Source: Falsirhodobacter flavus (lineage in GTDB: Bacteria; Pseudomonadota; Alphaproteobacteria; Rhodobacterales; Rhodobacteraceae). From it: a stretch of DNA of 53,356 nt. The stretch lies in NCBI GenBank assembly GCA_029846755.1, contig JARWBI010000015.1, positions 1 through 53,356 of the forward strand, written 5' to 3'. A program made the position numbers and the translations under genes. This document shows positions 1 through 53,356 of the stretch, in pieces (within the stretch, counting starts at the first letter, position 1; the number at the start of each line of letters is the position of its first letter). The notes beneath the pieces are model-generated. The model was not told where the DNA came from, did not search any database, and was given only the letters and a program-made list of their open reading frames with translations.

Positions 1-589
1 GCGGGACATCGAGCCCGGGCTACCCGAGGTGCGCCCGACCGGTGCGGCATTCGAGGCTGCCGTGGCCGATTGGCGGGGGGCGCTGGATGGGCTTGGCTCG
101 GTGCATCCCCTTACTGCCGCGCTCTTCGGGCTGCGCGCCTAGCGCCTGGCTGGCCTGTCGGCGCCCGAGGACGTGATCGAGGCGGCCACTGCTGCGGGGC
201 GCGCTGCGGCTGCGGAAAACCGAGCCTTGCCCTTTATGCCCCTCGCGCCCCATGGGCTGTCTTGGAGACGGAGTGGAGCCCCCCGGTATCTTCTGCCGCT
301 TTGGCTTTCCGAGATCCGTGATGGGGCTCTGGGCGCTTTGGCCGAACTCGATCAAATTGCACTCTGGCAGCAACGGGCGCTGGCCGGGATGGCCGATCTC
401 GGCGGCTCAAACCCCGCCCGGCTGATCGCGGCGCTCGCCGCCCGCCCCTATGCCACTGCCGAAGATCTGGCCCATGCCGCCAGCGTCAGCCGGGACACCG
501 CCGAGCGTCTGCTGCCGAAGCTCCACGCCCGCGGGCTGCTGCGCGAGATCACCGGGCGCGGGCGGTACAGGCTCTGGGCGGCGGGGTGA
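1..589 (+). repeat. Direct repeat A (left copy), about 588 bp
   Basis: Aligned by eye, positions 1-589 match 52599-53186 in the same orientation. I count about 24 differences including one 1-bp indel, so roughly 96% identity. Similarity stops exactly at the stop codon of the DUF1612/HTH-like frame: downstream the sequences are unrelated. The left boundary cannot be seen because the window begins inside the repeat. Confidence 0.9.
2..589 (+). pseudogene. DUF1612/HTH-like plasmid gene, 3' part, copy 1 (internal stop)
   Basis: The 5' end lies outside the window. The frame reads through to a stop at 587-589 but is broken by TAG at 140-142, where the second copy at 52.6 kb has TGG (Trp). The last ~60 residues form a winged-helix-like DNA-binding unit (AEDLAHAASVSRDTAERLLP, then GLLREITGRGRYRLW). 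The middle is Ala-rich and helical. I associate this pattern with the DUF1612/HTH (RHE_PE00001-like) proteins of alphaproteobacterial plasmids. That assignment is from memory of the family and is moderate only. The stop makes this copy a likely pseudogene, although a GTG or ATG inside the frame (for example at 173) could still yield a short HTH fragment of 138 residues. Confidence 0.6.
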
Positions 590-604
590 ATTGATTAAAG
601 CGTT

Positions 605-637
605 CAAGATATGAGCATAAGAATGTCTGGTATCTTG
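605..637. promoter_or_regulatory. Inverted repeat upstream of LacI regulator
   Basis: CAAGATA at 605-611 and TATCTTG at 631-637 form a perfect 7-bp inverted repeat with a 19-bp spacer. It lies 62 bp before the LacI-type gene in the 109-bp gap that follows repeat A. It could be an autoregulatory operator. The spacing is wide for a LacI site, so this is tentative. Confidence 0.3.
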
Positions 638-698
638 CGTCGTGTCCAGGTGCTTGGTTAGTTGCGACCTCTATTCCCAAGTGAAAAGGGAGGGTACG

Positions 699-1676
699 AT
701 GAAGGTCACCGCCCGCCATGTTGCGCAGGCCGCTGGAACGTCATTAGCCGCGGTGTCGCGTGCCTTCGCGCTGGACGGGGCGATTTCCGACAACAAGCGC
801 CAGCGCATCCTGCGGGCGGCGAAGGAGCTTGGCTATGTCTCGCCCAGGGAACGGTCCATTAGCAATCTGGCGATGGGGTCGATCAGCCTCGTGGCGGGGG
901 ATCTGACCAACCCGTTCTATGTCTCGGCGCTGGAACTTCTGGCCCTTGGCCTGCACGAACGCGGCAAGCGGCTGATATTGCATACCATCCCGCCGGGCGG
1001 ATCGGTCGACCTGGTGATGCAGCAGGTGCTGTCCTATCGCGCAGATGCCGCCATCGTCACATCGGCGCGGATGTCTTCGGAAATCGCGCGGACATGCCGA
1101 CGCGAAAGGATGCCGGTGGTGCTGCTGAACCGGGTTCAGCCGGATGCGGACATGGCGGCGGTCACCTGCGACAATTACAACGGCGCGCGGCTTGTCGCGG
1201 CGCATCTTGCCGGGGCGGGACGGCGGCGGATCGGGCATGTCACCGGGATGATCGACACCTCGACCCATATCGAGCGGAACCGCGGGTTCCTCGATCGTCT
1301 GGCCGAGGAGGGGCTGGCCCCTGCCGCCACGGTTTGCGGCGCGTTCACCTATAACGCGGCCCACGCGGCGATCGTGGCGCTGCTGCGGGACCGGCCCGAT
1401 CTGGATGCGCTGTTCTGCGAAAACGACGTGATGGCATTGGCGGCGGTGGATGTGGCGCGGGCGTCGGGCCGCCGCGTGGGCGAGGATATCGCCATTCTCG
1501 GGTTCGACGACATCGCGCAGGCGGGGTGGGAATCCTATCGTCTGACGACCCTGCGCCAACCGATCCGGCGGATGGTGACGGCGACGCTCGATCTGGTCGA
1601 CCGGTTGATCGCCGACCCCGAACAGGGCGCGATCCGGGTCATTCCTGGCCATCTGGTCATCCGCGCGACCGGCTGA
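699..1676 (+). CDS. LacI family transcriptional regulator
   Basis: A 325-residue protein with the usual LacI layout: an N-terminal helix-turn-helix (VTARHVAQAAGTSLAAVSRA, residues 3-22), a hinge helix around residue 50, and a periplasmic-binding-protein-like effector domain with the family cores DLTNPFY, VVLLNR, VTCDNYNGARL and LGFDDI. The ATG at 699 is preferred over upstream codons because AGGGAGGG lies 5 bp before it and translation then starts directly at the HTH. It runs convergently with the GntR gene, overlapping it by 20 bp. It belongs to the same subgroup as the LacI proteins at 34.6 and 47.6 kb (shared NR and CDN motifs). Its target is unknown; the tctCBA operon 0.7 kb downstream is one possibility. 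Confidence 0.9.
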   Translation: MKVTARHVAQAAGTSLAAVSRAFALDGAISDNKRQRILRAAKELGYVSPRERSISNLAMGSISLVAGDLTNPFYVSALELLALGLHERGKRLILHTIPPGGSVDLVMQQVLSYRADAAIVTSARMSSEIARTCRRERMPVVLLNRVQPDADMAAVTCDNYNGARLVAAHLAGAGRRRIGHVTGMIDTSTHIERNRGFLDRLAEEGLAPAATVCGAFTYNAAHAAIVALLRDRPDLDALFCENDVMALAAVDVARASGRRVGEDIAILGFDDIAQAGWESYRLTTLRQPIRRMVTATLDLVDRLIADPEQGAIRVIPGHLVIRATG

Positions 1677-2286
1677 CATCGTCCAGCACGGCGGCGGCGG
1701 TCAGGATATGCGTGCGCATCACCGCCTGCGCATAATCCGCGTCGCGGATGCGGAAGGCCATCAGAAGCATCCGGTGGTCGGAATCGCTGCGTTCGGCCTG
1801 CGCATTGCTGAAGCTGTGGAAGGTCAGCGTCAGCAGCGCGATGTCGGCAAGCTGCATCGCGATCCGTTCGGCATGGACCAGCCCCGAGATGCGCAGGATC
1901 GTCTGGTGCAACTCGCGGTTCAACTCGCTGCGTTGGGCGACGGCACCGGGGGCTTCCATGCGCGCGCAAAGCTGCTCCATCGCGGCAAGCTGGCCGGCCG
2001 TGATCGTCTGCGCCGTGCGGGCGGCGGCCTGCCCCTCGATATCGGCGCGGATGGCAAAGCTGGAGCGGACCTCGGCCGGGTCCCACAGGCGCACGGCGGC
2101 CCCCGCATGGGGGCGCAAGTCGGTATAGCCGTCGGCGGACAGCTTGCGCAGCGCCTCGCGCACGGGGGTGCGGCTGACGCCGAGGTCGGCCGCGATCCCG
2201 GCCTCGCCCAGCCTTGCGCCCGGGCGCAGCGTTCCGGCAAGGATCTGGTCGCGGATATGGGCATAGACGCGTTCGGTCGCGGTCAT
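1657..2286 (-). CDS. GntR family (FCD subfamily) transcriptional regulator
   Basis: The protein has 209 residues. An N-terminal winged helix carries the GntR signature (GARLGEAGIAADLGVSRTPV and REALRKL, about residues 20-50), followed by an all-helical FCD ligand domain with the metal-site pattern (ADIEGQAA, NRELHQTIL, DHRMLLMAF, then H of MRTHI). FCD proteins bind small carboxylates through a metal. The ATG at 2286 is chosen because AGGGGA precedes it by 4-5 bp; a longer frame to 2394 lacks this. It is transcribed divergently from tctC, so it very probably controls the TTT operon. Two GTATGCAA repeats lie in the shared promoter gap. Confidence 0.88.
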   Translation of the reverse strand: MTATERVYAHIRDQILAGTLRPGARLGEAGIAADLGVSRTPVREALRKLSADGYTDLRPHAGAAVRLWDPAEVRSSFAIRADIEGQAAARTAQTITAGQLAAMEQLCARMEAPGAVAQRSELNRELHQTILRISGLVHAERIAMQLADIALLTLTFHSFSNAQAERSDSDHRMLLMAFRIRDADYAQAVMRTHILTAAAVLDDVSRSRG

Positions 2287-2324
2287 TGCATCCCCTGAAA
2301 ATATTTCACCACGACGATAGCCGG

Positions 2325-2394
2325 TTGACGGATCGTATGCAATCGACCCACTTTTTGGATCAACGCCCCACATGGGCGCGATATTTGTATGCAA
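2325..2394. promoter_or_regulatory. Divergent promoter region with paired GntR-like operator half-sites
   Basis: The gap between the GntR gene and tctC contains GTATGCAA twice, at 2335-2342 and 2387-2394, 52 bp apart (about five helical turns). The second lies in TTGTATGCAA, which is nearly symmetric. A TTGACG hexamer at 2325-2330 could be a -35 element for tctC, but no convincing -10 was found. The second site sits just before the tctC ribosome-binding site, which would suit repression. Assignment to the adjacent GntR protein is inference. Confidence 0.4.
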
Positions 2395-2408
2395 CTGGGG
2401 AGGAGAGC

Positions 2409-3392
2409 ATGCAATTTACTCGTCGTTTCGCCATGGCGGCCCTTGGGGCTGCGGGGCTTGCGCCGCGCATGGCCTTTGCACAGACTGCCTATCCGGTGCG
2501 CAGGCTGACCATCGTCGTGCCCTTCGATGCGGGCGGTTCCGCCGACCGCATGGCGCGCGCCATATCCACGTTCCTGCCGATGGAACTGGGCGACACGCCC
2601 GTCACCGTCGTCAACCGGCCCGGCGGATCGGGCGTGCTGGGCCACAGCTGGTTCATCCGCCAGCCGAATGACGGATCGTATGCGCTCGTCTCGCCCGTGA
2701 ACCCGTATCTGATTTCCAGCGTGCTGCGGGGGCAGGGCGGGCTGGAATGGGGTGATTTCCACCACGTCAACGGCCAGTGGCAGGACTATTACGTCGTGCT
2801 GACCAACAAGGCGCAGCCCTATCAGTCGATGGCCGAACTTCTGGCCGACATCAAGGCCAACCCCGGCAAGGTCAGCTGTGCGGTCATCCCCGGCGATGGG
2901 GGGCATCTGTCGGCTCTGATCCTGCTGGATGCGGCGGGCATCCCGCGCGAGAATGTCAACTGGATCACCTATGACGGCGGCGGGCCGATGCGCACCGCGA
3001 TCGCGGGGGATCAAGTGACGATGACCTTCATCTCGGCCCTTGGCAGCGATGTGATCGCCGATCAGGTGCGCCCGCTGGCCATCTATCGCACCGAGGCGGA
3101 CGAGTTGTGGCGCGCGCCCACCATCAACGACTCCATCGCCGATCTGGGCATCGAGGTGCCGGTCATCGCCGCCGATCTGCGCACCTTCACCGTCCACAAG
3201 TCCATGATGGAAGACCATCCCGAAACCTATGAGATGCTGGTCGCCGCCTATCGCCGGATGCTGGAGCGCGAGGATTTCATCAAGTTCGTCACCGATGCCA
3301 AGATCGGCGGCGAATGGATGGGGCCGGAGGCGACGGCGGCCTCGCTTCAGGCCAGCTATGACATCTTTGCCGAACATGTGGACGAGCTATGA
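2409..3392 (+). CDS. tctC: TTT transporter substrate-binding protein (TctC/Bug family)
   Basis: The precursor has 327 residues. The N-terminus is a cleavable export signal with two arginines (MQFTRRFAMAALGAAGLAPR, AFA-Q cleavage around residue 23), so Tat or Sec export to the periplasm. The mature part begins with the TctC/Bug hallmark RRLTIVVPFDAGGSADRMAR, followed by VVNRPGGSGVLGH, the loop that binds carboxylates in this family. The length is typical. GGGGAGGAGA precedes the ATG at 2409. The stop overlaps the tctB start by 4 bp (ATGA), so the three tct genes are one operon. The ligand (citrate-like, dicarboxylate or aromatic acid) cannot be read from sequence. Confidence 0.9.
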   Translation: MQFTRRFAMAALGAAGLAPRMAFAQTAYPVRRLTIVVPFDAGGSADRMARAISTFLPMELGDTPVTVVNRPGGSGVLGHSWFIRQPNDGSYALVSPVNPYLISSVLRGQGGLEWGDFHHVNGQWQDYYVVLTNKAQPYQSMAELLADIKANPGKVSCAVIPGDGGHLSALILLDAAGIPRENVNWITYDGGGPMRTAIAGDQVTMTFISALGSDVIADQVRPLAIYRTEADELWRAPTINDSIADLGIEVPVIAADLRTFTVHKSMMEDHPETYEMLVAAYRRMLEREDFIKFVTDAKIGGEWMGPEATAASLQASYDIFAEHVDEL

Positions 3393-3862
3393 ACCTGACA
3401 GCCAATAGGGCGGGCCATTTCGGCCTGCTGGCCGTTTTCGCCGCGTTCACCGTCTGGTTCGCGCTGGATGCGTGGCGGGCCGATTCGGGCATGGTCAACA
3501 TGATCCTGATCGCGCCCGTGGCGGTGTTGACGCTGGCCATCGTGATCGCCGTCGCGGCCCATCTGGCGATGAACCCCGATGTGGATGCCGAAAGCCCCAA
3601 GGACGAGGATGACGACGGATCGCTGCGCGCCCGCTACGGCATCGCCATCGCCTGCGTCGTGCTGGCCGCCTATGTCCTGTCGCTGGAGGTGATCGGCTTC
3701 GATCTGGCGGGGATCATCTTTTGCGGGCTGACCATGACGATGATGGGACAGCGGAATTGGGTCGGGATCGCCGTCTATTCGGCGGTGATGGGGCTGGCGC
3801 CCGTCTGGGTGCTGGTGGACCTGATGGGTGTGCCGGTCAAGACCGTGTTCCTGGGGGGCTGA
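3389..3862 (+). CDS. tctB: TTT transporter small membrane subunit TctB
   Basis: A 157-residue hydrophobic protein with four or five membrane segments (for example around residues 10-26, 34-58, 84-104, 107-120 and 128-148) and a short acidic cytoplasmic linker (ESPKDEDDDG) in the middle. Size, topology and position between tctC and tctA fit TctB, the poorly conserved small integral subunit of tripartite tricarboxylate transporters. It starts inside the tctC stop codon (ATGA) and ends just before tctA, so it is translationally coupled to both. The family assignment rests on context and topology more than on sequence motifs. Confidence 0.85.
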   Translation: MNLTANRAGHFGLLAVFAAFTVWFALDAWRADSGMVNMILIAPVAVLTLAIVIAVAAHLAMNPDVDAESPKDEDDDGSLRARYGIAIACVVLAAYVLSLEVIGFDLAGIIFCGLTMTMMGQRNWVGIAVYSAVMGLAPVWVLVDLMGVPVKTVFLGG

Positions 3863-3863
3863 G

Positions 3864-5372
3864 ATGTTCGATTTCATGGCCATTTTGGATGGTTTCGCGC
3901 TGTTGTTCTCGACCCCTTCGGCGTGGATCGTGGCGGTCGCGGGGTTGGTGATCGGGCTGGTCTTCGGCGCGATACCGGGGCTGTCGGTGCCGATCGCCAT
4001 GGCGGTGTTCCTGCCGATGACGCTGTATATGGATTTCCTTCCGGCGATCCTGTTCTTGACTGCGATCTTCACCGGCGGCGGCTTTGGCTGTGCCATTCCG
4101 GCGATCCTGATGAACGTGCCGGGAACCTCGGCGGCGGTGGCGACCTGTTTCGACGGCTATCCCATGGCGAAACAGGGGCTGCACAACCGCGCGCTGGGCG
4201 TGGCGCTGATCGCATCCACCATTGGCACGGCCTTCGGCTATATCATGCTGTTCGCCATTCTGGAGCCGCTGTCGGGCTTCGTTCTGAGGATGGGCGCGCC
4301 CGAGTTGTTCCTCGTCGCGCTGACGGGCATCCTTCTGATCGGGCTGATGACCGAGGGGCGTTTCTGGCGCGCCATCGCGGCGGGGGGCATCGGCGTTCTG
4401 CTGTCGCTGGTGGGGATGAGCTCGGCCGGGGTCGAGCGGGGAACCTTCGGGTCCATCCACCTGCTGGACGGGATCGACCCCAACGCCGCGATCATCGGCA
4501 TCTTCGCCGCGTCGGAACTGTTCCGCATGGTCAAGTCCGACTACATCGTCAAGGACGAGGCCGAGCGCAAAGTGTCCATCCGCGAGATCGTCGAGGGCAT
4601 CCTGTTCATCCGCAAGGTGCCGACGACGGTGCTGACCGGATCGGCCATCGGCGCGGGCCTGGGCGTCATTCCCGGCATCGGATCGTCCATCGCCAACCTT
4701 GTGTCCTACAGCCTGACCAAGCAGTTCTCCAAGGACCCCGACAGCTATGGCCGTGGCAACCCGAACGGGCTTGCCGCAGCCGAGGCGGCGAATTCATCGT
4801 CCGAGGGCGGCTCGATGGTCGGCCTTCTGGCGCTTGGCATCCCGTCCAGCGCGGCGACGGCGATCATGTTGTCGGCCTTCGCCATGCACAACATCACGGG
4901 CGGGCCGCGTTTCATCGCCGACCAGAAGGACATCGTATACGCCATCATCGCGGGCAGCATCGTGCAATCGATCCTGCTGGTGCTGGTCGGCCTAATGTTC
5001 ATCCGCATCACGGTCTATATCGTGCGGGTGCCGCTGGCATGGCTTCTGCCGCCCATCGTGATCTGCACGGTGCTCGGGTCCTATGCGCTTTCCTCCAGCC
5101 TGAACGGGCCGGTGACGCTTGTGGCGTTCTCGGTGCTGGGGGTGGTGATGAAACGCTATGGCTATTCGGTGGTGGCGACGGTGATCGGGCTGCTTCTGGG
5201 CCTGATGATGGAGGGCAACCTTGTCCGCACATGGCAGCTGGGCGGCGGCAGCGTGATGCCGATGTTCGAGCGGCCGATCTCGCTGACCATCATCGCGCTG
5301 ATCCTTGGCGTGGGTGCACTTTGTTTCGCGGTGACGCGGAAACGCCCCGGGTTGCTTGCTGCCGATGAATGA
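3864..5372 (+). CDS. tctA: TTT transporter large permease TctA
   Basis: This 502-residue protein has about twelve hydrophobic segments. It carries both TctA repeats: GLVFGAIPGLSVPIAMAVFL (from residue 31), then GGGFGCAIPAILMNVPGT, and the second half GAGLGVIPGIGSSIANLVSY with EAANSSSEGGSMVGLLALG. These Gly/Pro-rich loops are the conserved transport core. The ATG at 3864 is one base past the tctB stop; a longer in-frame extension overlapping tctB is less likely. It acts in the cytoplasmic membrane with TctB and the periplasmic TctC as a cation-coupled carboxylate importer. It is followed by a 94-bp gap with an imperfect palindrome, then an isomerase-family gene. Confidence 0.93.
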   Translation: MFDFMAILDGFALLFSTPSAWIVAVAGLVIGLVFGAIPGLSVPIAMAVFLPMTLYMDFLPAILFLTAIFTGGGFGCAIPAILMNVPGTSAAVATCFDGYPMAKQGLHNRALGVALIASTIGTAFGYIMLFAILEPLSGFVLRMGAPELFLVALTGILLIGLMTEGRFWRAIAAGGIGVLLSLVGMSSAGVERGTFGSIHLLDGIDPNAAIIGIFAASELFRMVKSDYIVKDEAERKVSIREIVEGILFIRKVPTTVLTGSAIGAGLGVIPGIGSSIANLVSYSLTKQFSKDPDSYGRGNPNGLAAAEAANSSSEGGSMVGLLALGIPSSAATAIMLSAFAMHNITGGPRFIADQKDIVYAIIAGSIVQSILLVLVGLMFIRITVYIVRVPLAWLLPPIVICTVLGSYALSSSLNGPVTLVAFSVLGVVMKRYGYSVVATVIGLLLGLMMEGNLVRTWQLGGGSVMPMFERPISLTIIALILGVGALCFAVTRKRPGLLAADE

Positions 5373-5387
5373 TTTGGCAGAGTCGAA

Positions 5388-5412
5388 CAATTATCCGCCT
5401 GGGCGGAAATTG
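5388..5412. promoter_or_regulatory. Imperfect palindrome after tctA
   Basis: CAATTATCCGCC (5388-5399), a 2-nt centre, then GGCGGAAATTG (5402-5412) form an inverted repeat with one bulged base. A further GGCGGAT copy occurs at 5426-5432. No U-run follows, so it is not a standard terminator. It may be an operator for the next gene or an mRNA-processing hairpin that sets transporter versus enzyme levels. Confidence 0.35.
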
Positions 5413-5466
5413 ATATGGACAAATTGGCGGATGGGCCCATAGCCTGTCCCCCAAGGAGCCTGCAAG

Positions 5467-6180
5467 ATGCCGCATGAATCCGTCTACAGCCACCGCGCCA
5501 AGCTCGGCCTCATCACCCCGCCGACCAATACTGTGAACGAGGCGGAATGGGCGCGCATGGTGCCGGAGGGTGTCACCGTCCATTCCCACCGCATGCCCCT
5601 GCACCACGGCGAGGGGTTGCTGGAGATGATCGCCGCCAATGTGGGCCTGCTTCGGCAGGCGGATGTGGATGTGGTCGCCTATGCCTGCACGGCGGGGTCG
5701 ATGGTGACGCCAGCACATGCGCTGCCCGATGCGGCAGGGCAGGCGACGGGGGCGCAGGTGATCACGACCGCCGCCGCCATCGTCGATGCGCTGCACCACG
5801 TCGGCGCCGCGCGCATATCCGTCGCCACCCCCTATCACGACGCGCTAAACGCGCATGAGGTGGCCTTTCTGGCCGATCACGGGGTCGAGGTTCTGGCCAT
5901 CGCCGGGCTGGGCCTTGGCGCGAACGGTCCCGCCGATTACCCGCGGATCGCCCGCACGCCATTGGCACGGATCGAGGCGCTGGCGATGCAGGTCATCCGG
6001 CCCGGCGCCGAGGCGCTTTTGCTGACATGCACCGATTTTCCGACATTGCCCGTGATCCCCATGCTGGAGGATCGCCTGGGCCTTCCCGTGCTGAGTTCCA
6101 ACACCGCGACGTTCTGGGCCAGCCTGCGCCGCGCCGGGATCGACGATCCTGTGCCGCAGGCGGGTCGGCTTCTGGCCTGA
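5467..6180 (+). CDS. Maleate isomerase / arylmalonate decarboxylase-family protein with both catalytic Cys
   Basis: A 237-residue member of the Asp/Glu racemase superfamily, maleate cis-trans isomerase/arylmalonate decarboxylase branch. The start shows the typical KLGLITPPTNT (residues 12-22). The two catalytic cysteines are in ACTAGS (Cys74) and LTCTDFPT (Cys188), and the end has the family motif SSNTATFWASLR. Such enzymes isomerise or decarboxylate small dicarboxylates through a cysteine-stabilised enolate. It lies between the TTT and TAXI-TRAP transporter genes on the same strand, so its substrate is probably one of the imported acids. Maleate isomerase, arylmalonate decarboxylase and ectoine-degradation-type relatives cannot be told apart here. 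Confidence 0.8.
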   Translation: MPHESVYSHRAKLGLITPPTNTVNEAEWARMVPEGVTVHSHRMPLHHGEGLLEMIAANVGLLRQADVDVVAYACTAGSMVTPAHALPDAAGQATGAQVITTAAAIVDALHHVGAARISVATPYHDALNAHEVAFLADHGVEVLAIAGLGLGANGPADYPRIARTPLARIEALAMQVIRPGAEALLLTCTDFPTLPVIPMLEDRLGLPVLSSNTATFWASLRRAGIDDPVPQAGRLLA

Positions 6181-6238
6181 TGGTACGGCGCGAACGAATT
6201 TTCACAATAAAAACAAAGACCCAACACGGAGAGTAACG

Positions 6239-7177
6239 ATGTATATGAAAGGCGCAGCCTTCGCTTTGGTCCTTGCGGCCGCCCCCGCATCCGCGCAGAT
6301 GGTCGGCCTTGCCACCACCACGGGCGGGGCGACCGAGCAGCTTGCCATGCATCTTGCCAAGGTGCTGTCGCAGGAAACCGACCTTGTGATCCGCCCGCAG
6401 GTCATGGCCAACACCTCGCAATACATCCCGCTGGTCAATCAGGGGCGGATCGAATTCGGCATCGCCAACTTTCCGCAAGTCTCGCATGCGATGGACGGGA
6501 TCGGCATGTCCGAGGGCAGCGCGAACCCCGATCTGCGCATGGTGGCGACGATGCTTCCCTTCAACGCGGGCCTTGTCGTTCCGGTGGACAGCGGGATCGA
6601 GACACTGGCCGATCTGGCGGGCCGCAAGGTGCCGCAATTCCCGCCGAACTCGCTGGGCGAGTTCTTCTTTACCGCATCCATGGAGACGGCGGGGGTGTCC
6701 TATGACGACGTGCAGGGGGTGCCGACATCGAACTTCGGCCAGCAGTTCAACAACGTGAAGGAAGGCATGACCGAGGTCACGATCGGCTCTGTCGGCGCAC
6801 AGTCGATCATGGATGTCGAGGCGACCGTGGGCGAGGTGCGTTACCTGACCTTCAAGGAGGGCGACGAGGAGATCCTGTCGAAATACCTGCCCGGTACCAG
6901 CCTGAAGGCATGGGGCGACCGGCCCGCCGCCGCGGGTATCACGCCGGAGACGATGGTGCTGTTTTATGACTACACCCTGTTCGCGCATAAGGACGTGCCG
7001 GACGAGATGGTCACGCAGGTGCTGGAGGCGCTGTATTCGAACCCCGAGGCGATGAAGACCGGCGGCGCGATGTGGAACGAATACGATCCCGCGCAGCTGG
7101 CCCGCGTCACCGTCCTGCCCTTCCACCCCGCTGCCGAGTCCTTCTTCAAGGACAAGGGCATCTGGCCGGCGAACTGA
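6239..7177 (+). CDS. TAXI-family TRAP transporter solute-binding protein
   Basis: A 312-residue precursor with a short Sec signal (MYMKGAAFALVLAAAPASA, cleavage before Q20). The mature protein opens with LATTTGGATEQLAMHLAKVL and contains ANTSQYIPLVNQGRIEFGIA, characteristic of TAXI (TRAP-associated extracytoplasmic immunogenic) receptors rather than DctP ones. GGAGAG lies 5 bp before the ATG. It is followed after 10 bp by a fused TAXI-TRAP permease, completing a two-component transporter. Glutamate and 2-oxoglutarate are known ligands for a few family members; the ligand here is unknown. Confidence 0.88.
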   Translation: MYMKGAAFALVLAAAPASAQMVGLATTTGGATEQLAMHLAKVLSQETDLVIRPQVMANTSQYIPLVNQGRIEFGIANFPQVSHAMDGIGMSEGSANPDLRMVATMLPFNAGLVVPVDSGIETLADLAGRKVPQFPPNSLGEFFFTASMETAGVSYDDVQGVPTSNFGQQFNNVKEGMTEVTIGSVGAQSIMDVEATVGEVRYLTFKEGDEEILSKYLPGTSLKAWGDRPAAAGITPETMVLFYDYTLFAHKDVPDEMVTQVLEALYSNPEAMKTGGAMWNEYDPAQLARVTVLPFHPAAESFFKDKGIWPAN

Positions 7178-7187
7178 GGGCGCAAGG

Positions 7188-9056
7188 ATGGAACAGGTTC
7201 GTTCGGCCCTTGCCGTTACCGTTCCCGTGCTGGCCGTGGGGTGGGTTCTGTCCATCCCGCAGCGCATGGGGATCATGATCTTTCCCGAACAGATGGCGGC
7301 GTTGATGCTGGGCATCTCGCTTGCGGTGTGTTTCCTGAAGACGTTTCGCGTGCAGGACATGGCGCTGGCGGCGGTGTCGCTGGCGCTTGGGGTGCATGTG
7401 TTCATCCGGTTCCAGACCCTGTCCGAAGGGGCGTGGTCGCACCCGGTGGAATCGCTGGCGCTGGGCCTTGTCGTCACCGCCGTGGTGATGGAGGGGCTGC
7501 GCCGCGTGATCGGCAACACGCTGATCGTGATCTTCGCGCTTTTGGTGCTGTATGCGGTGGCGGGGCATCTGGTGCCCGGCGCGCTTCAGGGCCGCCCGCA
7601 ACCGCTGGAGGACGTGATCCGCTATGTCGGGACCGATTCATCCGCGACTTGGGGGCAATCGCTTCAGATCGCGGCCTTCGTCGTGGTGCTGTTCGTGCTG
7701 TTCGGATCGTTCCTGATGGGCACCGGCGGGTCCGAGTTCTTTGCCAGCGCCGCCGCGCGCTTTTCCGGCAAGGGGCCGGGCGGTCCGGCGAAGGTGGCGG
7801 TCACGGCCTCGGGCCTGACGGGGATGATTTCCGGCAGCGCGGTGTCGAACGTGATGACGACGGGGATCATCACCATCCCCGTCATGCGCCGCGCCGGGTT
7901 TTCCGCCACCAACGCCGCCGCGATCGAGGCGGTCGCATCCACCGGCGGGCAGCTGATGCCGCCGATCATGGGCGCCGCCGCCTTCCTGATGGCCGAGTTC
8001 ATGCAGGTGCCCTATTCCGCCGTTATGCTGGCGGCGACGCTTCCGGCGATCCTTTACTTCGTGTCGATCTATATCCAGGTCGATTTCATGTCGCGCCGCG
8101 ACAATATGGGCGCGTCCGATCCGAACGACCGCCGCCCGATGATGGAGGTTCTGGCCAAGGGCTGGGTCAGCATCCTTGGCATCACGGTGCTGATGGGGGC
8201 GATCTTTGCGCTTGGCATGTCGGCGGAACGCGCGGTGGTCTGGGCGACGGTGTCGATCATGGCGGTTGCGCTGGCGGCCTGGGCGCTGCGGGTGAAACAT
8301 GGCGGGATGGGGCCGCGCGCGATCCTTGCCGCGCTGATCGACGCGGGCAAATCCACCTGCGACGTGCTGCTGATCTGCGCCGCCGCAGGCATGATCATCG
8401 GGCTGATGACGCTGACGGGGCTTGGCTTCACGCTCAGCTATTACCTGATGAGCTTCGGGTCCGAGAGCACGTTCATCCTGCTGCTTCTGTCGGCCTTCAT
8501 CGGGCTGGTGCTGGGGCTGGGTCTGCCGACGACGGCGGTCTATCTGCTGCTGGCGACGCTGATCGCGCCGGCGCTGGTGCAACTGGGCATTCCGCCGATG
8601 TCGGCGCATATGTTCCTGCTGTATTACGGGATGCTGTCGATGATCACGCCGCCCATCGCCATCGTCGCCTATGCCGCGGCCAGCCTTGCGGGGGCGGATC
8701 AGCACAAGACCGGCATGGCCGCGTTCCGCTTCGGCTGGGCGTCTTATATCCTGCCGTTCTACTTTATCTACAAACCGGGGCTGCTGATGGACACCTCGCT
8801 GCTGCAATCGGCCTATGTGTTCGGATCGACCATCGTGTCGCTGGGGCTGATCACGGCGGCGATCCTTGGTTATGCGCACAAGGCGCTGTCGGCGTCCGAG
8901 CGTGTGCTGTGGCTCGTCATCGGTGCGGCGGTGATCTTTCCGCTGGATACGCTGATGCCGGTCGGGGTGGAATATGCGGTGTCGGCCGTGGCGTTCGGCC
9001 TTATGGTGCAGCATATCGTCGCCGCACGGCGTCAGGGACAGGTGGCGGTGCAATGA
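7188..9056 (+). CDS. TRAP transporter fused DctQM permease (TAXI type)
   Basis: This 622-residue membrane protein combines the small DctQ-like N-terminal part (about residues 1-130) with a large DctM-like domain. DctM hallmarks are present: GSGSEFF-type loop (LMGTGGSEFFASAA), VTASGLTGMISGSAVSNV, AVASTGGQLMPPIMGAAAF and GLVLGLGLPTTAVYLLLA near residue 450. Fusion of both membrane subunits is the rule for TAXI systems, matching the TAXI receptor just upstream. The last codons overlap the following SDR gene by 4 bp (ATGA). It acts in the inner membrane, importing an organic acid using a cation gradient. Confidence 0.92.
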   Translation: MEQVRSALAVTVPVLAVGWVLSIPQRMGIMIFPEQMAALMLGISLAVCFLKTFRVQDMALAAVSLALGVHVFIRFQTLSEGAWSHPVESLALGLVVTAVVMEGLRRVIGNTLIVIFALLVLYAVAGHLVPGALQGRPQPLEDVIRYVGTDSSATWGQSLQIAAFVVVLFVLFGSFLMGTGGSEFFASAAARFSGKGPGGPAKVAVTASGLTGMISGSAVSNVMTTGIITIPVMRRAGFSATNAAAIEAVASTGGQLMPPIMGAAAFLMAEFMQVPYSAVMLAATLPAILYFVSIYIQVDFMSRRDNMGASDPNDRRPMMEVLAKGWVSILGITVLMGAIFALGMSAERAVVWATVSIMAVALAAWALRVKHGGMGPRAILAALIDAGKSTCDVLLICAAAGMIIGLMTLTGLGFTLSYYLMSFGSESTFILLLLSAFIGLVLGLGLPTTAVYLLLATLIAPALVQLGIPPMSAHMFLLYYGMLSMITPPIAIVAYAAASLAGADQHKTGMAAFRFGWASYILPFYFIYKPGLLMDTSLLQSAYVFGSTIVSLGLITAAILGYAHKALSASERVLWLVIGAAVIFPLDTLMPVGVEYAVSAVAFGLMVQHIVAARRQGQVAVQ

Positions 9057-9760
9057 GGCATGTGATCATCGCAGGCGGCAGCAGAGGGATCGGCGCGGCC
9101 TGTGCCGATCTGATGCGCGAAAGGGGTGATCGGGTCAGCGTGCTGTCGCGCAGCAGCGGCGTCGATCTGCGCGATGCAGGTGCCGCCGAAGCCGCCATCC
9201 GGCGGGCCGAGGACGCGCATGGTCCGGCGGATGTGCTGATCTGCACGGCGGGGGCAGCGCGTCAGGCGCCCTTGGCCGATCTGAGCGCCGCCGCGCTGCG
9301 CGAGGGGATGGAGGCGAAGTATTTCACCTATGTCCACGCGATCATGCCGGTGATTGCCGGCATGGCAGCACGCGGGCGGGGCGTGATCGTGAACGTGATC
9401 GGAATGGGCGGCAAGGTTGCGTCCCCGACCCATCTTCCGGGCGGATCGGCCAATGCGGCGCTGATGCTGCTGACGGTGGGGCTTGGCAATGCCTATGCCG
9501 GGCGGGGGGTGCGCGTGGTCGGGCTGAACCCCGGCCCCGTGGCGACGGACCGTTTCGGCGCGCTGGTCACCGCGCGCGCCGCGAATGACGGCATCACCGA
9601 GGCGGAGGCACGGGCGCACATTTCCGCCGCCTTCCCCGCAGGCCGCGTGCCAGAGCCGCGCGAGGTGGCCGAGGTCGCGGCCTTTCTTGCCAGCCCGGCG
9701 GCGGGGGCGATCAACGGCACCGTCATCGCGCTGGACGGTGCCGCAACGCCGGTGATCTAG
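9053..9760 (+). CDS. SDR-fold protein lacking the Ser-Tyr-Lys triad
   Basis: The 235-residue protein has a Rossmann nucleotide site, IIAGGSRGIGAA (residues 5-16), a CTAGAAR segment in the NAG position and the LNPGPVATDRF motif, so it is clearly a short-chain dehydrogenase/reductase fold. The active site is atypical. Where YxxxK is expected the sequence is GGSAN (residues 130-134), replacing Tyr by Gly and Lys by Asn, and the catalytic Ser position reads VNVIGMGG. A standard SDR proton-relay reaction therefore looks impossible. It is translationally coupled to the TAXI-TRAP permease. It may bind NAD(P) as a sensor or perform a different chemistry; the name reductase would be unsafe. Confidence 0.85.
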   Translation: MRHVIIAGGSRGIGAACADLMRERGDRVSVLSRSSGVDLRDAGAAEAAIRRAEDAHGPADVLICTAGAARQAPLADLSAAALREGMEAKYFTYVHAIMPVIAGMAARGRGVIVNVIGMGGKVASPTHLPGGSANAALMLLTVGLGNAYAGRGVRVVGLNPGPVATDRFGALVTARAANDGITEAEARAHISAAFPAGRVPEPREVAEVAAFLASPAAGAINGTVIALDGAATPVI

Positions 9761-10617
9761 ACCTGCGCGAACCGCTTTTCGAACTCCCACACGTCCTTGA
9801 AGCCCAGAAGTTCGTTGAATTCCGAGAAGTTGTGCAGGTCGATGCCGGGCGACGTCTCGCCATTCGCCTTCAGGTCGGCATAGGCGGCCCGCAGCGCCGC
9901 ACCCATCGACAGGAAGCCCACGGCGGGGTGGATGGCGATGGCATAGCCCAGTTCCTTCAGCCGGTCCGCCGAAAGCAGGGGCGTGCGCCCGCCATTGACC
10001 ATGTTGGCCAGCAGGGGGGCGTCGATCTCGGCGGCGATCTGCGCCATCTCGGCCTCGGATTCCGGCGATTCCACGAAGACTACGTCGGCACCGGCGGCGG
10101 CGAAGGCGCGGCCACGGCGGATCGCCTCATCCAGGCCCAGACCGGTGCGGGCGTCGGTGCGCGCGACGATCAGGAAATCGTCGCTGCTGCGGGCATCGAC
10201 GGCGACCTCGATCTTGCGGACCATATCCTCCAGCGGGACGACGCGGCGGTTCGGGGTGTGGCCGCATTTCTTGGGAAACTCCTGATCCTCCAGCTGGATG
10301 GCGGTCACGCCCGCCTGTTCATACCCCTGCACGGTATGGCGCACGTTCAGAAGTCCGCCGTAGCCGGTATCGGCATCGGCGATGACGGGGGTGTTCGTGC
10401 GTTCGACGATCCGCGCGATGCGCCCGATCATGTCGCTGTAGGTGGCGATCCCCGCATCCGGCAGCCCCATATGCGAGGCGACCGTGCCATAGCCCGTCAC
10501 ATACAGCGCCGGAAAATCCATCCGGTCCGCGATCATGGCCGAGATCAGCTCGAACACTCCCGGTGCCAGAACGAAATCGCCCTTGATCAACGCGGCCTTC
10601 AATGCGGCATCTGCCAT
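9757..10617 (-). CDS. Isocitrate lyase/PEP mutase superfamily lyase (copy 1)
   Basis: The protein has 286 residues, the size of 2-methylisocitrate lyase, dimethylmalate lyase and carboxyphosphonoenolpyruvate mutase. Diagnostic motifs are DADTGYGG (residues 81-88, Mg2+ site), IQLEDQEFPKKCGH with the catalytic KKCGH at 116-120, VARTDAR and the C-terminal EFNELLGF. The KKCGH cysteine indicates C-C bond lysis rather than phosphonate mutase chemistry. The start at 10617 is preferred to 10623 because GGAGGG lies 6 bp upstream of it. It is divergent from a GntR/UTRA regulator and convergent with the SDR gene. Motif positions coincide exactly with the paralogue at 36.5 kb. Confidence 0.88.
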   Translation of the reverse strand: MADAALKAALIKGDFVLAPGVFELISAMIADRMDFPALYVTGYGTVASHMGLPDAGIATYSDMIGRIARIVERTNTPVIADADTGYGGLLNVRHTVQGYEQAGVTAIQLEDQEFPKKCGHTPNRRVVPLEDMVRKIEVAVDARSSDDFLIVARTDARTGLGLDEAIRRGRAFAAAGADVVFVESPESEAEMAQIAAEIDAPLLANMVNGGRTPLLSADRLKELGYAIAIHPAVGFLSMGAALRAAYADLKANGETSPGIDLHNFSEFNELLGFKDVWEFEKRFAQV

Positions 10618-10693
10618 ATCCATCCCTCCATAAACATTCGGTTCAATGCTAAGAATACAGCGTGACTTGTCCATACCAAAAGGCAATATTCGG

Positions 10694-10727
10694 TTGCATA
10701 TGGCCGTTCTTATGCGTCTCGTATAAG
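10694..10727. promoter_or_regulatory. Candidate operator between lyase and GntR/UTRA regulator
   Basis: In the 136-bp divergent gap, CTTAT (10709-10713) and ATAAG (10723-10727) flank a 9-nt centre. TTGCATA occurs at 10694-10700. HutC-type GntR proteins bind short A/T-ended palindromes like this, so autoregulation and control of the lyase are plausible. This is based on symmetry only. Confidence 0.3.
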
Positions 10728-10753
10728 GATGGGTCGTGCCGAAGGGGAACGAC

Positions 10754-11512
10754 ATGCAGGATCTGGTTCAGACAAATGGCGCGGAAGGTCCGCTCTATTC
10801 CCGCATCCACCGCGAACTGGGCGAGCGGATCATGCGCGGCACCTATCCCGTCGGCGCGCTGATGCCGACCGAGGTGGAGCTGGCCGCCGAATTCGGCACC
10901 AGCCGGTCCACCATCCGCGAGGCGCTGCGCAGCCTGACCGAGGACGGTTACGTCGAACGGCGGCAGGGCATGGGCACCCGCGTCATCGCGTCCGAAATCA
11001 GCGCGGGGTATCACCAGTCGCTGAACTCGATCCACGAGTTGCAGCAGATCGCGCTGGACACCTATATGGTGATCCTGTCGGACGAACAGGTCGCGCTGGA
11101 CGATGCGCTGGCCCCCCGCGTCGGAGGCAAGACGGACGAGGTCTGGGCCAAGGTCAGCGGCATCCGCTGGACCGCGCCGGGCGGACGGCCGATCTGTTTC
11201 ATCGAAAGCTATGTCCCAGGCCGTCTGGCCCATGTGGTGCCGGAATTTCACGGGCTGCAGGGATCGTTCTTCGACCTGCTTGAACGCCGGTCGGGCGAGG
11301 CGGTGCGCGAGGTGCAGCAGGACATCCGCGCGGTGCAGATGCCGGTGCGGATCTCGCGCATGTTGGGATTGCCGGACGGGGCGCAGTCGCTTCAGCTTCT
11401 GCGCCGCTATATCACCGACCGTGGCACCCTGATTGCGTCGTGCAACTGGCATCCGGCGGATCAGATGACCTACCGGATGCAGATCAGGCGGGGGCGCGGC
11501 CCGCAGGATTAA
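10754..11512 (+). CDS. GntR family (HutC/UTRA) transcriptional regulator
   Basis: From the ATG at 10754 (AAGGGGAA 6 bp upstream) the product has 252 residues. The N-terminal winged helix carries LYSRIHRELGERIMRGTY and LMPTEVELAAEFGTSRSTIR with REALRSLTEDGYVERRQGMG, the HutC version of GntR. The C-terminal half is a UTRA domain that senses small effectors, ending with QSLQLLRRYITDRGTL and MTYRMQI. A GTG at 10736 gives six more residues. It is divergent from the lyase at 9757-10617 and probably regulates it. Its 3' end overlaps the convergent isomerase-family gene by 4 bp. Confidence 0.9.
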   Translation: MQDLVQTNGAEGPLYSRIHRELGERIMRGTYPVGALMPTEVELAAEFGTSRSTIREALRSLTEDGYVERRQGMGTRVIASEISAGYHQSLNSIHELQQIALDTYMVILSDEQVALDDALAPRVGGKTDEVWAKVSGIRWTAPGGRPICFIESYVPGRLAHVVPEFHGLQGSFFDLLERRSGEAVREVQQDIRAVQMPVRISRMLGLPDGAQSLQLLRRYITDRGTLIASCNWHPADQMTYRMQIRRGRGPQD

Positions 11513-12255
11513 TGGTGCGACAGCAGTGATCCGAAGCCCTGCACCTTGTCCATGATGCCGTTCATGCGCAGCGCGTGCCAATAGGTTGCGGTGTTGACGG
11601 CGATGACCGGCTTGTCCAGCCAGAACTCGGCCATTGCGCCGACGCGGGCCATGGCAAGGTTGGTGCCAGCCTGCACGATCGCCTCGACGGAAGGGTCGTT
11701 CACCTCGATGATCGCGTCGCGCAGGGTCTGTTCCGTCTCATGCGCGATCAGCATCGGGCTTTTGCATTTCAGGCCCTTGACCGCCACGACCTCGTATCCG
11801 CAATCGGTGAAGAACTTGCGCACCTGTTCGTCGCCGATGGGCATATAGGGGGTGACGACGGCGATGCGCTTGACGCTGCCGAACTGGGCCAGCGCCTCGC
11901 GGCAGGCGTCGGACCCCATGGCGACGGGCATTCCAGCGCGTTCCTCGACCTGCGCCTTCAACGTGTCGGCGCGTTCCTTGCCATCCCAGAAGGTTTCCGC
12001 CGACATCCCCATGATCAGCGCACCGGGCGAGCAGGTCTTGACCGCGTCGATGGCGTTCATCGTCTCGGCCCGGATGCGCATGACCAGCTCGTTGAAATCC
12101 TCGTCCGAGTTCACCGGATCGTCGGGGATCACGATGCGGGAAAAGTGGTTGGTCACGCCCACGGGGCGCATGTCGTCGAACTCGGGCTGGACCGAGGTGT
12201 TGGTGGACGGCGCGATCACGCCGAATTTCATGCGGTAGCCAAGGCTGTCGGTCAT
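11509..12255 (-). CDS. Maleate isomerase-family protein without catalytic cysteines
   Basis: A 248-residue relative of maleate cis-trans isomerase/arylmalonate decarboxylase, with the conserved start FGVIAPSTNTSVQPEFDDMR and end AVNTATYWHALRMNGI. Both cysteine positions are lost: ACTAGS is replaced by GMSAET (Met84) and the second motif reads QAGTNL (Gly197). The rest of the fold core (VVTPYMPIGDEQVRKFF) is intact. GAAGGA lies upstream of the ATG at 12255, and the FAD monooxygenase ends 10 bp before it, so both are co-transcribed. A cysteine-based isomerase or racemase mechanism is unlikely. A metal-free decarboxylase, a hydratase or another reaction should be considered. Confidence 0.8.
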   Translation of the reverse strand: MTDSLGYRMKFGVIAPSTNTSVQPEFDDMRPVGVTNHFSRIVIPDDPVNSDEDFNELVMRIRAETMNAIDAVKTCSPGALIMGMSAETFWDGKERADTLKAQVEERAGMPVAMGSDACREALAQFGSVKRIAVVTPYMPIGDEQVRKFFTDCGYEVVAVKGLKCKSPMLIAHETEQTLRDAIIEVNDPSVEAIVQAGTNLAMARVGAMAEFWLDKPVIAVNTATYWHALRMNGIMDKVQGFGSLLSHH

Positions 12256-12265
12256 GGGGTTTCCT

Positions 12266-13453
12266 TCAGGCGACGTCTTCAAGGTCTTTAAGCGATTGCA
12301 GCATCGACGAGCCCATCAGATAGGCCTTGTGCCGCGCCGGATCGGCGGCGATGGCGCGCAGTTCGTCATGGTGGCTGGCGCGGGCGGCAGGGTCGTTTTC
12401 CTGCATGATCTTGCGGTTGCGGATCGACTGCTGCTGAACCGTGTCGATGCAGACCTTGCGGCGCTGGCGCTCATACCGGCCCATTTCGGACAGGTCGGCG
12501 CCGTGCCAGATGCGGACCAGCTTCTCGGTCAGGTTCACCGCGTCATGGATGCCGCCGTTCATGCCCATCCCGCCCAGCGGGTTGTTCAGATGCGCCGCGT
12601 CCCCGGCAAGGAAGGCGCGGCCCTTGACGTATTCCTTGGCCACCCGCTGATGCACGCGATAGGCGGTGGCGTGGACGATGCCGTAAGCGCCGTCCTTGGG
12701 GCACAGCTTTTGCAGCCGCGCCTCCATCGCGGCGGGGTCCTTGATTTCGGCATCGGTCAGGTTCGGGTCGGTCGGCAGCAGCACGCGCCACAGCGTCGGC
12801 GTGCGCAGCAGCACCGCCCATTCGCTGGGGTCGGTGATATAGGCGATGGGGGCCAGATCGTCGATCGACCGGTTGAAGTCGTGTTCGGTGGACATGGACA
12901 GGAAAATCTCTGGGATGGTCAGCCCCTCGAACTCGATCCCCAGCGATTTGCGGGTGGCGCTGTGGGCACCGTCGCAGCCGATAAGATAACGGCCGCGGAA
13001 GGTTAGTGGCCCGCCCTCATGCGTTGCGTGAACGGTGACGCCGTCATCGTCCTGTTCGACCACGGTGACGCGGGTGTGGTAATGGATGTCCACCTTGTTG
13101 GTCTTGGCGAAACGGTCCCGCAGCGATTCCGCCAGCTTCCACTGTTCGCATTGCAGCCGGTAGGGGTGGCGCGTCTCGCCCTTCAGGTGGCCAAGGTCGA
13201 ACTCTGCCACGACGCCTTCGTTGCGGTCGCGGAATTGCCATGTGGGGCAGATCAGCCCGCGCGCCACCAGCTCGTCCGAGATGCCGAAACGGTCCAGCAT
13301 GTCCAGCGTCGGCGGATGGAAGGTCGAGGCGCGCAGGTCTTTGGGCACCTCGTCATGCGCTTCGATGACGGTGACGGGGATATCTGCCTCGGCCAGGCAC
13401 AGCGCGGCCACGAGGCCGACGGGACCGGCCCCCACGATTATGACGCGATCCAT
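12266..13453 (-). CDS. FAD-dependent monooxygenase (aromatic hydroxylase type)
   Basis: The 395-residue protein shows the three fingerprints of group A flavoprotein hydroxylases: GAGPVG near the N-terminus (residues 8-13), the DG motif YLIGCDGAHSATRK (about residue 155), and the GD motif GRAFLAGDAAHLNNPLGGMG (about residue 280). Family members hydroxylate phenols, hydroxybenzoates or pyridines using NAD(P)H and O2 in the cytoplasm. The ATG at 13453 is chosen from AGGGGGT about 9 bp upstream. It is coupled (10-bp gap) with the Cys-less isomerase-family gene. No ring-cleavage enzyme is nearby, so the ring may be opened elsewhere or the substrate may be non-aromatic. Confidence 0.85.
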   Translation of the reverse strand: MDRVIIVGAGPVGLVAALCLAEADIPVTVIEAHDEVPKDLRASTFHPPTLDMLDRFGISDELVARGLICPTWQFRDRNEGVVAEFDLGHLKGETRHPYRLQCEQWKLAESLRDRFAKTNKVDIHYHTRVTVVEQDDDGVTVHATHEGGPLTFRGRYLIGCDGAHSATRKSLGIEFEGLTIPEIFLSMSTEHDFNRSIDDLAPIAYITDPSEWAVLLRTPTLWRVLLPTDPNLTDAEIKDPAAMEARLQKLCPKDGAYGIVHATAYRVHQRVAKEYVKGRAFLAGDAAHLNNPLGGMGMNGGIHDAVNLTEKLVRIWHGADLSEMGRYERQRRKVCIDTVQQQSIRNRKIMQENDPAARASHHDELRAIAADPARHKAYLMGSSMLQSLKDLEDVA

Positions 13454-13496
13454 GCGCGTTACCCCCTGCTGGAAGGATATGTATATTTTATTTGAA

Positions 13497-13519
13497 GGTA
13501 TCTTGCGAAATAGGTATCT
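13497..13519. promoter_or_regulatory. Direct repeat in promoter gap of the monooxygenase
   Basis: GGTATCT occurs at 13497-13503 and 13513-13519, 16 bp apart, within an A/T-rich stretch upstream of the FAD monooxygenase start. The longer string GGTATCTTGCG (13497-13507) is also found at 629-639 upstream of the first LacI gene. This is a possible activator or repressor site; support is weak. Confidence 0.25.
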
Positions 13520-13555
13520 ACAAATCAATCGCAAATGCGGTGCGCTGCAAAGTTT

Positions 13556-14671
13556 TCACCATGCCGCGCGATAGATGGCCAGCGCATCCGCCTGTGTCAC
13601 GGGGCGGGGGTTGTTGACCAGCAGACGTTGCTGCTTCATCGCTTCGGCCGCCATGGTGTCCAGCGCGGTTTCGGGAATGTCCAGATCGCGCAGGCGGGTG
13701 GGCATGTTCAGGCGGCGGGTCAGCGCCTCGATGGCGGCGATGAAGGCATCGCAGCCGGAAATGCCCGGAAATGCGTCGGCGGCGATTTCGGCATAGGTTT
13801 CCGCCGCGACGGGGGCGTTGAATTTCAGCACCGAAGGCAGCACCAGCGCATTCGACAGCCCGTGCGGGATATGGAACATCCCGCCCAGCGGATAGGCAAG
13901 CGCATGGACCGCCGCGACGGGCGAATTGGCGAAGGCCTGCCCGGCCAGCATCGAACCCAGCAGCATCGCCTCGCGCGCGGCAAGGTTCGCGCCGTCATGC
14001 ACCGCCGTTTCGATATTCGCCCCCAGCAGGCGCAGCGCCTCGCGCGCAAGAAGGCGCGAAATCGGGTTGTTGCGCGGGCTGGCCGAGGCATAGGCCTCGA
14101 TCGCGTGGACCATGGCATCCACGCCCGTCGCCGCCGTGATCTGCGCCGGAAGGCCCAGCGTCAACTTCGCATCCAGCACCGCCACATCTGGCAAAAGCAG
14201 CGCGCTGGAGACGCCGCGCTTTTCCGCGCCGACGGTGATGATCGCGACGGGCGTGACCTCGGACCCGGTCCCGGCGGTGGTGGGCACCAGCGCCAGCGGC
14301 AGGCGCGGGCCGGTGGCGTTGTCCACGCCCCAAGCCGTATCGACATCCTGCCCCGAGCCAAGCAGCAGCGCCGCCAGCTTCGCCACGTCCAGCGACGATC
14401 CGCCGCCGAAGCCGACGACCGCCGCCGCCTCGCGCCCCGCCGCCACCGCCGCCATCAGCGTGTCCAGCGAGGGGTCCGCCTCGACCCGGTCGAAGATCGT
14501 GACGGTCTTGCCCGCGGCGCGCAGCGCCGCGATCGCGGGCTCGGCCAGCCCCAGTCTGCGGATGCCCGGATCGGTGACGAACAGCACGTGATCCCCCGGC
14601 AGCTCGATCTGCGTGGCGGCACCAGGCCGGAAGATGATGGACGGCGTCGTGTTGAAGACGAATGGCGGCAT
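13556..14671 (-). CDS. Iron-containing alcohol dehydrogenase / maleylacetate reductase-like
   Basis: A 371-residue group III dehydrogenase. The nucleotide-binding part has GFGGGSSLDVAKLAALL (from residue 88) and PTTAGTGSEVTPVAII. The metal ligands of the family are all visible: Asp185 and His189 in GVDAMVHAIEAY, His256 in AAVHALAYPLGG and His270 in FHIPHGLSNALVL. It should reduce or oxidise an alcohol or oxo acid with NAD(P). AAGGGAGG precedes the ATG at 14671. It follows the TRAP dctM gene by 61 bp on the same strand and may be a distal member of that operon. Lactaldehyde/propanediol-type, 4-hydroxybutyrate-type and maleylacetate-type activities cannot be separated. Confidence 0.87.
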   Translation of the reverse strand: MPPFVFNTTPSIIFRPGAATQIELPGDHVLFVTDPGIRRLGLAEPAIAALRAAGKTVTIFDRVEADPSLDTLMAAVAAGREAAAVVGFGGGSSLDVAKLAALLLGSGQDVDTAWGVDNATGPRLPLALVPTTAGTGSEVTPVAIITVGAEKRGVSSALLLPDVAVLDAKLTLGLPAQITAATGVDAMVHAIEAYASASPRNNPISRLLAREALRLLGANIETAVHDGANLAAREAMLLGSMLAGQAFANSPVAAVHALAYPLGGMFHIPHGLSNALVLPSVLKFNAPVAAETYAEIAADAFPGISGCDAFIAAIEALTRRLNMPTRLRDLDIPETALDTMAAEAMKQQRLLVNNPRPVTQADALAIYRAAW

Positions 14672-14732
14672 GGGTTCCTCCCTTGCCGCCATTGTTCGCA
14701 TCATTTCTGGCGGCACAAGCGCAAATGTTCGG

Positions 14733-16013
14733 TCAATATCCGGCCAGCCGGGGCAGGAACAGGTAAAGCTCGGGCCAGAAGATGACCGAGATCGTGACTC
14801 CGAACTGGATGGCGATATAGGGCCACGCCTCGCGCAGGATCTCGCCCACCTTCAGGCCGGTCATGCCCGACATCAGGAACAAAAGCGCCCCCACCGGCGG
14901 TGTCAGCATCCCCACGATCAGCGTCAGGATGAAGACCAGCGCGAATTGCAGCGGGTCGATCCCATAGGCCGAGGCCATCGGCGCAAAGATCGGCACCAGC
15001 ATCACATAGGCCGCCGTCGATTCCATGAACATCCCGATCACGACCAGCATCAGGAAGACCAGGATCAGGAACACCGTCGGGTCCTCGGTGATGCCTTGCA
15101 GAAGCGTGCGAAGCTCGGTCGGCAGATGCGCGATGGACAGAAGGAACGTCACGGTCGAGGCGAAGGCGATGATCACCGTGACGACCCCCGTGGTGAACCC
15201 CGCATGCATCAGCGCCGGACCGAAATCGGCGATCTTCAACTCCTTGGTATAGAACAGGCCCAGAAGCGCCGACAGGACGACCGCGATGGCCCCGCCCTCG
15301 GTCGCTGTGAAGGCCCCGCCCATGATACCGCCGATGATGATGACGGGCAGAACCAGCACCGGAAGCGCGCGCAGCCCCGAACGCAGCGCGACATCAAGGC
15401 GGAACGACTGCCCGGTCAGGGGAAAGCCGCGGCGTTTGGCGGCAAAGAACACCCACGCACACATCAGCACCGCGATGATGACGGCGGGCATGACGCCGCC
15501 GATGAACAGCGCGGGCAGCGACAGTTCCGGCCCCGCGATGGTGGCATAGACGATCATCGCCGTCGAAGGCGGCAGGATCGGGCCAAGGTTTCCCGTCGCC
15601 GCGATCAGCGCCGCGCCGAAGGGCCGCCCATAGCTGCGCCCCAGCGGACCCATCAGCGCCGAGCCAAGCGCCGCCGCATCCGCCACCGCCGTTCCCGAAA
15701 CCGAAGATAGCCCCAGCCCCGATCCGACCGTGACATAGCCAAGCCCGCCATGCACCCGCCCGATCAGCGTGTTGGCAAAGTCGATGGCGATGCGCACGAT
15801 GCCGCCGCGCACCATCAACTCGCCCGCCAGCATGAAGAACGGGATCGCCAGAAGCGGAAAGGAGTTGATGGCGAACATCATCTTCGACGCCATCATCTCG
15901 ATCGGCAGGCCGCTGGCCCACAGCCCGATCAGGGCCGCGACGCCAAAGGCAAAGGCCAGCGGTATCCCCGCAAGGCAGGCCGCAAAGAAGGACAGGCAGA
16001 TTACGGGGGTCAT
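14733..16013 (-). CDS. dctM: TRAP transporter large permease DctM (system 1)
   Basis: This 426-residue protein has about twelve membrane segments and typical DctM loops: AIPFFMLAGELMVRGG (residues 55-70), GSGLGLSSVSGTAVADAAALG, ATGNLGPILPPSTAMIVYAT and GMLTPPVGALLFL. It is the cation-coupled channel subunit working with DctQ and the periplasmic DctP encoded just upstream. The ATG at 16013 overlaps the dctQ stop by 4 bp and has GGAGAG before it. The gene order is FAD dehydrogenase, dctP, dctQ, dctM on the minus strand. Confidence 0.93.
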   Translation of the reverse strand: MTPVICLSFFAACLAGIPLAFAFGVAALIGLWASGLPIEMMASKMMFAINSFPLLAIPFFMLAGELMVRGGIVRIAIDFANTLIGRVHGGLGYVTVGSGLGLSSVSGTAVADAAALGSALMGPLGRSYGRPFGAALIAATGNLGPILPPSTAMIVYATIAGPELSLPALFIGGVMPAVIIAVLMCAWVFFAAKRRGFPLTGQSFRLDVALRSGLRALPVLVLPVIIIGGIMGGAFTATEGGAIAVVLSALLGLFYTKELKIADFGPALMHAGFTTGVVTVIIAFASTVTFLLSIAHLPTELRTLLQGITEDPTVFLILVFLMLVVIGMFMESTAAYVMLVPIFAPMASAYGIDPLQFALVFILTLIVGMLTPPVGALLFLMSGMTGLKVGEILREAWPYIAIQFGVTISVIFWPELYLFLPRLAGY

Positions 16014-16507
16014 GGCAGGCTCTCCAACTGTTCGGACAGATCGCGCAGGGGGGGCGCTCCGCGCAGAAGCTGCGCCGTCAGATGCACGATCGACCATGCC
16101 GACCCGATCGCCAGCGGCCAGAAGAACGCCGCCGCCGTCAGCGGCAGGGTGTTCAGCGATTCATAGGACCGCGCGTCGATGCTGATCCACGCGCCCATGA
16201 ACACGACGCCCATCAAAAGGATCGTCAGCGCGGTGCCGATGCGGAACACCAGCCGCCGCGCCGTTTCGGGCAGGGCATCGGTCGGGCTGGTGATCGCGAC
16301 GTGCAGGCCCCGCGAGACGCCCAGCGGCATCATCAGAAAGCTCATCCAGACGAATCCAAGGCGGCTGAGTTCCCCCGCAAACACCAGCGAATGGCCCAGC
16401 AGATAGCGGCCGAACACGTCGGCGCTGGTCACGATCACCACCAGCGCCATCGCGGCGGCGATGCCGACCATGAACAGTCGGTCCACATATCCAAGTGCGC
16501 GGTCCAT
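16010..16507 (-). CDS. dctQ: TRAP transporter small permease DctQ (system 1)
   Basis: The protein has 165 residues and four predicted membrane helices. It carries the DctQ pattern ADVFGRYLLGHSLVFAGELSR-like segment, in which Glu in AGELS is typical, followed by GFVWMSFLMMPLGVSRG. The ATG at 16507 sits in the dctP stop (TGATG), and the 3' end overlaps dctM by 4 bp (ATGA), so the three subunits are translationally coupled. A GTG one codon earlier is possible. Confidence 0.88.
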   Translation of the reverse strand: MDRALGYVDRLFMVGIAAAMALVVIVTSADVFGRYLLGHSLVFAGELSRLGFVWMSFLMMPLGVSRGLHVAITSPTDALPETARRLVFRIGTALTILLMGVVFMGAWISIDARSYESLNTLPLTAAAFFWPLAIGSAWSIVHLTAQLLRGAPPLRDLSEQLESLP

Positions 16508-17478
16508 CACTGCGCCTGTTCCAGCGCGCCAAGAAACCCGTCCACGGCGTCGTCGCCCAGCGAGGCGCGGACCTCGGCAAGGGTGGGGGCGGTGGCGGTG
16601 CGGAACGCCTCGACCGCCTCGGGGGTCAGGGTGGTGATCGAAATCCCCGCATCGGTCAGGATCTTGCGCTGCACGGCATCGTCGGCGGCGGCCTGTTCGC
16701 GCTGGGCAAGGGTTGCAAGGCGGCCTGCCTCCAGCACGGCGGCCTGATCCTCGGGGGACAGGCCTTCAAGTACGCGGCGGCTGACGGCGAAGACCATCAC
16801 ATCGAAGAAATGCCCGCTTTCGGTGATGTATTGCTGCCCCGCATCGACCAGACGCAGGTTGTTGATGACGGAATAGGGGTTCTCCTGCCCGTCCACGATC
16901 CCCTGGCTGAGCGCGGCGAAAAGTTCCGAGCCGTCGATGGTCGAGGGCGATGCGTTCAGCGTGCGGAAGGCGGCGATATGGACGGGGTTGCTTTGCAGGC
17001 GGATCTTCAGGCCCGCAAGATCCGCAGGCCCGGTGATGGGCCGGACGCTGTTGGTCAGCTGGCGAAAGCCCAGCTCCATGAAGCCCAGAACGATCAGGCC
17101 CTTGTCCGCGAACTTTTCCTTCAGCCCTTCGCCGAACGGGCCGTCGAAGACGCGGAAGGCGGTTTCGCGGTCGGGGAACACGAAGGGCATGTTCGACACG
17201 CCGATCTCCGGCACCTGCGAGTTGAAGAACGCCGAGGAGACATAGACGCCGAAGTTGATCCCGCTTTGCGCCTGATTGACCATTTCGGGGGCGGGGCCAA
17301 GTTCGCTGTTGGCGAAGATCGACACGGTATGGCCGGTCATCTCCTCCAGCTTCGGGGCGAAAACCTCGCGCATCGCGCGGGTGGAGACGTGGTTATCGCC
17401 AAAGCCCGAGCCGAGGCGGAATTCGTCCGCAACGACCGGCGAGGCCAGAAGCGCACAGGCGCAGATGATCTTGAGCAT
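16507..17478 (-). CDS. dctP: TRAP transporter solute-binding protein DctP (system 1)
   Basis: The precursor has 323 residues. The signal peptide MLKIICACALLASPVVA is followed by DEFRLGSGFGDNHVSTRAMR. Typical DctP elements are VSIFANSELG, LRLQSN-type Arg in LKIRLQSNPVHIAAF (the arginine that pairs with the ligand carboxylate), and ALSQGIVDGQENP. The periplasmic receptor would feed a carboxylate to DctQM. AGGGAA lies before the ATG at 17478. It follows the FAD dehydrogenase by only 11 bp, so the oxidised substrate is probably the imported acid. Confidence 0.9.
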   Translation of the reverse strand: MLKIICACALLASPVVADEFRLGSGFGDNHVSTRAMREVFAPKLEEMTGHTVSIFANSELGPAPEMVNQAQSGINFGVYVSSAFFNSQVPEIGVSNMPFVFPDRETAFRVFDGPFGEGLKEKFADKGLIVLGFMELGFRQLTNSVRPITGPADLAGLKIRLQSNPVHIAAFRTLNASPSTIDGSELFAALSQGIVDGQENPYSVINNLRLVDAGQQYITESGHFFDVMVFAVSRRVLEGLSPEDQAAVLEAGRLATLAQREQAAADDAVQRKILTDAGISITTLTPEAVEAFRTATAPTLAEVRASLGDDAVDGFLGALEQAQ

Positions 17479-17489
17479 GATGTTCCCTG

Positions 17490-18887
17490 TCAGTTTTTTA
17501 TCAATTTCGCGGCGGATTCGCCGGCCAGCCGTCCCAGAACCACCGCCATCGCAAGGCCCGCCGCGGGCAGATAGCCGTCGCAACCGGTGCCCGAGATGGA
17601 ACAGGCCGCGCCGCCCCCCGCGAACAGGTTGGGCAGGCGGCTGCCGTCGCGGCGCAGCACCTGCGCGCCGCCATCGACCATCAACCCGCCCTGCGTATGG
17701 AACAGCGCGCCCGTGGTGCGGATGGCGTGAAGCGGGCCGGTCGCCAGCGGCGCGGATGCGGTGAAATCGCGGCCGAAGGGGCAGGGGATCTCGCCCCGCA
17801 CCATGCGGCGGCTGTCCTCCAGCGTTTCGGCCAATGCGTCGGCGGGCACGCGGATCGCCTCGGCCAGTGTGGCGGCGTCCGGCGCGCTGCGCACCGCGGC
17901 AAGGCGGGCGAGTTCGGCAAATTCCGGCAGATGTTCGACCAGCGCGCGGCGGGCATCGTCGAAGACGATCCAGCCGAAACCCTCGGGCTGGCGCAGGATG
18001 TTCAGCGACTGGGCCGAGATGTCTTTGTTCTCGTTGGAAAACCGCTGTCCTTCGGCGTTGACGGTGATCCCGCCATGCATCACGACTTCGTAGTTGACGA
18101 TGATGCCATAGCCGCCCGCCAGCGCGCCGTAGCCCTGGAACGCATCCATGCAGCCCGTCGCGGCGCCAAGGGCCATGCCCCATTCGATGCCTTCGCCCTC
18201 GTTCCCCTCGTGGCCGAAATAGCGGTAATAGGGCGCCTGCCCGAAATCGGGGATATGTTTGCGCACCATGTCGTGGTTCGCGCCGAAGCCCGACGTCGCC
18301 AGCACCAGCGCCTTGCAGCCGATGGTCTCCTCGCTGCCGTTCGCGCGGCGCAGCCGGACGCCGTTCACCTGACCATCCGCGCCGGCGAACACCTCGGTCA
18401 CATGCGCGCCGGTCACCAGATCGCCGCCCGCGGCTTCCAGTGCGCGGATCAACGCGCCGTGCAGTTCCTCGCCCGTGCGGCTGGGCACGCCGTGCATCCG
18501 GTTCACCGAATGGCCGAAAAACCCGGCCCAGGATATGTTCAGCCGGAACGGGATATCGTGCCGTTCGACCAGCCAGTCGATGGTCGCGCCGGAATGGTCG
18601 GCCATGGCGCGGGCGATGGTGGGGTCGGCCTCGCCCTTGCTGCGGGCCATGATGTCGCGCAGGAACTGATCCGCGCCATCCTCGATCCCCTGCGCCGCCT
18701 GAAGCTTCGATCCCGCCGCGCAGACATAGCCCTGCGACATCGAGGTGCTGCCGCGCGGCGTCTCGTCCCGTTCCAGCACCAGCACCTCGGCCCCGCCGTC
18801 GCGCGCGGCAAGCCCCGCGCAAAGTCCGGTGGCACCTGCGCCGACGACCAGCACCTCGACCTCTATATCATATGTTTGGGGGTTCAT
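17490..18887 (-). CDS. FAD-dependent dehydrogenase of the fumarate reductase/TcuA family
   Basis: The protein has 465 residues. It has an N-terminal FAD-binding GAGATG (residues 16-21), an ERDETPRGST stretch that closes the FAD site, the DHSGATIDWL and HGVPSRTGEELHGAL segments, and a C-terminal FAD-binding end, NLFAGGGAACSISGTGCDGYLPAAGLAMA. The layout resembles soluble fumarate reductases, 3-ketosteroid dehydrogenases and tricarballylate dehydrogenase (TcuA). AGGAAGG precedes the ATG at 18887 by 8 bp. As the first gene of a TRAP operon it may desaturate the imported acid, as TcuA does with tricarballylate. That specific function is inference. Confidence 0.82.
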   Translation of the reverse strand: MNPQTYDIEVEVLVVGAGATGLCAGLAARDGGAEVLVLERDETPRGSTSMSQGYVCAAGSKLQAAQGIEDGADQFLRDIMARSKGEADPTIARAMADHSGATIDWLVERHDIPFRLNISWAGFFGHSVNRMHGVPSRTGEELHGALIRALEAAGGDLVTGAHVTEVFAGADGQVNGVRLRRANGSEETIGCKALVLATSGFGANHDMVRKHIPDFGQAPYYRYFGHEGNEGEGIEWGMALGAATGCMDAFQGYGALAGGYGIIVNYEVVMHGGITVNAEGQRFSNENKDISAQSLNILRQPEGFGWIVFDDARRALVEHLPEFAELARLAAVRSAPDAATLAEAIRVPADALAETLEDSRRMVRGEIPCPFGRDFTASAPLATGPLHAIRTTGALFHTQGGLMVDGGAQVLRRDGSRLPNLFAGGGAACSISGTGCDGYLPAAGLAMAVVLGRLAGESAAKLIKN

Positions 18888-19023
18888 TGGACATGCCTTC
18901 CTGGGGCCGCGAAAGCGGGCGATGCGTGGCGGTCGCGGCGGATCATTCATGGCCGGATGCGGCCTTGGCACCCGACCTTAGCGGCGGATGCGCGCACGGG
19001 TGCCAGAGTTTTTCTCAACTCCG

Positions 19024-19051
19024 CCCGGCAGTTTTTTGACATTTTGCCGGG
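19024..19051. promoter_or_regulatory. Hairpin/operator with embedded -35-like element
   Basis: The 253-bp gap between the two divergent operons has CCCGGCA (19024-19030) and TGCCGGG (19045-19051) around a T-rich loop. TTGACA at 19036-19041 lies inside the loop. No good -10 was found at 16-18 bp. This may be the promoter/operator of the PrpD-TRAP operon. No regulator gene adjoins, so control could come from elsewhere. Confidence 0.3.
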
Positions 19052-19140
19052 GGGTGGCCGCGTGCCTTCATGGATGCCAGACCTCTGGCCCGCGCCGCCT
19101 CGCGGACCCTCCGGGCCTCTGCCTTGGAAAGGGAACAAGC

Positions 19141-20547
19141 TTGACCGACATGACGAATCCGCTGCCGTGGCTTGCCCGGCGCATCATCTGCACAGGCTAT
19201 GACGACCTGCCGCAGAACGCGCTGGCCAAGGCCAGGACATTCCTGATCGACACCTATGGCGTCGGGGTTGCCGGGTCCGCCGGGTTCCGGCTGGACAGCA
19301 TCATCAAGGTCGCCCAAAGCTGGGGCCGCGCGGACGAGGCCAGCGTCTGGGTCGGCGGCCAGCGCCTGCCCGCCGGGGCGGCGGCGTTCGTCAACGCCTA
19401 TCAGATCCACTCGCTTGAATTCGACTGCGTGAACGAAGAAGCGGTGCTGCACCCCTTCGCCACCATCCTGTCGGCGGTCATGGCCTATGCCGAGCGGCGG
19501 TCGGCCCAGGGCAACCCGGTGTCGGGGCGCGATTTTCTGACGGCAGTGACGATGGGGGTCGATATGTCGATCTTCCTTGGCAAAGCAGCGGCGGGACCGA
19601 TCGCGTTCTTCCGCCCCGCGACGTCGGGCGGTTTCGGCGCGGTGGCGGCGATCGGCAAGCTGGAGGGCTTTGACGAGGACACGCTGATCCGCGCGTTCGG
19701 CAACCAGTATGGCCAGACCAGCGGCACGCTTCAGCCGCATGTCGAAGGCTCGCCCCTTTTGGGAATGCAGGTCGGCTTCAACGCCCGCGCCGCCATCGCG
19801 TCCTGCGATTTCGCGCGCGAGGGGATATTGGGCCCGGCGGATGTGCTGACCGGCCAATACGGATACTTCCGCCTGTTCGAAAAGCCGGAGATCGACATTC
19901 CCTTCGCCATCTCGGAACTGGAGAAGCACTTCCAGATCGAGCGGATGGCGCACAAACCCTATCCCTCGGGGCGGCTGACGCATGGGGTGGTGGACGGGCT
20001 GAAACGCCTGATCGCCGCGCATGGCTTCGCCCCGGACGACATCGCCGCCATCCATGCCGAGGTGCCGCAGCTTGTCGCCCGTCTGGTGGGCCGCCCCGAT
20101 GTGCCGGACCCCGTGCCGAACTATGCCAAGCTGTGTCTGGCCTTCGTGGCGGGGACGTATCTGAACCACGGCGCGGTGGATGTGGAACATTTCATCGACG
20201 CGGCGCTGCGCGATCCGCGCACGCATGACTTCGCATCGAAGGTCACGGTGTCGCAGACGGACAACTCCAGCCACAGCGCCATGGCCCCCTTGTCGGTGAC
20301 GGTCACGCTGGCCTCGGGGGCGGTGCATCGGGTGGACATCACCGCCGTCTATGGCCACGCCGACAACCCGCTGACGGATGCCGAGAATCTGGACAAGTTC
20401 TGGCGCTGCTGGCGGCGGGTCGGCGCGTTGACCGAGGCGCAGGGGCAAAAACTGCTCGACACCGTCATGGGGATCGAATCGCTGGCCGATGTTGCGGTGA
20501 TCCCGCGGCTTCTGGTGGCCGATCCGGCGCTGCGGGTGGCGGTATGA
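19141..20547 (+). CDS. MmgE/PrpD family dehydratase-like protein
   Basis: With a TTG start at 19141 the product has 468 residues; the ATG at 19150 gives 465. TTG is favoured because AAAGGG lies 7 bp before it. MmgE/PrpD features are the N-terminal helical bundle (ALAKARTFLIDTYGVGVAGS), the HSLEFDCVNEEAVLHP segment matching the catalytic D-D-x-H region, GGFGAVAAIGKLEG, and AMAPLSVTVTLASG with VYGHADNPLT in the C-terminal domain. Known members are 2-methylcitrate and cis-aconitate-type dehydratases/decarboxylases and immune-responsive gene 1. It overlaps the next dctQ by 4 bp (ATGA), so it probably acts on the acid imported by that TRAP system. Confidence 0.87.
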   Translation: MTDMTNPLPWLARRIICTGYDDLPQNALAKARTFLIDTYGVGVAGSAGFRLDSIIKVAQSWGRADEASVWVGGQRLPAGAAAFVNAYQIHSLEFDCVNEEAVLHPFATILSAVMAYAERRSAQGNPVSGRDFLTAVTMGVDMSIFLGKAAAGPIAFFRPATSGGFGAVAAIGKLEGFDEDTLIRAFGNQYGQTSGTLQPHVEGSPLLGMQVGFNARAAIASCDFAREGILGPADVLTGQYGYFRLFEKPEIDIPFAISELEKHFQIERMAHKPYPSGRLTHGVVDGLKRLIAAHGFAPDDIAAIHAEVPQLVARLVGRPDVPDPVPNYAKLCLAFVAGTYLNHGAVDVEHFIDAALRDPRTHDFASKVTVSQTDNSSHSAMAPLSVTVTLASGAVHRVDITAVYGHADNPLTDAENLDKFWRCWRRVGALTEAQGQKLLDTVMGIESLADVAVIPRLLVADPALRVAV

Positions 20548-21104
20548 TCGACCGCATCGCCACCCTTTTCGCCCGGCTGGGCGGGCTGATGATCATGCTG
20601 ATCGCCGTCGCCGTCGCGGTGGATGTGTTCACGCGCAACATCTTCGGGCGCACTGTGCTGAACTCGTTCGAGATCAGCGCCTATCTGTTCGCCATCGCGA
20701 TCAGTTTCGGGCTGTCCTACACCGCGCTGTCGGGGGCGCATATCCGCGTGGACGTGCTGCTTCCGCGGCTGCCGGTGGTGCTGCGGCGCGCATTGGACTT
20801 CGCGGCGTTCCTGTCGATGGCGGCGATGGGCCTGTTCCTTGCATGGCATGGCGGGCTGCGCGCAATCGAGAGCCTTGAACGCGGGGTCGTGTCGGCCTCG
20901 GCGGCGGCGGTGCCCCTGGGCGTTCCGCAGGCGATCTGGGCCGCGGGATTCCTCATGTTCGCACTGACCTCCTGCCTTCTGGCGGCGCGTCATGCTGCCT
21001 GCCTGATCGCGCGGGACGGCCATGCCGCCGACCGCATCGGCCGTTTCGGTGCCGATGAAGAAGCCGCCGAAGCGATCGATGACGCCCGCCAGATGGAGGC
21101 CTGA
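20544..21104 (+). CDS. dctQ: TRAP transporter small permease DctQ (system 2)
   Basis: The protein has 186 residues with four hydrophobic helices. The DctQ motif is present as DVFTRNIFGRTVLNSFEISA (residues 26-45), followed by ALSGAHIRVDVLLPRLP. It is translationally coupled to the PrpD gene (ATGA) and is followed after 2 bp by dctM. The C-terminal tail (residues ~165-186) is charged and cytoplasmic. Confidence 0.87.
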   Translation: MIDRIATLFARLGGLMIMLIAVAVAVDVFTRNIFGRTVLNSFEISAYLFAIAISFGLSYTALSGAHIRVDVLLPRLPVVLRRALDFAAFLSMAAMGLFLAWHGGLRAIESLERGVVSASAAAVPLGVPQAIWAAGFLMFALTSCLLAARHAACLIARDGHAADRIGRFGADEEAAEAIDDARQMEA

Positions 21105-21106
21105 GG

Positions 21107-22396
21107 ATGTTTCCCACCCTTATTTCCGTGCTGTTCGGCCTTCTGGCACTTGGCATTCCCGTCGCGGCGGTGCTGGTCATCGTCACGCTGGTTCTGGATC
21201 ACAGCTTTTCCTTCTTTCCTGTCCTGCCGGTGGTGGGCGAAATGCTGTGGGGCGGATCGACCAGCTTTACCCTGATCGCGGTCCCGCTGTTCATCCTGAC
21301 CGGAGAGATCCTGCTGTCCTCGGGCATCGCGGCGGGGATGTTCATGGCCATCGACCGCTGGGTGCGGGTCATCCCCGGCGGGCTGCTGCACACGATCATC
21401 GGGTCCAGCGCGCTGTTTTCGGCCACGTCAGGATCGTCCGTGGCGACGGCGGCGACGATCAGCACCGTCGCCATTCCGCAGATGAAGGCCGGCGGATACG
21501 CGCCGCCGCTGTTCCTCGGCTCCATCGCGGCGGGCGGCACGCTGGGAATCCTGATTCCGCCGTCGATCAACATGATCATCTATGGCGTGCTGTCGGACCA
21601 GTCGATCGGGCAGCTTTACCTTGCCAGCTTCATCCCCGGCCTGATGATGGCGCTGATCTTCTCGGTCATGGTCTATGGCATGTGCAGGCTGGACCCCGCT
21701 AAGGGCGGGCGCAGGGAAGCCCCCGCGACATGGGCCGAAAAGATCGAATCCCTTCCCGCGCTGGTCCCGCCGCTGCTGCTGTTCGTGCTGATGGTAGGCT
21801 CCATCTATCTGGGGATCGCCACCCCGACCGAGGCGGCGGCGCTGGGCTTTCTTGCCGCGCTGGCGCTGGCGGCGTGGCGCGGGAAGCTGTCGATGGCGGT
21901 GCTGGTCCATGCGGCAGAACGCACGATGCGCACCACCTGCATGGTCATGCTGATCGTGCTGGCGGCGCAGCTTTTGAACTTCGTGATGGTGTCCATCGGG
22001 CTGGCCGACCAGATCAAGTCCGCCGTCGCCGCTCTGAACGCGCCGCCGCTGGCGATCCTTGCGGCCATCGTGATCATCTACATGGTGCTTGGCTGCTTCA
22101 TGGAGACGCTGTCGCTGATGATCGCGACGACGCCCATCGTGGTGCCGGTGATCGTCGGCATCGGATACGACCCCGTCTGGTTCGGCGTCGTCTTCATGAT
22201 CCTGATCGAGATGGCGCTGATCACGCCGCCCATCGGCATGAACCTGTTCGTCGTCCAGTCCGTGCGCGGCGAGGGGAACTTCAACGATGTCGCAATGGGC
22301 GCGCTGCCCTTCGTGGGCGCGATGCTGGTCATGGTGATCCTGCTGATCGCGCTGCCCGATCTGGCGCTTTGGCTTCCCGATTTCGTGCGGGGATAG
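21107..22396 (+). CDS. dctM: TRAP transporter large permease DctM (system 2)
   Basis: The 429-residue protein has about twelve membrane helices. DctM loops are clear: AVPLFILTGEILLSSGIAAG, SSALFSATSGSSVATAATIS, AAGGTLGILIPPSINMIIYG and the C-terminal EMALITPPIGMNLFVVQS. The last is nearly identical to the 48.7-kb DctM (system 3), whereas system 1 differs there, so systems 2 and 3 belong to a common DctM branch. Confidence 0.93.
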   Translation: MFPTLISVLFGLLALGIPVAAVLVIVTLVLDHSFSFFPVLPVVGEMLWGGSTSFTLIAVPLFILTGEILLSSGIAAGMFMAIDRWVRVIPGGLLHTIIGSSALFSATSGSSVATAATISTVAIPQMKAGGYAPPLFLGSIAAGGTLGILIPPSINMIIYGVLSDQSIGQLYLASFIPGLMMALIFSVMVYGMCRLDPAKGGRREAPATWAEKIESLPALVPPLLLFVLMVGSIYLGIATPTEAAALGFLAALALAAWRGKLSMAVLVHAAERTMRTTCMVMLIVLAAQLLNFVMVSIGLADQIKSAVAALNAPPLAILAAIVIIYMVLGCFMETLSLMIATTPIVVPVIVGIGYDPVWFGVVFMILIEMALITPPIGMNLFVVQSVRGEGNFNDVAMGALPFVGAMLVMVILLIALPDLALWLPDFVRG

Positions 22397-22419
22397 CCCG
22401 CCCACAAAGGAGACTACGC

Positions 22420-23430
22420 ATGAGATACCTGACCCTTGCCGCGATCCTTGCGGCCCAGACCGCCGCTGCCCAGACATTGCCGGAAACGCAGGTGAACGTG
22501 GTGGGCAACCTTGGCACCACCACGCAAAGCCGCCTGCTGGAGACGCCGTTCTGGACCCAGAAGGTGACCGAGTTGTCGGACGGCGCGATCACCGCCCGCT
22601 TTCGCCCGATGAACGAGCTGGGGCTGAAAGGCCCCGAGATTTTCGGGATGGTGTCCAAAGGGGTGATGAACGTCGCAACCGGCGCGATGGGGCACCATTC
22701 GGGGCATGATCCAATCAACGACGGCAACGATCTGGCCGGAATGTCGTCGAACTTCGACGAGTTCGAGACCGCGACCCGCGCCTTCTTCCCGATCCTCGAA
22801 GGGTATTACCGCGAAAGGCTGGGGCTTCAGCTTCTGTCGCTACACTCCTATCAGGCGCAGGTCGCTTATTGCGGCGTGCCGCTCACGGGGCTGGCCGATC
22901 TGCGCGGCAAGCGGGTGCGGACCTCGGGCGCGTCGCAGGCGGATTTCATCGCCTATCTGGGCGGATCGCCCGTGGACATGGCCTTTGGCGAGGTGCAGCA
23001 GGCGCTGGATCAGGGTGTGATCGACTGCGCCATCACCAGCACGGTCGGCGGCTATACCGCGCGCTGGTATGAAGGGTCGAGCCATATCCTCGATCTGCCG
23101 ATCAACTTCGGCGCGGGGGCCACGGTCGCGAATGCGGCTTGGTTCGACGGGCTGGACCCTTCGGTGCAGACCTTCCTGAAGACGGAGCTGGCCAGCCTGA
23201 TGGACCAGATGTGGGACCAGAATCGGCGCGAGGATCGCGAGGGCATCGCCTGCAACACCGCTGGCCCCTGTTCCCTGGGCGATCCGGCGGGGCTGGTTTT
23301 GGTGACGCCCACGCTCGAGGATCTGGCGCTTCAACAGCAGGCGTTCACCGAAGCTGTGCTGCCGGGTTGGCTGGCCCGCTGCGGCGACGATTGCGAGGGG
23401 GTCTATGAAAAGATGACCGCGACGAACTGA
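22420..23430 (+). CDS. dctP: TRAP transporter solute-binding protein DctP (system 2)
   Basis: The precursor has 336 residues and a Sec signal MRYLTLAAILAAQTAAA. After it come VVGNLGTTTQSRL, a LGLKGPEIFGMVSKG stretch, and LRGKRVRTSGASQADFIAYL with the family arginine. EVQQALDQGVIDCAIT matches the DctP end of the ligand cleft. The C-terminal part has four cysteines (CNTAGPC and RCGDDC, about residues 280-325) that could form two disulfides in the periplasm, unusual for the family. AAGGAGA lies before the ATG. It closes the PrpD-TRAP operon. Confidence 0.88.
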   Translation: MRYLTLAAILAAQTAAAQTLPETQVNVVGNLGTTTQSRLLETPFWTQKVTELSDGAITARFRPMNELGLKGPEIFGMVSKGVMNVATGAMGHHSGHDPINDGNDLAGMSSNFDEFETATRAFFPILEGYYRERLGLQLLSLHSYQAQVAYCGVPLTGLADLRGKRVRTSGASQADFIAYLGGSPVDMAFGEVQQALDQGVIDCAITSTVGGYTARWYEGSSHILDLPINFGAGATVANAAWFDGLDPSVQTFLKTELASLMDQMWDQNRREDREGIACNTAGPCSLGDPAGLVLVTPTLEDLALQQQAFTEAVLPGWLARCGDDCEGVYEKMTATN

Positions 23431-23436
23431 AGAAGT

Positions 23437-23451
23437 TTGCAAGCGAATGCA
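23437..23451. promoter_or_regulatory. TTGCAAGCG-type operator-like site A
   Basis: TTGCAAGCGAATGCA begins 7 bp after the dctP stop, in the 285-bp gap before the LysR gene. Similar strings occur at 27204-27220 and 40055-40070. The half-symmetric GCA..CG..TGC core resembles LacI-family operators. Which gene it would control here is unclear; the lysR start is 265 bp away. Confidence 0.35.
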
Positions 23452-23458
23452 CTTAATC

Positions 23459-23483
23459 GAAACCTCCTTGGCTTTGGGGTTTC
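23459..23483. other. Short inverted repeat in gap before LysR gene
   Basis: GAAACC (23459-23464) and GGTTTC (23478-23483) can pair around a 13-nt centre. No U-run follows on the plus strand. It may be a weak terminator of the TRAP operon or part of the lysR promoter. The rest of the 23431-23715 gap shows no gene that I can support. Confidence 0.2.
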
Positions 23484-23715
23484 ACATCGGGGCGATTCCC
23501 CACAAAAAAACGATGTAGTCGCCGTATCGCTGAAAGAAAATCCGGCGCCGCGTCAACAAACGGTTGCCTGAACGCTTGCGTATTCATCACAATGGAAATG
23601 GGCGCACAGCCATGCGGCAGCAGCCGGCTTCCCCCGCGTGATGTGCCTCGTTGTTCTTTGCCGGACCGACTTCCTCCCCGTCAATTTTGTTTACCCCTGC
23701 GGAAAGGAATAGGCG

Positions 23716-24642
23716 ATGCGGAAGCGAACCCCACTGAATGCCATCCGCGCTTTCGAGGCGGTGGCGCGCAATGCGTCCGTCGCCCGTGCGGCGGACGAAC
23801 TTTGCGTGACCCCCACGGCCGTAAGCCACCAGATCCGGCTGCTGGAGGAGTTTCTTCAGGCGGAACTGTTCCAGCGCAAGAACGGTCGGATGTTCCTGAC
23901 GCCCGAAAGCTCGGCCAACCTGTCGGCGATTTCGCGCGCGCTGGACCTGATCGACGATGCCGTGATGGCCATGAACCGCAGCCCCGAGGAACGCGAGCGC
24001 AGTTTCACCGTCGCGGCCTCGGCTTCGGTTGCGTCCTTCTGGCTGATCCCCCGCATCGCCAGCTTTCTGGCCGAAGACCCCGATCTGGATCTGAACCTGT
24101 CCACCTTCCTGTCGCGCAAAGAGGCCGAGACGCGCGAATGCGACATCCGCATCTGCAACTGGCGCTGCCATCTGGACTGTCTGGTCGAACCCTTGGTCGA
24201 GGAGGAGATCCTGCCGGTCTGCGCCCCCTCGCTTGCCCAGCGTTACGACAACGATCACGCCGAGATATTGCGCCGCGGCCTTTTGGTGCATGTGGACCGG
24301 ACGCAGATGGGATATGAGGGCGGCGATCATCCCGACTGGGCCAAGTATCTGGGCGAATACGGCATTCTGCGCCCTGACGTGATCCACGGCCCGCGGCTGA
24401 ACCAGTCCGGCACCGCGATCGAGGCGGCGCGGGCCGGTGTGGGCGTGATCCTCGGTCGCTCGCTTCTGATCGAGGAGGCGCTGCGGCAGGGCGATCTGAT
24501 CGCAGTGGGCGAATCCTTCCCGGCCCGAAGTTCGTATTTCATGCTGACGGCGCGGCAATCGGGCAGCCGCGCGCGGTTCCAGAAGTTCAAGGACTGGATG
24601 ATCGAATCGGTGCGGCCCAATCCGCTTGTCCACGCGCTGTGA
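23716..24642 (+). CDS. LysR family transcriptional regulator (GcvA-like)
   Basis: This 308-residue protein has an N-terminal LysR winged helix (LNAIRAFEAVARNASVARAA, residues 7-26, then CVTPTAVSHQIRLLEEFL) in the GcvA-type form, followed by a two-lobed effector domain (ERSFTVAASASVASFWLIPR, LSTFLSRKEAETRECDIRI, ARAGVGVILGRSLLIEEAL). GGAAAGGAATAGGCG lies before the ATG. The gene precedes the amidase on the same strand with an 89-bp gap. The usual divergent LysR arrangement is absent, so its target is uncertain; the amidase is the nearest candidate. Confidence 0.9.
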   Translation: MRKRTPLNAIRAFEAVARNASVARAADELCVTPTAVSHQIRLLEEFLQAELFQRKNGRMFLTPESSANLSAISRALDLIDDAVMAMNRSPEERERSFTVAASASVASFWLIPRIASFLAEDPDLDLNLSTFLSRKEAETRECDIRICNWRCHLDCLVEPLVEEEILPVCAPSLAQRYDNDHAEILRRGLLVHVDRTQMGYEGGDHPDWAKYLGEYGILRPDVIHGPRLNQSGTAIEAARAGVGVILGRSLLIEEALRQGDLIAVGESFPARSSYFMLTARQSGSRARFQKFKDWMIESVRPNPLVHAL

Positions 24643-24653
24643 GGAAAAACTCA

Positions 24654-24686
24654 GCCCGCGCGTGAGGAAACTTCGCGCGCGCGGGC
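24654..24686 (+). terminator. GC-rich hairpin between LysR and amidase genes
   Basis: GCCCGCGCG (24654-24662) pairs with CGCGCGGGC (24678-24686), a 9-bp all-GC stem with a 15-nt loop. A GTGAGGAAA direct repeat overlaps it. A modest T-rich stretch (CTTTCTGTTC) follows 5 bp later. It may end the lysR transcript or attenuate read-through into the amidase gene. Confidence 0.45.
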
Positions 24687-24731
24687 GACTGCTTTCTGTT
24701 CAGATTTCCATCAGGCGAAACGGAGGCTGGA

Positions 24732-26006
24732 ATGAAAGTGGTGACGGCACGAACCATCGCGGCAGACATCAGGGAAGGGCGGCGAAGCGCCCCGCAGACG
24801 GTCGAGGAGGCGCTGGCGACGATCGCCCGCATCGACCCGCAGGTGCAGGCGTTCGAATTCGTCGATCCGGCCATCGTGCGCGCGCAGGTTCGGCCGAACG
24901 GCGTGCTGGCGGGGGTGACGGTGGCGGTCAAGGACGTGATCGCAACGCGCGACATGCCGACCGGGCATGCCAACGCCCGCCACGCGGGCACGTGGACGGG
25001 CACGGACGCCGCCTGCATCGATACGCTGCGCAGCGCGGGTGCGGTGATCCTTGGCAAGACGGTCACGACCGAATTCGCGGCCACGGGGCGGGGCGGGCGC
25101 ACGCGCAACCCGCACGATCTTGCGCGCTCTCCGGGTGGTTCGTCATCGGGGTCGGCGGCGGCGGTGGCGGCGGGGATGGCGATGCTGGCGGTCGGCTCGC
25201 AAACGGGCGGGTCGATGATCCGGCCCGCATCCTTTACCGGCATCTGGGGGTGGAAGCCGACATGGGGGACGATCTCGAACGAAGGGGTGAAGGCGTTTTC
25301 GGTCTCTTGCGACACGGTGGGGTTCTATGCCCGTGCGGCCGACGATCTGGCCCTTCTGGCCGAGGTGTTCGATCTGGACCCCGCCCCACGCCCCGCCACG
25401 CTGCACGGCCTGCGCATCGGGCTGTGCCGCACGCCGGCATGGCCGCGGGTTGAGCCGCCCATGCGCGCCGCCTTCGACCGTGCCGCGGCCATCCTGCGCC
25501 ATGCAGGGGCCGGGGTGGAATGCCTGACCCTTCCCCCCGCCTTTGGCGGCCTGCACGACGCGCAGATCCGCATCATGCTGCGCGAGGGGCGGACGGCGTT
25601 TCTGAACGAATACCGTGCAGCGCCGGACCTTCATCCCGAATTCCGTGCGATGGTCGAAAATGCCCAGCACCTGACGCCGGACCAGATGCGCGCGGATTAT
25701 GCGCTGGCCGACAGGTGCCGTGCCGCGCTGGACGATGTGCTGTCGGATTTCGATGCCATCATCGCCCCTTCGGCCTGTGGCGAGGCCCCGAAGGGGCTGG
25801 GCTGGACCGGCGATCCGTCGGTGAACGCGATGTGGACATTGCTGGGTGTGCCGGTCGTGTCCGTGCCCGGTCTGACGGGCGTGACAGGCCTGCCGCTGGG
25901 CATCAGCGTCATTGCCCGCCATTATGCGGACCGCAGCGCGATCCGCGTGGCCGAACTTGCCGGCGCAGCCTTCACAGCGGCTGGCGAGAGGTCATCCGCG
26001 GCATGA
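24732..26006 (+). CDS. Amidase (amidase signature family)
   Basis: A 424-residue enzyme with the complete Ser-cisSer-Lys machinery: Lys67 in VAVKDVI, cis-Ser137 in SPGGSSSGSAAAVAAG, and nucleophile Ser161 in GSQTGGSMIRPASF. It hydrolyses an amide to acid and ammonia in the cytoplasm. The ORF ends inside the convergent RutA-like gene (35-bp overlap). Residues 1-60 are a short helical N-terminus, so no extra domain is present. Allophanate-hydrolase-like, aryl-acylamidase-like and indoleacetamide-hydrolase-like activities are all possible. The neighbouring LysR and flavin monooxygenase suggest degradation of a nitrogenous compound. Confidence 0.88.
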   Translation: MKVVTARTIAADIREGRRSAPQTVEEALATIARIDPQVQAFEFVDPAIVRAQVRPNGVLAGVTVAVKDVIATRDMPTGHANARHAGTWTGTDAACIDTLRSAGAVILGKTVTTEFAATGRGGRTRNPHDLARSPGGSSSGSAAAVAAGMAMLAVGSQTGGSMIRPASFTGIWGWKPTWGTISNEGVKAFSVSCDTVGFYARAADDLALLAEVFDLDPAPRPATLHGLRIGLCRTPAWPRVEPPMRAAFDRAAAILRHAGAGVECLTLPPAFGGLHDAQIRIMLREGRTAFLNEYRAAPDLHPEFRAMVENAQHLTPDQMRADYALADRCRAALDDVLSDFDAIIAPSACGEAPKGLGWTGDPSVNAMWTLLGVPVVSVPGLTGVTGLPLGISVIARHYADRSAIRVAELAGAAFTAAGERSSAA

Positions 26007-27036
26007 CGTTGGCGATGAAATCGGGCACATCGGTGCTGAAATCCGGGAAGGTCAGGCACACGCCGTGCAGCCCGCTTGCCGCCAGCCGATCCAGATAGGC
26101 CGCAACCTTGTCATAGGAGGCCGCGATGCAGGGGATCGACATGAAGGTCACGGTGGCCGGGTCCAGCTTCAGATAATCGGCGCGGTTCACATCCATGCCG
26201 GATGCACGCAGGAATTCCTGAATCGCGTCCTCGTCACGATTGTCGAGGTAGGTTTGGCGCTCTGTCTCCGCCTCGGCATCCGTCGGGGCGGCGATGACGT
26301 TCAGCAGGGTATAGGACCGCACGTGCCGCCCATGCGACGCCGCCATCCCGCCGATCTTGTCCACGACGGCGGCAAGCTGTTCCGGGGTGTCGTTCATCCG
26401 GCCCACGAACGAGAAATCCGACTGGCGCGAGACGAAATCCAGCGCACCGTCGGACTGGCCCGCGCAGACGATCTTCAACGGGTTGGCGGGTTTGGGTTCG
26501 GACCGGCAGGCCTCCAGCTTGAAATACTTGCCGTCGAAATCGACCTCCTCCTCGGCCCAGAGGCGTTTGAGGATGGTCAGGTATTCATCCGCATATTCAT
26601 ATCGGTTGAGGTAGTAATCGTCATCCGACCACAGCCCCATCTGCGCATATTCGAACTTGTTCCAGCCCGCGACGATGTTGACGCCGAATCGCCCGCCCGC
26701 GACCTGATCGACCGTGGCCGCCATCTTGGCCAGCACCGCGGGGTTCACCGTCCGCACGGCGCAAGAGGCGAAGAGCTTGATCCTGCTCGTCACCGCTGCC
26801 AGCGCCGACATCAGCGTGAAGCTTTCCAGCGCCGCGTCCCAGTGCCGCGTCTCGCCGCCGTAACCGCGCCATTTCACCTGCGAAAGCACGAAATCCATTC
26901 CGCCCGCTTCGGCCGCAAGCGTCACGTCGCGGTTCAATTCCCATGTCGGCTCGTTCTGCGGTGGCGTGCCCTTGGCAATGATCAGCCCCCCGCGCGTGCT
27001 GGGAAGAAACAGGCCAAGTTCCAGATATCCGGTCAT
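25972..27036 (-). CDS. RutA-like LLM class flavin-dependent monooxygenase
   Basis: The 354-residue protein resembles RutA pyrimidine oxygenase along its length: NEPTWELNRDVTLAAEAGG, FVLSQVKWRGYGG, ESFTLMSALAAVTSRI, GGRFGVNIVAGWNKFEYAQM and LKIVCAGQSDGALDF all match remembered RutA segments. RutA opens the uracil ring with reduced FMN. The partner genes rutB-F are absent nearby. The only flavin reductase in the window is at 43983-44468, and a convergent amidase adjoins. The ATG at 27036 is chosen over 27048 and 27069 because only it has a purine-rich GAGACGAA stretch upstream. It may oxidise a cyclic amide other than uracil. Confidence 0.82.
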   Translation of the reverse strand: MTGYLELGLFLPSTRGGLIIAKGTPPQNEPTWELNRDVTLAAEAGGMDFVLSQVKWRGYGGETRHWDAALESFTLMSALAAVTSRIKLFASCAVRTVNPAVLAKMAATVDQVAGGRFGVNIVAGWNKFEYAQMGLWSDDDYYLNRYEYADEYLTILKRLWAEEEVDFDGKYFKLEACRSEPKPANPLKIVCAGQSDGALDFVSRQSDFSFVGRMNDTPEQLAAVVDKIGGMAASHGRHVRSYTLLNVIAAPTDAEAETERQTYLDNRDEDAIQEFLRASGMDVNRADYLKLDPATVTFMSIPCIAASYDKVAAYLDRLAASGLHGVCLTFPDFSTDVPDFIANVMPRMTSRQPL

Positions 27037-27172
27037 CGTTCGTCTCATTGATGATTGCGCATTCAACATCCGCGCGATTTGATCCCGCTGTCAAGAATGC
27101 TGTCGCGGCCCTTTCATAAATGCCCGAAAAAAGGACTATTATGCTTTTCGTGCGTGGGGGCATCCAGGGCAG

Positions 27173-27220
27173 TTGACAAAAAACGGAAATGGGAAAACTC
27201 TATTTGCAAGCGTATGCGAA
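27173..27220 (+). promoter_or_regulatory. Promoter of ABC operon with TTGCAAGCG operator-like site B
   Basis: TTGACA at 27173-27178 is a perfect -35 element. The -10 is poor (CTCTAT near 27198). TTGCAAGCGTATGCGAA (27204-27220) overlaps the expected -10/start region, the usual place for a repressor. It matches sites at 23437 and 40055. The gap also serves the divergent RutA-like gene. Confidence 0.45.
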
Positions 27221-27255
27221 ATGCGCATCCAACATGTTCACCAGGGAAATCACCA

Positions 27256-28371
27256 ATGCAGTCGACCTGCCGGATTACCGTCCTTGCGCTTGCCTCCACC
27301 TTCCTTGTTCCCTTTGCCGCCCATGCCGATGCCGTGGCCGAGGGGCTTGCCCGCGCGACCCAGATCGTCGAGGAGCATCGCGCCGTCCCGACGTTTCAGG
27401 CACCGGGCGAGTCGTTCGACATCCGCGCCGTCGCGGCGGGCAAGAAGATGCTTTCGATCCCCAACACCAGCTCCAACCAGTTCCTGAAGGGGATCATCCG
27501 GCGCGAGATCGAAGTGGGCAAGGAAATCGGCCTTGAAGTGCGCGAATGGGAAAATCAGGGCCAGCCGAACCAGTGGGTGCAGGGCATTGAATATGCCATC
27601 GCCAACGACTTCGACATCGTGGACCTGATTTCCGGCGTGAACCCCGCCGTGATCGAACCGCAGCTGGAGGCGGCGAAGGCCGCGGGCGTGCAGGTCTTCA
27701 CCTCGCATTTCTATGACCCGTCGCAAGAGGCGAACCCGCTGCTGGCGGGCGATCTGCCGTTCAGCTTCTATGGTCAGGGCTGGATCATGGGGAACTGGGC
27801 GATCCACAAGACCGAAGGCGCGGCGAATGTCATCGTCGTGAAATCGGACGAGGTGCCGCCGACCGAGCCTTTGGTGCGCGGCATCCGCGACGCGTTCGAG
27901 CAGAACTGTCCCAACTGCACCATCCTGACCGAGATCAACGTCGGCATCACCGAATGGGGCACCAAGATCCAGCCCGCGGTTCAGGCGTCGCTGCTATCCA
28001 ACCCCACCGCCAATTATGTCTTTCCCATCTATGACAGCATGAGCCAATTCGTCGTGCCTGCGGTCGAACTGACCGGCCGGGGCGAGATGGTGAAGATCGC
28101 GACCGGCAACGGCACGCCCTTCGTTCTGGACTTCATCCGCGAAGGGCGGGTGGAGATGGATGTGGGCGAAAGCCTTGATTGGGTCGCGCGGGCGACGATC
28201 GACGGATACATGCGCAAACTGGCCGGGCTGGAGATGCCCGAGGAACTGGCCGTCCCGCTGTATATCTTTGACGAGACGAACATCGAAACCGCCGGCACCC
28301 CCGCCGAGGCCAACAAGGTCTATGGCGATGAATATGTTGCAGGCTTCCACGAAAACTGGCAGCTGAAATGA
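27256..28371 (+). CDS. Sugar-type ABC transporter substrate-binding protein
   Basis: The precursor has 371 residues. The signal MQSTCRITVLALASTFLVPF ends near AHA-D (about residue 25). The mature protein has a type I periplasmic-binding fold of the ribose-binding kind: KKMLSIPNTSSNQFLKGIIR, EYAIANDFDIVDLISGVNP, and VVKSDEVPPTEPLVRGIRDA with PIYDSMSQFVVPAV. AGGGAAA lies about 8 bp before the ATG. The stop overlaps the ATPase gene by 4 bp. Polyols, pentoses or sugar acids are likely ligands; none can be assigned. Confidence 0.88.
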   Translation: MQSTCRITVLALASTFLVPFAAHADAVAEGLARATQIVEEHRAVPTFQAPGESFDIRAVAAGKKMLSIPNTSSNQFLKGIIRREIEVGKEIGLEVREWENQGQPNQWVQGIEYAIANDFDIVDLISGVNPAVIEPQLEAAKAAGVQVFTSHFYDPSQEANPLLAGDLPFSFYGQGWIMGNWAIHKTEGAANVIVVKSDEVPPTEPLVRGIRDAFEQNCPNCTILTEINVGITEWGTKIQPAVQASLLSNPTANYVFPIYDSMSQFVVPAVELTGRGEMVKIATGNGTPFVLDFIREGRVEMDVGESLDWVARATIDGYMRKLAGLEMPEELAVPLYIFDETNIETAGTPAEANKVYGDEYVAGFHENWQLK

Positions 28372-29894
28372 GCGTCCCGGCGCTTCGGGTCAGCGGGATC
28401 GCCAAGACTTTCGGGGGCGCCCGCGCGCTCAAGGGGATCAGCTTCGACGTGGCGGCGGGCGAGGTTCACGGCCTTCTGGGCCAGAACGGGTGCGGAAAAT
28501 CGACCTTCGTGAAGGTGCTGGCGGGGTTCCACGCCCCCGATCCGGGCGGCATGATCGAAGTGTTCGGCAAACCGCTTCCGTTCCCCATGCCCCCCGGCGC
28601 GTTCCGCGATTACCGCATGGCCTTCGTGCATCAGCATCTGGGACTGGTGCCGACGCTTTCGGTGCTGGAAAACCTGCGGGTGGCGTCGATCACCGCCCGC
28701 AAGGCCCGCGTCAACTGGCGCGAGGAACGCGCCGCCGCCCGCGCCACCTTTGCCCGGTTCGGCGTGGCGCTGGACCTGAGCGCGCGCACGGGCAGCCTGT
28801 CGCAAACCGATCAGGCGCTGCTGGCGATCATGCGCGCCGCCGAGGATCTGCGCGGCGCGGACGGGCCCGGACTTCTGATTTTGGACGAGCCGACGCCCTT
28901 CCTGCCGAAAGAGGGCGTGGACCGGCTGTTCGCGCTGGTCCGGCAGGTGGTGGCGCATGGCGACAGCGTCATCTTCATCTCGCACGATATCGACGAGGTG
29001 CGCGCGATCACCGACCGCGCCACGATCCTGCGCGACGGGTTGGTCAGCGGCACATTGACGACCAAGGGGTCCAGCCACGACGATTTCGTCGAAGGCATCA
29101 TCGGTCGCCGCATCGCCCGCAGCGTCACCGCGCCTTCCATCACGCGGGGCCGGACCCTTGCCCGCGTCACGGGCGTTGCGGAACCCGGCCTCGACATCCC
29201 CGCGCTGGAAGTGGCCGAGGGCGAGATCCTCGGCCTGACCGGGCTTTTGGGCTCGGGATACGAGCGCGTTCCATATCTGATGTTCGGTGCGCGCGAGGCC
29301 GCGGGGGGCGATCTGCACATGGGCGGGAAAACCATCCCGCTGCGCGCCATGACGCCGAAAGCGGCCATCGCGCGGAAAATGGCGCTGCTGCCCTCCGACC
29401 GTCCGGGGGCCAGCGGCGTTCCGGGGTTGAAGGTGCGCGACAACATGCTGCTGCTGGAGCTGGACGACTTCATGGGCCGTTTCGGGTTGAACCTGCGCGC
29501 CATGGGCCGCCGCGCCAGCGCGCTTTCGACCGAATACGAGGTGCGCCCCGCCAATCCCGACATGCGTCTCGGCCAGCTGAGCGGGGGGAACGCGCAAAAG
29601 GTTCTTCTGGCCAAATGGATGATCCGCACTCCCGATCTTCTGCTGCTGGACGAACCGACCCAAGGCGTCGATGTCGGCACCCGCCAGCAGATCTATCGCG
29701 TGATCCGCGATGCGGCGGCGCGGGGGGCGGGCGTGATCTGCGCCAGTTCCGATGCCGAACAGCTTGCCGATCTCTGCACGCGCGTTCTCATCTTTTCGCG
29801 CGGGCGTATCGCGGTCGAACTGACCGGCCAAGACATCACGAAAGACAGTATCGCAGAGGCCTGCTATGGACACTCCACTCTCGACGTCGCCTGA
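28368..29894 (+). CDS. Sugar ABC transporter ATP-binding protein (RbsA/MglA type)
   Basis: This 508-residue tandem ABC ATPase has an active N-terminal Walker A GQNGCGKST (residues 38-46) and Walker B LLILDEPTPFL with switch His in IFISHDIDE. The second domain has the degenerate Walker A of RbsA proteins (LTGLLGSGYE) but an intact signature LGQLSGGNAQKVLLAK and Walker B LLLLDEPTQGVDVG. The first domain's signature is LSQTDQ, also typical. It is coupled to the SBP gene (ATGA) and overlaps the permease by 29 bp. It energises import of a sugar or polyol. Confidence 0.93.
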   Translation: MSVPALRVSGIAKTFGGARALKGISFDVAAGEVHGLLGQNGCGKSTFVKVLAGFHAPDPGGMIEVFGKPLPFPMPPGAFRDYRMAFVHQHLGLVPTLSVLENLRVASITARKARVNWREERAAARATFARFGVALDLSARTGSLSQTDQALLAIMRAAEDLRGADGPGLLILDEPTPFLPKEGVDRLFALVRQVVAHGDSVIFISHDIDEVRAITDRATILRDGLVSGTLTTKGSSHDDFVEGIIGRRIARSVTAPSITRGRTLARVTGVAEPGLDIPALEVAEGEILGLTGLLGSGYERVPYLMFGAREAAGGDLHMGGKTIPLRAMTPKAAIARKMALLPSDRPGASGVPGLKVRDNMLLLELDDFMGRFGLNLRAMGRRASALSTEYEVRPANPDMRLGQLSGGNAQKVLLAKWMIRTPDLLLLDEPTQGVDVGTRQQIYRVIRDAAARGAGVICASSDAEQLADLCTRVLIFSRGRIAVELTGQDITKDSIAEACYGHSTLDVA

Positions 29895-30861
29895 ACGTCG
29901 GCGCTTCAACGTGGCGGATTTCACGGAACGGTTCGGGCTGGTCCTGGTCTGGATCGTCATGATCGCGGGTTTCGGCATCCTACTTCCGGGCATCTTCCTG
30001 TCATGGATGAACTTTTCGATCATGTTCGCCACGCAGAGCCCAGGCGCTGTGCTGGCGCTGGCGCTGATCATTCCGCTGACGGCGGGGGATTACGATCTGT
30101 CGGTCGGCGCGACGCTGACGCTGTCGGCGGTGACGGTCGGGGTGCTGAACGCGGTGATGGGCCTGCCGCTGGGCGTTGCCGTTCTGGCGGCGCTGGCGGG
30201 CGGGATCGCGGTCGGTCTGGTGAACGCATTCTTCATCGTCTATGTCCGCATCCCGTCGCTGGTCGTCACGCTTGGCACCACGTCGGTCATCACCGGGCTG
30301 GTGCAGTGGATGACGAACTCGTCCACCATCGGGGGGATTTCGCCGACATTGGTGAACATGGTCATGCGCGGGCGGCTGTTCGGCATTTCCTATGCGTTCT
30401 ACTACGTCATCGCGATCGCTCTGGTGATCTGGCTGGTGTTCGAGTTCACGCCGCTGGGCCGCCGTATCCTGTTCGTGGGCCGCGGGCGCGAGGTTGCGCG
30501 CCTGTCGGGCATCGACGTGGGGCGGGTGCGGGTCGGCTGTCTTGTCGCCTCGGCGCTGCTGTCCTCGATCGGTGGGCTGGTCTATGCGGGGCTTCTGGGC
30601 GCGGCGGACCCGTTCTCGGGGCTGAACTTCCTGCTGCCGGCATTCGCTGCGGCTTATCTGGGGGCGACGGCGATCATTCCGGGGCGGTTCAATCCGTGGG
30701 GGGCGGTCATCTCGGTCTATTTCCTTGCGACCGGCATCACGGGGCTGACGATGATGGGCATTCCGCTGTGGGTGACCAGCGTGTTCAACGGCGCGGCGCT
30801 GATCCTTGCCGTCACGGTGTCGCAATTCGTCCGTGGACGGCAGGAGACGGATATCGGATGA
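29866..30861 (+). CDS. Sugar ABC transporter permease (RbsC type)
   Basis: The 331-residue protein has eight to ten membrane helices. Conserved RbsC features are ALIIPLTAGDYDLSVGATLT (the GxxDLSVG motif, about residue 66), VRIPSLVVTLGTTSVITGLV, and AYLGATAIIPGRFNPWGAVI. The ATG at 29866 lies within the ATPase gene (29-bp overlap) with AGAGG before it. It forms a homodimeric pore with the RbsA-type ATPase. The 3' end overlaps the epimerase gene by 4 bp. Confidence 0.92.
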   Translation: MDTPLSTSPERRRFNVADFTERFGLVLVWIVMIAGFGILLPGIFLSWMNFSIMFATQSPGAVLALALIIPLTAGDYDLSVGATLTLSAVTVGVLNAVMGLPLGVAVLAALAGGIAVGLVNAFFIVYVRIPSLVVTLGTTSVITGLVQWMTNSSTIGGISPTLVNMVMRGRLFGISYAFYYVIAIALVIWLVFEFTPLGRRILFVGRGREVARLSGIDVGRVRVGCLVASALLSSIGGLVYAGLLGAADPFSGLNFLLPAFAAAYLGATAIIPGRFNPWGAVISVYFLATGITGLTMMGIPLWVTSVFNGAALILAVTVSQFVRGRQETDIG

Positions 30862-31676
30862 AGGTTCTTGTCACCGGCGCGGCAGGATTCATCGGGCGCC
30901 ATCTTTGCGCCGCGCTTGCGGGGCACGAGGTCGTCGCCACCGACATTGCGGATGCACCCCATGTCCATGACGTCCGCGCCATCCCGCCCGAGTTGATGGC
31001 GGGCTGCGATGTGGTGATCCACGGCGGCGGCGTTTCCGGACCGATGGTTCTGGCCGATCGCCCGGCCGAGGTGATCGACATCAACGTGACCGGCACCGCG
31101 CGCCTTCTGGCGATGGCGCGAGATCTGGGGGTGGGGCGCTTCATCGGCCTGTCTTCGGTTTCGGTCTATGGCGATGCGGACGGCATCGTGACCGAGGATG
31201 CCCCCCTGCGCGCCACCAACGCCTATGGCAGCAGCAAGGCCGCGGCCGACCTGCTGATCCGTACCTATGCCCGATATGGGCTGGACACGGTCGCGCTGCG
31301 GATCGGCTGGGCCTATGGTCCGGGGCGGGTGACAGATGCGCTGATCCAGCCCGTGGTGCGCGGCGAGCCGGTTGCGGCGGGTGGCGCGCATCCGCTGCAA
31401 TTCGTGCATGTGGATGATGTAATCCGCGCGGTGCAGGCGGCGATGACGCGCGGCACGTCCGGCGCCGCCTATAACATCGACGGGGCCGAGGTGCTGACGG
31501 TGCAGCAGATCTGCGCCATGATCGCGGATGTTCCGGTGGGGCCGGGGCTGCTTCCGAGCGTGGACCTTCAGGGACCGATGGACCTTTCGGCGGCGGCCCG
31601 CGATCTGGGCTGGGCGCCGCAGGTGCCCTTCGCGGACGGGCTTGCGGATTGGGTCGCAGCGCTGAGGGCGGCATGA
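30858..31676 (+). CDS. NAD-dependent epimerase/dehydratase family protein
   Basis: A 272-residue extended SDR. The Rossmann motif GAAGFIG is at residues 7-13, the substrate-side IHGGGVSG at about residue 54, the catalytic Ser in IGLSSVSVYG, and Tyr/Lys in AYGSSK (YxxxK). FVHVDDVIRAV is typical of the C-terminal part. Unlike sugar-nucleotide epimerases it is short and lacks a long C-terminal domain, so D-erythronate/sugar-acid dehydrogenases (DenD/UDH type) are also candidates. Coupled (ATGA) to both the permease and the next SDR, it probably acts on the imported substrate or its product. Confidence 0.85.
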   Translation: MKVLVTGAAGFIGRHLCAALAGHEVVATDIADAPHVHDVRAIPPELMAGCDVVIHGGGVSGPMVLADRPAEVIDINVTGTARLLAMARDLGVGRFIGLSSVSVYGDADGIVTEDAPLRATNAYGSSKAAADLLIRTYARYGLDTVALRIGWAYGPGRVTDALIQPVVRGEPVAAGGAHPLQFVHVDDVIRAVQAAMTRGTSGAAYNIDGAEVLTVQQICAMIADVPVGPGLLPSVDLQGPMDLSAAARDLGWAPQVPFADGLADWVAALRAA

Positions 31677-32386
31677 CGTTCGCGGGCAAGACCGTCGTCG
31701 TCACCGGCGCGGGCAGCGGCATCGGGCTTGCGCTGACCTTGCAGCTTTGCGCCGGGGGGGCGCGGGTTCTGGCGCTGGACCGCCGCTTTCCCGCCATGCC
31801 CGAGGGTGCCGAATGCCTTGCCACCAATGTCTGCGACATGGGCGAATTGGCCGAAGCCGCCCGTCACGTCCCCGACGGCGTGCACGGCATCGCGGCGATG
31901 GCCGGGATCGAGATGGGCGGGCGCATCGACGAGCTGGACATCGCCGCATGGCACCGCGTGTTCGAGGTCAACGTCTTCGGCACGGTTCGCACGATCCAGA
32001 CCTTTCTGCCGGGGCTGCTGCGCCACAAGGGGTCCATCGTGCTGTGTTCTTCGCAACTGTCGCTGGCGGCTGCGCGGAACTGTCCGGCCTATGCCGCGTC
32101 CAAGGGGGCGATCAACACCCTTTGCCGCAGCCTTGCGGTGGACCACGCCGCAGAGGGCATCCGCGTGAATGCCGTCGCCCCCGGCGCGATCGAAACGCCC
32201 ATGATGACCCGCGCCTTTCGCGGCCAGCCCGACGGCGTGCGCGCCGCGATCCGTGCAAGGCACGCGATGGGGCGGTTCGGCACGGCGGATGAAGCCGCCG
32301 CCGCCGCCGCCTTTCTGCTGGGGGAGGGGGCCAGCTTCATCACCGGCGCAGTCCTGCCGGTGGACGGGGGCTGGGCCGCGGCCTAA
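31673..32386 (+). CDS. Short-chain dehydrogenase/reductase
   Basis: The 237-residue classical SDR has TGAGSGIG (residues 11-18), an AMAGIE segment in the NAG position, catalytic Ser in VLCSSQLSLA, and YAASK (Tyr/Lys). VNAVAPGAIETPM and GAVLPVDGGW complete the family. The triad is intact, so NAD(P)-dependent oxidation of a sugar, polyol or hydroxy acid is expected. It is the last gene of the ABC operon and ends in a CTAA overlap with the convergent SDR gene. Confidence 0.9.
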   Translation: MTFAGKTVVVTGAGSGIGLALTLQLCAGGARVLALDRRFPAMPEGAECLATNVCDMGELAEAARHVPDGVHGIAAMAGIEMGGRIDELDIAAWHRVFEVNVFGTVRTIQTFLPGLLRHKGSIVLCSSQLSLAAARNCPAYAASKGAINTLCRSLAVDHAAEGIRVNAVAPGAIETPMMTRAFRGQPDGVRAAIRARHAMGRFGTADEAAAAAAFLLGEGASFITGAVLPVDGGWAAA

Positions 32387-33111
32387 TCCGCCGTCCAGCC
32401 GCCATCCAGCATCAGCGCGCTGCCCGTCATCAGCCCTGCCGCGTCCGAGGCGAGGAATACCGCCGCGCCCGCGACCTCGTCCACCTGCCCCAGACGGCCA
32501 AGCTTGATCTTGGACAGGACCGACGCGCGAAAGGCCTCATCCTCGAAGAACGGCCTGGTCATCGGGGTTTCGATGAAGGTCGGGCAGATGGTGTTCACGC
32601 GGATGCCGTGCGGGCCAAGTTCGACCGCAAGCGCCTTGGTGAACCCTTCCAGCGCCCATTTCGACGCGCAGTAAAGCGTGCGGTTCGCGGCCCCCACATG
32701 CCCCATCTGCGAGGACATGTTGATGACCGACCCGCGCACCCCTGTCGCCACCATGCGCCGCGTCACCGCTTGCGCGGCAAAGATCGCGGCGCGTGTGTTC
32801 AGGCCCATGACGGCGTCGTAATCGTCCTCGGTCACTTCGGACAGGGGTTTGGGGCGGTTGGTGCCGGCGTTGTTGACGAAGATGTCGAAGGCCGGGCGGT
32901 CGTTCATCAGCGCGGCAAAGCCGGCCACATCGGTCACATCGGCGACCAGCGCATGGCCGATGCCCTGCGCCGCCGCCTCGACCTCGTCCCGGCTGCGGGC
33001 GCAGAAGGTGACCTCTGCCCCCGCGTCCGCCATCGCGCGCCCGATGGCAAGGCCGATCCCCCGGCCCGCCCCCGTCACCAGCGCGCGCCTGCCGTCCAGG
33101 CGGAACATCAT
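32383..33111 (-). CDS. Short-chain dehydrogenase/reductase next to hisD-like gene
   Basis: The protein has 242 residues with TGAGRGIG near residue 14, [10 protein letters not shown] (NAG motif), catalytic Ser in [14 protein letters not shown] (Tyr/Lys), and [11 protein letters not shown] with ALMLDGGW. All triad residues are present. The ATG at 33111 sits in the hisD-like stop codon (ATGA), so the two dehydrogenases form an operon. In DHPS degradation the HpsN dehydrogenase is likewise accompanied by alcohol dehydrogenases (HpsO, HpsP). A similar two-step polyol oxidation is plausible here. Confidence 0.9.
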
Positions 33112-34418
33112 TCCGCCGCCACGCCGTAAGGCACGTTCCGCCCGCCATAGCGGCGCACGCGGATGTTGCACTGTTCGGCATGGCCCACGAAACCTTCCAG
33201 CATGCACAGGCGCGAGCCATAGGCGCCGATCATCGCCGCCGCCTCGTCCGTGGTGATACGCTGATAGCTGTGGGTCTTCAGGTATTTGCCGACCCACAGC
33301 CCGCCCGTGTAACGCCCCGCCTTTTTCGTCGGCAGCGTGTGGTTCGTGCCGATCACCTTGTCGCCGTTGGCCACGTTGGTGCGCGGCCCGAGGAACAGCG
33401 CGCCATAGCTGTGCATGTTGTCCAGATACCAGTCGTCCCGGTCGGTCATCACCTGCACATGTTCGGACGCGATGTCGTTGGCCACCGCCAGCATCTCGTC
33501 ATGCGTGTCGCACAGGATGACCTCGCCGTAATCCTGCCAGCTTTTGCGGGCGGTGTCGGCGGTGGGCAGGATCGCCAGCAGACGTTCGATCTCGGCCAGC
33601 GTTTCCTCGGCCAACCTGCGGCTGTTCGTCAGCAGCACGGCAGGCGAGTTGTAGCCGTGTTCGGCCTGACCCAGCAGGTCGGTCGCGCACAGTTCGGCAT
33701 CCACGGTATCGTCGGCGATGACCATGGTTTCGGTCGGCCCGGCGAACAGGTCGATCCCCACACGGCCGAAAAGCTGCCGCTTCGCCTCGGCCACGAAGGC
33801 GTTGCCGGGGCCGACCAGCATATCAACGGGCTGAATCGTTTCGGTGCCGATCGCCATCGCGCCGATGCCCTGAATGCCGCCCAGCACATAGATTTCATGC
33901 GCGCCAGCCATGTGCATGGCGGCGATGACGGCCGGGTTCGGCTCGCCTTTGAACGGGGGGGTTGCGGCGATGATGCGCGGGGCGCCCGCGACGGCGGCGG
34001 TCAGCACCGACATATGCGCCGATGCGACCATCGGGAACTTGCCACCCGGAACATAGCAGCCGACCGACTGCACCGGAATGTTGCGATGGCCGAGGATCAC
34101 GCCCGGAAGCGTCTCGACCTCGATATCCTGCATCGAATCCCGCTGCGCCTGCGCAAAGCGGCGCACCTGATCCTGCGCAAAGCGGATGTCCTCCAGATCG
34201 GAGGGCGACACGCGGGCGATCAGCGCGTCGATCTGGTCCTGCGACAAACGGAAGCTTTCGGGGGTATAGCCGTCGAACTTCGCCGCCATCTCGCGCACGG
34301 CGGCATCGCCGCGGGCTTCGATATCGGCAAGGGCGGCTTCGACGGTGCGGCGAACCTCGGCGTCATCCTCGCTGCGGGCTTCGACGGGCTTTCCGGACTT
34401 CAGATACTGGACGGGCAT
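33108..34418 (-). CDS. hisD: Histidinol dehydrogenase family protein, HpsN (sulfopropanediol dehydrogenase)-like
   Basis: The 436-residue protein spans the whole HisD fold: [65 protein letters not shown] (with the catalytic Glu-His), [16 protein letters not shown], and [19 protein letters not shown]. The last two and the [15 protein letters not shown] stretch match HpsN, which oxidises 2,3-dihydroxypropane-1-sulfonate to sulfolactate with NAD, better than biosynthetic HisD. No histidine genes adjoin, supporting a catabolic role. No sulfolactate lyase is visible, so another polyol remains possible. It is divergent from a LacI regulator. Confidence 0.87.
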
Positions 34419-34486
34419 GGATTCCTCCTGTTGCTGCGATCAGTAAGATCGGGCCGCGTGCAGGCTCAACCCTCCGGCATGCGCAG

Positions 34487-34529
34487 TGAAATTATTTCAT
34501 CTTGTGGCGCGAGATTTGAATACGTATTC
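34487..34529. promoter_or_regulatory. Two palindromes between hisD-like and lacI genes
   Basis: GAATACGTATTC at 34518-34529 is a perfect 12-bp palindrome centred 33 bp before the lacI start. TGAAATTATTTCA at 34487-34499 is a second near-perfect palindrome 18 bp to the left. Both lie in the 138-bp divergent gap. Paired symmetric sites of this kind suit a LacI-type repressor controlling both directions. Confidence 0.5.
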
Positions 34530-34556
34530 TGCGCTGCCGCAACGAAGGATTTTCCC

Positions 34557-35579
34557 ATGAAGCCGATCATCGGACGCGTAACGTCGATGGACGTGGCCGC
34601 CCTTGCGGGTGTGTCGCAATCGGCCGTATCGCGTGCCTTCACGCCCGGATCGTCGCTGTCGGCGGCCAAGCGGGAGCTGATCCTGTCGGCGGCGAAGAAG
34701 CTGAATTATGTCCCGAACTCCATCGCCTCCAGCCTGACGACGCGGCGCACGAACATGGTGGCGGTGATCCTGGGGAATCTGGACAACCCGTTCTATGTGC
34801 TGGTGTTGAAGGCGCTGGCGGCGCGTCTGCAACAGCGCGGCACGCAGATCCTGACCTTCACGGTCGAAAACGGCGCCAGCAGCGACGATGCCTTGATGCG
34901 GGTGCTGCGCTATCAGGTGGACGGGATCATCCTGACCTCGGCGCAGCTTTCGACGCGGATGACCAGCATGTGCCATGATCGCGGCATTCCGGTGGTGCTG
35001 TTCAACCGTTACATCCCCGGCAGCGATGCGTCGGGCGTGCGTTGCGACAACGCGGCGGGCGGGCGGCTGATGGCGGATGCCTTGCTGAAGGCCGGGGCGC
35101 GCAGCTTTGCCGTGCTGAAGGGCGATCCCCGCGGCTCTACCAGTCAGGATCGCTTCCAGGGCTTTGCCGAACGGCTGCTGGAAGATGGCATCCCCCGATC
35201 CGCCATTCTGGAGCTGGAGGGGCAGTCGATCTATCGCGGGGCCCATGCGGCGGTGCTTCGCGCGTTTCAGGACGAGGGGCAAAAGGTCCCGGACGCCATA
35301 TTCGGCATCAACGACACGATGGCGATGGGGGCGATGGACGCGCTGCGCGGCGTGATGGGCCTGCGGGTGCCGGATGACGTGATGATCGGCGGCTTCGACA
35401 ACATCGACGAGGCCGACCACTGGCCTTACCGCCTGACCACCGTGCGCCAGCCCGCCGAGGAAATGGCGGACGAGACGCTGAAGCTGCTGGATCTGGACAA
35501 TCCAGGGGCCGAGATTCAGCCGGGCATCGACATCAAGCTGCCCGGCGAACTGGTCTGGCGCGATTCGATCCCGCGCTAG
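34557..35579 (+). CDS. LacI family transcriptional regulator
   Basis: The 340-residue protein has a LacI HTH at the N-terminus (SMDVAALAGVSQSAVSRAFT, residues 10-29), a hinge region VPNSIASSLTTRRTN, and an effector domain with ILGNLDNPFY, VVLFNRYIPG, VRCDNAAGGRL and IGGFDNIDEA. The ATG at 34557 starts immediately before the HTH. It is divergent from the hisD-like operon, with two palindromes in between. It is probably the local repressor of the dehydrogenase operon and perhaps of the ABC operon ending at 32.4 kb. Confidence 0.92.
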   Translation: MKPIIGRVTSMDVAALAGVSQSAVSRAFTPGSSLSAAKRELILSAAKKLNYVPNSIASSLTTRRTNMVAVILGNLDNPFYVLVLKALAARLQQRGTQILTFTVENGASSDDALMRVLRYQVDGIILTSAQLSTRMTSMCHDRGIPVVLFNRYIPGSDASGVRCDNAAGGRLMADALLKAGARSFAVLKGDPRGSTSQDRFQGFAERLLEDGIPRSAILELEGQSIYRGAHAAVLRAFQDEGQKVPDAIFGINDTMAMGAMDALRGVMGLRVPDDVMIGGFDNIDEADHWPYRLTTVRQPAEEMADETLKLLDLDNPGAEIQPGIDIKLPGELVWRDSIPR

Positions 35580-36466
35580 CTGTCCTGAACCTTGCGCGCG
35601 GCAAGGATGCGCCCGTCGCGCCATGCCTGCCAATCGGGGATCTCGTCCACCGGGAAGCGCGCGGCCATCTGGTCGTGGATGCTGTCGATCAGCGGCTGGT
35701 CCCAGTCGTAATCGGTGCGGGCATCCTCGCCCATCCTGCGCATCATTGGCCCAAGCTGGCCGACGAAGCCCTTGAACCCCTCCGTCGCGTTCAGATGCGC
35801 CGTGGCGAAGGGCCCGATCGACAGCCAGCGCAGGGCCAGCCCGTCGGTCATCACGCGGTCGATGTCTTCCGCCGTGCAGTAACCCTCGCCCACCAGATGC
35901 AGCGCCTCGGCCACCAGCGTGTATTGCAGCCGGTTGAGAAGGAAGCCGTCGATTTCCCGCGTCAGCGCGACCGGCTTCATGCCAAGGCTGTCCATGAACG
36001 CCCGCGCCCGCGCCATCGCATCGTCGGACGTCGCGCCCGTGCCGCACAACTCCACCAGCGGGATCAGCGAGGGCGGGTTCACCGGATGCGCCACCAGCGC
36101 CCGTTCGGGCTGCGGGATATGCGTCATGAAGGTCGATCCCGGCAGCGCCGAGGTCGAGGACGCGATCACGCAATCCATCGGCGCATGGGCGGCGATGTCC
36201 GACATGACGGCGCGCTTGATCTCCGTATCCTCGCGCACGCTTTCCTGCACGTGGACCGCACCCGCAACCGCTTCGGCGACCGAGGACGCCGCGCGGATGT
36301 CGCCCGAGACACCAAGCTGTTCCATCGTCCGCGCGATCAGCGGCAGCGCGGCGGCCACCTGCGCGGGGTCGGCATCGTAAAGCGCGACCTCATGCCCCGC
36401 GCGGGCAAAGACGACGGCCCATGCGCGGCCGACATTGCCGGACCCGATACAAGCGACGCGGGCCAT
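35576..36466 (-). CDS. 3-hydroxyacyl-CoA dehydrogenase family protein (lambda-crystallin/gulonate dehydrogenase-like)
   Basis: The 296-residue protein has an N-terminal NAD-binding ACIGSGNVGRAWAVVFARAG (residues 5-24), the acidic residue YDAD after beta-2, catalytic-type Ser in IASSTSALPGSTF, His in VAHPVNPPSLIPLVE, and DGFLLNRLQYTLVAEAL. Short stand-alone members without a second HAD repeat are often L-gulonate 3-dehydrogenase or L-carnitine dehydrogenase-like rather than fatty-acid enzymes. The ATG at 36466 overlaps the lyase stop (TGATG). It is the last gene of the leuC-leuD operon and would oxidise a hydroxy acid produced there. Confidence 0.87.
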   Translation of the reverse strand: MARVACIGSGNVGRAWAVVFARAGHEVALYDADPAQVAAALPLIARTMEQLGVSGDIRAASSVAEAVAGAVHVQESVREDTEIKRAVMSDIAAHAPMDCVIASSTSALPGSTFMTHIPQPERALVAHPVNPPSLIPLVELCGTGATSDDAMARARAFMDSLGMKPVALTREIDGFLLNRLQYTLVAEALHLVGEGYCTAEDIDRVMTDGLALRWLSIGPFATAHLNATEGFKGFVGQLGPMMRRMGEDARTDYDWDQPLIDSIHDQMAARFPVDEIPDWQAWRDGRILAARKVQDS

Positions 36467-37335
36467 CAGCCTGCCTTCCTTGCCCAACGCTTCTCGAACT
36501 CCCACACCTCGGGGAAGCCGATAAGCTGATTGAACTCGCCGAAATCGAACAGGTCTTGCGCGGGGGTCTGCGAAGTGCCCGTCGCCTTGAACGCCGCCAG
36601 CGCGTTGAAGGCGGCCTGCGCGGCGGCCAGCCCGGTCATCGCCGGATAGATCGCCATGCTGAAGCCGATCTCCCGAAGCGTATTCGCATCAAGGATCGGC
36701 GTCTTGCCGCCATCGGCCATATTGGCCAGCATGGGCGCGCGGATGCGGCGGCAGGCCTCGCGCATCTCGGCCTCGGATTCCAGGGCTTCAAGGAAGATCA
36801 CGTCGGCCCCGGCTTCGGCAAAGGCAAGGCCGCGGGCCACGGCGCCCTCGAACCCCTCGATCTGGCGGCAGTCGGTGCGGGCGATGATGACCGTTTCGGA
36901 ATTGCGCCGCGCCTCGCAGGCGACCTTGATCTTTTCCACCATGTCGATCACCGGCACCACGCGCTTGAAGGGCGTGTGGCCGCATTTCTTGGGAAATTCC
37001 TGATCCTCGATCTGGATGGCGGCGACGCCCGCCTCCTCGTATCCGCGCACGGTATGGTGGACGTTCAAAAGCCCGCCATAGCCGGTATCGGCATCCGCGA
37101 TGATGGCGGCATCGCTGGTCCGGCACAGCGTCGCGACACGGTCCACCATCTGCGAATAGGTCACGATCCCCGCATCCGGCACACCATAGGCCGAGGCGGT
37201 CATCCAGTATCCGGTGGCATAGCCGAACTCGATCCCCACCTTGTTGGCGACGACGGCGGTGATCATGTCGTGAAGACCGGGGGCCGCCACGAATTTTCCA
37301 GCCGCCAGCGCGGCCTTCAGGCTGGGTTTGCTCAT
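36466..37335 (-). CDS. Isocitrate lyase/PEP mutase superfamily lyase (copy 2)
   Basis: The 289-residue paralogue of the lyase at 9.8 kb has DADTGYGG at 81-88, EDQEFPKKCGH ending at residue 120, IIARTDCR and a C-terminal FGEFNQLIGF. The KKCGH loop points to C-C lysis of a malate-type substrate. It lies between an amidohydrolase and a dehydrogenase in an operon with leuCD-like hydratase subunits, as expected for a dimethylmalate- or methylisocitrate-type pathway that ends in pyruvate or glyoxylate plus an acid. It is coupled by ATGA and TGATG overlaps to its neighbours. Confidence 0.9.
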   Translation of the reverse strand: MSKPSLKAALAAGKFVAAPGLHDMITAVVANKVGIEFGYATGYWMTASAYGVPDAGIVTYSQMVDRVATLCRTSDAAIIADADTGYGGLLNVHHTVRGYEEAGVAAIQIEDQEFPKKCGHTPFKRVVPVIDMVEKIKVACEARRNSETVIIARTDCRQIEGFEGAVARGLAFAEAGADVIFLEALESEAEMREACRRIRAPMLANMADGGKTPILDANTLREIGFSMAIYPAMTGLAAAQAAFNALAAFKATGTSQTPAQDLFDFGEFNQLIGFPEVWEFEKRWARKAG

Positions 37336-37961
37336 GCGTTCAATCCTGCAAGATATGCGATGGTTTCGGCTTCGCTGACGACGTCGCCGTATTTCGCGTT
37401 CATGTCGAAAAGATTGGCCTCGTGCGGGGCGGGGTGGCGGTCGCCCACAGCCTCGCGCGGGATGATCGGGATGAAGCCATGTGCGTTGGCATCCACACAG
37501 GACGCGCGCACGCAGCCGGATGTGGAAACCCCGGTCAGGATCACGGTATCCACACCCATCGTCACGAGCGTCGGTGCAAGCGACGTGCCGAAGAACGCGC
37601 TGGCATGTTGCTTGGAGATGACAAGCTCATCCTCGGACGGCGCAAGTCCCGGCGCCCAGGCACCCCATTCGCCGCCCTGCCGGAAATGGCGCAGCGGCAG
37701 GGATTTTTGATAGAAGCGCCCGCCGTCCAGCGCCCTGGGATGATAGACGACATTGGTATAGATGATCGGGATGTCCGACGCGCGCGCGGCGTCGCGCAGC
37801 CGGATCGCCGATTCCAGCGCGGAATCGCAATCGGCCCAAAGATCGCACCCTTTGTCGAAATAGCCGAGCACGAGATCGATCAGGATCAGCGCAGGCTTTT
37901 TGCCGAAGCCAAGCTTGCCGCCAAACGCACGGGCATAGTTTTCGCCAAGATCTTCGCTCAT
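37332..37961 (-). CDS. Isochorismatase-family amidohydrolase (N-carbamoylsarcosine amidase/maleamate hydrolase-like)
   Basis: The 209-residue cysteine hydrolase has the family triad Asp29 (LILIDLVLGYF), Lys117 (VISKQHASAF) and Cys150 in TGVSTSGCVRASCVDA. These residues follow N-carbamoylsarcosine amidase and maleamate amidohydrolase (NicF) more than true isochorismatases. It cleaves a carbamoyl or amide group to release ammonia. It overlaps the lyase by 4 bp and is preceded by the leuD-like gene, so its product could be the unsaturated diacid hydrated by LeuCD-like enzymes. Nicotinamidase-like activity is an alternative. Confidence 0.87.
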   Translation of the reverse strand: MSEDLGENYARAFGGKLGFGKKPALILIDLVLGYFDKGCDLWADCDSALESAIRLRDAARASDIPIIYTNVVYHPRALDGGRFYQKSLPLRHFRQGGEWGAWAPGLAPSEDELVISKQHASAFFGTSLAPTLVTMGVDTVILTGVSTSGCVRASCVDANAHGFIPIIPREAVGDRHPAPHEANLFDMNAKYGDVVSEAETIAYLAGLNA

Positions 37962-38596
37962 TCGGAACCTTCCTTGATGTCGTCGAAATGCGCGATCTGC
38001 TGCGCTGTCAGATAGAGCCACGGGCGCGCTGCCCGCTGCGCGGCCTCGAACGCCGCGATGTCGGCGGCATCGTCGCGCAGGATGGCCCCGACCTCGTCCA
38101 GCCCCTCCAGCAGGGACCGTTTGCGATGGGCCTCGATGTGGAACCCGATCTCGCCATCGACAAGGACGATGCGCTGTTCGGGAAGGTCCACGGTGATCTG
38201 CTGCCGCGCCTCGGCCGCCGCCATGACGCGCGCGTGCGCGTCCGGGGGCAGGACGATCGGCAAGACGCAGCTGCGAAAGCAGTTTGCGTGAAAAATCTCG
38301 CCGAAGCTGGTGCCGATGACGCAACGGATGCCAAAGTCGGCCAGCGCCCAGACCGCCTGTTCGCGACTGGAACCGGTGCCGAAATCTGGCCCGGTCACGA
38401 GGATTCTGGCACCGTCCCAGGGCGGGGTGTCCAGCACGAAGCCGCCCTTGGCGCGGCGTTCGTGAAACAGATGACGGCCCAGCCCGCGTTTTTCCAGCAG
38501 CAGAAGAAAGCGCGCAGGAAAGATCACGTCGGTGTCGATCTGGCCCTCGGGGAAAGGCGCGGCGATGGCGGTCAGATGGATGAACGGCTCGATCAT
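37958..38596 (-). CDS. leuD: LeuD-like small subunit of an isopropylmalate/dimethylmaleate-type (de)hydratase
   Basis: The 212-residue protein has the aconitase swivelling-domain pattern: [52 protein letters not shown] and [18 protein letters not shown]. The length is slightly above a typical LeuD. It is coupled by ATGA to leuC and to the amidohydrolase. No leuA or leuB is present, so leucine biosynthesis is unlikely. A catabolic hydratase such as dimethylmaleate hydratase (DmdB), citraconase or methylaconitate-type is more probable. Confidence 0.88.
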
Positions 38597-40011
38597 TGCA
38601 GCCCCCGCACGTCGCAAAGCCGGCCCGCGATGGCGGCGGCGGCGGCCATTTCCGGGCTCATCAGATGGGTGCGCCCGCCGATCCCCTGCCGCCCCTCGAA
38701 GTTGCGGTTGGAGGTGGAGGCGCAGCGTTCGCCTTCGGACAATCGGTCGTCATTCATGCCGACGCACATCGAACAGCCCGCATCGCGCCATTCGAAACCC
38801 GCATCGGTGAAGATACGGTCCAGCCCCTCGGCCTCGGCGGCGATGCGGACCTGCGCCGATCCGGGCACGGCCATCGCGCTGACGCCATTCGCCACGTGCC
38901 TGCCGCGCAGGATGGTCGCGGCGCGTCGCAGATCCTCCAGACGGCCATTGGTGCAGGAACCGATGAAGACGCGGTCGATGGCGATTTCCTCCAGCGGGGT
39001 TCCGGGGGCAAGGCCCATGTAATCGAGGCTGCGCCGCATCCGGGCCTGCCGCGCGGGATCGTCGACCTGCGCGGGGTCGGGAACGCGGCCCGTCACGGGC
39101 AGCGATTCCTCGGGGGTGGTGCCCCAGCTGACATGCGGCGCAAGCGTGGCGGCGTCGATCTCCACCTCGCGGTCGAAAACGGCACCGGGGTCGCTGTGCA
39201 GCAGCGCCCAATCGCGAAGCGCCGCGGGTTCGTCACCGGGCAGGGGCGACAGCGGACGCCCCCGCACCCAGTCCAGTGTCGTGGCGTCGGGCGCGATCAG
39301 ACCGACACGGGCGCCCGCCTCGATCGTCATGTTGCAAAGCGTCATCCGCGCTTCCATCGACAGGGCGCGGATGGCAGGACCGGCATATTCGATCGCAAAG
39401 CCGATGCCTCCGCCCACCCCGATCCGCGCTATCAGCGAAAGGATGATATCCTTGACGGATACTCCGTCCGGCAGGGCGCCCGTCACGGTCACGCGCATGT
39501 TCCGCTGCCGCTTCTGACGCAGCACCTGGGTCGAGAATACGCATTCACATTCACTGGCGCCGATGCCGAAGGCCAACGCGCCGAAGGCGCCATGCGTGCT
39601 GGTATGGCTGTCGCCGCAGACGAGGGTGCATCCGGGCAGGGTGAACCCAAGCTCCGGCCCGATGACGTGGACGATCCCGTGCCGGCGGTCATTCATCGGA
39701 ATATAGGGAATCGCATGGATCGCGGTGTTCTCCCGCAGTCGCGCGACCTGTGCCGCGGCCAGCCCTTCGCGCAGCGTGACATGGCGATCCTTGGTGGGAA
39801 CAGCATGATCTGCCACGGCAATATGCGCGTCTGGCCGATGCAGGGCGCGCCCCGCCGCCGCCATTCCCGCAAAGGCCTGGGGCGAGGACACCTCCTGCAC
39901 CAGATGACGGTCGATATACAGAAGATCTGTGCCATCCGCATATGTTTTGACCACATGCGCATCCCAGATCTTGTCGAAAAGGGTTCTTGCTGGAGGAAGA
40001 AGATCGGTCAC
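38593..40011 (-). CDS. leuC: LeuC-like large subunit of an isopropylmalate/dimethylmaleate-type (de)hydratase
   Basis: The 472-residue protein is colinear with LeuC. Iron-sulphur ligands are Cys353 in FIGSCTNGR and Cys413/Cys416 in GCSMCVGMN. Other aconitase signatures are [34 protein letters not shown] and [15 protein letters not shown]. With LeuD it would add or remove water across the double bond of a small diacid in the cytoplasm. It heads an operon leuC-leuD-amidohydrolase-lyase-dehydrogenase, all overlapped by 1-4 bp, and shares a 124-bp divergent promoter gap with hyuA. Confidence 0.92.
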
Positions 40012-40054
40012 GCGAAACCTCTTGCGTCGTGCTTGAGGATGAGACTAAGCTTCG

Positions 40055-40070
40055 TTGCAAGCGCATTCAA
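40055..40070. promoter_or_regulatory. TTGCAAGCG-type operator-like site C
   Basis: TTGCAAGCGCATTCAA lies 44 bp before the leuC start and 66 bp before hyuA in their shared gap. Six of eight base pairs around its central CG are symmetric. It matches sites at 23437 and 27204 over TTGCAAGCG and AT, so a common repressor is possible. Confidence 0.45.
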
Positions 40071-40135
40071 CAATAAAATCCATAAGCCCCTGCGGCGGAT
40101 GCGACCAAGACGGAATCAACAAGGGAGAACCGCCG

Positions 40136-42181
40136 ATGAGGCTGGGTGTCGATGTCGGAGGGACGTTCACGGACCTTCTGCTGCATGACGAGGCGACGGG
40201 GCGGGTGTGGCAGGCGAAGACGCCCTCCACCCCGCAGGACCAATCCATCGGCGTGGCCGAAGGTGTGCGCCTGATCTGCGAAAAAGCCGGTATTTCCACT
40301 GCCGATCTGGACATGGTGCTGCACGGAACGACCGTGGCGACCAATGCCGTGCTGGAAGGGAAGGGCGCGCGCGTCGGGCTGTTGACGACCAAGGGTTTCG
40401 AATACGTGCTGCATCTGGCGAAAAGCTGGACGCCGGGGCCGCTGTTCGGTTGGATCGTGATGGACAAGCCGACCCCGCTGGCCACGCTGTCGGACACGCG
40501 CGGCATTCCCGAACGCGTCGCCGCCGATGGCCGCGTGATCGACGCGCTGGACACCGAGGCCGCGACCCGCGCCATCGACGATCTGTGCACCAGCGGGATC
40601 GAGGCGCTGACCATCTCGCTCATGCATTCCTATGCCAACCCCGACCATGAACGGCAGCTGCGCGAGATCGTGGCCACGCGCCATCCGCATATTCCGGTGT
40701 CGCTGTCATCCGACATCCTGCCGGAGTTTCGTGAATACGACCGCACCATCACGACCGTGATGAACGACTACGTGCGCCCGATCATGACGCGCTATCTGGA
40801 CCGGATCGAGGAACGGCTGGCGGCGAACGACGTGCGCTCGCATCTGCATATCGTGCGTTCGGACGGCGGGCTGATGTCGGCCAAGATGGCGGGCGACCGG
40901 CCGGTGCACACGGTGCTGTCGGGCCCGGCAGGGGGCGTCACATCGACCGTCATGGTGTCGCAGCGCACGGGGCACGATCTTCTGGCCTTCGACATGGGCG
41001 GCACCTCGACCGACGTTTCGGTGATCATCGACGGCAAGCCGACCATCTCGCGGTCCACCGAGGTCGGCGCGTTTCCGGCCAAGGTGCCGACGCTGGACGT
41101 GCGTTCGGTCGGCGCGGGCGGCGGGTCCATCGCCGAGGTGGTCGATCTGACGCGATCCCTGCGTGTCGGGCCGCGCAGCGCGGGCGCACAGCCGGGGCCG
41201 GTCTGTTACAGCCGCGGCGGGACCGAGCCGACCGTTTCCGATGCCAACGCCGTTCTGGGCTATCTGCCGCCGGTGCTTCTTTCGGGCGCGATGTCGCTGG
41301 ACATCGACGGCGCGCGCAAGGCCATCGCCACCGTCGGCGACAAGCTGGGCCTGTCGGTCGAGGACGCCGCCAAGGGCATCCTGCAGATCGCGAACGAGGT
41401 GATGCTGGGCGCGCTGCGGGTCATCACCGTGCAACGCGGCCTCGATCCGCGCGACTTCGGCATTCTGGCCTTCGGCGGCGCGGGTCCGCTGCATGCGAAC
41501 GCGATGGCGGAACTCTTGGGCTGCTACCCTTGCGTCGTGCCGCCGAATCCGGGCGTTCTGTCGGCGCTGGGCTTCCTTGAATCCGAATTCAAGAACGAAT
41601 TCGTGCAGACCTTCATCCGATCCTCGCGCAACACCGAGCCGTCGATGATCTGGGACCGCTTCGCCGATCTGGCGACCCGTGCCCGCGCATGGCTGGACGA
41701 ACAGCAGGTGGCCGAGGGCGACCGCCGTCTGATCTATTCGCTGGACCTGCGGTATGAGCAGCAGGGATACGAGGTGTCGGTGGAGGTGGACCCCGATCTG
41801 GTCGCAGGCCAAGGCGCGCTGGAGCCGATCTTCGACCAGTTCCACGGGCTGCACGAACGCATGTATGGTGTGCGTTTCCACGTTCCGGTGGAGATGGTGG
41901 CGCTGCGCGTCGTGGCCGTCGGCGCGACCGCGCCCGTCGATGTGCAGACCCCGAATGGCGGTGGCGATCCGGTGGCGGCGATCATCGAGACGCGCCCCGC
42001 CTATTTCGACGGCGCATGGGTCGATACCCCCAACTATGACCGCACGAAGCTGGCCGTGGGCGCCAAGATCCAGGGCCCCGCGATCATCCGCCAATACGAC
42101 AGCACGACCGTCCTGCTGCCGCGCCACACAGCCGAGGTCGACAGCTTCGGCAACCTGATGATCTGGCCCGAGGAGGTCTGA
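40136..42181 (+). CDS. Hydantoinase/oxoprolinase family protein, A subunit (HyuA)
   Basis: The 681-residue protein has the actin-like ATPase fold of HyuA. DVGGTFTD is at residues 6-13, LHGTTVATNAVLEGKGA follows, then DMGGTSTDVSVI, GAGGGSIAEV and FGGAGPLHANAMAELLG. It is shorter than 5-oxoprolinase, as expected for a two-gene system with HyuB just downstream (3-bp gap). Characterised members open cyclic amides with ATP (N-methylhydantoin, 5-oxoproline) or carboxylate acetone/acetophenone. AGGGAGAA lies before the ATG at 40136. It is divergent from the leuC operon, suggesting linked metabolism. Confidence 0.9.
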   Translation: MRLGVDVGGTFTDLLLHDEATGRVWQAKTPSTPQDQSIGVAEGVRLICEKAGISTADLDMVLHGTTVATNAVLEGKGARVGLLTTKGFEYVLHLAKSWTPGPLFGWIVMDKPTPLATLSDTRGIPERVAADGRVIDALDTEAATRAIDDLCTSGIEALTISLMHSYANPDHERQLREIVATRHPHIPVSLSSDILPEFREYDRTITTVMNDYVRPIMTRYLDRIEERLAANDVRSHLHIVRSDGGLMSAKMAGDRPVHTVLSGPAGGVTSTVMVSQRTGHDLLAFDMGGTSTDVSVIIDGKPTISRSTEVGAFPAKVPTLDVRSVGAGGGSIAEVVDLTRSLRVGPRSAGAQPGPVCYSRGGTEPTVSDANAVLGYLPPVLLSGAMSLDIDGARKAIATVGDKLGLSVEDAAKGILQIANEVMLGALRVITVQRGLDPRDFGILAFGGAGPLHANAMAELLGCYPCVVPPNPGVLSALGFLESEFKNEFVQTFIRSSRNTEPSMIWDRFADLATRARAWLDEQQVAEGDRRLIYSLDLRYEQQGYEVSVEVDPDLVAGQGALEPIFDQFHGLHERMYGVRFHVPVEMVALRVVAVGATAPVDVQTPNGGGDPVAAIIETRPAYFDGAWVDTPNYDRTKLAVGAKIQGPAIIRQYDSTTVLLPRHTAEVDSFGNLMIWPEEV

Positions 42182-42184
42182 ACC

Positions 42185-43942
42185 ATGCACGTCGATCCCA
42201 TCACGCTGGACATCATCGAAAACGCCCTGAAGAATGCGCGGTTCGAAATGGACAACGTCGTCCTTCGCATCGCCCTGTCGCCCGCCGTGCGCGAACAGCA
42301 CGACGAATTCCCCATGATCTGCAATCCCGCCGGGCAGATGATCGTGGGGCAGTTCGGATCGTACATCCCCGCCGTGGTCGAAAAATTCGGCGGCGACATC
42401 AACGAAGGCGATGTCTTCGTCTGGAACGATCCCTATGCCTGCAAGGGTTCCATCTCGCACAACAACGACTGGTGCGTGATGATGCCGATCTTCCATGGCG
42501 GCATCCATGTCGGTTTCAGTTCGATCTTCGGGCATATGACGGATGTGGGCGGTTCGGTCCCCGGTTCCATGCCCGCGAATGCCCGCACGATTTGGGAAGA
42601 GGGGCTGCGCGTGCCGCCCGTGCGCATCTACTCCAAACACGTCCTGAACGACGGGGTGCTGGAGATCATGCTGAACAACAGCCGCACGCCCGACATGAAC
42701 CGCGCCGACCTGATGGCGTTGATCGCCGGGTGCCGCACGGCGGGCAAGCGTGTGAGCGAGCTGTGCGAACGCTTCGGGCATGAAACCTATCTGGCCGCCT
42801 GCGATCTGCTGATGCTGCGCACGCGCGATGCGATGAAGGTCATCATCGACCAGTATATCTCGGAAGACCCGGTCGAATTCGAGGATTACGTCGACGATGA
42901 CGGCCTTGGAAACGGGCCGTTCAAGATGAAACTGTCGATCTATCGCCGGGGCGAAAAGGCGGTGTTCGATTTCACCGGCACCGATGATCAGGCCGAGGGG
43001 CCGATCAACTTCCACATCCACGAAGGGCTGTGCAAGCTGTTCTTCGGCGTCTACATGATCATGGCGTTCGATCCTTCGATCAACTTCAACGAAGGGTTCT
43101 ATGACCTGTTCGAGGTGGTGCTGCCCGAAGGCTCGCTTCTGAACCCGAAATTCCCGGCTGCGCTGTCGAACCGTCTGAACACCCACACGCGCTTCTTCGA
43201 CTGTCAGGCGGGGGCTTTGGGCCAGCGTGCGCCGCATCTGTCGATGGCGGCGGGATACGGCACCTCGCCGCATTTCATCTTCACGGGGACGGATGGCGAG
43301 GGGCGGTATTTCCAGCTGATGGAGCTTTTGTTCGGCGGCGTTCCGGGCCGTCCGCGCGGCGACGGTCTGGACGGTCACGCATGGTGGCCGCTGTTTTCCG
43401 CGACCCCGATCGAATACATCGAGAACTATTATCCCGTTCTGGTGGACAGCTATCGACCGGTGCGCGATTCCGGCGGTGCGGGCCTGCATCGCGGCGGCGC
43501 GGGGATCGAGAAGGTCTACCGCATTCTGGAACCGGGCATGGTGTCCATCCACGACGACCGCGAGATCGTGCCGCCATGGGGCATCAACGGTGGGCTGTTC
43601 GGCGGCACATCGGAAAAATGGATCCTGCGCGCGGGAACGACGGAGCGCGAACGCATCCCGTCCAAGATCGACAACCTTGCCGTCCAGCCGGGCGACCGGA
43701 TTATCTTCATCACCGCAGGGTCCGGGGGCTGGGGCGATCCGCTCGCGCGCGATCCGGCGCTGGTGGCCCGCGACGTGGCGCATGACCTGGTATCGCGCCA
43801 GCGGGCCGAACGGGATTACGGCGTGATCCTCTCCGATGACGGTGCCGTGGCCCCTGCCGAAACGGCGGCGCTGCGCGCCCGGATGACGGATGGCCGCGGC
43901 CAGCCCGAACCCTTCTCCTTCGGGTTCGCCCCGGCCGCCTGA
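42185..43942 (+). CDS. Hydantoinase B/oxoprolinase family protein (HyuB)
   Basis: The 585-residue partner of HyuA shows PITLDIIENALKNARFEMDN at the N-terminus, DEFPMICNPAGQMI, FVWNDPYACKGSISHNND (the metal-binding segment), FSSIFGHMTDVGG, and the Gly-rich C-terminal GSGGWGDPLARDP. It follows hyuA by 3 bp and must form the A2B2-type complex. The order A then B on one operon is common for ATP-dependent cyclic amidases and acetone-carboxylase-like enzymes. A gamma subunit is not present, making acetone carboxylation less likely. Confidence 0.9.
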   Translation: MHVDPITLDIIENALKNARFEMDNVVLRIALSPAVREQHDEFPMICNPAGQMIVGQFGSYIPAVVEKFGGDINEGDVFVWNDPYACKGSISHNNDWCVMMPIFHGGIHVGFSSIFGHMTDVGGSVPGSMPANARTIWEEGLRVPPVRIYSKHVLNDGVLEIMLNNSRTPDMNRADLMALIAGCRTAGKRVSELCERFGHETYLAACDLLMLRTRDAMKVIIDQYISEDPVEFEDYVDDDGLGNGPFKMKLSIYRRGEKAVFDFTGTDDQAEGPINFHIHEGLCKLFFGVYMIMAFDPSINFNEGFYDLFEVVLPEGSLLNPKFPAALSNRLNTHTRFFDCQAGALGQRAPHLSMAAGYGTSPHFIFTGTDGEGRYFQLMELLFGGVPGRPRGDGLDGHAWWPLFSATPIEYIENYYPVLVDSYRPVRDSGGAGLHRGGAGIEKVYRILEPGMVSIHDDREIVPPWGINGGLFGGTSEKWILRAGTTERERIPSKIDNLAVQPGDRIIFITAGSGGWGDPLARDPALVARDVAHDLVSRQRAERDYGVILSDDGAVAPAETAALRARMTDGRGQPEPFSFGFAPAA

Positions 43943-43953
43943 GGCCGGCAGGA

Positions 43954-43978
43954 CGCGCCGGGTGGGCAGCCCGGCGCG
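43954..43978. terminator. Bidirectional hairpin between convergent hyuB and flavin reductase
   Basis: CGCGCCGGG (43954-43962) pairs perfectly with CCCGGCGCG (43970-43978) around a 7-nt loop. It fills most of the 40-bp gap between two convergent genes. It lacks a U-run on both strands, so it is probably an mRNA-end-stabilising or factor-assisted terminator. Confidence 0.55.
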
Positions 43979-43982
43979 CATG

Positions 43983-44468
43983 TCAGACCGGTTCGGCCTG
44001 ACCCAGCCCGCCGTATCTGCCGCCGTGAAACAGCAGCGGCGGGGCGGGATCGTGGGTGAAGTCCAGCACCTCGGCCACGAAGATGACGTGATCGCCGCCG
44101 TCGTAGCGATGTCTGGTCACGCATTCGAAGCGCGCGGTGCAGCCGTGAAGCAGCGGGATGCCCGCCGCCCCGCGCGCAACCGTCAGCCCCGCGAACTTGT
44201 CCTCGGCCTTGCCTGCGAAACGGGCCGACAGGTCGGCCTGTTCGGCGGACAGCACATGCACGGCGAAATGGGTGGCGTCGTGGAACGCGGCGTGGCTGGC
44301 CGAGGCGCGCGCGAGGCTCCACAGCACCATCGGCGGCGATAGCGAGACCGAGCTGAAGCTGTTGGCGGTGCGGCCCACGTCCCTGCCTGCCGCATCGCGC
44401 GTGGTGATGACCGTGACGCCGGTGGCGAAGGCGCCCAGGGCGTCACGGAACTGTCTGGGATCGCTCAT
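43983..44468 (-). CDS. Flavin reductase (FMN reductase, HpaC/RutF-like)
   Basis: The 161-residue protein has the flavin reductase split-barrel fold: FRDALGAFATGVTVITTRDA (residues 7-26), GRTANSFSSVSLSPPMVLWS, FAVHVLSAEQADLSARFAG, and a terminal LLFHGGRYGG. Such enzymes supply reduced FMN to a two-component monooxygenase. The likely client is the DszA/NtaA-type monooxygenase at 46.1-47.5 kb in the same minus-strand run; the RutA-like protein at 26 kb is another. It is coupled (ATGA) to the DUF4387 gene. Confidence 0.9.
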   Translation of the reverse strand: MSDPRQFRDALGAFATGVTVITTRDAAGRDVGRTANSFSSVSLSPPMVLWSLARASASHAAFHDATHFAVHVLSAEQADLSARFAGKAEDKFAGLTVARGAAGIPLLHGCTARFECVTRHRYDGGDHVIFVAEVLDFTHDPAPPLLFHGGRYGGLGQAEPV

Positions 44469-44776
44469 AGCGGGATGTCCACGTCCAGAAGCGGCGCGTG
44501 CTGCTGGGCGCCGTAGACGTCGGTATCGCCGAAGTCCCCCGCCGGAATGCTGCGCGGGAAGGTCGCCTTGAACGCCGCCGCCGTGTCATAGGGGGTGAAC
44601 AGCACGTCGCCCTCGGGCACGCCGTAAAGCCGCGCGAACAGCGCCGCGTTCAGTGCGCCCGTCGCCTTCACGCGGTGATAGAGCGCGTGATCCTCGAACA
44701 GCACGTCGATGGTGATGTTGAAGGGGCCCGCGTTCTTGCTTTTGCAGATCTGGGCGATGTCTCGGATCAAAGCCAT
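44465..44776 (-). CDS. DUF4387 domain protein
   Basis: The 103-residue protein (MALIRDIAQICKSKNAGPFN at the N-terminus; then ITIDVLFED) matches the small DUF4387 family, which almost always accompanies AtuA/DUF1446 proteins. It lies one base after the AtuA-like stop and overlaps the flavin reductase gene. The ATG at 44776 is preferred to in-frame starts further upstream, which would lie inside the AtuA gene. Its biochemical role is not established; it is probably a subunit of the AtuA-like enzyme. Confidence 0.85.
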   Translation of the reverse strand: MALIRDIAQICKSKNAGPFNITIDVLFEDHALYHRVKATGALNAALFARLYGVPEGDVLFTPYDTAAAFKATFPRSIPAGDFGDTDVYGAQQHAPLLDVDIPL

Positions 44777-44777
44777 G

Positions 44778-46139
44778 TCACACCTTTTCGTATTCGATGG
44801 GGAACATCGCGCAGGGATCGTCCACCGCGACCGTGTGGAACACGCTGAAACGATACATCGCGCCCATTTCGATGTCGGACGGGCTGAACGGGAAGGCCAT
44901 GTTGCCCTCCTTGCACAGACGGCCGGGGAAGTCGGCATGCAGCATCGAGGTGCGGGCCATGGCGATGACGGCGTTCGCGATGTCCTGCGTCTTGCCGACG
45001 ACCTCGATCACGAAGCCCAGCTCGTGGCTGGTGATCGCGCGTTCCGGCTCCCACCCGCCCATGACGCCGTCGCGGCCATAGACGTGGACGATCAGGCGAT
45101 AATCCTCGGGCGGGACACCGAAGGAGGCGGCCTTGGCGGCGACCTTGGTGCGGTGGGTTTCCAGATAGCTGTCGATCTGGCCGATCAGCACCGGATCGCG
45201 CGTGCCGCAGATGGAAATCGCGCGGTAGCCCGCCTTTTCGACGCCTTCCAGCTTGATGGTGTACTGCTCGGCCGGGGTCCACGTCATGCCGTCGATCTTC
45301 ACCGCGCGGTCGCTGACGGGGATGAAGTTGCAGCCGCTGGTGTCCAGCAGCCCGCCCGGTTCGACATGGTGGATCGGGCTGGAGTTTTCGTGCAGCGCGA
45401 AGTTCGCGACCGCCAGCGGGGTGGACCGGCGGATCGGGTTCGGCGGCTCGCAGGTGACGTGGTCGTTGCGCACGCGCAGGAAGATGCAGTCCGGTTCCTT
45501 CGGGACGGTCGGTTCGGCCCCGCATTCCAGCATCTTGCCCGCATACCACGACGGGGCAGGGGCCATGCCGGCGCGGATCGCGGGGCCGGCCCATTGGGCG
45601 GGATCGCTGCTGCGTCCGGCAAGGATGACCTGCGCGCCGGCGTCCAGCGCCTTTATGAACGGCTCGGGGCCCATCATGCCGACGATGCGTTCGGCCCCGT
45701 TCACCATCGCGGCGTCCAGCGGCTTCATGCTGGCCAAGGGCTTCGTCAGCCCTGCATCGACCCAACGCAGCAGATCGTCTTTGGGCTGTTCGGAATGGAT
45801 CAGCGCCATCTTGAAGGACAGCTTCTCTTCGCGCGCGATCTCGCGCACCAGGGCGGCGGTGTCCTGCAGATGCGGCTCGCCCCCCGCACCGCCCGAGGTG
45901 CCGATGATGCAGGGAACGCCCGCGGACGTGGCCGCGATCAGCATCAGCCGCAGGTCACGCTTGACCGACAGGCGCGAGGTGAAGGATTTGCCCGCCCCCA
46001 GATAATACGGGCCGGGGTCGGTGCTGCCGCCGTCGCAGCCGATCACATGCGGCCCCCACGACATGCCGATCTTCAGCGATTCCTCGGCATAGCCATAGCC
46101 GAGGATGCCGCTGGTCGAGAGCATTCTGAATTCTTCCAT
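44778..46139 (-). CDS. AtuA/DUF1446 family protein
   Basis: The 453-residue protein shows IGCDGGSTDPGPYYLGAGKS near residue 34, IIGTSGGAGGEPHLQDTAAL, ILAGRSSDPAQWAGPAIRAG, and HENSSPIHHVEPGGLLDTSG, all typical of DUF1446. The family is named from acyclic terpene utilisation (atu) genes, but most members, including those paired with DUF4387, have no proven reaction. It is located between the LLM monooxygenase (3-bp gap) and DUF4387. The context suggests an acyl or lactone product of the monooxygenase as substrate, which is inference. Confidence 0.87.
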   Translation of the reverse strand: MEEFRMLSTSGILGYGYAEESLKIGMSWGPHVIGCDGGSTDPGPYYLGAGKSFTSRLSVKRDLRLMLIAATSAGVPCIIGTSGGAGGEPHLQDTAALVREIAREEKLSFKMALIHSEQPKDDLLRWVDAGLTKPLASMKPLDAAMVNGAERIVGMMGPEPFIKALDAGAQVILAGRSSDPAQWAGPAIRAGMAPAPSWYAGKMLECGAEPTVPKEPDCIFLRVRNDHVTCEPPNPIRRSTPLAVANFALHENSSPIHHVEPGGLLDTSGCNFIPVSDRAVKIDGMTWTPAEQYTIKLEGVEKAGYRAISICGTRDPVLIGQIDSYLETHRTKVAAKAASFGVPPEDYRLIVHVYGRDGVMGGWEPERAITSHELGFVIEVVGKTQDIANAVIAMARTSMLHADFPGRLCKEGNMAFPFSPSDIEMGAMYRFSVFHTVAVDDPCAMFPIEYEKV

Positions 46140-46142
46140 GAC

Positions 46143-47510
46143 CTACTCCGCAGCTTGTGCCCGCACGGGGCGGGGGGGAATGCCGATGCCGAGGTTCTCG
46201 CGCAGCGTCGAACCTGCGTAATCCTTTTGGTATAGCCCGCGCCGTTGCAGTTCGGGCACCACGAAACGGGTGAAATCCTCGAACGCGCCGGGGGTGTGGG
46301 TCGCGGCCAGAACGAAGCCGTCGCAGGCGCCGCCGGTGAACCATTCCTCCATCTGGTCGGCAACCTGCGTGGGGGTGCCGCAAAAGATGGGGAATTCGCC
46401 GATGGTGCCGCGCCCCGAGAAATGCACGAAGTCGCGCACGGTCGGGTTCTGCTTGCCGCTGAGGGTCTGGACGCGTTCCTTGAAGCCGGACCAGGACAGC
46501 TTCTGCAGCTCTTCGTCGGTGAATTCGCTGTCCATGGGTTTGCTGGCGAAGTCGAAATTCAGCGCCTCGGACAGAAGGACGACCGCATCGACGGGTTTCG
46601 CCAAGGCGCGGATGTATTCGCGCTTTTCCTCGGCGATGGCCTGCGTTTCGCCAACGCAGACATAGCATGCGGGGCAGATCGCGACGTCATCGGGGTTGCG
46701 GCCCGCATCCGCGACCTCTTGCTTGACGGCGGCGTATTGCTTTCTGCCCACGTCGAGGTTCGGATAGACGACGAAGATCAGATCGCCCCATTTGCCCGCG
46801 AACTGCCGACCCCGGCCGCTTTGACCCGCCTGGATGATGACCGGCTGGCCCTGCGGCGACCGCGGCACCGGCAGCGGCCCGCGCGAGGTGAAGAACTTGC
46901 CCTTGTGATCCAGCCGGTGGACCTTGGACGGGTCGGCGAAGACGCCGGTTTCCTTGTCCACCACCAGCGCGTCATCCTCCCAGCTGTTCCACAGCCCCTG
47001 GACGACCTGAAGGAATTCGTCCGCGCGTTCATAGCGCAGGTCATGGGCCAGATGCTCGGTCCGTCCGAAATTCGCCGCCTCGGAATTGTTCAGCGAGGTG
47101 ACGACGTTCCACGCGGCGCGTCCGCGCGTCATCAGGTCCAGCGTGCCGAACAGGCGTGCGACGTGGAAGGGTTCGTAATAGGTGGTGGAATAGGTGATCC
47201 CGAGGCCGATGCGCGAGGTGGCCATGCCGATGGCGGTGATGATCGACACGGGGTCCATCTTGACGACGCGGACGCCGTTCTCCACCGCCTCGCGGTGGTC
47301 GTCGCCGAAGATGTCGGGCATAGCCAGCCGGTCGTCGAAGAAGGCGAGGTGGAACTTGCCATCCTCCAGCACCCGTCCGATTCGCTGGAAATAATCGGGC
47401 GTCAGGAAATCCGTGGCCCCCGCCGGATGGCGCCAGGACCCCGGCGCGATCGAGCAGTTCTGGGCCTGCAAGAAGCCCACCATTTTGATTTGCCGCGTCT
47501 TGTCTGCCAT
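46143..47510 (-). CDS. LLM flavin-dependent monooxygenase, NtaA/SnaA/DszA family
   Basis: This 455-residue protein is a class C two-component flavin monooxygenase. Motifs are MVGFLQAQNCSIAPGSWRHP (from residue 10), FHLAFFDDRLAMPD, GLGITYSTTYYEPFHVARLF, RAAWNVVTSLNNSEAANFGR, and PVIIQAGQSGRGRQFAGKWG. Family members desulfonate, cleave nitrilotriacetate or oxidise sulfones with reduced FMN from a partner reductase, here probably the product of 43983-44468. It is divergent from a LacI regulator, with a LacI-type palindrome at 47550-47567. The substrate is unknown. Confidence 0.9.
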   Translation of the reverse strand: MADKTRQIKMVGFLQAQNCSIAPGSWRHPAGATDFLTPDYFQRIGRVLEDGKFHLAFFDDRLAMPDIFGDDHREAVENGVRVVKMDPVSIITAIGMATSRIGLGITYSTTYYEPFHVARLFGTLDLMTRGRAAWNVVTSLNNSEAANFGRTEHLAHDLRYERADEFLQVVQGLWNSWEDDALVVDKETGVFADPSKVHRLDHKGKFFTSRGPLPVPRSPQGQPVIIQAGQSGRGRQFAGKWGDLIFVVYPNLDVGRKQYAAVKQEVADAGRNPDDVAICPACYVCVGETQAIAEEKREYIRALAKPVDAVVLLSEALNFDFASKPMDSEFTDEELQKLSWSGFKERVQTLSGKQNPTVRDFVHFSGRGTIGEFPIFCGTPTQVADQMEEWFTGGACDGFVLAATHTPGAFEDFTRFVVPELQRRGLYQKDYAGSTLRENLGIGIPPRPVRAQAAE

Positions 47511-47549
47511 GTCGTGCCTCCTCCCACATCGGCTTTGTCAGCCTTAAAG

Positions 47550-47567
47550 TGCGCACACGTTTGCGCA
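47550..47567. promoter_or_regulatory. LacI-type operator (site 1), shared with the 51.5-kb TRAP promoter
   Basis: TGCGCACACGTTTGCGCA has the symmetric form TGCGCA-n-ACGT-n-TGCGCA. It sits in the gap between the monooxygenase and the divergent lacI gene. Its reverse complement matches the site at 51529-51546 in 17 of 18 positions, which strongly suggests one regulator for both. Confidence 0.65.
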
Positions 47568-47647
47568 TCTCTTGAGTGGACCACGCGGCGCCCCGCTGTC
47601 AACCCCGGGAATGGACGCGGGCGGCTTGCTGCTGCTAGAGCTTGGTC

Positions 47648-48655
47648 ATGGAGAACGAAGCATCGCCGCGCCGCGCCACCGTCGTCACCCTGTCCGAGCT
47701 GGCAGGTGTCGCCCCGTCGACCGTCACGCGCGCATTGCGCGGTGATACGCGGATTTCCGAGGCGACGCGCGCGCGCATCCTCAAGCTGGCCGAGCAGCAC
47801 GGCTATGCGCCGAATGCGCTTGCGCGGACGCTGTCGTCGGGGCGCAGCGGGCTTTACGGTCTGGTCCTGGGCCCAGCCAGCAACCCCTTTTACGCCGAAC
47901 TGCTGCACGAGGCGGTGCGCGAGGCGAAGGAGCGGGGCGTGAGGCTTTTGATCATCCACGCCGGCGACGGGCCGATCGAAGACACCACGGCCGAATCCCT
48001 GCTGCATTATCAGGTGGATGGCTGCATTATCACCTCGGCCGTGCTGTCTTCGCGCGCCGCCGAGATCTGCGCTGCGAACCGTGTGCCGCTTATCATGGTG
48101 AACCGTGTCGCGCGCCACCATGGATGCTTCGTGACCTGCGACAATCATGCGGGCGGCGCGGAGCTGGCGCAACTTCTGCTGGCAGGCGGGCGCACGAAGT
48201 TCGCGGTGGTCGGCACGTCCTCGACCTCGTCGACGGCGGTGGAGCGCGAGGATGGATTCGTCGCCGAACTTGCACGCGGCGGGGTTGCGCCCATGATGCA
48301 TTTCGACGGGCATTCGTCCTATGAGGGCGGGTTTGCGGCAGGGACGGCCATACTTGAAAACGCCGTGCGCCCCGACGCCGTGTTTGCCGTCAGCGACATC
48401 ATGGCGATGGGGGTGCTGGACGCGCTGCGTCTGGGCGGGGTTTCCGTGCCCGACCAGATGGCAGTCGTGGGTTTCGACGGCGTGGCCGAGGCGGCGCGCC
48501 CGATCTATGATCTGACGACCATCGAGCAGCCCTTGCCCCTCATGGTGCGCCGCGCGTTCGAGATGCTTGCGGCACGGTCGGGCAACCATCGGCTGCCCGA
48601 CGAATCCATTTCGCTGCGGGGCCGGCTGATCCCTCGCGGATCGACCGGCCGCTAG
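47648..48655 (+). CDS. LacI family transcriptional regulator
   Basis: The 335-residue protein begins with a short basic tail, then an HTH (TLSELAGVAPSTVTRALRGD, residues 14-33), hinge YAPNALARTLSSGRS, and an effector domain with PASNPFYAELL, VPLIMVNRVA, VTCDNHAGGAEL and VVGFDGVAEA. The ATG at 47648 is chosen; a TTG two codons earlier is possible. It lies between the minus-strand monooxygenase operon and the minus-strand TRAP operon and has an identical operator type in front of both. It is therefore the probable repressor of the whole 44.0-51.5-kb block. Confidence 0.92.
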   Translation: MENEASPRRATVVTLSELAGVAPSTVTRALRGDTRISEATRARILKLAEQHGYAPNALARTLSSGRSGLYGLVLGPASNPFYAELLHEAVREAKERGVRLLIIHAGDGPIEDTTAESLLHYQVDGCIITSAVLSSRAAEICAANRVPLIMVNRVARHHGCFVTCDNHAGGAELAQLLLAGGRTKFAVVGTSSTSSTAVEREDGFVAELARGGVAPMMHFDGHSSYEGGFAAGTAILENAVRPDAVFAVSDIMAMGVLDALRLGGVSVPDQMAVVGFDGVAEAARPIYDLTTIEQPLPLMVRRAFEMLAARSGNHRLPDESISLRGRLIPRGSTGR

Positions 48656-49933
48656 TCACTTTCCCGCCTCGGGGATGTAAAGAACGATCTGCGGGAAGAA
48701 ATAGATCACGACCACCGTTCCCAGAAGAATGAACGCGTAGGGCAATGCGCCATACATCACGTCCTTCAACTTCGCCCTTGCGACGGATTGAATGACGAAC
48801 AAATTCATTCCAACCGGCGGGGTAATGAGCGCAAGCTCGATCATGATGACGAAATAGATGCCGAACCAGATCGGATCGATATCGTGAACCTCCAACGACG
48901 GCATAAGAACCGGCAGGACGATCAGGATCATCGCGATGCCTTCAAGGAAAAGTCCTAGGATCAGAAGCACCAGCGTCACGACCACGATGAACAGCGCGGC
49001 GCTTTCGATGTTTCCGGCGATCCATTCGGAAATCTCGTAAGGGATTCGGTAAAGCATGATCGCCTTGCCGAAGACGTTTGCGCCGGCGATGATCAGAAGA
49101 AGATTGGCGGTCGTCGAGCCCGCGCCGCGCACCGCGTCGCGCAGATCGGAAAAGCTCATCCGCCTGGCGGAGAAGACATAGATCAACGTCATCGCCATCC
49201 CGATCGCGGCGGATTCCGTCGGCGTGAAGATACCGGCATAGATGCCGACGATCATCGTCAGGGCGATGATTACGGTAGGCAGGGCCAGCATCGAAACCGC
49301 GAATCGCGATTTCCCGTCCGTGGCCGCCAGCTCCGAAACCGGCGCGCCACCCATGAAGGATTTTATGATGGAATAGACGAGAAATGCCCCGATCAGGAAG
49401 ATCCCCGGACCGACGCCCGCAAGGAACATCGATGCCGTCGAGGTCTCCGCCACGGCAGAATAGATGATGAGCGGGATCGAGGGCGGAATGAGGATCCCCA
49501 GCGTCGCCCCCGCGGCAAGCGTTCCCATCACGAACCGCTTGTCATAGCCGCGTCTGGTCATTTCCGGCACGGCGACGGTGCCGATCATCGCCGCGACGGC
49601 GACCGAGGACCCCGATACGGCGGCGAATATCCCGCAAGAGATGATCGTCGCGATCGCAAGGCCGCCGCGGACATTCCCAACCCAGCTTTGCACGGCGTCG
49701 AACAGGTTCTTGGCCACGCCCGCCTTCAACAGGATATTCGACGTCAGCAGGAAGACCGGCACCGCAAGCAGAATGAAGTTGTTGATCGATCCGAGAAACT
49801 CCATCGGGATCGCGGCCAGCGGGATACCCTTGAACAGAAGCAATACGGTGCCAAGCAAGGTCAGCGTGATGCCGACGGGAATGCCGGAAAACAGCAGCAG
49901 GAAAAGCGCCGCGATGATCAGGAAGCTTTCCAT
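48656..49933 (-). CDS. dctM: TRAP transporter large permease DctM (system 3)
   Basis: The 425-residue protein has about twelve hydrophobic helices and DctM loops: AVPVFLLTSNILLKAGVAKN, FAAVSGSSVAVAAMIGTVAV, AAGATLGILIPPSIPLIIYS and ELALITPPVGMNLFVIQSVA. It abuts the convergent lacI gene with no spacer. DctQ and DctP genes follow upstream in the same operon. Codon use here is slightly less G+C extreme than in systems 1 and 2 (more ATA and AAA codons), hinting at a different origin for this operon. Confidence 0.93.
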   Translation of the reverse strand: MESFLIIAALFLLLFSGIPVGITLTLLGTVLLLFKGIPLAAIPMEFLGSINNFILLAVPVFLLTSNILLKAGVAKNLFDAVQSWVGNVRGGLAIATIISCGIFAAVSGSSVAVAAMIGTVAVPEMTRRGYDKRFVMGTLAAGATLGILIPPSIPLIIYSAVAETSTASMFLAGVGPGIFLIGAFLVYSIIKSFMGGAPVSELAATDGKSRFAVSMLALPTVIIALTMIVGIYAGIFTPTESAAIGMAMTLIYVFSARRMSFSDLRDAVRGAGSTTANLLLIIAGANVFGKAIMLYRIPYEISEWIAGNIESAALFIVVVTLVLLILGLFLEGIAMILIVLPVLMPSLEVHDIDPIWFGIYFVIMIELALITPPVGMNLFVIQSVARAKLKDVMYGALPYAFILLGTVVVIYFFPQIVLYIPEAGK

Positions 49934-49934
49934 G

Positions 49935-50465
49935 TCAGATATCCTCGTGCCCGAATTCGATGCGCCGCCGCTTTCCTGTCAGGCAGACTAGAAGGAATTC
50001 CATGATTGCTTGAAGCGACAGCATCAAGAAGCCGATGCAGATCGGCAGGTAGAAGGCCCAATAAGGAAGGGCCAAGGTGCTGTTCGTCGCTCTTCCCATC
50101 GAAATCATCGTCATCACCGAGCCGAAGGCAAGGCAGCCAATCACGAATGCCAGCGTGCCGATGATCAGGAATATGATGGCCTCCAGGATCATCTTCCCTC
50201 GATCCCCCAGAGAATTGGAAATGAGCGTGATGGTGATCAGTTGCCGCTGTGCCAGACAAACCGCCAGCAGCAGGAATGTCGCCCAGACCATCCCGAGGCG
50301 GGATATCTCCTCGACCCAGTCGGTCGGGCTGTGGAACACATATCGCGCGACGACCTCGAACGTCACGATCGCGCCGATGAAGAAATAAATCCATGCGCTG
50401 GCTTCGCTGATCGCCATGATAACGGATTCGATCCGGTCTGCGACCGGATTGCCAAGATCTGACAT
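49935..50465 (-). CDS. dctQ: TRAP transporter small permease DctQ (system 3)
   Basis: The 176-residue protein has four predicted helices. DctQ features are FEVVARYVFHSPTDWVEEIS (residues about 36-55) and RLGMVWATFLLLAVCLAQRQ. The ATG at 50465 is used because GGGGAGGAGGG lies just upstream. A longer frame to 50597 would overlap the intergenic region and dctP. dctM begins one base after its stop. It joins DctP and DctM in the cytoplasmic membrane. Confidence 0.88.
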   Translation of the reverse strand: MSDLGNPVADRIESVIMAISEASAWIYFFIGAIVTFEVVARYVFHSPTDWVEEISRLGMVWATFLLLAVCLAQRQLITITLISNSLGDRGKMILEAIIFLIIGTLAFVIGCLAFGSVMTMISMGRATNSTLALPYWAFYLPICIGFLMLSLQAIMEFLLVCLTGKRRRIEFGHEDI

Positions 50466-50500
50466 AGAGCCCTCCTCCCCCGTGAGATGGCATGTCGTGA

Positions 50501-51478
50501 TTACTGAATATCCTCGGCGGCCCTGAAGACTGTTTGGCCGACGGTGCCCGTGCGGCTGAGGAAGGTTTCTTTCACAGGCGCGGTGGCAACCTTCCATGCC
50601 TGCACTTCCTCGGGTGTCAGATCGATGATCTCCATCGTTTCGGACAGCGTGGTGCGCGCCGCGTCGTTCGTCTCGAAGATGCGATCCATCAACTTTGCCT
50701 CAAGATCGAGGCTCACTTCGCGGAAGATGGTGCGCTGTTCTTCGGTCAGCCGGGCCCATGTGTCGTCGTTGAGCAGCGCGAAATGCGTCTCGTACATGTG
50801 GTCGGTGCCGATGACGTATTGCGTAACCTCGTAAAGGCGGCGGTCCACGATCGAGCTCCACCCCGTCAGGCCGCCGTCGACGATGCCGCGCTGAAGGGCC
50901 AGGAACTGCTCTCCGCCGCTGGTCACCACCGGCGCGGCGCCCACGCTTTCCACGAAATCGCTGACAGTAGAGCCGAATGTCCGGATCTTCAGCCCCTGCA
51001 TGTCGGCGGGCGTGTGGACGGTTTTGTCGCGCGTGACCAACGCGATATAGCCGAACGGCATCCAGAACAGGGCCTGTGCGCCGATATCGTTGATCTCGTC
51101 GTCCAGCAGGGTGCGGATGGGCGCGCCCAGCGGCACGGCGCGGTCCAGCTTTTCGCGCGTGTCGAAATAGAAGGGAACGGCGAAGATGTTTAGCGCTGGA
51201 ATCGTGCCCGCGAGGATGGACGCGGAAACGACGCCGATGTCGAGGGTGCCGTTCACCACCGCCTCGTCGAGCTGCTGGTCGCTGACCAGAGAGCCCGAAT
51301 CATAGATGTCGAACGTGATCTCTCCATCGGTGCGGCGCGTCACCTCGTCGGCGAACTCCTTGATGCTGCGCGTCAGATAGTGGTTGTGCGGCACGCTGGT
51401 GCCAATTCGAAGTGTTTCCTCAGCCGTGGCGGCAGTGGTTGTCAGCGACAGCACCAGTGTGAATGCCCGTGTGAGCAT
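50501..51478 (-). CDS. dctP: TRAP transporter solute-binding protein DctP (system 3)
   Basis: The 325-residue precursor has signal MLTRAFTLVLSLTTTAATA, then EETLRIGTSVPHNHYLTRSI. The DctP core EITFDIYDSGSLVSDQQLDE, MQGLKIRTFGSTVSDFVES (ligand-pairing Arg) and LALQRGIVDGGLTGWSSI is clear. The ATG at 51478 has GGAGGAAC upstream; an extension to 51535 would overlap the operator. It is the first gene of the TRAP operon and lies 51 bp downstream of an operator identical in type to that of the LacI at 47.6 kb. Confidence 0.9.
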   Translation of the reverse strand: MLTRAFTLVLSLTTTAATAEETLRIGTSVPHNHYLTRSIKEFADEVTRRTDGEITFDIYDSGSLVSDQQLDEAVVNGTLDIGVVSASILAGTIPALNIFAVPFYFDTREKLDRAVPLGAPIRTLLDDEINDIGAQALFWMPFGYIALVTRDKTVHTPADMQGLKIRTFGSTVSDFVESVGAAPVVTSGGEQFLALQRGIVDGGLTGWSSIVDRRLYEVTQYVIGTDHMYETHFALLNDDTWARLTEEQRTIFREVSLDLEAKLMDRIFETNDAARTTLSETMEIIDLTPEEVQAWKVATAPVKETFLSRTGTVGQTVFRAAEDIQ

Positions 51479-51528
51479 GCGGCGTTCCTCCCATATCGAC
51501 ACTCTCGGGGCTCCTCCTCCCGGCAGAA

Positions 51529-51546
51529 TGCGCAAACGTGTGCACA
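51529..51546. promoter_or_regulatory. LacI-type operator (site 2) upstream of TRAP system 3
   Basis: TGCGCAAACGTGTGCACA differs in one base from the inverted copy at 47550-47567. It is located 51 bp before the dctP start, on the upstream side of the operon. It links this transporter to the 47.6-kb LacI regulon. Confidence 0.65.
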
Positions 51547-51685
51547 GTAAAAAGCACTGGAACGGGGCTCGTCAACAGGAAACTGAGGGCAGGGCGTTAA
51601 ACACCGACCCCGCGGGGGATGATCTGGCCGGGAGCCCCCGAAACGGCCAATCCCACTCGATACGTCAACGCGGGGCGGTGCGCGG

Positions 51686-51700
51686 CGATCTGTCGCAATC
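51686..51700 (+). repeat. IS6 left inverted repeat
   Basis: CGATCTGTCGCAATC, followed by TCTGACAGATGCCTGAC, matches the inverted right end at 12 of 15 positions. The exact outer base is uncertain because the terminal nucleotides have diverged. Confidence 0.55.
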
Positions 51701-51761
51701 TCTGACAGATGCCTGACTGCGGGGTATGCTCGGCGCTAAGATGCATTTGGGAGGACGAGCC

Positions 51762-52444
51762 ATGACCGTATCGTTCAAGGGTGCCTATTTCCCGGAGGAC
51801 ATCATCCTGCACGCAGTCTTCTTCTATCTACGCTACAGTGTTTCGTACCGCGATCTCGAAGAGATCATGGCGGAGCGCGGGGTCTCGGTTGATCATGCCA
51901 CGCTCGACAGATGGGTCGTGCGCTATGCCGCTCTGATTGCTGAGAGTGCTCACTCCAAGAGGCGCCCAGCAGACCGCTCTTGGCGAATGTACGAGACCTA
52001 TATCAGGGTCCGGGGACAGTGGGTTTACCTTTACCGAGCGGTAGATAAGTTCGGAAGACCTTGGATTTCAAACTGTCACCGCATCGAAACAAGCCCGCCG
52101 CCACAAAATTCCTCGCGCATGCGACGGAGGCGAATGGGCTGTCGCGTAAGATCGTAATCGACAAGAGCGCAGCGAATACGTTCGCGATCACGGACATCAA
52201 CCGCATGCTGAAACGCTTCGGGTGCCCGGTTTCGATCGAGATGACGCGGATCAAGTATGTCAATAACATGGTCGAGCAAGACCACCGCTTCATCAAGCGA
52301 AGGGTACGGCCCATGCTCGGCTTCAAGAGCTTCAAATCCGCCGCATCAGCTATCGCGGGGATCGAGGTGATGAACATGATCCGCAAGGGGCAGTTCTCAG
52401 CCGGACTCCGCCGCTATGAGCAATTCCGACAACTCGTCGCATGA
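51762..52444 (+). pseudogene. IS6-family transposase, frameshifted and active-site mutant
   Basis: Reading begins at the ATG at 51762 after GGAGGA. The N-terminal part (FPEDIILHAVFFYLRYSVSY, RDLEEIMAERGVSVDHATLD) is typical IS6. At about 52055 a missing A in GGAAGACC shifts the frame; the remainder (LDFKLSPHRNKPAATKFLAH, VEQDHRFIKRRVRPMLGFKS) continues in another frame to the stop at 52442-52444. The first catalytic Asp, normally in WRxDETYI, is Tyr here (TAC at 51990-51992). The second Asp (VIDKSAAN) and Glu (VEQDH) remain. Both faults predict loss of transposition. Confidence 0.85.
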
Positions 52445-52483
52445 ACGCTGCGGCACACAAAAGCGGTTTCCACCATGCTAAAA

Positions 52484-52498
52484 GTTTGCGACAGAACC
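52484..52498 (-). repeat. IS6 right inverted repeat
   Basis: GTTTGCGACAGAACC reads GGTTCTGTCGCAAAC on the complementary strand, the usual IS6 end. The DUF1612-like frame begins immediately beyond it. Confidence 0.65.
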
Positions 52499-53186
52499 AT
52501 CGCCCGCGCCCGTTGGGCGCTGCGCCGGCTTTGCGTCTCGCTGGGGCGGTGGGCGATCTGCGCCGCTTTTTGGGGTTGCACGAAATCAACGGGGCCGGGC
52601 GGGACATCGAGCCCGGGCTGCCCGAGGTGCGCCCGACCGGTGCGGCATTCGAGGCTGCCGTGGCCGATTGGCGGGCGGCGCTGGATGGGCTTGGCCCGGT
52701 GCATCCCCTTACTGCCGCGCTGTTCGGGCTGCGCGCCTGGCGCCTGGCTGGCCTGTCGGCGCCCGAGGACGTGATCGAGGCGGCCACCGCTGCAGGGCGC
52801 GCTGCGGCTGCGGAAAACCGCGCCTTGCCCTTTATGCCCCTCGCGCCCCATGGGCTGTCCCGGAGACGGAGTGGAGCCCCCCGGTATCTTCTGCCGCTTT
52901 GGCTTTCCGAGATCCGTGATGGGGCTTTGGGCGCTTTGGCCGAACTCGAACAAATTGCACTCTGGCAGCAACGGGCGCTGGCCGGCGTCGCCGATCTCGG
53001 CGGCTCAAACCCGCCCGGCTGATCACGGCGCTGGCCGCCCGCCCCTATGCCACCGCCGAAGATCTGGCCCATGCCGCCAGCGTCAGCCGCGACACCGCCG
53101 AGCGTCTGCTGCCGAAGCTGCACGCCCGCGGGCTGCTGCGCGAAATCACCGGACGCGGGCGGTACAGGCTCTGGGCGGCGGGGTAA
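52499..53186 (+). pseudogene. DUF1612/HTH-like plasmid gene, copy 2 (5'-truncated and frameshifted)
   Basis: The coding frame is open from the IS end through LRRFLGLHEINGAGRDIEPG and continues as in copy 1, with Trp where copy 1 has a stop. A one-base deletion in the C-run near 53011 (AAACCCGCCC against AAACCCCGCCC in copy 1) shifts it to a stop at 53020-53022. The HTH end (AEDLAHAASVSRDTAERLLP) continues in another frame to TAA at 53184-53186. The 5' end was removed by the IS6 element. This copy is therefore dead by two independent changes. Confidence 0.65.
52599..53186 (+). repeat. Direct repeat A (right copy)
   Basis: It corresponds to positions 1-589 in the same orientation with about 24 differences in 589 positions. 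Identity may extend further left in copy 1, outside the window. The similarity ends at the stop codon on the right. Confidence 0.9.
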
Positions 53187-53210
53187 GAGAACTCCGGTGC
53201 TGGGCGGCCA

Positions 53211-53231
53211 TTTGCTTGATGGTCAAGCAAA
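53211..53231. terminator. Perfect hairpin after copy 2
   Basis: TTTGCTTGA (53211-53219) and TCAAGCAAA (53223-53231) form a 9-bp stem with a 3-nt loop, 25 bp after the pseudogene stop. It could be a terminator or an operator. The rest of the 53187-53301 stretch has no recognisable gene. Confidence 0.4.
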
Positions 53232-53301
53232 ACCGAGCGTCTGGCATCAGATTTGCTTTGGTTCGCCCTATGAACCGCTCCGGGTTTGCCGGCAACTGTA
53301 T

Positions 53302-53356
53302 TCAGGTTGCCTGAACTTCCTGGAAGTTGCTGCCGTTCGCGACCATGCTGTTGAGC
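53302..53356 (-). CDS. C-terminal end of an unidentified ORF (partial)
   Basis: On the minus strand an open frame enters from the right edge and ends at TGA (53302-53304), encoding the tail LNSMVANGSNFQEVQAT. Seventeen residues are too few to identify it. It could be the end of a real gene outside the window or a chance frame. Confidence 0.25.
   Translation of the reverse strand, partial: LNSMVANGSNFQEVQAT

Follow-up and report, generated by a model that had tools for sequence, protein, structure and literature searches.

The window, by which we mean the whole 53,356-nucleotide stretch that was analysed, carries a five-gene operon (A to E) whose enzymes, seemingly recruited from leucine synthesis and from the isocitrate lyase family, probably cut an amide-derived unsaturated diacid. 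With a probability of about 0.6, we read the operon and its neighbours as a LacI-controlled pathway, whose reactions and substrate we infer, leading from a lactam or imide through a substituted maleamate-type amide to an unsaturated diacid that would be hydrated and then cleaved at a C-C bond. A sugar-type ABC importer would take up a nitrogen-containing compound; HyuAB, of the ATP-dependent lactam/hydantoin hydrolase type, would open the lactam or cyclic imide to yield a substituted unsaturated diacid in half-amide form (of the substituted maleamate type), from which C would strip the amide as ammonia; A/B, with its changed small-subunit pocket, would hydrate the diacid to a substituted malate, and D would split the C2-C3 bond, releasing a carboxylic acid together with a 2-oxo acid, which would be pyruvate in the case of a methyl substituent. 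Remaining hydroxyl groups may be handled by E, a HisD-like enzyme and SDRs, joined in relatives by an Fe-alcohol dehydrogenase. A simple alkyl maleimide as substrate, however, would leave the sugar-type importer and these dehydrogenases unexplained. Three families annotated otherwise (leucine synthesis, methylcitrate cycle, hydantoin/creatinine use) would thus be joined in one apparently co-regulated route. The core of this scheme, LeuCD hydration and PEPM cleavage of a diacid released from an amide, had been proposed in an earlier note, and it is favoured by recurrent linkage, a shared operator-like site, a non-canonical LeuD and separate copies of leuCD and prpB, and further by CaiB and HMGL genes in the same context of other clades.

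Reading of the frames bears out the earlier description of five genes, which lie on the minus strand at 40011-35576, each overlapping the next: the LeuC-type hydratase large subunit A (38593-40011, GTG start), the LeuD-type small subunit B (37958-38596), the cysteine amidohydrolase C of the N-carbamoylsarcosine/maleamate amidase group (37332-37961), the PEP mutase/isocitrate lyase family C-C lyase D (36466-37335) and the 3-hydroxyacyl-CoA-dehydrogenase/lambda-crystallin-type dehydrogenase E (35576-36466). The ATG start codon of B at 38596 overlaps the stop codon of A (the ORF list starts B at 38617), and the start of E was taken at 36466 (36505 in the ORF list). E matches 3HCDH_N at 133.6 bits, and the "HAD-family" label of the earlier note is to be read here as hydroxyacyl dehydrogenase (3HCDH family). 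The span 35576-40011 given there holds these genes, but the full unit is wider, taking in the divergent hyuAB as well as genes marked by the operator that reach down to about 27.05 kb; the operon as first described omitted the ring opener HyuAB, the importer and the LacI gene.

HyuA (hydantoinase/oxoprolinase-type subunit A, 40139-42181, plus strand) runs divergently from A and is followed by the hydantoinase B/oxoprolinase-type subunit HyuB (42185-43942, plus strand). Both exceed the Pfam cut-offs for Hydantoinase_A and Hydantoinase_B, respectively, and by score they are not the caprolactamase CapAB (505.1 and 221.7 against cut-offs of 1000, NF050156/NF050157). On the other side of the operon lie the LacI-family regulator gene (34557-35579, plus strand), a HisD-like dehydrogenase gene (33108-34418, minus strand), which is a second copy beside a better-scoring hisD on contig C11, and an SDR dehydrogenase gene (32383-33111, minus strand), whose top NCBIfam matches are of the glucose 1-dehydrogenase/FabG type, none of the best 25 listed being above cut-off. 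The importer comprises, on the plus strand, a periplasmic binding protein (27256-28371, with an ATG start chosen ahead of a signal-peptide-like stretch), a sugar-type ATPase (28368-29894, best match AraG, with no family match above cut-off among the best 25 listed) and a BPD_transp_2 permease (29866-30861); they are followed on the same strand by an NAD-dependent epimerase/dehydratase-like protein (30858-31676, weak matches, none above cut-off) and a second SDR-type dehydrogenase (31649-32386), named by reading its translation alone. We did not name a substrate from the importer, since the solved relatives of its binding protein are sugar-type proteins that score weakly (38 bits at best). We rejected the adjacent NtaA/AtuA/DUF4387/flavin-reductase operon (43983-47510) as a member of the unit: NtaA, AtuA and DUF4387 homologues (at least 45% identity, E<=1e-30, a strict threshold for the 103-residue DUF4387 protein) numbered 0 in the loci fetched by then, which had been taken around C, D or LeuC or as controls.

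The grouping of A to E is beyond chance, as the whole set or large parts of it recur in other bacteria: the route is seen in Alpha- and Gammaproteobacteria and, partially, in a single bin each of Chloroflexi and Gemmatimonadetes. Linkage was scored by tblastn (E<=1e-12) with known proteins, because the reading-frame caller gave some apparent antisense frames in GC-rich loci (clusters 20, 23 and 55, for instance). The 53 C loci were split at 52% identity, a line drawn after the maps had been viewed, into 40 close and 13 distant loci, with short loci retained. Around the 40 close homologues we found HyuA in 19, HyuB in 18, LeuC and LeuD in only 12 each, PEPM lyase in 20, HMGL in 18, CaiB in 16 and imidase-like genes in 7. 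A ring opener (HyuAB or imidase-like) was present in 25/40, a C-C lyase in 32/40 and both in 22/40, and the figures over all 53 loci are the same (25, 32 and 22). By tblastn, each linked family was found in 0/13 distant loci and in 0/17 arbitrary 20-kb stretches; for HMGL, CaiB and imidase, whose references were drawn from these recurrent loci, the zero counts are a weaker test than for the window-derived families, and the control stretches were drawn from the window's family, the C loci from many groups. Two of the LeuCD-bearing loci (L042 and L045) have neither PEPM nor HMGL in the fetched stretch, five of the 40 close loci have neither ring opener nor lyase (two of these, L043 and L080, in stretches of more than 13 kb), and L044 matches HyuA and HyuB at only 33 and 28%. 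Some clades bear genes for a CoA transferase (CaiB) and an HMG-CoA-lyase-like protein (HMGL) in the same context. Strict exclusion between LeuCD and HMGL was rejected, both being present in L036, L055 and L067, and replacement of LeuCD by HMGL is a tendency only; it is clear in the TonB-receptor group, with LeuC and PEPM lyase in 0 of its 11 loci and HMGL in 9.

C belongs to the Pfam isochorismatase family (122.4 bits) and carries the catalytic residues D29, K117 and C150, which are conserved in 38 (one gap), 39 and 39 of 39 homologues, respectively; an Asp-Lys-Cys triad is typical of the N-carbamoylsarcosine/maleamate amidohydrolase group. C resembles the solved entries 3ot4 (122.3 bits) and 4l07, which we take to be the maleamate amidases NicF (3ot4/3uao) and Hin. 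The aerobic nicotinate pathway uses the maleamate amidohydrolase NicF, a cysteine amidohydrolase of the same type as C, and LeuCD-type maleate hydratases exist, so C might free plain maleate from maleamate and A/B hydrate it to D-malate, with D acting elsewhere. We consider this unlikely: plain malate requires no C-C lyase, yet PEPM or HMGL stands in 32 of the 40 close C loci; a 2,5-dihydroxypyridine dioxygenase family was likewise absent from the scanned subset of window proteins. A difference from the NicF system is that hydratase and lyase here accompany C in one operon. The top solved relative of C, however, is N-carbamoylsarcosine amidohydrolase (26st, 158.7 bits), above 3ot4, and C could therefore cut a ureido group rather than maleamate. 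As the creatinine/N-methylhydantoin route joins an ATP-dependent hydantoinase to N-carbamoylsarcosine amidohydrolase and HyuAB falls within hydantoinase families, HyuAB might open an N-substituted hydantoin and C take off the carbamoyl group, in the manner of N-methylhydantoin breakdown, with LeuCD and the lyase forming a separate branch. To our knowledge, hydantoin breakdown has no need of LeuCD, lyase or E, all of which overlap with C in one operon and share an operator-like gap with hyuAB, and we regard such a route as unlikely.

D matches PEP_mutase at 126.7 bits and has a KKCGH-type cysteine loop at residues 116-120, which places it among the PEPM-ICL lyases. Its membership in the ICL/MICL superfamily and its PrpB match of 256.8 bits could also suit a tricarboxylate route, in which an amide resembling cis-aconitamide (one source could be citrazinate, which leads to cis-aconitamide) would be de-amidated, isomerised by A/B and cut by D in the role of isocitrate or methylisocitrate lyase. 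This seems quite improbable: D falls below the PrpB cut-off (TIGR02317, 354.4 bits), the genome's own prpB on contig C50 scores better (395 bits), for which reasons D was rejected as PrpB, and a 961-residue single-chain aconitase-type frame lies on contig C47.

A and B pass the NCBIfam cut-offs for LeuC (672.1 against 560.25 bits, TIGR00170) and LeuD (149.8 against 116.25 bits, TIGR00171), and A retains the Fe-S cysteine motifs GSCTN (residue 351) and CSMC (413). A second leuCD pair on contig C22 rules out A/B as the cell's sole LeuCD, and by sequence comparison A/B is an additional, specialised copy. B lacks the canonical DTDMIIPK and GSSREH signature and has GSSREQ instead, departing from 17/17 canonical-type rows at the DTD..RF stretch and just after GSSRE ("canonical" being our label for the group that contains the C22 copy); among 37 LeuD rows, 16 have DTD[VIA]I[FY]P.RF, 17 have DTDMIIPK and 4 are of a third type. 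In the LeuC tree, an operon clade of 15 rows (97/90) is separate from 29 canonical-type rows (100/100). Tree and table omit the duplicate loci L003, L004 and L106, identical rows, LeuC frames of <400 or >=700 residues and LeuD frames of <150, and LeuC and LeuD rows from one genome can bear different locus ids. We take the altered stretch of B to be the recognition loop. In the available portion of one study, the recognition loop and GSSRE motif of the small subunits are described as critical for substrate binding (PMC7308503). That A/B is a mere second isopropylmalate isomerase carried along, as the LeuC and LeuD scores might suggest, is extremely improbable given the C22 pair, the departures of B and the fact that other genera, too, keep A/B together with C, D and hyuAB. 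With the LeuD signature and context, the leuC, leuD and methylisocitrate lyase labels in such loci could be revised.

The palindrome TTGAATRCGYATTCAA marks the divergent leuC/hyuA gap (40055-40070, 2 mismatches), the hisD/lacI gap (34516-34531, 2 mismatches to the R/Y pattern and 3 to the Y-only pattern) and the importer promoter 5' of the binding-protein gene (27051-27066, 2 mismatches), and it probably serves as operator for the LacI regulator encoded alongside. At <=2 mismatches, it occurs at six places in the 4.02-Mb genome (these three regions, one inside hyuA and two elsewhere), against 0 for the reversed control pattern; A itself contains one more match, with 3 mismatches, at 39533. The palindrome was present in the gap of 8/8 sequences with head-to-head leuC and hyuA among the 15 scanned (LeuC-bearing L047, L101 and L102 being left out), a recurrence that is partly circular because the motif was discovered in leuC upstream regions. 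Not all loci are independent: L034 hardly differs from the window, nor do L042 and L045 from each other. The importer site, the hisD/lacI site and the genome-wide count played no part in motif discovery, and the window's own leuC/hyuA site is not among the six loci that share the exact word. No palindrome was found in 340 kb of control stretches or, among the 15 scanned sequences, in L036, L037, L072 and L090, and G067 has the full gene set, yet no site at <=2 mismatches anywhere.

Among known systems, anaerobic nicotinate breakdown employs 2,3-dimethylmaleate hydratase (DmdAB) and then 2,3-dimethylmalate lyase, and the pathway proposed here would share with it a LeuCD-type enzyme that hydrates an unsaturated branched diacid and a PEPM-family enzyme that then cleaves the product. 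It differs in that the diacid would derive from an amide and that HyuAB and a LacI regulator are present; moreover, A/B is of the long bacterial LeuC/LeuD type. The earlier note's comparison might imply membership in the DmdAB/dimethylmaleate family, but this is not supported, the scores lying below the IPMI_arch (A, TIGR02086, 268.9 against 410.15 bits) and LeuD/DmdB (B, TIGR02087, 70.4 against 108.95 bits) cut-offs. The creatinine/N-methylhydantoin route resembles the unit in HyuAB and a C-type amidohydrolase, but the unit adds LeuCD, a C-C lyase and a dehydrogenase. Itaconate and mesaconate CoA routes combine a CaiB-type CoA transferase with a C-C lyase, like the CaiB and HMGL variants of the locus in relatives, but the unit in the window showed no CoA transferase. 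In Aspergillus nidulans, the available portion of one account has HxnM, a relative of PgdA/PuuE-type proteins, opening a cyclic imide and HxnN then hydrolysing the amide, with a hydroxyglutarate product (PMC9304392). The PgdA/PuuE family is also that of the imidase-like genes near C (7/40 loci), but the HxnM/HxnN steps, as given in that portion, involve neither hydratase nor lyase, unlike the unit here. Among the papers that were listed, no title or abstract opening described the gene combination, in a search whose coverage excluded most subscription journals.

No specific substrate is supported for the hydratase-lyase operon, although our reading of it narrows the candidates to a concrete small set. 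Oxidation of haem, chlorophyll and bilins leaves methylvinylmaleimide, hydroxyethyl-methylmaleimide, ethylmethylmaleimide and haematinic acid, and it is a guess, and an improbable one, that the unit belongs to a widespread but undescribed aerobic route for such substituted maleimides. Tetrapyrrole genes numbered 0 among the named neighbours of the unit. In such a route, HyuAB or an imidase would open the maleimide and C free ammonia to leave 2-methyl-3-R-maleate, which would be hydrated and split into pyruvate and R-CH2-COOH either directly (LeuCD and PEPM lyase) or as a CoA ester (CaiB and HMGL). A tertiary 2-methyl-2-hydroxy diacid would be compatible with either lyase solution. A 1-hydroxyethyl substituent would then yield 3-hydroxybutyrate, fitting a 3-hydroxyacid dehydrogenase such as E.

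The five minus-strand genes that the earlier note had placed between positions 40011 and 35576 were confirmed, each junction overlapping by 1 to 4 bases, with starts at 40011 (gene A, a GTG codon), 38596 (B), 37961 (C), 37335 (D) and 36466 (E). A and B score above the NCBIfam LeuC and LeuD cut-offs (672 and 150 bits), C matches the isochorismatase family profile, D is a member of the PEP mutase/isocitrate lyase (PEPM/ICL) family that carries KKCGH, and E is a 3HCDH-family protein whose best equivalog match falls slightly below cut-off (327.9 versus 347). The closest solved structures are N-carbamoylsarcosine amidohydrolases, followed by 3ot4 and 4l07, for C; 4iqd, the petal death protein 1zlp, a methylisocitrate lyase and the 2,3-dimethylmalate lyase 3fa3 for D; and lambda-crystallin for E. 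D29, K117 and C150, which we take to be the catalytic triad of C, are conserved in 38, 39 and 39 of 39 homologues, respectively, the sole miss at D29 being a gap. Dimethylmaleate hydratase and dimethylmalate lyase form a known pair, which the unit (A to E, the divergent hydantoinase/oxoprolinase-type genes hyuAB and the importer/hisD/lacI region) resembles in its working logic; A and B were not filed as DmdAB, since both fall below the cut-offs of the DmdB-type models. With a hydratase and a lyase in the same operon, the unit is more than a hydantoin or creatinine type, and the titles and abstract openings among the literature matches listed do not describe this gene combination.

Leucine synthesis and the methylcitrate cycle are not necessarily the roles of A/B and D, because the genome holds a separate leuCD and a better prpB, and because the LeuD is divergent. 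Three aconitase-type large subunits are encoded: A, a copy on contig C22 that adjoins a LeuD, and a single-chain frame of 961 residues on contig C47. In a LeuC tree of 49 rows, A falls within a group of 15 (97/90), and the C22 copy belongs to a separate group of 29 (100/100); a third, distant group has four rows, and the Glaciecola LeuC lies on a long branch outside both main groups. The 37 LeuD rows split likewise, 16 carrying DTD[VIA]I[FY]P.RF (with GSSREQ in 14, GSSREN in one and GSSREH in one), 17 carrying DTDMIIPK, all with GSSREH, and four being of a third type. The altered stretch is presumably the small-subunit recognition loop. The third type (loci L039, L055, L067 and L085), with SREM in the loop and GSSREH retained, has imidase-like genes and a further C-type amidohydrolase nearby. 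PMC7308503 describes substrate binding as critically dependent on the recognition loop of the small subunit and its GSSRE motif. The prpB on contig C50 scores 395 bits against a cut-off of 354.4, compared to 256 for D. Four PEPM/ICL-family genes (L166, L169-L171) lie within 40 kb on C50 (50034-89595), and one of them is the probable prpB. The A type is rare, exceeding 65% identity only in the window genome and the related genome G067 among the matches listed from 149 family genomes, and D homologues of at least 66% identity occur in 4 of 295 genomes (the window genome, G067, G188 and G229).

A homologue search with C returned 53 named loci, in 40 of which C was at least 52% identical, a threshold set once the maps had been inspected. 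Counted by tblastn (E<=1e-12), the neighbours of these 40 were HyuA (19), HyuB (18), LeuC (12), LeuD (12), PEPM lyase (20), HMGL (18), CaiB (16), imidase-like proteins (7), AMDase (7), FAD monooxygenase (6), E (5), HisD (3) and TonB receptor (11); a ring opener (HyuAB or imidase-like) was present at 25, a C-C lyase (PEPM-type or HMGL) at 32 and both at 22. By tblastn, HyuA, HyuB, LeuC, LeuD, both lyase kinds, CaiB and the imidase were found at none of the 13 distant C loci and in none of 17 arbitrary 20-kb stretches from family genomes (20 were sought, 17 existed), a clean control for the window-derived families only, as the HMGL, CaiB, TonB receptor and imidase references were drawn from these same loci. 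The controls were not empty throughout, with AMDase at 1 of 13 distant loci and SDR in 2 of 17 stretches. Among the C loci are members of the Alpha- and Gammaproteobacteria as well as single bins from Chloroflexi and Gemmatimonadetes. Two of the three imidase-like references match the Pfam polysaccharide deacetylase family, and the third, with no Pfam match, matched PuuE allantoinase structures; according to PMC9304392, the cyclic imidase HxnM is related to proteins of the PgdA/PuuE type.

G067 carries, in this order and on one strand, a RutA-like monooxygenase, LeuC, LeuD, C, D, E, HyuA and HyuB, and an Allorhizobium plasmid groups LacI, LeuC, LeuD, D and an Fe-alcohol dehydrogenase. In G188 (L087/L088, contig C2), the lyase, HisD and importer genes occur in two copies about 9 kb apart and near-equal in identity values, a pattern suggestive of recent tandem duplication. 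FAD amine oxidases, reminiscent of nicotine degradation, lie near C at L039:4803-6227, adjoining a cytochrome-c-like frame (read from translation), and at L101:9268-10857, with an FAD monooxygenase nearby; L101, from Novosphingobium humi, also encodes a DUF1838 protein near the cluster (22751-23737).

A 10-base word common to the leuC upstream regions of six loci extends to TTGAATRCGYATTCAA. With up to 2 mismatches, the 4.02-Mb genome has 6 matches to this pattern and none to the reversed control pattern; four of the 6 are in the window, at 27051 (importer), 34516 (hisD/lacI), 40055 (leuC/hyuA) and 41577 (inside hyuA). A Y-only form with up to 3 mismatches gave 9 strand-counted window matches, including one within A at 39533, versus a shuffle mean of 0.67, and 0 of 100 shuffles reached 9. 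The site is carried by 11 of 15 sequences scanned, being absent from L036, L037, L072 and L090, and G067 lacks it in its whole genome. All eight head-to-head loci, a count that takes in the window and a near-identical locus, have it in the leuC/hyuA gap. Several sequences have it in the importer/lacI gap, and it also precedes FeADH (G188), C (Salipiger) or leuC (Allorhizobium). The lacI gene travels with the unit, and we read the palindrome as the putative operator of the adjacent LacI protein. The importer ATPase is of the sugar type (best match AraG, none above cut-off among the matches listed), and its binding protein is weakly so. A RutA-like flavin monooxygenase at 25972-27069 (344 bits to RutA versus a cut-off of 498) has a longest frame that overlaps the importer site; its homologue (68%) is the first gene of the whole operon in G067 (L090).

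Family membership and gene context make the following pathway most likely: the compound would be imported, its ring opened by HyuAB and the amide removed by C, after which A/B would hydrate the unsaturated diacid, D would cleave the C2-C3 bond, and E, HisD-like and SDR enzymes would oxidise leftover hydroxyls. The clades with CaiB and HMGL suggest that hydration of the diacid yields a tertiary hydroxy acid bearing an alkyl group at C2, and plain maleate would need neither type of lyase; these clades and the lyases give the strongest hint of a substituted maleate, in agreement with the branched unsaturated diacid proposed earlier. A simple alkyl maleimide does not account for the sugar-type importer or the dehydrogenases, which suggest a hydroxylated or sugar-like part in the substrate.

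Two further modules lie in the window. One minus-strand operon (43983-47510) encodes an NtaA-type monooxygenase, an AtuA-type protein, DUF4387 and a flavin reductase and adjoins a gene that reads as LacI-type from its translation; the loci fetched contain no homologue of NtaA, AtuA or DUF4387 at 45% identity or higher. The other (9757-14716 and 5467-9056) encodes a PEPM lyase 55% identical to D, a protein read as GntR-type, an arylmalonate-decarboxylase/maleate-isomerase-type protein, a second AMDase-type protein, an FAD monooxygenase, an Fe-alcohol dehydrogenase and TRAP transporter proteins, and is accompanied in other genomes by a gene for either an imidase-like protein or a C-type amidohydrolase. 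In G188 a stretch of about 57 kb contains this module along with the A to E module, and Salipiger (L035) and one Allorhizobium plasmid each combine parts of the two.
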